This document shows, one piece after another, positions 1 through 34,840 of a stretch of 34,840 nucleotides of DNA; position 1 is the first letter of the stretch; each line of letters starts with the position of its first letter. The notes beneath the pieces were generated by a model. That model did no database searches. It was not told where the DNA came from and was given only the letters and a program-made list of their open reading frames with translations. Origin of the DNA: Rhodospirillaceae bacterium (GTDB taxonomy: Bacteria > Pseudomonadota > Alphaproteobacteria > Rhodospirillales > Rhodospirillaceae); the NCBI GenBank assembly GCA_020852595.1, contig JADZAK010000057.1, positions 1 through 34,840 on the forward strand, written 5' to 3'. The position numbers and the translations under genes were made by a program.

Positions 1-48
1 CAAAAGGCGGATGTCGCCCGCGCCATTGCGATGGTGAAAGGAACATAG
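1..48 (+). CDS. RelE/ParE-type toxin, C-terminal end (partial, cut by window edge)
   Basis: The first 15 codons read QKADVARAIAMVKGT and end at TAG 46-48. This resembles the C-terminal tail of the short RelE/ParE-family toxins of the HI1419 type, in which a Lys-Asp/Ala-rich helix ends the protein. The antitoxin gene starts two bases later, the usual toxin-first order of this TA subtype. Only the tail is visible, so the assignment rests mainly on the neighbour. Confidence 0.6.
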   Translation, partial: QKADVARAIAMVKGT

Positions 49-50
49 TC

Positions 51-407
51 ATGAAGCTCAAGACCAGGAAATACGACGTAGCCAATTACCTCGATAGCGA
101 TGAAATGATCTCGGTCTATCTCGATGCGGCTTTTGAGAGCGGCGATACCTCGCGCATCGCAGAAGCGTTGGGCGATGTAGCCCGCGCGCGCGGTATGACC
201 AAGATCGCCAAAGCGACGGGCCTAGCCCGCGAACAGCTCTATAAGACGCTCAGTGCAGAGGGAAAGCCGGAGCTATCTACTGTGCTCAAAGTTCTGGCCG
301 CATTTGGAGGCGGGCTTAAGTCAAGCTTTCCGCATGCAAGTGCTCGACGCACCCCTCGCCGCGCAAAGGCAGAATCTCATAGTGGAAAGTCGCGCAGGGT
401 GGCGTAA
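51..407 (+). CDS. HI1420-type addiction module antitoxin
   Basis: 118 residues. It matches the putative addiction-module antidote family (HTH proteins found just downstream of a RelE/ParE toxin). It starts with the family-typical YDVANYL-DSDEM segment (about residues 8-19). A helix-turn-helix follows at about residues 46-80 (GMTKIAKATGLAREQLYKTLS, then PELSTVLKVLAAFG). It should bind the toxin and its own operator. The C-terminus after about residue 88 is a basic, low-complexity tail rich in Arg, Lys and Ser; family members usually stop near 95-100 residues, so the end is extended or altered. The start ATG 51 follows AAAGGA and lies two bases after the toxin stop. Confidence 0.8.
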   Translation: MKLKTRKYDVANYLDSDEMISVYLDAAFESGDTSRIAEALGDVARARGMTKIAKATGLAREQLYKTLSAEGKPELSTVLKVLAAFGGGLKSSFPHASARRTPRRAKAESHSGKSRRVA

Positions 408-656
408 TCGAATGAGCGGTGTGGGGTCGCCAGGTGTTGTCTGACTTGCCCAAATCCGATTTGTCGCGAGATGCGCAGCGCGAAATTATGCGCAATCTCC
501 ATATCGAATCGCGGCGGCATGTAGCGCCCTTCCTTCCGAAAGGGAAGCGGGCGTTCGCCGGCTTCGTCGTTTTTTGGCGTGCTTTCGATTTTGAGGGCTA
601 TTATTGGCCCCCGGCGCGCGGCAATGTGCTTGGGTAGACTCATTCTTTTGACAACG
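408..656. other. Intergenic region with a small hairpin
   Basis: No convincing gene. A 72-codon plus-strand frame (419-637) and a 102-codon minus-strand frame (377-685) exist but show no recognisable family and no good ribosome site. A 7-bp hairpin, CTTCCTT (529-535) with AGGGAAG (541-547), lies 22 bases before a run of six T (570-575). That is too far for a standard intrinsic terminator. The bases TTGACA at 648-653 lie only three bases before the dsbB-like ATG, so they cannot drive that gene from its chosen start. Confidence 0.4.
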
Positions 657-1151
657 ATGACCGAAAACAAATCCTTCCTGACCATGGCCCTGATCGCGGC
701 GGCCTCCGCCGCCGCCCTGGGGCTTGCCTACACTGCCCAATACGGTTTCGCCCTGTGGCCCTGCAATCTGTGCTGGGGACAGCGGGTCCCTTATGCGCTG
801 GCGCTGGTGTTCGCGGCGATGTCCATGACCAGCGCCGTCGATGCCGCGACGCGCCGCCAGGTGGCGCTGTTGTGCGCGGCCCTGTTCTTCTTCAACGCCG
901 CCTTCGCCTTCTATCATGTGGGCGTGGAGCAGAAGTGGTGGCTGGGGCCGACCGAGTGCGTCGGCCGCCCGCAAACCTTCTCCACGGCGGACCTGATGAG
1001 CGCGCTGACACAGACGGGCCGTACAGGCTGCGATGAAGTGGCCTTCAGCCTCTTCGGCATCTCCATGGCCGGTTACAACGTGATCGCGCAACTCATTCTC
1101 GGCGTCGGCCTTCTATGGGCGTCGACCCGCGACTGGTGGAGCCGCGCATGA
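657..1151 (+). CDS. dsbB: Disulfide bond formation protein B (DsbB family)
   Basis: 164-residue inner-membrane protein of the DsbB family, which reoxidises DsbA-type thioredoxins and passes electrons to quinones. Four hydrophobic segments are visible (about 8-28, 43-60, 67-87, 132-155). The first periplasmic cysteine pair is C36-x-x-C39 in WPCNLCW. The second pair is C101 and C125, in the long loop between segments 3 and 4. WxCxxCWxQR is a family hallmark. The start at ATG 657 gives a normal N-terminus (MTENKSF); the frame is open further upstream, but that part lacks family character. The last four bases (ATGA, 1148-1151) overlap the start of coq7, so the two genes are probably translationally coupled. 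Quinone use links the products logically. Confidence 0.88.
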   Translation: MTENKSFLTMALIAAASAAALGLAYTAQYGFALWPCNLCWGQRVPYALALVFAAMSMTSAVDAATRRQVALLCAALFFFNAAFAFYHVGVEQKWWLGPTECVGRPQTFSTADLMSALTQTGRTGCDEVAFSLFGISMAGYNVIAQLILGVGLLWASTRDWWSRA

Positions 1152-1714
1152 GCAAGATCGCCCCCACCGTCACGGCCGAAGACCGCCTGCCGGGCGACCC
1201 GGACAAGGCCACGCTGATCGACCAGATCATCCGTGTCGACCAGGCCGGCGAATACGGCGCCAAGCGCATCTACGAAGGCCAGCTCGCCGTGCTCGGCAAC
1301 ACCGACGTGGCGCCGGCCCTGAAGGAAATGCTGGGCCAGGAAGAAGAGCATCTGAAACGTTTCACCGGGCTGATGGCCGAACGCGGGACACGCCCCACGG
1401 CGCTGCAGCCCCTGTGGCATGTGGCCGGTTACGCCATCGGCGCGGCCACCGCGCTGATGGGCAAGGAAGCCGCGATGGCCTGCACGGTCGCGGTGGAAGA
1501 AGTGATCGGCGAGCACTACCGCGAACAGGCGGCGCAGCTCGGCGACGACGAAAAGGACCTGCGCGAAACCATCACCGCGTTCCGCGAGGACGAGCTGCAT
1601 CACCGCGACGTCAGCCTCGCGCACGGCGCGCGCGAAGCGCCGGGTTACGAAGCGCTGTCCGCCGCCGTACGCACCGGCACCCGCTTCGCGATCTGGCTCG
1701 CCAAGCGCGTCTAA
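1148..1714 (+). CDS. coq7: Demethoxyubiquinone hydroxylase Coq7
   Basis: 188 residues. Coq7 is a membrane-associated di-iron oxygenase that hydroxylates demethoxyubiquinone at C6 late in ubiquinone synthesis. Iron ligands typical of the family are visible: E35 in DQAGEYGAKR, the E-E-E-H group at 65-68, a glutamate in VEEVIGEHY and the terminal EDELHH motif. The duplicated four-helix ferritin-like layout and the length agree with the short bacterial form. The start ATG 1148 overlaps the dsbB-like stop; an upstream in-frame ATG at 1115 lies inside dsbB and adds a non-conserved leader. It implies an aerobic organism that makes ubiquinone. Confidence 0.95.
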   Translation: MSKIAPTVTAEDRLPGDPDKATLIDQIIRVDQAGEYGAKRIYEGQLAVLGNTDVAPALKEMLGQEEEHLKRFTGLMAERGTRPTALQPLWHVAGYAIGAATALMGKEAAMACTVAVEEVIGEHYREQAAQLGDDEKDLRETITAFREDELHHRDVSLAHGAREAPGYEALSAAVRTGTRFAIWLAKRV

Positions 1715-1722
1715 GCGAACAC

Positions 1723-1917
1723 GTCGCGCCGGGCCCGGTGTGGACCCCGCTCAATCCGGCGGACAAACTGTCAAAGGACATCAAGAAATTCGGCGCCCAT
1801 ACCGAGATGAAGCGCCCCGCCCAGCCGGAGGAGATCGCCCCGGCCTACGTGTTTCTCGCCTCGGCGCAATGCTCCAGCTACATCACGGGCGAGATCCTGC
1901 CGATCATCGGCGGCTGA
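1723..1917 (+). pseudogene. C-terminal remnant of a short-chain dehydrogenase/reductase
   Basis: Translation from 1723 gives about 64 residues that read as the last quarter of a classical SDR. VAPGPVWTPL is the PG motif after the catalytic Tyr-Lys helix. MKRPAQPEEIAPAYVFLAS is the usual late helix, and SSYITGEILPIIGG is the C-terminal strand. It ends at TGA 1915-1917. No Rossmann GxxxGxG, Ser or Tyr-x-x-x-Lys part exists upstream, where coq7 ends at 1714. There is no start codon or ribosome site. It is therefore a gene relic, left by deletion or recombination next to coq7. Confidence 0.8.
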
Positions 1918-1927
1918 TCGCGCAGAC

Positions 1928-1972
1928 AAAAAAGACCCCCGTGCTCCGCGGCAACAGAGCACGGGGGGTTTT
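1928..1972. terminator. Bidirectional intrinsic terminator
   Basis: A perfect 11-bp stem, CCCCCGTGCTC (1936-1946) with GAGCACGGGGG (1957-1967), encloses a 10-base loop. On the plus strand it is followed by GTTTT (1968-1972). On the minus strand the stem is followed by TC and then six U, from AAAAAA at 1928-1933. It can end transcription of coq7 from the left and of the TonB receptor from the right. Confidence 0.9.
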
Positions 1973-1983
1973 GGACGACGCCG

Positions 1984-4854
1984 TTACATCCGGAAGCGGA
2001 TGCCCGCGCGGTAAGCGCGGCCGAGCGTATCGTAGAGGTTCGGGGTCGTCGGCTTGCCGGCGTACAACAGGCCGCCGCTGACCGGAACGACCGGCGGCGA
2101 CTTGTCGAACACGTTGTCGACGTTCAGGAACACGGTCGCCTCGGACTCGCCAAAGGCCACCTTATATTGGACGTTGGTGTCGAGGTAGAACGCGCCCTTG
2201 ATCTGGTTGTTGTCGATGGTCGGATGCGTGACGTTCGACCGCGGACAGCCCGTCGTACATTCGATGTAGGCCTTGTCCCACACGCCCGACGACACGCCGC
2301 GGCCGATGAGGGTCACGGACACCGGATCGACGTCGAAGGTCACCGTGCTGGTCCAGCGCCAGCTGGGCAGGCCCGCATTGGAGACGATCGTGTTCTGCCC
2401 CACGCGGTCGATCGGCTCGTTGATGCCGTTCGAGACCAGGTTCTTCAGATAGTGCGTGGCGAGGAAACGCACCGACAGATTGCCGTCGAAGTCGTCGGCG
2501 ATGTCGGACAACGGCATCCGGTAGCTGACGTCGAAGTCGATCCCGCGGTCGATTTCGCTGACGAAGTTGAACGGCTGCGCGAAGACGCGCACGATCGTCA
2601 GCACGCCGTTCACGGGCGCGCGCTCGACGCCCGAGCAGAACACGGTGTTGCCGGCGAAGCAGTTGTCGATGGTCTGCTGGGTGCCGACGGTGCCGATCGC
2701 GTTCTTGATGTTGATGTTGTAGTAGTCGACCGAGGCGCTGAAGCCCGGCACGAACGTCGGCGTCAGCACCACGCCGATCCCGGTGGTGTCGGCTTTTTCC
2801 GGGGTCAGAGCGATGTTACCGGTCGTGACGGTTTCCGCCTGGGCGTTTGGATTGCCCGAGAACGGATCGTTCACGTAGGTCAGGCCGCGGATGCCGGTGG
2901 TGAACAGTTCGGCGAGGTTCGAGGCGCGGATGTCACGCGAACGCGTGAAGCGGAAGCGGATATCGTCGATCGGCGTGTAGGTCAGACCCGCCTTCCAGGT
3001 GGTCACGTAACCCGATGTCGAGTAATCCGTTCCACGGATCGCGGCGTTCAGGTCGAGGGCCTTGGCCCATTCCTGATCCGCGGCCAGCGGGATCACGGTT
3101 TCGGCGAAGGCTTCCTTCACGTTGTACGCGCCGATGGTCGGGCGATAGTTCGCCGCGTACCAGTTGCCGGCAAGGGCATTCGCATCGGCGATGCCGGTGA
3201 CCGATTCCTTGCGGTATTCGGCGCCGACCGCGACCGACACGGGGCCGGCCCAGCTGGAGAACGGCTCGCCGCGCAGCGTGGCCGCCGCGACGTCCTGCTT
3301 GAAGCGCTCGTAGCGGTACGAGGAGCCCCACAGATAGTCTTGAGACGCCTTCGTCGCCACGCCTTCACCGAAGACGTTGAACGGAATACAGGCGCTGCCC
3401 GGGTTCGAGAGCTTCACGCGGCAGACGACGCGGCCCGTGGCCGGATCGAACACGGCGTCGATGGCTTCGCGGTACAGCGGAACCAGCTTGTTGCCCAGCG
3501 AGTACTGCGAGGCGCGCGTGATGCCCTTCTGGTAGTAGAAATCCCAGTTCCAGGTCTTGTCGCCGATATCGAAGTCGCCTTCGGCGCCGACGACATAACG
3601 GTTCACCGTGCGCTCGGTGTAAGCGCCTTCATGCAGGTCGTCGACCCACGAGCCGAAGGTGAACTGCGTCAGGCCGAAACCGAGGGCGCGCTGGCGCACG
3701 CTTTCCGGCAGGTAGGCGTTGTCGACGTTCATGATGAGCGTGTTCAGCTCGCCGCTGACGCCGAAGTAGCTTTCGTGCGTGGTGCGGTCCCACGACAGCT
3801 GCGCATAGACGTTGACGTTGTCGGTGACGTCATAGGACACACGCGTGAACACGTTCTGGTGCGTGTGGCGCGGATCGATCGTGGTCGCCTTGGACACGTC
3901 GGACACGCGCCAGTCGCCGCCCGACATGTACACGCCGCCCACAAGACCGTACGTGAACTGATACGGCGTGCCGCCCGGACCGAAGGCCGTCCCCTTGAGC
4001 GGGCCGGACGTGATGATGCCGCCGTAGGTCGCCGCGGCGGCCGCCACGTTCGGACGCACGATGTACTGCGGCACCGAGGAGTTGGTGGTCGCGTTGTAGG
4101 CCGCATTGGTGAGCACGCCCGTGAGGCCGTTCATCCATTCGCGGTTGTTCGGATCCGAGCTCATGTCGCCCAGGATGCCGACGTTCTTGCTGACTTCGCC
4201 CGAGAACAGGACGTGGCCGCGTCCGCCGCCGAAGGCCATGCCGGCCGCGGTATTGCCCTTCCAGTGCTGGCCGTCGCCGAGATCGGTGATGCCGCCCGAG
4301 ACTTCGCCCTTCACGCCGACGAATTCCTTGTCGAGCACGAAGTTGACGACGCCCGAGAGCGCGTCCGACCCATAAGCCGCCGAAGCGCCGCCGGTGACGA
4401 TGTCCACGCGCGAGATAAGGCCTTGCGGGAAGCCGCCGACGTCGACCTGGTTCTGCTGGGTGGCCGGGACCGAGCGCTGGCCGTCGAGCAGCACGAGGGT
4501 GCGCGCCGTGCCGATGCCGCGCAGGTTCAGCGCGTTGATGCCGCCCGAACCGGAGCTGATGGTGCCGGTGCTGTTGCGGGGCGTGACGCTGCCCATCACG
4601 GACGGCAGCGTGTTGACGAAGTCCGCGACATCGCGCGGCGCGGCCGCTTCAAGGACCTCCGCGCCGACCACCGTCAGAGGCGTGGGCGCTTCGTAGCCGT
4701 CGCGCACGATGCGCGAACCGGTGACCACGATTTCCTCGCCGATCACCGGCGCCTGGGCCGCTTGTTGCGCCAGCGCGGGCTGCGCCATGAAAGCGCCGGC
4801 CGTCAGGGCCAGGAGCGAGGTGGTGGCAAGCGCGCGGCGTTTTGTCGTCTGCAT
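1984..4854 (-). CDS. TonB-dependent receptor without STN domain (regulon 1 receptor A)
   Basis: 956-residue outer-membrane receptor. The Sec signal peptide is about residues 1-29, ending PALA-QQ. A TonB-box-like EEIVVTGSRI follows, then the plug domain (NLRGIGTARTLVLLDGQRS, VDIVTGGASAAYGSDALSG) and a long 22-strand-type barrel ending LGRAYRAGIRFRM. No secretin/TonB N-terminal (STN) domain is present, so on its own it should not signal to a FecR protein. The start ATG 4854 is preceded by GGGGGAAATA; an in-frame upstream start at 4875 would place that ribosome site inside the gene. It is divergent from the ECF sigma gene and closely related to the receptor at 6604-9750. Substrate unknown. Length and the GGASAAYGSDAL plug type fit the large alphaproteobacterial receptors for peptides, glycans or complex organics better than siderophore receptors. 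Confidence 0.92.
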   Translation of the reverse strand: MQTTKRRALATTSLLALTAGAFMAQPALAQQAAQAPVIGEEIVVTGSRIVRDGYEAPTPLTVVGAEVLEAAAPRDVADFVNTLPSVMGSVTPRNSTGTISSGSGGINALNLRGIGTARTLVLLDGQRSVPATQQNQVDVGGFPQGLISRVDIVTGGASAAYGSDALSGVVNFVLDKEFVGVKGEVSGGITDLGDGQHWKGNTAAGMAFGGGRGHVLFSGEVSKNVGILGDMSSDPNNREWMNGLTGVLTNAAYNATTNSSVPQYIVRPNVAAAAATYGGIITSGPLKGTAFGPGGTPYQFTYGLVGGVYMSGGDWRVSDVSKATTIDPRHTHQNVFTRVSYDVTDNVNVYAQLSWDRTTHESYFGVSGELNTLIMNVDNAYLPESVRQRALGFGLTQFTFGSWVDDLHEGAYTERTVNRYVVGAEGDFDIGDKTWNWDFYYQKGITRASQYSLGNKLVPLYREAIDAVFDPATGRVVCRVKLSNPGSACIPFNVFGEGVATKASQDYLWGSSYRYERFKQDVAAATLRGEPFSSWAGPVSVAVGAEYRKESVTGIADANALAGNWYAANYRPTIGAYNVKEAFAETVIPLAADQEWAKALDLNAAIRGTDYSTSGYVTTWKAGLTYTPIDDIRFRFTRSRDIRASNLAELFTTGIRGLTYVNDPFSGNPNAQAETVTTGNIALTPEKADTTGIGVVLTPTFVPGFSASVDYYNINIKNAIGTVGTQQTIDNCFAGNTVFCSGVERAPVNGVLTIVRVFAQPFNFVSEIDRGIDFDVSYRMPLSDIADDFDGNLSVRFLATHYLKNLVSNGINEPIDRVGQNTIVSNAGLPSWRWTSTVTFDVDPVSVTLIGRGVSSGVWDKAYIECTTGCPRSNVTHPTIDNNQIKGAFYLDTNVQYKVAFGESEATVFLNVDNVFDKSPPVVPVSGGLLYAGKPTTPNLYDTLGRAYRAGIRFRM

Positions 4855-4908
4855 TATTTCCCCCAATAGGTACACCAGCCGGAACAGGGAGTACCGGCCC
4901 AGATGGGC

Positions 4909-4941
4909 GTACTACGTAAGGCACCCGATTTTTCCGACAGG
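4909..4941 (-). promoter_or_regulatory. Candidate ECF sigma promoter for receptor A
   Basis: Read on the minus strand this element begins CCTGTCGGAAA and ends TTACGTAGTAC, 33 bases in total, and finishes 54 bases before ATG 4854. The same element, with 28 of 33 bases identical and identical spacing, occurs at 10117-10149 on the plus strand. GGAAA near the 5' side is the type of -35 seen for FecI-like ECF sigma factors. The conserved ACGTA block would be the -10 region. Assignment to the sigma factor at 5043 is inferred from proximity. Confidence 0.6.
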
Positions 4942-5042
4942 TCCCCTTGAAAAACCTCCGGGCCAAAAACCCGCTGGACACCTCTCCCCCCGGTATCTGA
5001 CACTTGAGCCGCCAACGCATTCCGGCCGGGGGGAGACGGTCC

Positions 5043-5582
5043 ATGCCGAGTGATGAGGTCCATGCGACACGATTCGGGCTTCTTTTTTCCAGATATGACC
5101 GCGAGTTACGCCGGTTCCTGAGCGGATACCTCAGGAACAAGAGCGACGTGGACGATTGCGCCCAGGAATCCTTCCTTAATCTGTGGAAACAGGAGACCCG
5201 CGGCGCCCTCCACGAGGACCCGCGCGGCTATCTGTTCATCACGGCGCGCAATGTCGTGCGCGATTTTTTGCGCAAAGGGCGCGCCCGGCGCAGCGAAGCG
5301 CATGTCGAGCTGTCGGAAGAATTGGACGCCGTACGTTATACAGAGGCGGAAACGACACTGATGCACCGGGAGGGCCTGCGCCTGATCGAAGCGCAGCTCG
5401 AGGCGTTACGCCCCTCGACACGCATGGTCTTTCTCCTGCATTACGTGGAGCTTCTGCCGTTCGACGCCATCGCCAAACGCCTGGGAATCTCGACCCGGAC
5501 CGTGGAGCGGGAAATGGCGCGGGCGCTCGACCACTGCCGCGAGGCTCTTGGGCCGACCTGTATGGATATCCTGAGCGATTGA
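5043..5582 (+). CDS. ECF RNA polymerase sigma factor, FecI-like
   Basis: 179 residues with the two domains of extracytoplasmic-function sigma factors. Region 2 is at about 8-80 (FSRYDRELRRFLSGYL, DVDDCAQESFLNLW, DPRGYLFITARNVVRDFLRK). Region 4 is at about 115-165 (LEALRPSTRMVFLLHYVE, then IAKRLGISTRTVEREMARAL as the HTH). It belongs to the FecI-like group, controlled by FecR anti-sigma proteins. The start ATG 5043 follows GGGGGGAGACGGTCC; an in-frame TTG at 5004 is less likely. The fecR-type gene begins one base after its stop. It is divergent from receptor A and probably activates the 4909-4941 promoter. Confidence 0.93.
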   Translation: MPSDEVHATRFGLLFSRYDRELRRFLSGYLRNKSDVDDCAQESFLNLWKQETRGALHEDPRGYLFITARNVVRDFLRKGRARRSEAHVELSEELDAVRYTEAETTLMHREGLRLIEAQLEALRPSTRMVFLLHYVELLPFDAIAKRLGISTRTVEREMARALDHCREALGPTCMDILSD

Positions 5583-5583
5583 T

Positions 5584-6603
5584 ATGATTTTCCGCCGCCC
5601 CCCTCAGACAGCGGCCGCATGGGTCGCCCGGCTGCAGGCCGGTCCCCTTTCCTGGTGGGACCGGCGCGCGCTGGCGCGTTGGCTGGCGGCGTCACCGGAC
5701 CATGCCAAACAATTGGAAGCCGCGCAGGCGGCGAGCGAACTCGCCCAAAAACTGGGCGGCAGCGCCCGGGCGCGCCAGATGCTGGCGCAAGATCTTTGGG
5801 CCCACGCGCGCGCTTCAACCGGCCGCCGCCACGGGTTCGCGCTTCCGTCGCTGGCCACGGCCGCCGTCGCCGCCGTGATCATTGTGATGGCCGTGCCGTG
5901 TAACACACCGTCCTCGCCGCGCATCGGCGACGGCGGATCGGCGCGCACCGCCGTCGGCCAGATCGCGGACTATGCGCTTCCCGACCGCTCGCAGATCACG
6001 GTCGCCGGCGCCTCGGCCGTTTCCATCGCTTTCACTCCAAGCCGCCGCGATGTGGCGCTGGAGCGCGGCGAGGCCTATTTCGACGTCGCGCCGGACCGCG
6101 CGCGCCCTTTCGTGATCACCGCGGGCGCGCACAAGGTGACCGTCACGGGCACCAGCTTTAATGTCAATTACCTCGCGGCCGTGAACGAGATGGAAGTCGC
6201 CGTGGTCGAAGGGACCGTGCGCGTGGCGTATTCGTCGCGCATGAGCACGAACGACGCGGCCGCGGAAATGCATGCGGGCGACGTGATCCTGTTCACGCCG
6301 GAGGGCCCCGTCCTCAAGCGCAATCTGACGCCGCAACAGGTGTCCGCGTGGCGCAGCCGCAAACTCTATTTCGACGGCGCGAACCTCAGCCAGGTTCTGG
6401 CGGAAGTGAACCGCTATTCGGCCAAGCCGCTGGTCACCGAGACGCAGGACATCGACCGCCTGATGCTCACCGGCCAGTTCCCGGCGGGTGACGTTGAATC
6501 CGTGCTGACCTCGCTGCAACAGCTCTATGGCATCGAAGCGCAGGAAAACACGGAGCGCTGGGTCCTCGTGCGGAAACAGGCGAAGACCACGCCGCGCCGT
6601 TAG
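5584..6603 (+). CDS. FecR-type anti-sigma factor/transmembrane signal protein (regulon 1)
   Basis: 339 residues. The cytoplasmic N-terminal domain (about 1-80) contains AAAWVARLQAGPLSWWDRRAL, the DUF4880 type that binds the sigma factor. One membrane segment follows at about 89-105 (LATAAVAAVIIVMAV). The periplasmic FecR domain (about 125-235) includes LERGEAYFDVAPDRARPF and VTVTGTSFNVN. A C-terminal STN-like module (DUF4974 type, about 255-330) contains SRKLYFDGANLSQVLAEVNRYS and PLVTETQDIDRLMLTGQF. The gene starts one base after the sigma stop. It should hold the sigma factor until a ligand-loaded STN receptor signals through the periplasm. Its stop TAG 6601-6603 directly abuts the stop of the convergent receptor B. 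Confidence 0.92.
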   Translation: MIFRRPPQTAAAWVARLQAGPLSWWDRRALARWLAASPDHAKQLEAAQAASELAQKLGGSARARQMLAQDLWAHARASTGRRHGFALPSLATAAVAAVIIVMAVPCNTPSSPRIGDGGSARTAVGQIADYALPDRSQITVAGASAVSIAFTPSRRDVALERGEAYFDVAPDRARPFVITAGAHKVTVTGTSFNVNYLAAVNEMEVAVVEGTVRVAYSSRMSTNDAAAEMHAGDVILFTPEGPVLKRNLTPQQVSAWRSRKLYFDGANLSQVLAEVNRYSAKPLVTETQDIDRLMLTGQFPAGDVESVLTSLQQLYGIEAQENTERWVLVRKQAKTTPRR

Positions 6604-9600
6604 CTACAGCGTGAAGCGCACGCCGGCGCGGAAGATGCGCCCCAGAATGTCGTACAGGATTGGATTGGTCTGGGCGTATCCATAAGGCGTACCGTTGATC
6701 CGCGGCACCGCGGCGGGATCCTTGTTCGCCACATTCTGGATATTGAGGAACAGGCTGGCGCTGTTCCCGAACTTGTAGGCCAGGGATACGTCCACATAAG
6801 CCGCCCCGTCGATGCGGTTCACATTGATCGTCGGATGATCGATGGTCGCGGCGGGGCAGCCCGACGCGCAGGCGATGAAGGCGTTGCCGAGGGTGCCGGC
6901 GCTGACGCCGCGCGCGGTCAGCGCCGCCGTAAGGGCGCCGCCGTCGTAGGCCAGCGAGGCCATCCAGCGCCAGCTCGGCATACCGCTGTCCGACGAGTTC
7001 CCCTCGTTCACACCCGCGATATTCACCGGCGTATTGAGATCGTTGGTGAGGACATTCTTGCGGTTGTGCGTCGCGAGGCCGCGCAAGGTCAGCGATCCCG
7101 TCCAGCCTTCCGAGATCCGCGCGAGCGCAAGACGATAACTGGCTTCGAAGTCCACCCCCTCGACCGTCTGCCGCGCAAGGTTGAGCGGCGTGATGTTGAC
7201 GAGATACTGCTCCTGCCCGTTGCCGTATGTCCGCGTGATGGCGTCGCAGAACAGCCGGTGTCCCCGGTAGCAGAAGTTGACCACGTCCTGGCCCTGCAGC
7301 AGCTGGATCGAATCCTTGATATTGAGCCGCCAGTAATCGACCGACGCATTGAAGCCCGGCAAGACCCGCGGCTGCAGCACGAGGCCTAAACCGGTCGTGT
7401 CCGCCTTTTCGGGTGTAAGGCCCGGATTGCCGTGACTGAAGATGCGGATGAACGCGGTCGGATCGCTGGTGACGAGATTGATGACGTTGTTGGTGCCGCT
7501 GACGCCGCCCGAGAAAAGTTCCAGAAGATTCGGCGCACGGATATCGCGCGAGCGGGTCGCTCGGATTTTCACATCGTCGACGGGCGCGTATGTGAACCCA
7601 AGCTTCCAGGTCGTTACATATCCCGAGGTGCTGTAAGATGTGGCGCGCACCGCCGCATTGACGTCCATGCTGCGCGCGAAGGCTTCATCCTCGGCCAACG
7701 GAACGACGGTTTCGGCAAAGCCTTCGGAAACCGTGTAACCGCCGAACGACGGCATGTAGTTGCCGAGGAACCAGCCGGTCGGGCCGGCGACGCCCCCCAC
7801 CTTTTCACTGCGGTGCTCCGCTCCGAACGCAAAAGAAATGGGCCCCGCCCAGTTCCGCACCGGTGCGCCGTGCACGGAAAAAGCCTGTACGTTCTGCTCG
7901 TAACGCTCGGTGCGCCAATCGGTCCCGGTGATGTAGTTCAACGCCGCCTGTGAATTCACGCCAAGGCCGAACAAGTTATAGGGCACACATCCATTGCCCG
8001 GATCGGTCAGCGCCGCGCGGCAGACGATCGCCCCGCGCGCATCCCTGACGGCGTCGCTCGCCATCGCGAAATTCGCCGTATGAATGACGCGCTGAAGCTT
8101 GGACGTGTGGTGCGTGACGCCGTTCTGGAGATAGGCGTCCCACGTCCAGGGCGCATCCATCAGATCGAAAACACCGTGGGCGCCGAGCACCGTGCGGGTC
8201 GTGCGCCGGTCCCCGAGGACTTCCGGCGATCTGTTTTCGAGGTCGCCATTGATCGTCCCGAAGCCGAACGAGGTCACGCCCAAAGCCGCCGCGCGCGCGG
8301 CGACGGAGGCCGGGATGAAGGCGTTATCCGCGGCGACGGTAAGATTGCCCGAATAAAGGGGCAGAAGGGCGATGGAATAGGAATCGGCATGCCCCCAGCC
8401 GTGTTGCACGAAGATATTCACGTCGTCGGTGAGATCGTAGCCGAGACGCGCGAACAGGTTCTGGCGCGAGGAGCGCGTGCCGAGGCTCTGTGTCGCATGC
8501 ACATTGAGCGAGGAGGCCTGGCTCGAACCGTACATATTCGAACCGTCGGTGAGCAGGCCGTAGTCGAATTGGTAAGGCGTGCCGCCCGGGCCGAACGCAA
8601 TGCCCTTGAGCGGCCCGGATGTGATCAGCCCGCCGGGCGCGGCGCGCGAATTGTTCACGGGATCGAGGATGAGAAGCTGCGGTTCGCCATTGGTTGGCGT
8701 GTAGTTCGGATTGGCGAGCTGTCCGATGTTCGAGCGGTTCCACGCCCGGTTCGACGGATGCACGACGCCGCCGTTGTGCTCGACCTCGCCGCTGAGAAGC
8801 GCATGCAGGCGGCCGTTCGCGAACTCATGCCCCGCGGTCATGGCGATCTTGAATCCGGCGTTGTCGCCGTACGTCGTCATGCCGCCCGAGACTTCGCCTT
8901 TGACGCCGGTGAAGGTCTTGTCGAGGACGAAATTCACGACGCCCGCCAAGGCATCGGAGCCGTAGGCCGCCGACGCGCCGCCGGTGACCACGTCGACGCG
9001 GGATACGAGCTGCTGCGGGAATGTATTCACGTCCGCCGCGCCGGTGATCGTGCCCGCGACCGAACGCTGGCCGTCGAGCAGCACCAGCGTGCGCTGAATG
9101 CCGAGATCGCGCAGACTCAAGCCGTTCGTTCCGGCGACGCCCGAGGCCGTCTGGATGTTCTGGTTCGGAGTCTGGCTGCCCGCGAAGGCCGGCAAGGCGT
9201 TGACGAGATCGGCGAGATTGCCGGTGGCCTGGCGCGCGATCTGATCGGCGCCCAGCACCGTGACAGGGGTCGGCGCCGCGTAGCCGCCGCGCGCGATACG
9301 CATGCCGGGCACGAGGATCTCCTCGACCACGTCGGACATGGCGAGTTGCGGCGCCGGCGGCGGCGGGGCCCGGCGCGCTTCGCGAACTTCCGGAACAGGG
9401 ACCGGCGTTTCCGGCGCCGTGATCACGAAGACCGCGCCACGATTGTTGATGACTTGAAGACCGCTGCCGTCCAGCAGGCGGCGGATGGCGTCCTCGGCGG
9501 TGAACGATCCGCTGAGACCTTTTGTGCGCAAGCCTTTCACCTGGTCGGGCGCGAACACCAGATTGATCCCGGTGTCCCGTTGCAGGCGCTTGAGTCCGTC

Positions 9601-9750
9601 CTCGATGCTCATCGCGCCGATCTTCACGGCATAGCGCGGCCCGGCGGCCTGCGCGGCGGCAGGGCGCGGGACCGTACCGGCCGCGAGCGCGGTCAGCGAC
9701 AGCAATACGGCCGCGGCGGCATGCTTGGTGCGAGGAGGGAAACGACGCAT
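6604..9750 (-). CDS. TonB-dependent transducer receptor with STN domain (regulon 1 receptor B)
   Basis: 1048 residues. The signal peptide is about 1-33. The STN domain (about 38-105: YAVKIGAMSIEDGLKRLQRD, ITGINLVFAPDQVKGLRTKG-like strand, then AEDAIRRLLDGSGL) is the module that contacts FecR. A Pro/Ala linker leads to a TonB box (VVEEILVPGMRI), plug and barrel ending LGRIFRAGVRFTL. The plug and barrel closely match receptor A (RTLVLLDGQRSV, VTGGASAAYGSDAL, LKGIAFGPGGTPYQF), so the two are paralogues that differ mainly in the STN domain. ATG 9750 gives a compact signal peptide; the frame is open up to 9924 but that extension looks non-coding. No strong ribosome site is seen. It most likely signals to the FecR at 5584-6603. 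Confidence 0.9.
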   Translation of the reverse strand: MRRFPPRTKHAAAAVLLSLTALAAGTVPRPAAAQAAGPRYAVKIGAMSIEDGLKRLQRDTGINLVFAPDQVKGLRTKGLSGSFTAEDAIRRLLDGSGLQVINNRGAVFVITAPETPVPVPEVREARRAPPPPAPQLAMSDVVEEILVPGMRIARGGYAAPTPVTVLGADQIARQATGNLADLVNALPAFAGSQTPNQNIQTASGVAGTNGLSLRDLGIQRTLVLLDGQRSVAGTITGAADVNTFPQQLVSRVDVVTGGASAAYGSDALAGVVNFVLDKTFTGVKGEVSGGMTTYGDNAGFKIAMTAGHEFANGRLHALLSGEVEHNGGVVHPSNRAWNRSNIGQLANPNYTPTNGEPQLLILDPVNNSRAAPGGLITSGPLKGIAFGPGGTPYQFDYGLLTDGSNMYGSSQASSLNVHATQSLGTRSSRQNLFARLGYDLTDDVNIFVQHGWGHADSYSIALLPLYSGNLTVAADNAFIPASVAARAAALGVTSFGFGTINGDLENRSPEVLGDRRTTRTVLGAHGVFDLMDAPWTWDAYLQNGVTHHTSKLQRVIHTANFAMASDAVRDARGAIVCRAALTDPGNGCVPYNLFGLGVNSQAALNYITGTDWRTERYEQNVQAFSVHGAPVRNWAGPISFAFGAEHRSEKVGGVAGPTGWFLGNYMPSFGGYTVSEGFAETVVPLAEDEAFARSMDVNAAVRATSYSTSGYVTTWKLGFTYAPVDDVKIRATRSRDIRAPNLLELFSGGVSGTNNVINLVTSDPTAFIRIFSHGNPGLTPEKADTTGLGLVLQPRVLPGFNASVDYWRLNIKDSIQLLQGQDVVNFCYRGHRLFCDAITRTYGNGQEQYLVNITPLNLARQTVEGVDFEASYRLALARISEGWTGSLTLRGLATHNRKNVLTNDLNTPVNIAGVNEGNSSDSGMPSWRWMASLAYDGGALTAALTARGVSAGTLGNAFIACASGCPAATIDHPTINVNRIDGAAYVDVSLAYKFGNSASLFLNIQNVANKDPAAVPRINGTPYGYAQTNPILYDILGRIFRAGVRFTL

Positions 9751-10116
9751 CGCGCTACGAGGAGAACCTTGCGCGCGCGAGTTATACGGGAGACGAAACC
9801 GCGGGTGCGTCGGGCCGCATCGGGCCGGCGGTGCTGGTGCGCATGGTGTGCTCCCCTTTGTGGTGACCGCGACGCTGCGTCGTCCACACGATTGCCGGAC
9901 ATCGGACCGGAAAACCGCGCTCACGCGGTCCGGCGTCGACCCTCCCTGCGAAAATCGGCGCGGCGGCTTTCGTGCGGGGCTTACGCGTATCGTCTAAGCC
10001 GCCGCGAGTATCACAAATATCGGCGAGTCCCCTCAACAGCAATTCAGCCGAAGCCGGCGCAACTGTTACATCCGCCGCACCGCAAAATTCAGGATGATGC
10101 GAATTTCACATTCGGC
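9751..10116. other. Intergenic region upstream of receptor B with mutually exclusive hairpins
   Basis: No gene is seen. Structures: ACCGCG (9914-9919) with CGCGGT (9924-9929), extended by CCGG at 9907-9910 and 9930-9933; a perfect 11-bp inverted repeat, CGCGGCGGCTT (9959-9969) with AAGCCGCCGCG (9996-10006); and an alternative stem, GGCTTA (9978-9983) with TAAGCC (9995-10000), which would compete for the same right arm. GCGAATTTC (10099-10107) and GAAATTTCGC (10124-10133) form an imperfect inverted repeat overlapping the next promoter. The 33-bp ECF element does not recur here on the minus strand. Confidence 0.5.
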
Positions 10117-10149
10117 CCTGTCGGAAATTTCGCGTCCGTTACGTAGTAC
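10117..10149 (+). promoter_or_regulatory. Candidate ECF sigma promoter for the structured leader and amidase
   Basis: This second copy of the 33-base element begins CCTGTCGGAAA and ends TTACGTAGTAC. It differs from the copy at 4909-4941 at five internal positions only, with no change in spacing. It points right, towards a hairpin-rich stretch (10155-10326) and the amidase ATG at 10378. The likely sigma factor is the one at 5043-5582, by inference. Confidence 0.6.
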
Positions 10150-10154
10150 CCTCT

Positions 10155-10330
10155 ACCCTTCTTGGGTTTCAGGGGATTGGCCTCGGTCTCGGCCGCCTGA
10201 TGTCACGGACGGGGATTTGCGAGTGGGAGACTGCCTGGGGCGCACCCCGGAAGTTTCCCGGCTATCGTCTGGTTCCCCCCAACGATAGTCTTGGGCCGGC
10301 CGCGGCACTTCCCTGCGCGGCCGGCCTCCT
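10155..10330 (+). ncRNA. Structured leader or small RNA ahead of the amidase gene
   Basis: At least five hairpins follow each other directly downstream of the promoter element. They are ACCC/GGGT (10155-10158, 10164-10167); GGCC/GGCC (10179-10182, 10191-10194); a long one with GGGAGACT (10225-10232) and AGTTTCCC (10252-10259) capped by GGGG-CGCA-CCCC (10237-10248); CTATCGT/ACGATAG (10262-10268, 10282-10288); and a perfect 11-bp stem, GGCCGGCCGCG (10294-10304) with CGCGGCCGGCC (10316-10326), followed by TCCTTT. The last could be a weak intrinsic terminator, which would make 10155-10330 a discrete sRNA. Otherwise it is a roughly 220-base 5' UTR of the amidase. I do not recognise it as a known riboswitch, SRP RNA or RNase P. 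A 6S-like RNA cannot be excluded. Confidence 0.5.
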
Positions 10331-10377
10331 TTCACCATCCAAAGCTTCACTTGAAGATTTCACTTGGAGATCACGTC

Positions 10378-12051
10378 ATGACGACCCTTGCTCGTTTCAC
10401 GCCGGCCCGCCCCAAGTTCATCGGTGTGGGCGCCATGGTCATCGCAGGCGTCATGGCTTTTGCGCCGCCCGTCATGGCCGAGACTCTCGATCTCACCAGC
10501 GCGACCATCGCCGACGTGCAGGCCGCGCTGGGCACACGCAAGCTGTCGTCGGAAAAGCTGACGCAAGCCTACCTCGCGCGCATCAAGGCCTACGACAAGC
10601 AGGGCCCGGCGATCAACGCGGTCATCCTGGTGAACCCGAACGCCGTCAAAGAAGCCCGCGCCATGGACCGCGAGCGCCGCGCCGGCAAGGTGCGCGGGCC
10701 GCTGCACGGCATCCCCGTCATCGTGAAGGACAACTACAACACCGTCGACATGCCGACGACCGCGGGCTCGCAACTGCTGGCGGGTTCGATCCCGCCGACG
10801 GACGCCTACGTGGTGAAGAAGCTGCGGGACGCGGGCGCGATCATCATTGCCAAGGTAAATCTGAATGAATTCGCCGGCAGCGGCGGCATGACCAACGGCG
10901 AGAAAGACGCGAAGATCGCCGCCATGGGCCGTGCGCAGGCGGGCTTCAGCTCGCAGGGTGGGCAGACACGCAATCCGCACGACATCGCGCGCGTCCCGTC
11001 CAGCTCCAGCGGCGGCACCGGCGCGTCGGTCGCGGCCGCGTTCGGACAATTCGGCCTCGGCACCGACACGGGCGGCTCGGTGCGCGGCCCCTCGTCGGTC
11101 AACGGCATCGTCGGCCTCAAGACCAGCTATGGCCTGGTGAGCCGCGCCGGCATCGTGCCGCTGTCCTTGAGCCTCGATACCTCGGGCCCGATGGCGCGCC
11201 GCGTCTATGACGTGGCCGCGGCCCTCAACGTGATGGTCGGTGTCGATCCGGACGATTCAACGACACAGATGTCGGTCGGCAAAGCCGAAACCGATTACAC
11301 CAAATTCGCGAAGCCGGGCGGGCTCAAAGGCGCGCGCATCGGGATCGGCCGCGATTTCCTGGGCGGTGACGATCAGGTGGACAAGATTACCGAAGACGCG
11401 ATCGCGACGTTGAAGTCGCTCGGCGCGGAGATCGTCGATCCGATCAAGGTGCCCAACTACCTGCTCGACCAGCGCAGCGGCGTCTACGCCCTGCTGGTCA
11501 ACACCGAGTTCAAAGCCCAGATCACGGACTACCTTCAAACCCTGAAGCCGGGTTTCCCGAAGAGCTTCGACGAGATCGTGGCGCTGGCAAACGATCCCGC
11601 GACGAACTACCGCAGCCCGGAGAAGGCCTTCGGATTGAAATACTCGCAAGCGCATGCCGTCGGGATCGATACACCGACCTATCTTGCGCTCAAGAACCGG
11701 ACCCTGCCCGCCATTCGCGCCGGCGTGGAGGCCGTGTTCACGTCCTACAAGATCGACGCCATCCTGGCGCCGACCAATTCGGCGCCGGCGCAGCTGATCG
11801 CGGAGCCGCGGCGCGGCGGCGGCGGACGCGGCGATTCGCCGGGCAACCTGACCAATGAATCCTGGGTGCCGGAGATGGTGGTGCCCGCGGGCATGACCGG
11901 CGAAGGCCTGCCGGTGACGATCTCGTTCATCGGCATGCCGTTCAGCGACGCCAAGCTGATCGGCTACGCCTATGACTTCGAACAGGCGACAAAAGCCCGG
12001 CGCCTGCCGAAGCACACCCCTGAACTGAAGACCGATAAGATCGATTACTAG
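10378..12051 (+). CDS. Exported amidase (amidase signature family)
   Basis: 557 residues. A Sec signal peptide ends at about residue 34 (PPVMA-ETL), so the enzyme acts in the periplasm or outside. The amidase-signature Ser-cisSer-Lys triad is complete: K117 in PVIVKDNYNT, the cis-Ser in PSSSSGGTGAS (about 210-211), and the nucleophile S234 in GTDTGGSVRGPSS. It should hydrolyse a C-N amide bond; the substrate cannot be read from the sequence. A Gly/Arg-rich loop (RRGGGGRGDSPG, about 480) is an insertion. ATG 10378 has GGAG eight bases upstream. The gene lies downstream of the structured leader and the ECF-type promoter, which suggests it processes a compound taken up by the regulon 1 receptors. 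Its stop overlaps the stop of the convergent FAD protein. Confidence 0.92.
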   Translation: MTTLARFTPARPKFIGVGAMVIAGVMAFAPPVMAETLDLTSATIADVQAALGTRKLSSEKLTQAYLARIKAYDKQGPAINAVILVNPNAVKEARAMDRERRAGKVRGPLHGIPVIVKDNYNTVDMPTTAGSQLLAGSIPPTDAYVVKKLRDAGAIIIAKVNLNEFAGSGGMTNGEKDAKIAAMGRAQAGFSSQGGQTRNPHDIARVPSSSSGGTGASVAAAFGQFGLGTDTGGSVRGPSSVNGIVGLKTSYGLVSRAGIVPLSLSLDTSGPMARRVYDVAAALNVMVGVDPDDSTTQMSVGKAETDYTKFAKPGGLKGARIGIGRDFLGGDDQVDKITEDAIATLKSLGAEIVDPIKVPNYLLDQRSGVYALLVNTEFKAQITDYLQTLKPGFPKSFDEIVALANDPATNYRSPEKAFGLKYSQAHAVGIDTPTYLALKNRTLPAIRAGVEAVFTSYKIDAILAPTNSAPAQLIAEPRRGGGGRGDSPGNLTNESWVPEMVVPAGMTGEGLPVTISFIGMPFSDAKLIGYAYDFEQATKARRLPKHTPELKTDKIDY

Positions 12052-13388
12052 GATTTCAACAACGTCTCGGCCATCTGCGCGCAGGCGCGACGGATATCCG
12101 GAACGGATGTGATCTCCCAGAAGGCGCCGCGCGTCGGAGGGCCTACGGCGAAGATATTCGGCGAGACGACGCCTTTGGCGTCGATGACGGCGCAATCGTC
12201 GCTGACGTCCAGTCCGAGCTGAAGCGGATCGGGGCGGATGGCGCCGGCTTCGACCGCGGTGCGCACCAAGGGATTCGTGGTCTGGGAATAGTCGCCTTGC
12301 GGTCCCGTGCAGTTCACGATCCACGATGACGCCAGATGTCGGAGGCCCTCCTCGCCGCGCGGACGGACCATTATGCCGAACGCGCCATCCTTCCAGTCTA
12401 TGGACACGATGCGGCCGGCCGCGACCGTCAGCTGCCCGGACTCGCGCACCGACGTCAGCGTATCGGCAATCGCCGGCGCCACGCGGTGACGATGCACCTC
12501 CCACAGCGGGCGGACATGCCGCAGGAACCGACGCCGCTCCGCGGATGAGAGACGGCGCCAGGTCTCGATCGTCCACGGCCTGAATGCGTCGACGACGTCG
12601 CGCCAGTCATGACCGGTTGACGGAGCCGCCTGCGCCGCCCGGCGAAAGTCGCGAAACAGCGCACGCAGGCCGCTCGTCGGCCGTTCCATCGTCATCGGCT
12701 TCGCCGTCTCGTGACGGTTGGGCACGTAGCCGTGGCGGGATATGACGTTGATCTTTCCGCTGTGTTTGCGGCTTACAAGGCTCTGCACCACGTCGGCCAT
12801 GGTGAGACCGCTGCCGACGATCAGGACGTCGCCGTGCGCCGGAATGGCGTCGAGCCCTCGCGCCTTCCATGCATCATGCAGATAACGCGCGGAATTTCGC
12901 GCCGCGTCGGTCAAGCCCGGCGGCGGCCCCGGCGGCAAATTGCCGAAACACAAGGCGATACGGTCGAAGACGAGACGCCGTCCGTCCTCAAGACCGACGG
13001 CCGGCTGCGCCCCGGGATGAAGCGCGCGCGCCACGCCGGTGACAAGAGACACGGGCACTCTTCCCGCCTGCTCCGCCACGGCCGCGCGCAGCACATGGCC
13101 GACATATTCGCCGTAACGCATCCGCGACATGAAGGCCGACGCCGGCGACGGATCGCCGCTCGCGCTCAGCCACGCGTGGAAGTTCCGCACGTCGTCGGGA
13201 AAGGCGCCCATGTTTCCGGCGCGCACATTCAAGAGGTGCTCCGGGTTCACCGTCCCGTAGGCCGCGCCGCGGCCGAGGGCATCGCCGCTCTCGATGATCG
13301 TGATCGCCGTGCCCACGGGCGCCCGGCGCAGAAGTTGGACCGCAAGCAGGCACCCGCTAAACCCGCCGCCGATAATTCCGATATGCAT
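12048..13388 (-). CDS. FAD/NAD(P)-binding protein (NAD_binding_9 type)
   Basis: 446 residues. The N-terminus MHIGIIGGGFSGCLLAVQLL is a dinucleotide-binding GxGxxG fold for FAD. A second Rossmann motif appears near residue 175 (DVLIVGSGLTMADVVQSL) for NAD(P). NCTGP near the C-terminus and FAVGPPTRGAFWEITSVPDIR complete the fold. Proteins of this type are related to flavin monooxygenases and to hydroxyacyl/FAD-dependent oxidoreductases of unknown substrate; lysine/ornithine N-hydroxylases share the overall plan. The start at 13388 puts the GxGxxG motif at its usual place. The frame upstream to 14027 is open only as the shadow of other genes. The stop codon CTAG (12048-12051) is shared with the convergent amidase. 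Confidence 0.85.
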   Translation of the reverse strand: MHIGIIGGGFSGCLLAVQLLRRAPVGTAITIIESGDALGRGAAYGTVNPEHLLNVRAGNMGAFPDDVRNFHAWLSASGDPSPASAFMSRMRYGEYVGHVLRAAVAEQAGRVPVSLVTGVARALHPGAQPAVGLEDGRRLVFDRIALCFGNLPPGPPPGLTDAARNSARYLHDAWKARGLDAIPAHGDVLIVGSGLTMADVVQSLVSRKHSGKINVISRHGYVPNRHETAKPMTMERPTSGLRALFRDFRRAAQAAPSTGHDWRDVVDAFRPWTIETWRRLSSAERRRFLRHVRPLWEVHRHRVAPAIADTLTSVRESGQLTVAAGRIVSIDWKDGAFGIMVRPRGEEGLRHLASSWIVNCTGPQGDYSQTTNPLVRTAVEAGAIRPDPLQLGLDVSDDCAVIDAKGVVSPNIFAVGPPTRGAFWEITSVPDIRRACAQMAETLLKS

Positions 13389-13466
13389 GCCCCAGGGATA
13401 AAGCCCAAACCCGGCGGCGTCCAGCGAGGCCTTTCCCGCGAAAGCGCCCATGGGTAAATTCGCGCC

Positions 13467-13931
13467 ATGACCCTTGACTCCGTCCGCGCCGACCTGGCGC
13501 ACCGCGCCCCCGATCTTGAGATCATCGAATCGCACCTCAGCACCGCGACCGTTGCGCTGGCGGCCATCGCCCACGGGGTGGAGCCGGGACAAATCGCCAA
13601 AACGCTGTCGCTGAAAATCGCGGACCGGCGCTTCCTGCTGGTCGCGCGCGGCGACTACCGTCTCGACAACAAAAAAGCCAAGGCCGCCTTCGGGGCCAAG
13701 CCGAGCATGCTGTCGCATGATGAGGTCGTGGCGATCACCGGCCATCCGGTCGGCGGGGTCTGCCCCTTCGGCCTCGCACAGCCTTTGCAAATCTATTGCG
13801 ACATTTCGCTGAAAAGCTTCGGCGAGGTTTGGCCGGCGGCGGGGTCCGTCAACAGTTCGATCCGCATCACGCCGCAGCGGCTGGCGGACCTTGTGGGCGC
13901 GACGTGGGTCGACGCCTGTAACGCGCCCTGA
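13467..13931 (+). CDS. YbaK/EbsC-family aminoacyl-tRNA deacylase
   Basis: 154 residues, full length for the stand-alone YbaK/ProX editing domain, which hydrolyses mischarged tRNA such as Cys- or Ala-tRNA(Pro). Family features are the lysine in GQIAKTLSLKI (about residue 45), LLVARGDYRLDNKKAK, and the GGVCPFGL turn (about 95-102) that lines the active site. It ends with the usual SSIRITPQRLADLVGATWVD. It is divergent from the FAD protein across 78 bases. Specificity (Pro, Cys or Ala) cannot be read. Confidence 0.9.
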   Translation: MTLDSVRADLAHRAPDLEIIESHLSTATVALAAIAHGVEPGQIAKTLSLKIADRRFLLVARGDYRLDNKKAKAAFGAKPSMLSHDEVVAITGHPVGGVCPFGLAQPLQIYCDISLKSFGEVWPAAGSVNSSIRITPQRLADLVGATWVDACNAP

Positions 13932-13995
13932 ATCTCCTCGCTTCGACTCGAACCCTGTCGTAACGTCCTTGCCTGTGGGCCGTGAGGGGGAACGC

Positions 13996-15210
13996 ATGAC
14001 GACAGCGCCGGGTGAACCGCTTCTCAATCTTATGTCGCCGGATGTGCTCCGGAATCCCTACCCCTCCTTCGACCGCCTGCGCGCCGCCGAGCCCGTGCAC
14101 CGGCTGCCGCTCGGCTTCGTCGTGCTGAGCCGTTACGACGATGTCAGCCTGGTCCTGAAAGACAAACGTTTCGGAAAAACCTTCGCCGAACGCATGACCC
14201 TTCGGAATGGGCCCGCCATCATGGACGAGCCGGTGTTCCGCAGCATGAGCAAGTGGATGATGTGGGTGAATCCGCCCGATCATACGCGGCTGCGCGGCCT
14301 CGTGACCAAGGCCTTCGTCTCCCGGCGCATGGAAGACATGCGCCCGCGCATCCAGGCCCAGGTCGACGCGATCATCGACAAGATGGAGAAGAAGGACGGC
14401 GGCGACCTGATCGCCGATTTCGCCTTCGCGCTTCCCGTGGGTGTGATCTGCGACATGCTGGGGATCCCGCAGGAAGACGTGCCGATGTTCATCGGCGCCG
14501 TCGCCAACGCCGCGAAACTGCTCGACCCCGTGATGCTGAGCCGCGCCGAGATCGACGAGGCCAACGGCCACTTCCAGAACATGGCCGACTATTTCGCGCG
14601 CCTGTTCGAACAGCGCCGCCGCGCGCCGGGCGGCGATCTGACCTCGCACCTTCTGGCCGCCGAGGAAGCCGGCGACAAGCTGTCGATGGAAGAACTGACC
14701 GCCAACATGATCCAGCTTTTCAGCGCGGGTCACGAGACAAGCATCAACCTCATCGGCAACGGGCTTCTCGCGCTCGCGCGGCATCCGGACCAGTTGGAGC
14801 TCCTGCGCAAGACCCCTTCCCTCACCGAGAACGCGGTGGAAGAAATGCTGCGTTACGATTCCCCCGTGCAGGCGGCGGGGCGCGATGCGATGGAGGACGT
14901 GGAGGTCGGCGGCGTCAAGCTGGCCAAAGGTGAAGCCCTCGTCTGCCTGCTGGGCGCGGCCAACCGCGATCCCGCGGTTTTCCCGGATCCGCATAAACTC
15001 GACATCACGCGCGCCAATACCAAACATGTGTCCTTCGGCGGAGGCAGCCATTTCTGCATCGGCGCGCAGCTTGCGCGCATCGAGGCGCAGGTGGCTTTCG
15101 AGACCCTGCTGCGGCGTTTGCCGAATCTGAAAATTCAAAACACCGACGCCCCGGACTGGCGTATGATGTTCGTCATTCGCGGCATGAATGTCCTGCCCGC
15201 GGCCTGGTAA
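13996..15210 (+). CDS. Cytochrome P450
   Basis: 404 residues, soluble bacterial class I length. The I-helix oxygen-binding motif is AGHETS (244-249). The K-helix ExxR is E283-x-x-R286 in EEMLRYDSPV. The haem loop is FGGGSHFCIGAQLAR with the ligand C354. C-helix WVNPPDHTRLRGLV contains the HxxxR that holds haem propionates. The start ATG 13996 follows GAGGGGGAACGC. No ferredoxin or ferredoxin reductase gene is adjacent, so electrons must come from a partner encoded elsewhere. Substrate unknown. A conserved-looking small gene follows 15 bases downstream. Confidence 0.95.
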   Translation: MTTAPGEPLLNLMSPDVLRNPYPSFDRLRAAEPVHRLPLGFVVLSRYDDVSLVLKDKRFGKTFAERMTLRNGPAIMDEPVFRSMSKWMMWVNPPDHTRLRGLVTKAFVSRRMEDMRPRIQAQVDAIIDKMEKKDGGDLIADFAFALPVGVICDMLGIPQEDVPMFIGAVANAAKLLDPVMLSRAEIDEANGHFQNMADYFARLFEQRRRAPGGDLTSHLLAAEEAGDKLSMEELTANMIQLFSAGHETSINLIGNGLLALARHPDQLELLRKTPSLTENAVEEMLRYDSPVQAAGRDAMEDVEVGGVKLAKGEALVCLLGAANRDPAVFPDPHKLDITRANTKHVSFGGGSHFCIGAQLARIEAQVAFETLLRRLPNLKIQNTDAPDWRMMFVIRGMNVLPAAW

Positions 15211-15225
15211 TGTCAAAGGAACGCC

Positions 15226-15813
15226 ATGGTCTCACGTTTCGCGCCCGGGGCCACGGTCTACGGGAAGGACGGCCGCTCTTACACCGTTGAGGCCGTGGAT
15301 AGCGGGACCGTCTATTGCACCGCCTCGAACGGCGCTGAAACCGAGTTTCCCGAAGCCACCCTATTCACCGAAACCGAATGGGCCGAGCGCGCCGCGCAGT
15401 CAAAACACGGCAAGCGCGAGGTGCCCTACCCGCGCCTGAGGCAGTCGCGCCACTTCGCGAGCACGGCCGCGAAAGTCACGGCCGCCGCGTCCGAGCAATT
15501 GCTGAGCCGCGTTTCGCGCCTGATGCCGAGCCTGCTCGATTTCGTGGCCTTCACCGTCGCCTCGGATATTTTGGCTGAAACCCACGACGACGACCTGATC
15601 GAACATTTGTCGATCGTCAAATGCCGGCAGGTCTTCGACGCCGCATCGCCTGAGGTGCGCGCCTCACTTGTCGCCCGCGTCCTCGCGGCGCAGCCGGAAG
15701 CGCTCGTGAGTGCGGCCGGACTTGGCGACAACCTCGTGCAGGCCATGGTGACCAAGGGACTTGAGCCCCTGGAACAGGCCTATGAAGACTTTCAGGACCG
15801 GCCCAGACGTTAA
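15226..15813 (+). CDS. Hypothetical protein downstream of P450
   Basis: 195 residues, not recognised. The N-terminal 55 residues look like a small beta domain (FAPGATVYGKDGRSYTVEAV, GTVYCTASNGAETEFPEATL), reminiscent of a short SH3-like barrel. A basic linker follows (KHGKREVPYPRLRQSRHF), then an alpha-helical region. There is no signal peptide or membrane segment. The start ATG 15226 has AAAGGA seven bases upstream and lies 15 bases after the P450 stop, so co-transcription with it is likely. It ends 10 bases before the convergent GIY-YIG gene. Confidence 0.7.
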   Translation: MVSRFAPGATVYGKDGRSYTVEAVDSGTVYCTASNGAETEFPEATLFTETEWAERAAQSKHGKREVPYPRLRQSRHFASTAAKVTAAASEQLLSRVSRLMPSLLDFVAFTVASDILAETHDDDLIEHLSIVKCRQVFDAASPEVRASLVARVLAAQPEALVSAAGLGDNLVQAMVTKGLEPLEQAYEDFQDRPRR

Positions 15814-15823
15814 ATCGGGGCCG

Positions 15824-16084
15824 CTAAACCAACGCGCTGGCAATCATCTTCCGAAGAGTCCTGTCGCGTTTGAGATGCCACTCGCGGCTCATGGCCGCGC
15901 GGCGATCGGTATGGCGCTCCGCATAAAGCAGGAACCACACCCGGCCTCGGGTGGAGCGCGCACCGGTGCCGTCGTTGTGTCTCGCGATCCGTTGATCGAG
16001 ATCGGTGGTCCAGCCCACGTACGTGCGGTGACCGCCTTTCCCCCGGCTGCCGATCACATAGACGTAGCAGCTATCCCCGCTCAT
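15824..16084 (-). CDS. GIY-YIG domain protein (UPF0213/YhbQ-like)
   Basis: 86 residues, the size of stand-alone GIY-YIG proteins. The motif pair is YVYVIGSR (residues 7-14) and TYVGWTTDLDQRIARHN (about 21-37), with the conserved Arg in QRIARHN. The later helix REWHLKRDRTLRKMIAS holds the acidic residue that binds metal in active nucleases. Such proteins are thought to act on nucleic acids, but their cellular role is poorly known. The start ATG overlaps the stop of the TPR-glycosyltransferase by four bases (16081-16084), so the two are translationally coupled. Confidence 0.88.
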   Translation of the reverse strand: MSGDSCYVYVIGSRGKGGHRTYVGWTTDLDQRIARHNDGTGARSTRGRVWFLLYAERHTDRRAAMSREWHLKRDRTLRKMIASALV

Positions 16085-17856
16085 GGCGTTTCGGTGACGG
16101 CGAACTCCCGCGGCGCGAGGCCGCCCGCGTGGCGTGCCCACATGGTCTCGAACGCGCGTTCGATATTGCGCGTATAGCGCAGGGTGTCGAACAGCGGCGC
16201 CGTGGCGCGGGCCTGCCGCAGACGATCTTTCAGCGCCGCGAGCGCGGCGGGATCGCGGGCCAGCCCAAGCGCGCGCGCTTCGTAGTCCGCGAGGGAACCG
16301 GTGATGAGCTCGGGCAACCCCACCGCCGTGAGAGCGCTGGCCGCGACCCGGCTGGCGAAGGTCTCGCCCGCACAGGTGAGAATCGGCAGCCCGCCCCATA
16401 AGGCGTCGCTGGCGGTGGTATGCGCGTTATAGGGAAAGGTATCGAGGAACAGATCGGCCGCGCCGTGGCGCGCAAGATGCGCGGCGATGGGAACGCGCTT
16501 GGCGAAGACAAGACGCTCCGGCGCGATGCCGCGCTTGGCGGCCTCGGCCCGCAGGTTGCGCGCCGCGGCCGCATTGTTTTCCAGAAGCCAAAACACGCTG
16601 CCCTCGACGGCGCCGAGCAGGCGCATCCAGACGTCGAACACGTCCGGCAGGATCTTGAAGCCGTCGTTGAAGCAACAGAACACGAAGCCGGATTGAGGCA
16701 GTCCCAGGTCCTTACGGGATGGCGGATGCAGCTTGCCGTAACGCGGCAGCGCGTTGGGCTGGTAGCAGTGTGGAAGCTGGACGATCCGTTCGCCGAAGTG
16801 AGCGCGATGTTCGAACGGCGTGAGCACCGGATCGCCGATCACGTAGTCATAACAGGACGCGGCGGCGGTGCCGGGATAGCCCAGGTAATTCACCTGGAGC
16901 GGCGCGACGCGGCGCGCGAACACGCCCGGCTGGCGATTGGTGTAGACATTGAGATCGACCGCGATATGCAGGCCTTCCGCGCGCGCGAGATCGGCAATCT
17001 CGTCCTCGGTGCGGTCCTCACACTCGATCATCCGCTCCATCGAGGTCTTGAGCTGCGCCCGCATGAAATCGCGCTTGCCCCCGACCGCGAAACCGACAAT
17101 CTCGAAGCGCGAGCGGTCGTGGGCTTCCAACATGCCGGCCATCAGATGCGCCGTTGCATGCGCGCAGAAGTCGGCGGAAAAATAACCGATGCGGATCTTC
17201 TCCGCGGGTTTTGACGCGGGCGATCCGGACTGCTGCGCGGCGTCGTTGAAATAGGCCGCGGCGGCCTTGCGTTGCTGCGCGGGTGTCGATGGCAGCGACA
17301 AGAGCCAGAACGGACGCGTGGCCGGCTGGCCGGCCTCCACCGCTTCAAGCAACGCCTTCAGGCGGCCGTCGAACCCGTCCCAGCGGCAGATCTGCATCGC
17401 ATAATGGAGCGCCCGGCCAAGGATGAACTTGATGTCCGGCTTCAGGCGCGCGGCGGCTTCAAGGTCGCTGACCCCGGTTTCGGTTTCACCGAGCGCGATG
17501 AAACACGTCCCGCGCGTCGCGAGCGCTTCGGGAAACTCCGGCGCGAATGAGAGAACCTTCAGGACATCGGCGAGCGCGTCGTGGTAGCGGCCAAGGTCCG
17601 CATAGGCGCGGGCCCGGACCGTCTGGGCGCGAAGGTCATACGTGCTGGAGGCCAGAGCCTCGTTCGCCAGTGTGACGGCCTCGGCGGGGCGGCCGGCGTC
17701 GCAGGCCAGCGCCGCACGGGCGCCGAGCGCCCCTGCCCGCGCGACCGTATTGCGCGGGTCCTTTGTCAGCACCTGCTCAAAGCGCAGGAGCGCCTCTTTG
17801 AGGCGCCCCTGTTCTTCGAGATCGATGGCTTCGTCGAGGATCGCGGCAATATCCAT
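16081..17856 (-). CDS. TPR and O-GlcNAc-transferase-like glycosyltransferase (GT41)
   Basis: 591 residues, cytoplasmic. The N-terminal 150 residues hold TPR helices (EEQGRLKEALLRFEQVLTKD, YADLGRYHDALADVLKVL, ALGETETGVSDLEAAARLKP). From about 215 comes the SPINDLY/OGT catalytic region: RIGYFSADFCAHATAHL, GLHIAVDLNVYTN, PLQVNYLGYPGTAAASCYDY, then the C-terminal donor half with FCCFNDGFKILPDVFDVWMR, LFLDTFPYNAHTTASDALWGGLP and GETFASRVAASAL. Alphaproteobacterial relatives such as Caulobacter FlmG glycosylate flagellins, but no flagellar gene is here, so the acceptor is unknown. ATG 17856 is the natural start. Confidence 0.92.
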   Translation of the reverse strand: MDIAAILDEAIDLEEQGRLKEALLRFEQVLTKDPRNTVARAGALGARAALACDAGRPAEAVTLANEALASSTYDLRAQTVRARAYADLGRYHDALADVLKVLSFAPEFPEALATRGTCFIALGETETGVSDLEAAARLKPDIKFILGRALHYAMQICRWDGFDGRLKALLEAVEAGQPATRPFWLLSLPSTPAQQRKAAAAYFNDAAQQSGSPASKPAEKIRIGYFSADFCAHATAHLMAGMLEAHDRSRFEIVGFAVGGKRDFMRAQLKTSMERMIECEDRTEDEIADLARAEGLHIAVDLNVYTNRQPGVFARRVAPLQVNYLGYPGTAAASCYDYVIGDPVLTPFEHRAHFGERIVQLPHCYQPNALPRYGKLHPPSRKDLGLPQSGFVFCCFNDGFKILPDVFDVWMRLLGAVEGSVFWLLENNAAAARNLRAEAAKRGIAPERLVFAKRVPIAAHLARHGAADLFLDTFPYNAHTTASDALWGGLPILTCAGETFASRVAASALTAVGLPELITGSLADYEARALGLARDPAALAALKDRLRQARATAPLFDTLRYTRNIERAFETMWARHAGGLAPREFAVTETP

Positions 17857-17889
17857 TGCCGCGAAACTAACAGACCGAGGGACTCGCCG

Positions 17890-19083
17890 CTATTGGGCTT
17901 GAACGCGCAGGCGATTCCGGCGCTTGAGCCACCACATGGAGATGCCCGTGACGACGAACAGCAGCGGCAGGAAACCCGACAGGAACACCAGGGTCCACCA
18001 GATCCAGCCCAGGCCGTTGCCGGCGTGGAACTGGCGCTGCCAGACGAGCCACTTGTCCTTGGTCGAATAGTTGGACTGCGGATCGCGCAGCTCGATCACG
18101 CTTTGCTTCCATTGGTCGAGGATCACCGTGGCTTGCGGGACGCCGTTGTAGTCGCCCGCGCGCGAGAACTGGATGCGGTACGGCTGATCGGGGCGCGGCG
18201 GGAAGTTGACGCTGCGCACCACGCCCCCCGGCACCGCGTCGAGGGCCAGCGACACGGCCTCGTCGACCGCCATGGCCTCCTGGCCGTCCACCGGCGTGAC
18301 GTTGATCGGGCGCGGATTGCGGGCTTCGCGCACCACCTGGCCGGCATCGACCATCGCGTTGATGCTGGTCGGGAAGCAGATGTACACGCCCGAGACGCTG
18401 ACCAGCACGAACACCAGCCAAGCCCAGATGCCGACCGCGCCGTGCATGTCGCGGTTGGTCTTGATGGCGCTCTTGCCGAATTTGAAGGTGAAGGCCTGTT
18501 TGATCTGGCTCTTGCGCGGCCACCACATCACCATCCCGGAAATCCCGAGGAAAGTCATGAACACGCCCAGCCAGCCGACGACCTGGCGGCCGTAAAGGCT
18601 GCCGGGCAGAAGCAGGCGGCCGTGGAGGTCGTGCATCATACGGTCGAAGGACATGCCTTGCGGGCGGCCCGGCGCCTGAGCCTGTTCGGCCGTCAGCGAG
18701 TCCGGCGCGACGCTCACGCGGATCTGGCCGGCGCCCGGCGGACCGGGACGAGCCCCCTCGCCTTCGGCGCGCGGCGCGGCGAAGCGCACCGTTGCCGCGC
18801 CTCCCGGCTTGCCCGGCGCGTCGTAGCCGGCAAGGCGCACGCCCTCGGGTGCGACAGCCTGCGCGGCCTGGATGATCTCAACGATGGGACGCTGCGGCGC
18901 CGAGGCCGGGTCGAAGCGCTCCGGCAGATGATCGATCATCTGCACGCTGCCCGACAAACCGAGCAATACGAACGGGATCGAGAAGATGATCCCCATCCAC
19001 AGATGAATCGTGGCGAGAAGCTTCTTGATCGAGAAGCTCGCGCCTTTGGAACGCAGCTGCGTTCCGGTTGTGATTTCAGTCAT
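17890..19083 (-). CDS. PepSY-associated transmembrane protein, iron-regulated type
   Basis: 397 residues with four predicted membrane helices, at about residues 22-50 (IHLWMGIIFSIPFVLLGLSG), 170-195, 225-250 and 355-385. Periplasmic PepSY parts lie between helices (MAVDEAVSLALDAVPGG). IHLWMG and MWWPRK are PepSY_TM family hallmarks. Proteins of this family are often encoded beside siderophore receptors and are proposed to reduce ferric-siderophore complexes or act as di-haem membrane reductases; conserved histidines in the helices would bind haem. It is downstream of the siderophore receptor on the same strand, 200 bases away. Confidence 0.88.
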   Translation of the reverse strand: MTEITTGTQLRSKGASFSIKKLLATIHLWMGIIFSIPFVLLGLSGSVQMIDHLPERFDPASAPQRPIVEIIQAAQAVAPEGVRLAGYDAPGKPGGAATVRFAAPRAEGEGARPGPPGAGQIRVSVAPDSLTAEQAQAPGRPQGMSFDRMMHDLHGRLLLPGSLYGRQVVGWLGVFMTFLGISGMVMWWPRKSQIKQAFTFKFGKSAIKTNRDMHGAVGIWAWLVFVLVSVSGVYICFPTSINAMVDAGQVVREARNPRPINVTPVDGQEAMAVDEAVSLALDAVPGGVVRSVNFPPRPDQPYRIQFSRAGDYNGVPQATVILDQWKQSVIELRDPQSNYSTKDKWLVWQRQFHAGNGLGWIWWTLVFLSGFLPLLFVVTGISMWWLKRRNRLRVQAQ

Positions 19084-19184
19084 GACTTTGCCACCGCCAA
19101 AAAAAGATCCGTTACGTCAAGAAGCACGGCCCGCCTCCACGCGGAACATGCCTGCGTTTACCTCGTACCGCCGAGAGAAGGAAT

Positions 19185-19233
19185 GAACGGCGGAGCTCTC
19201 GTAAAGGAGGAAAAACGAGAAGCTCCGCCGTTC
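19185..19233 (-). terminator. Long hairpin between siderophore receptor and PepSY_TM gene
   Basis: An 18-bp stem with a single bulged base: GAACGGCGGAGCTCTCGT (19185-19202) pairs with ACGAGAAGCTCCGCCGTTC (19215-19233) around the 12-base loop 19203-19214. On the coding (minus) strand no U-run follows, so it could be a rho-independent-like terminator or attenuator, or an mRNA-stabilising 3' end for the receptor message. Either would lower expression of the PepSY_TM gene relative to the receptor. Confidence 0.65.
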
Positions 19234-19283
19234 GAAGGCCGCGGTGGCGGTTGTGGAGCGCGGCCCGAGTTCCGTTGGTCTCC

Positions 19284-21578
19284 TTAGAAGCTGTAGTTCA
19301 TCGAGAGCGTGACCTGGCGCTTGTCGCCGGGCACGGTCCAGGGGCTGTTCGCGTTGTAGCGCACGCGCGTCAGGTACAGTTTGTTGAACAGGTTGGTCGC
19401 GTTGATCTGGACGCTGAGATTCTCCGTCGGCGCGTAGCTCACCATCGCGCGGTGCGTCCAGTAGCCCGGGGCGGTGACGAGCGGCGCGGCGCTGGTCACG
19501 TAGATCTTGCTCTGCTGCGTGAAGCCGTAACCGACCTGCACGTTGTAGGGCAGTTGATACGTCGTCCAGAAGCTCATGGCGTGCTTCGGGGTCTGCACCA
19601 TGGGGTTTCCGGCCTGCGGATCGACGATGCCGCGGGCGATGTCGATCAGCGGAATGCTGCGGATCACCTTGCTGTCCAGATAGGTGTAGTTGGCGAACAC
19701 CATCCACTCCGGCGTGATGGTGCCGGCCGCGCCGAGGGCGGCGCCGTCCACGCGCGCGCTGCCGTCCACCTGCTGCTCGGGGATCGTGGTGTCGGCCGAG
19801 GTCACGCGGAAGTTGGTCCGCGCGTTGCGGAACACCGAGGCCGTGAGTGAAAGCTGATCTTCCAGCAGGTTCCACTTGGCGCCGATTTCGTAGCTTTTGG
19901 CGGTTTCCGGCTCGACGAAACAGTTCGCGGCCGTGCAGGCGCCGTTGACCGAGGTCTTCGACGGCGTCTTGGAGTTGCCGTAGGCGATGTAGAGGCTGGC
20001 GTCCGGGATCGGCTTGTAGACGAGGCCCGCGCGGTAGGAGAACAGATCGTCGCTGTTCTTGAGCACGGGGCCCTGCGAGGTGAACGCGCCGGCGGCGCTG
20101 AAGGTACCGAGGGTGTTCGTGCCTTCGTTGTGCTCAAGACGCACGCCGCCGTTGAACTCGAATTGCTCGGAGAACTTGATCGCGTCGAAGGCGTAGATCG
20201 CCTGGTTGTTGAGCGACGCGTCGGTGGATCCGGATTGGATGAAATTCACCGGCCCGGTGTAAACGTGATCCGGATTGGCGATGCTCATCGGCGGCAAGGT
20301 CACCGTGCCGCCGGTCGGCGTGCGCAGCGAATTGCCGTTGGCGAGCGCGTAATCTTCCGTGGAGACCGACGCCCCGACGACCAGGGAATGGCCGATGCCG
20401 CCCGTCGCGAACTGCATCGAGACATCGGTCTGGTTATAGAGCATCTGGTTGCGGCCGTTGCGGGTCGTGCCGCCGCGCGTCAGCAGCAGGAAACCCGCCG
20501 GCGTACAGGCCGCGCCCGTCGCGAGGTTCGTGCCGTTCGCGAGACACCAGGTGCCTTGCGGCTGGTTCGCGATCGAGAGCTGGGTGACTTCCTGCCAGCG
20601 CGTGAGATTGCGCACATGGAAGGTGTCGGAGAAATCGTGCTCGATGATGGCGGTGGCGACGTCGAGATCGATCTCCTGCGTATCGACGTTGCTGTAGCCG
20701 TAGTAATTCGACGTATCGACGCCGGGCAGCAGGCCGTTGCTGAAGGCGTTCACGAAGTACGGAATACCGTACTGGGGAATATTGTTGTCGACCTGGTGGA
20801 GATAGCTGAGGGTGAAACGGGTCGGGGTTCCGAGACCGAAAGCGATGGACGGCGCGATGCCCCAGCGCTTGTAGTCTTCCACGTCGCGGCCCGGCACGTC
20901 GTTTTTATGTCCCATGGCGTTGATGCGGATCGCGATGGTGTCGGAGATCTGCTGGTTGGAATCGACCGTGCCGCGGAAGTAATTCGCGGTGCCGACGCCG
21001 GCGGACACGTCGGTGAAGCTTTCCGCGCGCGGGACCTTGGTCACGAGGTTGATGCTGCCGCCGACGCCGCCCGATCCCGAATAGACCGAGTTCGCGCCGC
21101 TGACGACTTCCACCTGCTCCAGGTTGAAGACGTCCGAACGGCTGTATTGGCCGGTGTCGCGCACGCCGTCGACCGTGATGTCGCTGGACGCCGTATAGCC
21201 GCGCAGGTTCACGCTGTCGCCGTAGCCGCCGCCGCCTTCACCGGCGCCGAAGGTGATGCCCGGAACGGTGGACAGCACATCGCGCAGGCTGAGGAGGTTC
21301 TGGTCCTTGATCACCGCCTGGGGGATGACGGTGATGGTTTGCGGGGTGTCGAGCAGCGGCGCCGTGTACTTCGGCGATGCCGGGCTCTCGACTTTATATT
21401 CCTGCGGCGCGTCTTCCTCGACGCCGACAGCCGGGACGGCCAGGGGCTGGCCGCTCTGCGCGAAAGCGGGCGCGCTAAAGACCACGGCGGTGGTGCTCAA
21501 AAGAGCGTAAAGCGCGCCGCGGCTGCCGCGGTCGCGGGTGAAGGTCATGTCGGAGGCCGGCATCATTCTCGACGTCAT
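19284..21578 (-). CDS. TonB-dependent siderophore receptor, catecholate/Fiu-like
   Basis: 764 residues. The signal peptide ends near residue 41 (SAPAFA-QS). The N-terminal EYKVESPASPKYTAPLLDTPQTITVIP and the plug (LRDVLSTVPGITFGAGEGGGG, VNLRGYTASSDITVDGVRD, VEVVSGANSVYSGSGGVGG) are those of TonB-dependent siderophore receptors. The barrel ends VTLSMNYSF with a terminal Phe. No STN domain is present, so control should be through Fur rather than FecR. ATG 21578 has GAGGGG ten bases upstream; an in-frame ATG at 21548 is possible but has no ribosome site. It is divergent from tonB across a promoter with repeated Fur-like motifs. Confidence 0.93.
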   Translation of the reverse strand: MTSRMMPASDMTFTRDRGSRGALYALLSTTAVVFSAPAFAQSGQPLAVPAVGVEEDAPQEYKVESPASPKYTAPLLDTPQTITVIPQAVIKDQNLLSLRDVLSTVPGITFGAGEGGGGYGDSVNLRGYTASSDITVDGVRDTGQYSRSDVFNLEQVEVVSGANSVYSGSGGVGGSINLVTKVPRAESFTDVSAGVGTANYFRGTVDSNQQISDTIAIRINAMGHKNDVPGRDVEDYKRWGIAPSIAFGLGTPTRFTLSYLHQVDNNIPQYGIPYFVNAFSNGLLPGVDTSNYYGYSNVDTQEIDLDVATAIIEHDFSDTFHVRNLTRWQEVTQLSIANQPQGTWCLANGTNLATGAACTPAGFLLLTRGGTTRNGRNQMLYNQTDVSMQFATGGIGHSLVVGASVSTEDYALANGNSLRTPTGGTVTLPPMSIANPDHVYTGPVNFIQSGSTDASLNNQAIYAFDAIKFSEQFEFNGGVRLEHNEGTNTLGTFSAAGAFTSQGPVLKNSDDLFSYRAGLVYKPIPDASLYIAYGNSKTPSKTSVNGACTAANCFVEPETAKSYEIGAKWNLLEDQLSLTASVFRNARTNFRVTSADTTIPEQQVDGSARVDGAALGAAGTITPEWMVFANYTYLDSKVIRSIPLIDIARGIVDPQAGNPMVQTPKHAMSFWTTYQLPYNVQVGYGFTQQSKIYVTSAAPLVTAPGYWTHRAMVSYAPTENLSVQINATNLFNKLYLTRVRYNANSPWTVPGDKRQVTLSMNYSF

Positions 21579-21599
21579 ATGAAATAGTCCCCTCGAAAC

Positions 21600-21810
21600 G
21601 AATAAGTGATAATGCGAATCAATATTGATGCGAGTGACTATTAATTGCGATTCTTGGTAACCGCAAGCGAAAAATTACAGCGCTTATTTTGGACCCAGAA
21701 TCTTAAGCTATTGATTTTACGTAAATATTTAACGTGCGCTGCGGTGTTCTTTATAAATATCGAACGTGACAATGATTCGCAATTGCATTACTAATGATTC
21801 GCGTTTGCGA
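21600..21810. promoter_or_regulatory. Divergent iron-responsive promoter with repeated Fur-like motifs
   Basis: This 273-base gap is strikingly AT-rich for this genome. AATGATTCGC occurs as a direct repeat at 21771-21780 and 21793-21802, exactly 22 bp apart (two helical turns). Near the receptor the inverted form GCGAATCAAT lies at 21614-21623, overlapping the palindrome ATCAATATTGAT (21618-21629). GATAAT (21608-21613) sits just before it. This GAAT-x-ATTC type of sequence resembles alphaproteobacterial Fur boxes. One cluster lies near each gene, so tonB and the receptor are probably co-repressed when iron is plentiful. Confidence 0.7.
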
Positions 21811-21851
21811 TGTTTTACCCGTTTTAATCACACTGTTTCGTTTTTCCCGCG

Positions 21852-22634
21852 ATGAACAGCCTGACCACTCCTCGCCCGCTTCTTGATGCGCCGTACGCCT
21901 CCAGCGGCCTCGCCTCACAGCCCTTGTCCCTGAAGGACTTCGCGCACACGGCGCAGCCCGATCCCTTGTCGAAGGGACAGCGCGCCTTCGGCGGCGCGGT
22001 CGCGCTCGGGATTCAGGTGCTTTTCATTCTCGGGGTCGCCTACGGCACCATGCGCGAGATCGCGCCGCAGCTTGAAAACCTCACCATCGTCAACGTGCTG
22101 GAAGAAACGCCGGTGCTCGAAGAGCCGCCGCCGCCCCCGCCGCCGATGATGATCGCCGCGCCGGTGCTGACGATGCAGATGCCGGTGGTCACCATCACCC
22201 CGCCCGAGCCGCCCAAGACGGCGCCGACGGCCGTGGTCTCGGACACGCCGCCGCCGCCCCCGCCGCGCGTCGACGACGGCGAGCGCATGCGCCAGGTCAC
22301 CGATTTCCAGCGCGCGCTTCAGCGCCATCTGCTGCGTCAGCTGATGTATCCGCCGCAAGCGCGTGCGCGCCGGGAGGAAGGCATCGTCTACGTGCGCGTG
22401 GCCATGAGCCGCGCCGGCCACGTCATTTCCGCGAAGGTCCAGGATGCGTCGGATTTCCCGCAGCTCAACGCCGAAGCCGTCGCCGTCATTCAGCGCGCGC
22501 AGCCGCTGCCGCTGCCGCCGCCCGCGGTGATGGGCGAGCCGGTCGACCTGATCATTCCGGTGACGTTCAATTTACGCGGCGGCCGTGGGGGCCGCGGCGG
22601 CGGACGCGGCGGCGATCACCACCGCGCGGAATAG
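21852..22634 (+). CDS. tonB: Energy transducer TonB with Arg/Gly-rich tail
   Basis: 260 residues. One membrane anchor is at about 46-66 (AFGGAVALGIQVLFILGVAYG), followed by a Pro-rich periplasmic spacer (EEPPPPPPPMM, TPPPPPPRVDD). The TonB C-terminal domain is at about 150-240 (LRQLMYPPQARARREEGIVY, VRVAMSRAGHVISAKV, IQRAQPLPLPPP). It couples the proton-motive force from ExbBD to outer-membrane receptors. After the domain there is an unusual tail of Gly and Arg repeats (RGGRGGRGGGRGG) ending in His and acidic residues. No exbB or exbD is next to it. ATG 21852 lacks a strong ribosome site. Its promoter is shared with the divergent siderophore receptor. Confidence 0.92.
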   Translation: MNSLTTPRPLLDAPYASSGLASQPLSLKDFAHTAQPDPLSKGQRAFGGAVALGIQVLFILGVAYGTMREIAPQLENLTIVNVLEETPVLEEPPPPPPPMMIAAPVLTMQMPVVTITPPEPPKTAPTAVVSDTPPPPPPRVDDGERMRQVTDFQRALQRHLLRQLMYPPQARARREEGIVYVRVAMSRAGHVISAKVQDASDFPQLNAEAVAVIQRAQPLPLPPPAVMGEPVDLIIPVTFNLRGGRGGRGGGRGGDHHRAE

Positions 22635-22640
22635 CCGCGG

Positions 22641-23468
22641 TTATTGCGGCGCCTTATCCCACTCGCCGACCCACACTTCCTGCCCGCTCGCGGCAGTGCC
22701 GAGCCGTGAGAGCAACGCGGGTTTGAGCTCCGTGCCGCTCTTGAGAAGAAGCTGACCCGATTTGTCCAAAAGATCGCGCGCGAGGATCGCGCCCGGCCGC
22801 ACGTCCTGAATCCGGCAGGGGCGCACGTTCTTGAGTTCGGCATCGCGGAAGTATTTCACGGCGTGGACGCTCGCGAGTCCCCCATGCGAGGCGCGCGGCT
22901 GCGCGGAGGTCGTTTCGCCGATCACGTCCCCCGGACGGATGACACGGGCCGGACCGCCGATGCCCTTGGGTTTCTCCGGGTCGACCGCCGAAGGCGTCAC
23001 GCCGGGCACCGCCGCGTAGACGCCTGGATCTTGCAGAGTCCACGCGCGGTGAATCCCCGCCTCGATTGTCTTCACCAGCTTTTCGATTGAAAGAGGCGCG
23101 ACGGCGAATCCATTGACGTCGAGGCTCTTCGCGGCCATCACCGCCGTGGAGTCCGGTTTTCCCGTGAGGATGATCACCGGCGTGCGCGGCGGGGTCTTCG
23201 GCAGCGACTTGGTCCGGATCTTGCGCAAAAGCTCGAGCCCGCCCTCGGGCGCCATGTCCCATTCGACGATGACGCAATCGATGGCCTGGCCAAACCGGGT
23301 GAGAAGCTGAATGGCGGTGTCGATGCTGGCGGCATGTTTGACGTTCTTCGCCTTCCCGCGCATGACCGCGGTCTGCGCCATATCGCGGTAAAACGGCTTG
23401 TCGTCGACCACGAGGAACGCGGTCTTGGAGAAGTCGACATCTTGTTGCAGAGGCGCGCCGACGGTCAT
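22641..23468 (-). CDS. Receiver-domain protein with degenerate phosphorylation site
   Basis: 275 residues. The N-terminal receiver fold spans about residues 15-140. The acidic pair D22-D23 (LVVDDKP) and T102 (IILTGKP) are kept. The phospho-acceptor aspartate is replaced by E69 in VIVEWDMAP, aligning with CheY D57-W58, and the conserved Lys before Pro is A124 (FAVAPLS). It is thus probably not phosphorylated normally, and glutamate may mimic the active state. After a linker rich in Pro and Gly, residues 210-260 (VRPCRIQDVRPGAILARDLL, LLLKSGTELKPALLSRL) resemble the small module found before HD-GYP domains, but no HD-GYP or DNA-binding domain follows. Partner and output are unknown. Confidence 0.85.
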   Translation of the reverse strand: MTVGAPLQQDVDFSKTAFLVVDDKPFYRDMAQTAVMRGKAKNVKHAASIDTAIQLLTRFGQAIDCVIVEWDMAPEGGLELLRKIRTKSLPKTPPRTPVIILTGKPDSTAVMAAKSLDVNGFAVAPLSIEKLVKTIEAGIHRAWTLQDPGVYAAVPGVTPSAVDPEKPKGIGGPARVIRPGDVIGETTSAQPRASHGGLASVHAVKYFRDAELKNVRPCRIQDVRPGAILARDLLDKSGQLLLKSGTELKPALLSRLGTAASGQEVWVGEWDKAPQ

Positions 23469-23487
23469 GCTATCAACCTGTAATTTC

Positions 23488-23506
23488 TATATTTATAACA
23501 AATATA
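23488..23506. promoter_or_regulatory. AT-rich inverted repeat in divergent promoter
   Basis: TATATTT (23488-23494) and AAATATA (23500-23506) form a perfect 7-bp inverted repeat with a 5-base spacer, in the 128-base gap between the receiver gene (minus, ATG 23468) and the methyltransferase-like gene (plus, ATG 23597). It may be an operator or supply -10 elements in both directions. Confidence 0.4.
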
Positions 23507-23596
23507 CCCCAGAGTAGCACAGCAAAAGGTTGCGGGTCCAAAGAGTAACGCAACGGCTGCGGCGAGGTTGCCGCATTGGATGTAGTGTTGGAGACC

Positions 23597-24172
23597 ATGG
23601 CCCTGAAACCGCTCAAAACCCTTTTGCGCGCCTATAAGAATCGGCGAATCCGGCGCCTGCCCTCGCGCATATTCCTGGAAACGGTGGTCATCCCGGCGCT
23701 GGCGAAGGCCGGCCGCCGGCGCATGCTGTTCGTCGGCACGCGCGCGTACAACCGGCCGGCTTATGAGCGCTGCACGGCCGAAGGCATTTTGGTGTGGAGC
23801 ATCGACATGGATGCCGCCGCGGCCGCCGACGGCGCGCCGGACGGGCACCTGGTCGGCAACGTCTGCGATATCGAAGCGCTCGCAGGGGAACGGCGCTTCG
23901 ATGTCATCATATTCAACGGGGTCCTCGGGTGGGGCCTCAACAACGCAGCCGAAGCCTTGAGGGCGGTGAAAGCCATGAAGAACGTCGCCGCGCCGGACGG
24001 CCTGCTCTTTGTCGGCTGGAATCCAGGCCTGACCGACGGCGCGGAGATCGCGGCGATGCGCCCTCACCTCGCGCATGTGTCCGTCGGCGCGATTCCCGAG
24101 GATATCGCGTTTCCGCCGCGCGGCGCGGCGCAGCGCTATCCGCACCGCTACGAACTTTTCACCTTCGCCTGA
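23597..24172 (+). CDS. Class I SAM-dependent methyltransferase-like protein
   Basis: 191 residues. A Rossmann-like core is visible: RRMLFVGTRAYNRPAY replaces the usual VLxxGxGxG strand-loop, an acidic strand end follows (VWSIDMDAAAA), then GNVCDIEALAGERRFDVIIFNGVLGWG, the typical D-V-I strand 4, and LLFVGWNPG as strand 5. This matches SAM methyltransferases of polysaccharide clusters. ATG 23597 is chosen because GGAG lies just upstream; a TTG at 23576 is also in frame. Its stop TGA (24170-24172) shares a base with the ATG of the next gene, so the two are coupled. Confidence 0.72.
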   Translation: MALKPLKTLLRAYKNRRIRRLPSRIFLETVVIPALAKAGRRRMLFVGTRAYNRPAYERCTAEGILVWSIDMDAAAAADGAPDGHLVGNVCDIEALAGERRFDVIIFNGVLGWGLNNAAEALRAVKAMKNVAAPDGLLFVGWNPGLTDGAEIAAMRPHLAHVSVGAIPEDIAFPPRGAAQRYPHRYELFTFA

Positions 24173-25050
24173 TGCCCGTCAAAAAAGATATCTGGCGCAT
24201 CGGCGCGGTTCGGGCGCCGGCCGCCGAGATCCTGGAGCGCGGCTTCCAGGGGCGTGACGTGACGTGGCTTTGCGATATGCCGCCGCTCACATTTCTGGCC
24301 GATCCCTTCGGCGTCTGGCGCGGCGGGCGGCTCTACGTATTCGCCGAGGCTTACGATTACCGCGACCGGCACGGCGCCATCGAAGCGCTGACCTTCGACG
24401 CCTCGCTGCGTCTGATCGAGCGGCGCGAGGTGCTGCGCGAACCCTGGCATCTGTCTTACCCCTTCATCGTCGAGACGGGCGGCGAGACTTACATGATGCC
24501 CGAGGGCTTCCGTTCGGGCGGCGTGTCCCTGTACCGCGCGGTCGCGTTTCCGCATCGCTGGGACCTGGTGCGGCGCATCACGCTCGATGAAGCGCCGATC
24601 GATGCGACGCCGGTGTTTCACGACGGCATGTGGTGGATGTTCTACACCCCCGCGACCACGCGCGAGGCCAAGGTGAGCGCGTTGCATGTCGCTTTCGCGC
24701 CCCACCTTGAAGGGCCCTGGACACCGCATCCGATGAATCCCGTGCGGTTCGACCCGTCGAGTTGCAGACCCGGCGGCACGCCGGTGGTCATTGACGGCGC
24801 GCTGGTGCTTCCCATGCAGGATTGCCGCGCCACCTACGGCGGCGCCATTCGGCCGCTCAAGGTCACGCGGCTCACGACGGCGGATTTTGAAGCCGTTCCG
24901 GGCCACGTCCTGACGGCGCCGGGTGCCGACGGATTTCACACGGTTGCGGGCGCCGGCGCGCTGACGCTGATCGACACCAAGCGCTTCCACATCTCGCCGA
25001 CGTCGCTGGCGCTAGACGTACGCCACGTTCTCCGCAAAGCGTTCCGGTAG
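24172..25050 (+). CDS. Beta-propeller protein, GINT1 N-terminal/GH43-like
   Basis: 292 residues with repeated blade motifs: FLADPFGVWRGGRLYVFAEA, HLSYPFIVETGGETYMMPEG, IDATPVFHDGMWWMFYTP and RPGGTPVVIDGALVLPMQDC. This is the five-bladed propeller fold of GH43-like glycosidases and of the N-terminal domain of plant GINT1-type sugar transferases. In bacteria such proteins occur in surface-glycan clusters. No signal peptide is present, so it probably acts in the cytoplasm. The start ATG overlaps the methyltransferase stop (TGATG at 24170-24174). The last 39 bases overlap the convergent glycosyltransferase. Confidence 0.75.
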   Translation: MPVKKDIWRIGAVRAPAAEILERGFQGRDVTWLCDMPPLTFLADPFGVWRGGRLYVFAEAYDYRDRHGAIEALTFDASLRLIERREVLREPWHLSYPFIVETGGETYMMPEGFRSGGVSLYRAVAFPHRWDLVRRITLDEAPIDATPVFHDGMWWMFYTPATTREAKVSALHVAFAPHLEGPWTPHPMNPVRFDPSSCRPGGTPVVIDGALVLPMQDCRATYGGAIRPLKVTRLTTADFEAVPGHVLTAPGADGFHTVAGAGALTLIDTKRFHISPTSLALDVRHVLRKAFR

Positions 25051-26169
25051 CGCCGCGTCCGCGTGACGGGCGCGGTGGACACGGTCGAACATGTCGAGAT
25101 GCGCGTCCGCGATCGGGCCGATCCGATACGCTTCCACCGCGTCGGCGAGGACGCGGGGATCGGGCGCCGGCTGCGCCAGCGCGAGGTCGAGCGCCGCCGA
25201 CATCGCGACGTGATCGCCGATGGGCGAGACGTGACAGCCCGGCAGTCCGATGAGGAGGTCGTTGATCGCAGGGGTGCAATCCGTGCTGACCACCGGGCGC
25301 CCCGCCGCAAGAGCTTCGACGAGCACGGCGCCGAAACCCTCGTAGTACGAAGACATGAGGAGAAGCCGCGCCTTGGCGAGCCGCGGCGAGATATCGCGCA
25401 CATAACCCGCGAATTCGACGCGGTCCTGCACGCCCAGGCTGGCGGCGAGAAGAGTCAGGTTCTCGATCTGCGGGCCGTCACCGAGGAAAACGAGGCGCGC
25501 GGTGCGGTCCTGCATGCGCGCGAGCGCGCGGATCGCGACGTCGAAGCCTTTTTCCTTCACCAGGCGGCCGGCGGCGACGATGACGTTGCCGGAGGCGCGC
25601 GTCGGCGCGCGCGGCGGCTGCGCATCGTCGAGAACCGGCAGGCGAATGTACTGGGTGATTTTGCGTCCCAGCACCTTGTCGGCGTGCTGCGCGGTCGAGG
25701 GCGAGAGCGCGATGGCGGCGTCGATGCCGCGTAAACGGTGACGCGTGAGGATGTTGTAGCCGAATTGTTCAACCGCGCCGCGGCCATGGCGGTACAGCGG
25801 CGTCGAGATTTGCGTGACGATGCCCGGCGCCTCGGCAAGGTCCATGCCTTTGAGTTCGTTCAAGACCGGCCAATGATAGTTGCCGGGGCAGAACAGCACG
25901 TCGACGGGACGGGTCCGGAGAAAACCGCGCAGCGCCCGGCCGAACCGGCGGCGCGAGCCGGCCGCGCGCGGAATTGCCGGCGCACATTCGACCACGTCCA
26001 CATCTTGGCCGATAAGATTGACGAGAGGGCCTTTCAAGGCCCCGCAGAAGGCGACGACTTTCCGGCCGGACTCCGCCCACCGGTTCATCAGGCGAATGGC
26101 GATCCGCTCCGAGCCGCCGAGCGGAAAGTCGTGAAAAATAACACCGATATGCCCGGCATTCTGACGCAT
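25012..26169 (-). CDS. Glycosyltransferase group 1 (GT4, GT-B fold)
   Basis: 385 residues. The acceptor half begins IGVIFHDFPLGGSERIAIRL, the Gly-Gly-x-E/S start usual for GT4 enzymes. The donor half contains VIVAAGRLVKEKGFDVAIRA, RLVFLGDGPQIENL and SSYYEGFGAVLVEALAAGRPVVSTD, the E-x7-E nucleotide-sugar motif. It should transfer a sugar to a growing lipid-linked or surface glycan. ATG 26169 has GGGGGACTTG upstream; the frame is open to 26655 but that extension is the shadow of the sigma gene. It overlaps the propeller gene tail-to-tail by 39 bases. The adjacent glycan genes suggest a shared pathway. Confidence 0.92.
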   Translation of the reverse strand: MRQNAGHIGVIFHDFPLGGSERIAIRLMNRWAESGRKVVAFCGALKGPLVNLIGQDVDVVECAPAIPRAAGSRRRFGRALRGFLRTRPVDVLFCPGNYHWPVLNELKGMDLAEAPGIVTQISTPLYRHGRGAVEQFGYNILTRHRLRGIDAAIALSPSTAQHADKVLGRKITQYIRLPVLDDAQPPRAPTRASGNVIVAAGRLVKEKGFDVAIRALARMQDRTARLVFLGDGPQIENLTLLAASLGVQDRVEFAGYVRDISPRLAKARLLLMSSYYEGFGAVLVEALAAGRPVVSTDCTPAINDLLIGLPGCHVSPIGDHVAMSAALDLALAQPAPDPRVLADAVEAYRIGPIADAHLDMFDRVHRARHADAALPERFAENVAYV

Positions 26170-26379
26170 CAAGTCCCCCAACTTCCCACCCGGCGCCGGT
26201 TTTCCGGTCTTCGACCGCGCCCCTCCTCCGGGGCCGGTCATACGCGTGCGTATATGGAAGATGCCGCCGGGAATGCTTGCCCCTACGGGGCGCCCGTCAG
26301 CCATTGGTTTGGGCGAGGAAACGCGATAAATCAGAGGCTTCTTGGGTGGGGACCCTGGCGATGGGCGCGAGTTTTTAAG
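26170..26379. promoter_or_regulatory. Divergent promoter region with a palindrome
   Basis: 210 bases between the glycosyltransferase (minus) and the second ECF sigma gene (plus). ATACGC (26240-26245) and GCGTAT (26248-26253) form a perfect palindrome with a 2-base centre, a candidate operator. No copy of the 33-bp ECF element of regulon 1 is present, so regulon 2 probably uses different promoters. Confidence 0.4.
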
Positions 26380-26922
26380 GTGACCGAGGCTGTCCTCGGC
26401 GTTCTGATGACGGAGTATCTCGCCATGCGCGAGGTGCTCTTGCGCTTCCTGGCGGCCCGGTTGGGCGACGCGGCGGCGGCGGACGACATTTATCAGGAGC
26501 TGTTCGTGCGCCTGAAGAGCGGCGTCCTGCCCGCCGATCTCACCAATCCGCGCGGATACCTGTTCCGGATGGCCTACAATCTCGCCAACGAATTCGCGCG
26601 CGCGCGCCGCCGTCGGGACGCGCGCGATGCGCACTGGACGGAAACAACGACACATAAGGTCGGAACCGATACGATCGCCGACGCCACGGCGGCCGACGAG
26701 GCGCTCGCGTCGAAAGAAAGATTAACGGTTGTCATGAAGGCCCTGGACAGCCTGCCGGCCAAGAGCCGGGAGGTGTTCGTGATGTGCCGGGTTCAGGGGC
26801 TAAGTCACCGGGATATCGCCGAAGTGATGGGCATTTCGACCAAGACAGTGGAAAAACACATGACTGCGGCCTTGAAACACCTCACTTTATTTCTGCGGTC
26901 CACAGAGGGGGAGCGGCATTAG
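26380..26922 (+). CDS. ECF RNA polymerase sigma factor, FecI-like (regulon 2)
   Basis: 180 residues from GTG 26380. Region 2 is LAMREVLLRFLAARLGD, AAADDIYQELFVRL and NPRGYLFRMAYNLANEFARA. Region 4 is LDSLPAKSREVFVMCRVQGL, then HRDIAEVMGISTKTVEKHMT as the HTH. It belongs to the FecR-controlled FecI-like group. An ATG at 26407 is the alternative start and removes nine residues; neither site has a strong ribosome sequence. The FecR-type gene follows after 39 bases, in the same frame as this gene and separated from it by TAG 26920-26922. Confidence 0.9.
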   Translation: MTEAVLGVLMTEYLAMREVLLRFLAARLGDAAAADDIYQELFVRLKSGVLPADLTNPRGYLFRMAYNLANEFARARRRRDARDAHWTETTTHKVGTDTIADATAADEALASKERLTVVMKALDSLPAKSREVFVMCRVQGLSHRDIAEVMGISTKTVEKHMTAALKHLTLFLRSTEGERH

Positions 26923-26961
26923 CCGCGGCATCTGCAAGATGAGTACCTTAAAAGGTGGATT

Positions 26962-27939
26962 TTGAGCATTCCCGCAACCACAGCCGGTGAAACCGAGCGC
27001 CTTCAAACGGCGGCCGCCTGGCATGCGCGCCTGGAAACGGGCGCCGACGCGTGGGAAGCCTTCACACTCTGGCTCGAAGCCGACCCGCGCAACCGCACGG
27101 CTTTTGACGCCGTGGACGCCGCGGCGCGCGAAGCGGTGGACCTGCTGTCGGTGAACCGTGAATTGACGGTCCTGGCGCCGCCCCCGGCCGCGCGCCGCTT
27201 CTCGACGCGCGCGTTCCTCGGCATCGGCGGGATCGCGGCGGCGGTCCTTCTGACCATCGTGGCGCGCCCCGACATCTTCCAGCCGGACGAACACGAGATT
27301 GTCGCGACCGTGGCCGGCGAGCGGCGTGACGTCACGCTCTCCGACGGTTCGACCGTCCATCTCAACACCAATACCCAAGTCGCGGTGACCATGAGCCGCG
27401 GCACGCGCAATGTGCGCCTCGAAAAAGGCGAAGCGCTGTTCGAAGTCGCGCGCGATCCCGCGCGTCCCTTCCATGTGGCGGCGGGCGACCGCGACGTGCG
27501 CGTCGTGGGAACGGCCTTCAACGTGCTGCGCCATGACGGCCGCATCACCGTCACCGTCGAACGCGGCATCGTGGACGTCACGTCCGACGGCGCGCGGACC
27601 AACGTGCGCCTTGGCGCGGGCGACCAATACGCCGCCCGGGAAGGGACACGCGCCTACCAGGTCGCCAAGATCGATCCGACCATCGCCGCGGCGTGGCGCG
27701 ACGGCCGGGCCGTCTTCATCGATGCGACTCTATCGGAGGTTGCTTCGGACCTTTCCCGCTACTATGGGAGGCCGATCGTGGTCCGTGACGCCGACGTCGC
27801 GGCCATGCGCTTTTCCGGGATTCTCAAGATCGAGGACCAACTGACCACGGTCAAACGCCTCGAGGCCCTCCTCCCCATTGTTGTTGCCGAAAATGGGGAT
27901 GAAGTAAGATTGGAACGGGAAGCCCCGCCCTCCAAATAA
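26962..27939 (+). CDS. FecR-type anti-sigma factor (regulon 2)
   Basis: 325 residues from TTG 26962. The DUF4880-type N-terminus is AAAWHARLETGADAWEAFTL. A membrane helix lies at about 88-103 (FLGIGGIAAAVLLTIV). The FecR domain is at about 115-225 (VTLSDGSTVHLNTNTQ, VRLEKGEALFEVARDPARPF, VRVVGTAFNV). The DUF4974-like C-terminal module is VFIDATLSEVASDLSRYYG and IVVRDADVAAMRFSGILK. No ATG or GTG is available near the natural N-terminus. TTG follows AAAGGTGGA by two bases and overlaps the stop of a tiny frame, MSTLKGGF (26939-26965). It should regulate the sigma factor upstream in response to the receptor downstream. Confidence 0.9.
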   Translation: MSIPATTAGETERLQTAAAWHARLETGADAWEAFTLWLEADPRNRTAFDAVDAAAREAVDLLSVNRELTVLAPPPAARRFSTRAFLGIGGIAAAVLLTIVARPDIFQPDEHEIVATVAGERRDVTLSDGSTVHLNTNTQVAVTMSRGTRNVRLEKGEALFEVARDPARPFHVAAGDRDVRVVGTAFNVLRHDGRITVTVERGIVDVTSDGARTNVRLGAGDQYAAREGTRAYQVAKIDPTIAAAWRDGRAVFIDATLSEVASDLSRYYGRPIVVRDADVAAMRFSGILKIEDQLTTVKRLEALLPIVVAENGDEVRLEREAPPSK

Positions 27940-27964
27940 TCCGGGGCGCGCAACGCGAGGGGGA

Positions 27965-30406
27965 GTGTTGCACCCGTTTGAAGCTGTTTCATCGCCGCGC
28001 ATCCGGCGCGCTCGGGTATTTCTGAGCGCGGTGGCGCTCGCCTGCGTTTTCGCGCACGCGCCGCTCGCGGCTGAGGACACCAGGCGGTTCAACATCCCCG
28101 CCCAAGCGCTGTCCAGCGCGCTGGTCTCCCTTGCCGCCCAGGCGGATATCTCCATCGGTTTGACGGGCGTCGTTCTCACCAATCAGCTCAGCGCGCCGGT
28201 TTCCGGCAACCGCACGGTGGCGCAGGCGCTTGAAGACTTGCTGGCCGGCACCGACCTGACCTTTGAAATGGCCGACGCGGGAACATGGCGCATCTTCTCG
28301 CGTCCGCTCACACGCGACGTGAAGCTTGAACAGCCGACCATCCCGCTGACTCTTCCCCCGATCGAGGAGATCGTGGTCACCGCGATCAAGCGGCCGATGT
28401 CGCTGCAGACCGCGTCCCTGTCGGTCGGCGCCGTGACCGGCGGGACCTTCACCGATTACGGCGTGCGCTCGACGCAGGAAATGACCTCGTTCGTCGCCGG
28501 GCTCTCCACCACGAACCAGGGGCCGGGGCGCAATAAATTCGTGATCCGCGGCATGTCGGACGGGCCCTTCACCGGCAACACGCAATCGACCGTGGGGCTT
28601 TACATCGACGAAACCCGCGTCGTGTTCAACGCGCCCTCGCCGGCGCTGCAACTGCACGACGTCGACCGCGTCGAAGTCATCCGCGGCCCGCAAGGCACGC
28701 TTTACGGCGCGGGCTCCATCGGCGGACTGGTGCGCGTCATCACGCGCCAGCCCGTGATGAACAAACTCGAGGCGCGCGCGACCGTGGAAGGCAGCACGGT
28801 GGCCCACGGCGGCGCCTCGCACGCGGCCGACGCGATGATCAACGTTCCGCTTGTCGCCGACAAGCTGGCCTGGCGCACGGTCGCCTACGAGCGCTTCGAC
28901 GGCGGTTACATCGACGACACCGGGCTGGGCCGCCGCCAGGTCAACCGCACCCGCATCCGCGGCATGCGCTCGAACGCAAAACTCCGTCTCGGCGCCGATT
29001 GGACCTTGGGGACCGCGGTCGTCTATCAATCGACCCGCGCGCGCGACACGCAATATTACAACGCCGCGCTGGGGCCATTCGACCGCGTCAACATGCTCGG
29101 CGAGCCCAACGCCAACGACTTCCTGACCCTCAACGCCACGGTCGAAGGCGATCTCGGCTGGGCCGAGATCACCTCCACGACGGCGTGGATCCACCACCGC
29201 GTCGACACGCTGTTCGACGCCTCGCTGGCGCTGCCGACGCTGATCCGGATCCCGGTCGAACCGACCGCCTTCAATCAGGACAATCTGTACCGGACGATCA
29301 ATCACGAGACGCGGCTCGCCTCGGCGCCGTCGGGCCCCTGGAGCTGGGTGGCCGGCGTCTTCGTCTCGCACCGTTATGACAAATCGATCTCGCTGCTGAC
29401 GCGCGTGCGCCAGACGCCCCAGGATACGTTCTATGTGAAGAACCGCCACGACTTCGGCACCGAAGCCGCCGTCTTCAGCGAGGTGCAGTATCAACTGAAC
29501 CCGAAGCTGCGGTTCGGCGCGGGCCTGCGGGTGTACTTCGGCGAGGTGAACGTCGAGGCGAACAACACGGCCGCGATCGAGGACGGCCCGGCGGCGGCGA
29601 TCGGATATAATCGTAAGACCGGCGCGACGCCGAAAGCCGAGGTCTCCTACCGGCTGACGCCCGATCACTTCTTGTACGCCCAAGCGACGCAGGGTTTCCG
29701 GCTCGGCGGCGTGAATATCTCGAGCCGCATCTCCGCGCCGCCGCCGGGCGGGCGGCCGGTGACGGTGCAGAACTTCGATTCAGACCGCTTGTGGAACTTC
29801 GAGATGGGATCGAAGTCGGCCTTTCTCGATCACCGCCTGAACCTGAACGTCACGCTGTTCTATTCCCTGTGGCGCGACATGCAGGCCGATCTGATCCGCC
29901 CCAACGGCCTGTCGTTCACATCCAATCTCGGCAACGGCCGGAACAAGGGCGCCGAGCTGGAAAGCATCTATGCGCTCACGGACCGGTTACGCTTTCTCGC
30001 CAACGTCTCGTGGAACAATCCCACGGTGCCTTCGACGGGCATGGCCGGGGCGGTCACCAACCGCCTGCCGGGCGCGCCCAAGTTTGCCGCCGCCGTCGCC
30101 GCGCAGTACCAGCGGCCCATCGGCGGCGGCTTTACCGGTTTTGTGAACGTCAAATCCGAGCTGCTTGGAAAGGCGACGCCGGCGATCGGCACCCTGCCGG
30201 TATCGAGCGTGCCCGCCTACCACACCACCAACCTGCGCCTGGGCGTCTTCAATCCGCATTGGCGCCTGTCGGCCTATGTGACCAACCTCACGAACGCAAC
30301 GTCCAATACCTACGCGTTCGGAAATCCGTTCTCGCTCGGGCATATCTCGCAAGCGATCCCGGTGCGGCCGTTGACGGTGGGTGTATCGGCCACCTGGACG
30401 CGCTAA
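27965..30406 (+). CDS. TonB-dependent receptor with STN domain (regulon 2)
   Basis: 813 residues. The signal peptide ends near residue 37 (APLAA-ED). The STN domain lies at about 40-110 (RRFNIPAQALSSALVSLAAQ, GNRTVAQALEDLLAGTDL). A TonB box (IEEIVVTAIKRP), plug (FVIRGMSDGPF, VEVIRGPQGTLYGAGSIGG) and barrel follow, ending LTVGVSATWTR. With the sigma and FecR genes just upstream it forms a complete cell-surface signalling triad. The start is GTG 27965, four bases after GAGG; TTG 27968 is an equally possible start. The plug is of the GPQGTLYG class, unlike the GGASAAYGSDAL class of regulon 1, so the substrate probably differs. Confidence 0.92.
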   Translation: MLHPFEAVSSPRIRRARVFLSAVALACVFAHAPLAAEDTRRFNIPAQALSSALVSLAAQADISIGLTGVVLTNQLSAPVSGNRTVAQALEDLLAGTDLTFEMADAGTWRIFSRPLTRDVKLEQPTIPLTLPPIEEIVVTAIKRPMSLQTASLSVGAVTGGTFTDYGVRSTQEMTSFVAGLSTTNQGPGRNKFVIRGMSDGPFTGNTQSTVGLYIDETRVVFNAPSPALQLHDVDRVEVIRGPQGTLYGAGSIGGLVRVITRQPVMNKLEARATVEGSTVAHGGASHAADAMINVPLVADKLAWRTVAYERFDGGYIDDTGLGRRQVNRTRIRGMRSNAKLRLGADWTLGTAVVYQSTRARDTQYYNAALGPFDRVNMLGEPNANDFLTLNATVEGDLGWAEITSTTAWIHHRVDTLFDASLALPTLIRIPVEPTAFNQDNLYRTINHETRLASAPSGPWSWVAGVFVSHRYDKSISLLTRVRQTPQDTFYVKNRHDFGTEAAVFSEVQYQLNPKLRFGAGLRVYFGEVNVEANNTAAIEDGPAAAIGYNRKTGATPKAEVSYRLTPDHFLYAQATQGFRLGGVNISSRISAPPPGGRPVTVQNFDSDRLWNFEMGSKSAFLDHRLNLNVTLFYSLWRDMQADLIRPNGLSFTSNLGNGRNKGAELESIYALTDRLRFLANVSWNNPTVPSTGMAGAVTNRLPGAPKFAAAVAAQYQRPIGGGFTGFVNVKSELLGKATPAIGTLPVSSVPAYHTTNLRLGVFNPHWRLSAYVTNLTNATSNTYAFGNPFSLGHISQAIPVRPLTVGVSATWTR

Positions 30407-30425
30407 CGCGGCGCATCCCGTATGC

Positions 30426-30467
30426 CACGCCACCGGCCGTCAGGGAGATTGACGGACCGGCGGCGTG
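30426..30467 (+). terminator. Hairpin terminator candidate after regulon 2 receptor
   Basis: CACGCC (30426-30431) pairs with GGCGTG (30462-30467). CCGGCCGTCA (30433-30442) pairs with TGACGGACCGG (30450-30460, one bulged A). The loop is 7 bases. There is no T-run, so it may work with Rho or protect the 3' end. Between here and 30577 I see nothing else. Confidence 0.55.
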
Positions 30468-30577
30468 CTTCCGCCTATACCTGGGAGCAGGCGAAAAGCC
30501 GGTTCCCTGGAGGGAGGAGCCTCAGACAACCGGCGCATTCTGAACGCGATGCGTGGCGGCAACGTGAAAAGCGATGC

Positions 30578-30769
30578 TCAGTCGTTTCTCGCAAACCATC
30601 TGCTAAACCAGCGGGCCGGACCTTCTTTCGCGAGGTTATTCGCAACCCTCTCCCAATCGTCCGCCAGCTGGAGAAAAAGCTCCTTTTCGAAGGAATGCGG
30701 CACGCTCTCGGCATTCCGCCGCGCCTGTTCCGCCTGGAGGCGACACGCCTTGGCGCGCGAAATCGGCAT
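30578..30769 (-). CDS. Small conserved-type hypothetical protein
   Basis: 63 residues. The pattern KACRLQAEQARRNAE, then FLQLADDWERVANNL, is the helical Cys-Arg-x-x-Ala-Glu / Leu-Ala-x-x-Trp pattern I recall from small uncharacterised alphaproteobacterial proteins of 60-90 residues. No function is known to me. It lies 21 bases downstream of the FMN enzyme on the same strand and may be the last gene of that operon. No strong ribosome site. Confidence 0.6.
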   Translation of the reverse strand: MPISRAKACRLQAEQARRNAESVPHSFEKELFLQLADDWERVANNLAKEGPARWFSRWFARND

Positions 30770-30790
30770 TTGTAAAAGCCGGGTTCCCGC

Positions 30791-32104
30791 TCAAAGAGCT
30801 TTGTGGATCATCCGCGGATTCAAATCCTTCAAACTCGTCGCCCCGACCTGCCGCAAAGCGGCGTTGAATTCGGCCTTTACGATCTGGATCACCCGGTCGA
30901 CGCCGGCTTCACCGAACGCGCCAAGTCCCCAGAGGTAAGGGCGGCCAAACCCAACCATGGTGGCGCCCATTGCCAGCGCCTTGACGATATCAAAGCCGCG
31001 GTAGAAGCCTCCGTCCACGAAGATCGGAACGCGCCCCTTAACGGCGGGTGCGATGTCCGCGAGAGAAGCGATCGTCGAACCGCCGGTATCTTCATTTCGA
31101 CCGCCGTGGTTCGAAATATGGATGCCGTAGCCGTACTTTACGCACAGCAGCGCGTCCTCGACATCCATGATGCCCTTGATGAAGATTTCCATCTTCGTGA
31201 TGTCACGCAGGCGCTTGATAAATTCCCAGGTCAGCGTGTCGCGAGACACTTCCGCCGTCACCGCGTCGCGTGCCCCGTTATCTTCCCAGAGCGCCGCCGG
31301 GACTTCCGAGAACATCGCCATACCCCCGGGATTGCGAAGCGTCTGCTTCGGGTTCGTCTTGCTGACGGCATGACACGTCACGCACAAGCGCGTGTCGTCA
31401 CGCCTTTGACGCTCGAGAGATGAAAGCTTTCGATTTCCCGTTCCATCCACCGTTACAAGCATCGCCCGGCAGCCGCTGCGCTCGGCGCGCTGGACGATCA
31501 GCTTCGTGATTTCCCAATTCGCCTGCTGGTACAACTGGAACATCACCGGCCCGGCCTTATCGCGAAGCTTGTTGGCTTGCTCCGTCGGTATCGTCGTGTT
31601 GGTCGCAAGTCCTTGCGCGATGTTGTGCCGTCCGGCGGCGCGCGAGGCGCCGGTTTCCGCCTCGGCGTGGTAGGTCGTCAGACGACCGACCGGACACAGG
31701 AAGAACGGCATGTCGTATTTATGTCCAAACATCTCCCTGCTGCTGTCCGCCGCCCTCACGTCGATCAGGCGCCGAGAGCGGATCACGAACTTGTTTTGAT
31801 CCTGCCGGTTGGCTCTGTACGAAACTTCACCGTCGGCGCCGGTGGACATATAACCCCAGTGGGCGCCTGGAATGTTTTTGTGGGCGACAGCCTCGAGCTC
31901 GAATATGTCGAGCGCGTCTTGGGGTTTTTCGACGATGTAATTCGGATCGTACGGCTTCCAGATATAGGGATCGTCGGGACGCGTCTGGAGTTCGAAGGCG
32001 GTGTTGGCGAGCGCCTCCCTGGCGCTCATCGCAAGCACAGGGCTTGCCGCAAGATATTGAAGAAATTTCCGACGGTTGTTCTTGACGCTCGCTGGATCGA
32101 TCAT
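30791..32104 (-). CDS. Tat-exported FMN-dependent alpha-hydroxyacid oxidoreductase with CxxCH motif
   Basis: 437 residues. A twin-arginine signal is at 11-33 (NRRKFLQYLAASPVLAMSA), so the protein is exported folded with its FMN. The family core is clear: HWGYMSTGADGEVSYRAN, PFFLCPVGRL, GPVMFQLYQQ, K310 (FIKGIMDVEDA), the catalytic base H333 and R336 in SNHGGR, and R369 in DGGFYRG. Relatives oxidise L-lactate, glycolate or mandelate. Unusually, residues 241-245 read C-V-T-C-H, a haem-c attachment motif. They sit in the loop after TVDGTGNR, where the flexible lid of the family lies over the flavin. ATG 32104 follows GGGGGGAACC. The DUF1552 gene is 105 bases upstream. Confidence 0.9.
   Translation of the reverse strand: MIDPASVKNNRRKFLQYLAASPVLAMSAREALANTAFELQTRPDDPYIWKPYDPNYIVEKPQDALDIFELEAVAHKNIPGAHWGYMSTGADGEVSYRANRQDQNKFVIRSRRLIDVRAADSSREMFGHKYDMPFFLCPVGRLTTYHAEAETGASRAAGRHNIAQGLATNTTIPTEQANKLRDKAGPVMFQLYQQANWEITKLIVQRAERSGCRAMLVTVDGTGNRKLSSLERQRRDDTRLCVTCHAVSKTNPKQTLRNPGGMAMFSEVPAALWEDNGARDAVTAEVSRDTLTWEFIKRLRDITKMEIFIKGIMDVEDALLCVKYGYGIHISNHGGRNEDTGGSTIASLADIAPAVKGRVPIFVDGGFYRGFDIVKALAMGATMVGFGRPYLWGLGAFGEAGVDRVIQIVKAEFNAALRQVGATSLKDLNPRMIHKAL
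31370..31384 (-). other. CxxCH haem-c motif inside the FMN enzyme
   Basis: Five codons encode C-V-T-C-H (residues 241-245). CxxCH is the covalent attachment site for haem c. Attachment happens in the periplasm, which fits the Tat signal of the host protein. Confidence 0.7.
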
Positions 32105-32138
32105 GGTTCCCCCCAATAAACAAAAATTACCGCTCTCC

Positions 32139-32163
32139 CGCGCGCTGCGGCGGGCAGCGCGCG
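32139..32163 (-). terminator. Strong hairpin between DUF1552 and FMN enzyme genes
   Basis: A perfect 10-bp stem, CGCGCGCTGC (32139-32148) with GCAGCGCGCG (32154-32163), has a 5-base loop. On the minus strand a T-rich stretch (ATTTTTG) follows about 11 bases later, too far for a classical terminator. It may attenuate read-through into the FMN gene or protect the upstream message. Confidence 0.5.
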
Positions 32164-32209
32164 GCCCCTCCTCGAAATCGGCACACGCGTTTGGAAAAGC
32201 GCTCCTTCG

Positions 32210-33547
32210 CTAGACCATGATCTCGCCGATGGCGTCGGACGTCGTGTTGCTTCCGCCGCCGAAAGTCTGGATTTCCATGCCGAGGAGGCGCATCGCGGTC
32301 AGAGACATCCGGGCCATCGGCGCGCCCTTCATATCCAGATGCAGGCCGGTCTTCAGCTTGCCGCCCGCGCGCCCGGCGGTGAACATGGGCATGTCTTCGA
32401 GGCCGTGCGTGCGTGCGTTCGCATCGCCCGTATCGGCCACGATCAGCATGTTGTCGAGAAGCGTGCCGTCGCCTTCCTTGATCTTCTCAAAAGCCTTCAC
32501 GAAGGAGGCAAAGCCTTCCATCGAGCGGCGCACGAACCACGAGCATGTGGGCTGGTAACCGAGCTTGTCGTCGATCGGCTCCTCGTGAGTGCTGGTGTGA
32601 TGCGGCTTTTCGTAGCCCGGCTTGATGGTGTTCGAGGACATATCGGCGTAGGCCATGTTCACGACCCGCGTCTGATCGCACGCGATCGCCATCGCGAGCA
32701 GTTCGGACATCATCTCGTTGCGCTGAACGACGAACGGAGACTCGTTGTTCATCTTCAGCTCGGATTCATCGGGCGCCTTCGACGGATGGCAGGCGGCGAT
32801 GGGTTCGGGTTTCGTCAACTGCTGCACGAACTGTTTCTCGAGGTGACGCAGGCCCGAGAAATACTGATCGAGGCGAGCCTTGTCTTCCGCGCCGACCCGT
32901 TTATTGAGCCAGTTGGCTTCTTCCATCACCGCCGACAGGGCGCTTTTGCGCGACATGGCGCGCGGGCTCGGCTTGAAGTCCGCGGCGTTTGGATCGTTGA
33001 ACTCCGGCCCAAACAACCGCGTGTAAAACTCCAGCGGCGAATATTCGGCCGGATTCGGCGTATTCGGGTCTTCATACGAATAGGAGGTGCGCGCATTCCC
33101 GGTCGCGGTCGCGGTCAGGGTCTTGAAGCGCTGCGTGCGGCTGATCTGATTGGCGATCTTGATGTCCCAGGTCTCCGCCGTGAGGCTATTGCCGTTCGGC
33201 GGGGAGCCGGTGCGCGCAATGATCCAGCCGGTGACATGGCCCACGAGACCGGCGCTGTCGCGGAAAGCCGTGAAGTTCGTGAGAAGGTTGAGGTGCCGGC
33301 GAAGCGGAGCCAGAGATTCGATTTCCTCGGGGAATTCGAAATCCTTGCCCGTCGTCTTGGGAACGAACACCGAGCGGTTATGCCCGAGCCCCCAGCTCCA
33401 CAAGGCAAAGCGCGTCGGGATGGGCTTGCCGTCGGCGAGCGCCGTGCCGTTGCCGTTGAGGAAACAATTCAGAAGCGGCAAGCCGACCGTGATCGCGCCG
33501 CCGTTCAACATGCCGCGCAGGACGCGCCGGCGAGAGAAATCATTCAT
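32210..33547 (-). CDS. DUF1552 family exported protein
   Basis: 445 residues. A Tat-type signal (SRRRVLRGMLNGGAITVGLP) begins at residue 5. The body matches the DUF1552 family: RFALWSWGLGHNRSVFVP, LNLLTNFTAFRDSAG, HVTGWIIARTG, QRNEMMSELLAMAIACDQTR, HHTSTHEE and DNMLIVADTGDANARTHG. These proteins have an alkaline-phosphatase/sulfatase-like outline, but no enzymatic activity is established. They are usually found beside DUF1592/1588/1585 genes, as here, 19 bases downstream of one. ATG 33547 has GGAG ten bases upstream. It is best known from Planctomycetes, Myxococcota and Acidobacteriota, so occurrence here may reflect transfer. Confidence 0.9.
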   Translation of the reverse strand: MNDFSRRRVLRGMLNGGAITVGLPLLNCFLNGNGTALADGKPIPTRFALWSWGLGHNRSVFVPKTTGKDFEFPEEIESLAPLRRHLNLLTNFTAFRDSAGLVGHVTGWIIARTGSPPNGNSLTAETWDIKIANQISRTQRFKTLTATATGNARTSYSYEDPNTPNPAEYSPLEFYTRLFGPEFNDPNAADFKPSPRAMSRKSALSAVMEEANWLNKRVGAEDKARLDQYFSGLRHLEKQFVQQLTKPEPIAACHPSKAPDESELKMNNESPFVVQRNEMMSELLAMAIACDQTRVVNMAYADMSSNTIKPGYEKPHHTSTHEEPIDDKLGYQPTCSWFVRRSMEGFASFVKAFEKIKEGDGTLLDNMLIVADTGDANARTHGLEDMPMFTAGRAGGKLKTGLHLDMKGAPMARMSLTAMRLLGMEIQTFGGGSNTTSDAIGEIMV

Positions 33548-33566
33548 GATCTTTTCACTCCTTAGA

Positions 33567-34840
33567 TCAGTGATTCGAAGCAACGTTATTCGGCTGCGCC
33601 GCCGCGGCCGATTTTTTCGGCGCCGGCGCATCGGGCACGCTGACCGCCGAGAATGCGGGATGCATGACAATCGAGCGCAACAACGGCCGGAGGCGGTATT
33701 CGTCGTCCGCGAACCCTTTGTTCAATTCCGCCAGGGTCGCGTTCGACGACGCCGGGACCACCGACGCGGTCGCATAGCTGAAGGCGCGCCGCACCAGGCA
33801 CGACGGCACCAGCGGGCTGTCGTGAAGGACTTGCGCCAGGCCTTCGACCGTCGTGAAGGCCTTGCCGTCGAGGTTGCCGCTGGTATCGATCGCGGCGCCT
33901 TTTTCCGTTTCACGGTACCGGCCCGCGCCGTCGAACCTCTCCAGCGAGAGACCGATCGGGTCGGTGATTTTATGGCAGCCCGCGCAAACCGGGTTCGCGA
34001 GGTGCATGCCGACCCGTTCACGCGCGGTGCGCAGACGAGGATCGGGATTTTCGACGGCGGAGAAATCGACATTCGCCGGCGGCGCCGGCACTTTCTGGCA
34101 GAGCAGCAGTTCACGCAGCGCCTTGCCCCGCAACGTCGCGGAGCTGCGTGTCGCATGCGATGCGCGCGCAAGGAAACTGGCGTGCGTCAGGATGCCGGAT
34201 CGTTCCGCCTCCGGGGGGAACTCGTAGGCGTTCCAACCCGCGGAGGTCTGGACGCCGTACAGGATGCCCAAGGGCGGCGAAAGGAAGGTCTGGCGTGTCG
34301 TGAAGAGATCCCTGTAGTCCCCGCTTTTCACCAGGAGCTGGTCGACCACCGTCCGCAGGGTCTGTTCACGCGCCTCCGCCGGCAGGCCGCCCAGGAAATA
34401 CGGATAGACCGTCGCGTCCTTGCTGAGCGTTTCGAGATCCTCGAGACCGAACATGTCGTCGAAAAAGGCGCGGACGCCGGCTTCCAGGCGGACACTGGCA
34501 AGCATGTCGTCGACGATACGGCCCCGGGATTTCTCGTTGAAAAGGTCGCCTTTTTTCGCCGCGGCCAGCAGCTCGGGGCCCGGCGCCGCGTTCCACAGGA
34601 AGAGGCTCAGGCGCGAGGCCTGCGAATAGGCGTCCAGGCGCATCTGTCCCGGGCGCTTGGGATCGGGCTCTTCCGTTTCGGCAACCAGCAATACGCTTGG
34701 ACTGAGGAGCACACTCTCAAGCACGACCTGGATGCCGGCATAGAAGTCGTTTTGCCGGTTTGCCGCCGCGCCGGCCTCTTCGACAAGCTTGGCCACATGC
34801 CCTTTGGGCGGAGGCACGAAATAGAGGTTCTCGACGACAC
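33567..34840 (-). CDS. DUF1592/DUF1588/DUF1585 cytochrome-like protein (partial, N-terminus beyond window)
   Basis: The visible 424 codons have no start; the frame is open through the edge (VVENLYFVPPPKGH at the beginning). The modules in order are: the DUF1592-like region (YAGIQVVLESVLLSPSVLL, ASRLSLFLWNAAP, FFDDMFGLEDL), DUF1588 (GILTHASFLARASHATRSSA, KALRELLLCQKVPAPPANVD, then P-V-C-A-G-C-H-K with haem motif CAGCH at 33972-33986, DPIGLSLERFDGAGRYR) and DUF1585 (LAQVLHDSPLVPSCLVRRAF, RPLLRSIVMHPAFSAV). The C-terminal tail is Ala/Pro/Asn-rich. Function unknown; a periplasmic haem-c electron carrier or redox enzyme is likely. The operon continues into DUF1552 after 19 bases. Confidence 0.9.
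   Translation of the reverse strand, partial: VVENLYFVPPPKGHVAKLVEEAGAAANRQNDFYAGIQVVLESVLLSPSVLLVAETEEPDPKRPGQMRLDAYSQASRLSLFLWNAAPGPELLAAAKKGDLFNEKSRGRIVDDMLASVRLEAGVRAFFDDMFGLEDLETLSKDATVYPYFLGGLPAEAREQTLRTVVDQLLVKSGDYRDLFTTRQTFLSPPLGILYGVQTSAGWNAYEFPPEAERSGILTHASFLARASHATRSSATLRGKALRELLLCQKVPAPPANVDFSAVENPDPRLRTARERVGMHLANPVCAGCHKITDPIGLSLERFDGAGRYRETEKGAAIDTSGNLDGKAFTTVEGLAQVLHDSPLVPSCLVRRAFSYATASVVPASSNATLAELNKGFADDEYRLRPLLRSIVMHPAFSAVSVPDAPAPKKSAAAAQPNNVASNH

Follow-up and report, generated by a model that had tools for sequence, protein, structure and literature searches.

The window, by which we mean the whole 34,840-nucleotide stretch of DNA analysed here, contains a locus of five genes. 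An ECF sigma factor of the FecI type (5043–5582, plus strand; Pfam sigma regions 2 and 4) is followed by a FecR-type sigma regulator, or anti-sigma factor (5584–6603, plus strand; Pfam FecR and DUF4880). On either side lie TonB-dependent receptor genes on the minus strand. Receptor A (1984–4854) matches the Pfam plug and barrel domains and has no STN domain, while receptor B (6604–9750, with the start chosen from the frame) has an STN signalling domain together with plug and barrel. The fifth gene encodes an exported amidase of the amidase-signature family (10378–12051, plus strand; Pfam Amidase PF01425, 307.7 bits), whose signal peptide was judged by eye. The sigma factor falls below the cut-off of the NCBIfam FecI equivalog NF041727 (75.6 bits versus 260). 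Three features of FecI-type surface signalling are found at the locus: an ECF sigma factor with regions 2 and 4 only, an adjacent FecR, and a nearby TonB receptor with an STN domain. A fourth, a promoter element in front of the gene of the signalling receptor, is absent. Another set of ECF sigma factor, FecR and STN-type TonB receptor is found in the window at 26401–30406.

The nearest relative of the amidase with a solved structure is the peptide amidase of PDB 1m21 (317.5 bits, aligned over 42–546), which we take to be from Stenotrophomonas. The score against NCBIfam PRK08137 is below its cut-off (434.9 bits versus 534). A reasonable guess, and no more, is that the enzyme acts on amidated peptides; an amide substrate common to receptor A and the amidase is a suggestion that comes from the enzyme family. 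The gene beside the amidase (NAD_binding_9 type, window 12048–14027) appears split into several frames in the related genome G002 (L044, 10034–12015), and an antitoxin-like gene (dnstrm_HI1420 family) is located at the contig edge (window 3–407).

The shared element and its distribution

Two copies of a 33-bp element are present in the window, one upstream of receptor A (4909–4941, minus strand) and one upstream of the amidase (10117–10149, plus strand), both supported by pairwise match and by pattern scans of the window and genome. They are identical at 28 of 33 positions, with merely scattered matches beyond the element, and both have the core TGTCGGAAA-N14-CGTAGTA. Both are intergenic. The first is directed at the start of receptor A at 4854, at a distance of 54 nt, and the second at the start of the amidase at 10378, with a leader of 228 nt (10150–10377). 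Our recount thus agrees with the 28 shared bases of an earlier, sequence-only reading, as does the placement that it described, in non-coding DNA, on opposite strands and each facing a gene. That reading linked the amidase to receptors in the plural; receptor A indeed carries the element, but receptor B, the receptor with the STN domain, has none before its gene either in the scan of the window or in the loci of relatives.

The leader contains two inverted repeats seen by eye (about 10262–10288 and 10294–10326), which make it a possible attenuator. Its sequence is common to the window, G002 and G006, and is absent in G008 and G005. The window has no Rfam match at the gathering threshold, and no sigma-70-type promoter was found in 4700–10600.

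With the pattern CCTGTCGGAAA-N11-TTACGTAGTAC and up to three mismatches, the window gives two sites, compared to none in 100 dinucleotide shuffles. The earlier reading had proposed a genome-wide search as a check, and across 3.85 Mb in 259 contigs the pattern TGTCGGAAA-N{11,15}-CGTAGTA has three exact matches, all with a gap of 14, while the reversed control has none. The third match, on contig C60 (6147–6179, minus strand), lies shortly upstream of a second exported amidase that is 53% identical to that of the window, so that all three exact sites precede receptor A or an exported amidase. The 28/33 match, the three genome sites versus none and the two window sites versus none in shuffles rule out a chance repeat as the source of the element.

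Looser matching loses this specificity. When up to three mismatches to the core are allowed, the genome has 15 sites and the control 18, which is background; only near-exact matches therefore carry weight on their own. A shorter version of the pattern, also at three mismatches, is likewise at background in the window (7 sites versus 10.8 expected). The 15 looser sites comprise the three exact ones, two inside sigma genes (contig C200 and window 5311), one upstream of a receptor-amidase set on contig C170, and nine with no homologue of the 15 reference proteins nearby. The C170 site is a weak lead, and is absent from the output of the motif model described below, for which 150 first-look candidates were scored per genome.

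The exact pattern is present in three of the 41 genomes searched (the window genome, G002 and G008). Matches to the sigma factor at E<1e-20 occur in 6 of 19 genomes of the genus, with close orthologues (74–94% identity) in G002, G006 and G008. All four genomes with a close sigma orthologue (74–100%, the window genome included) have the element before both receptor A and the orthologous amidase, with 0–3 mismatches. Compared to the 16-base core, the receptor A element has no mismatch in the window, G002 and G008 and one in G006; the amidase element has none in the window and G008, one in G002 and three in G006. Receptor A and the amidase are on separate contigs in G008, and the amidase there is oriented divergently from the orthologue of receptor B. 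The bases TGTCGG-N17-CGTAGTA are invariant in all nine elements considered (the eight receptor A and amidase elements of the four genomes, plus C60), while the bases between them vary. Sigma matches were also seen on public MAG contigs labelled Candidatus Marinimicrobia (L020 and L022, at 87 and 56%), while another, L021, is labelled Rhodospirillaceae; these labels disagree.

A sequence-only motif model built from the nine elements was run over the 19 genomes. It returned 12 matches at E<0.05, each located upstream of either receptor A or an amidase: the nine used to build it and three held out, which precede the second amidase in G006 (C34) and G008 (C72) and an orthologous amidase of G005 (C82). 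The C82 element has two mismatches, and its amidase is divergent from a receptor-B relative. Of nine weaker matches (E 0.13 to 3.4), one is the internal site within the G008 sigma gene and eight have no reference homologue nearby. Over the window and 14 further loci (about 219 kb), a scan with up to three mismatches gives 18 sites, namely nine promoters of the set, eight internal sigma-gene sites and the C170 site.

The element is lacking at two of the seven amidase orthologues with at least 65% identity. One of them (G005, contig C51) has a COQ7-like gene in its vicinity, and neither a receptor nor a sigma gene lies between the two. The other (G004, contig C139) has an adjacent receptor, upstream of which is a four-mismatch site that was left out of the counts. 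Neither G005 nor G004 has a sigma match, and these genomes are 71 and 79% complete. The second amidase has the element in all three copies with upstream DNA (the window genome, G006 and G008), the G002 copy ending at a contig edge. The amidase family itself is expanded, with 24 matches to the window amidase at E<1e-60 in the window genome (itself included), 29 in G002 and 24 in G008. Several of these paralogues are in tandem and some are beside TonB receptors; some of the 24 are perhaps fragments. An exact element occurs at only two of the 24 in the window genome, which indicates that the set is selective.

Position, specificity and conservation together lend good support both to the ECF-type promoter proposed by the sequence-only reading and to the link that it drew between receptor and amidase. 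Judged from the DNA, the set is wider than first read: it takes in the second exported amidase, which is encoded outside the window, and probably the anti-sigma gene as well, by way of a site located within the sigma gene.

The sigma factor that would read the element

Most likely, the element is an ECF promoter and the FecI-type sigma factor at 5043–5582 is its reader, a control that we infer from neighbourhood and co-occurrence. Matches at E<0.05 are confined to the four genomes with close sigma orthologues and to the incomplete G005. A profile search of 297 genomes of the order found nine members with at least 280 bits, the next match scoring 95, a gap that arises partly because the profile was built from those nine.

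A related system in the window genome appears to use its own form of the promoter. For the core TGTCGG-N17-CGTA, 15 sites were counted across the genome compared to three in the control, and four of the 15 are on the 19-kb contig C23 (L051: 6750, 9710, 10160 and 15603), which carries a paralogous sigma system. One of these sites is in the sigma gene and one precedes a receptor whose BLAST alignment to receptor B extends through the STN region; another is located 37 nt upstream of an exported beta-lactamase-type protein, and the remaining one precedes a secreted-repeat protein. The C23 sites have the form TGTCGG[A/G]T...TGCGTA. In the window set the prevailing form is TGTCGGAAA...ACGTAGTA, with exceptions in G002 and G006, which have GAA or GCT, and at receptor A of G008, which has GCGTAGTA. 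In all, eight of the 15 core sites belong to the window system or paralogous systems. Two of the other seven are within receptor-A-like frames (C90 and C195) and five have no reference homologue nearby.

That another ECF sigma factor reads the element, or another regulator binds it, is in our view improbable. The genome has eight FecR-domain matches, so that other sigma factors could read it, and in a table of mapped ECF promoters from Sinorhizobium meliloti the rows of RpoE10, an unrelated sigma factor of the ECF42 type, read TGTCGG-N17-CGTC in three of three cases (PMC6180224; the N17 spacing was counted from the table in the present analysis). The identical −35 block and spacing indicate that the geometry of the element is that of an ECF promoter. 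Against a different reader, the matches at E<0.05 follow the close sigma orthologues as described above, and the C23 paralogue is accompanied by a corresponding variant at the genes of its own system. In addition, DUF6596, which presumably marks the ECF42 group, has no match in the window genome, G006 or G008, and is above the cut-off in three of the 19 genomes (G002, G007 and G014), so this domain does not follow the element.

A copy of the element inside the sigma gene

A weaker copy of the element, with three mismatches, is located within the sigma gene (5311–5340, plus strand) and faces fecR, making it a candidate internal promoter with codon-level conservation in nine homologues. Internal matches occur at one homologous place on the sense strand of the sigma genes, with 1–3 mismatches in eight of the nine members of this clade and four in C23. 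At the protein level, identity to the window sigma factor ranges from 46 to 94%. In the C23 sigma gene the internal site takes the C23 form, and the one in the window sigma gene (GGAAG...TACGT) is nearer to the window form. Three paralogous systems (C200, G002:C117 and G015) combine an internal site with the lack of any core match before the receptor; no promoter was identified in G003.

Conservation at this site extends to codon choice. Of 60 columns in which a degenerate amino acid is kept in at least eight of the nine sequences, only two use a single codon throughout, namely TCG within TGTCGG and CGT within the −10 block. Both codons are present in nine of nine genes, CGT accounting for 12.6% of the arginine codons in 14 window genes, and rare codons (TTA, GTA, AGT and AGA) are found beside CGT in several members. 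We compared the sites with codon shuffles that preserve each protein and its codon usage. The best mismatches summed over the nine genes amount to 23, versus 54.2 ± 3.1 in 300 shuffles (minimum 45), a figure that is not a clean probability, since the nine genes are related and two pairs closely so. Gene by gene, the observed value was attained by none of 300 shuffles in the case of the window, G008, C200, G015 and G003, by 0.3% for G002, 0.7% for G002:C117, 3.7% for G006 and 6% for C23.

More distant relatives differ. The internal site was not seen in 22 more distant FecI loci, except for one three-mismatch match (L064) that falls on the non-sense strand of the gene and beyond the aligned region, and 0 of 22 conserved columns in this distant set of 22 loci are codon-invariant.

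The match might instead have been kept for reasons of protein or mRNA, rather than as a promoter, which we consider unlikely. The residues at the site, Ser91 and Arg98, are invariant in the nine proteins, so the amino acids alone account for part of the match, and the nine genes are related. However, the codons are fixed as well, TCG and the infrequent CGT alike, and shuffles that keep the proteins fail to reach the observed sum. The 22 more distant FecI proteins, moreover, do not have these serine and arginine residues.

The internal site thus fits a promoter for the anti-sigma gene alone, acting as feedback. On balance, we favour the view that a clade of FecI-type sigma genes carries a promoter in the coding sequence of its own interdomain linker, which the encoded sigma factor would itself read and which would serve only the anti-sigma gene. 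The DNA site would have frozen linker codons and even amino acids, and in the window and C23 would follow the promoter variant of each system. It may act as a brake on an apparently non-iron uptake system that divides sensing and uptake between two sister receptors and couples them to exported amidases.

A proposed circuit and its known counterparts

The best explanation of the data as a whole, to which we assign a probability of about 0.78, is that the element is the −35/−10 pair for the sigma factor at 5043–5582, that receptor B would signal through FecR to this sigma factor, which would direct receptor A and the exported amidases, and that the internal copy would damp the response through the mRNA of the regulator. 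Receptor B would sense an extracellular substrate by way of its STN domain and signal through the FecR-type regulator, which may free or activate the sigma factor. The sigma factor would then turn on receptor A, for uptake, and the exported amidases of the window and elsewhere, for processing. Transcription from the internal promoter would supply further mRNA for fecR (start 5584) but none for the sigma factor, and so serve as a brake. With the STN domain in receptor B and the element only at receptor A, sensing and induced uptake appear to be split. The system is apparently not for iron. Several points count against the circuit. The eight FecR-domain matches leave room for other sigma factors, receptor B, the expected target in a Fec system, has no element, two of seven amidase orthologues lack it, and three paralogous systems have the internal site with no core match at their receptors. 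As to the internal site, that of the window has three mismatches, single-gene shuffles reach the observed value in 6% (C23) and 3.7% (G006) of cases, and its serine and arginine are invariant in the protein too.

The promoters could also be coordinated while receptor A and the amidases handle different substrates, a possibility that we regard as somewhat doubtful. The 24 amidase matches in the genome are in its favour; receptors and amidases nevertheless cluster in the window genome and its relatives, and contig C170 has a receptor followed by two amidase genes.

If the proposed circuit is correct, it defines a testable regulon in a lineage with many exported amidases and places an uptake receptor and processing enzymes under the control of a single surface signal. 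It also suggests a way for a FecI-type circuit to carry negative feedback without an intergenic promoter, in which a DNA signal would constrain the protein sequence that carries it. An ECF regulon is in itself of an already known type; the new part is the internal, codon-constrained copy in the sigma gene. Our search of open-licence papers found no internal promoter in a fecI-type gene, and the "intragenic promoter" reported in Caulobacter, in the section concerned, refers to sigV inside cabp (PMC13171946).

The locus resembles the E. coli FecI-FecR-FecA system, as outlined in the relevant part of PMC9249621, in having an ECF sigma factor, a FecR-type regulator, a signalling TonB receptor and an ECF promoter before a receptor gene. 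Unlike in E. coli, where the same account names the signalling receptor FecA itself as the target, it is a receptor without STN domain and exported amidases that carry the element here. Transcription of fecIR is also described there as not autoregulated (PMC9249621), whereas the internal site suggests feedback through fecR. The hemI gene of Stenotrophomonas is likewise reported as not autoregulated, and both cases speak against the generality of such feedback.

In Sinorhizobium meliloti, the promoters of RpoE10 (ECF42) share TGTCGG-N17-CGT with the element (PMC6180224) but differ in that the −10 block continues as CGTC and not CGTAGTA. RpoE10 belongs to another sigma group with a C-terminal repeat domain and has no TonB system. 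For the FecI-FecR system of the same organism, putative start sites were placed upstream of fecR and of the receptor gene, and the authors, in their treatment of these sites, found no motif there (PMC6180224). A precedent for an internal anti-sigma promoter is found in Corynebacterium glutamicum, where a promoter that depends on SigH and lies inside the sigH reading frame transcribes the anti-sigma gene rshA alone, and where the authors suggest, in the passage on this promoter, that it serves to shut down the response (PMC3489674). SigH is an actinobacterial stress sigma factor without FecR or TonB receptor, but the arrangement is the one that we propose for the FecI-type clade, with an internal promoter directed at the anti-sigma gene.
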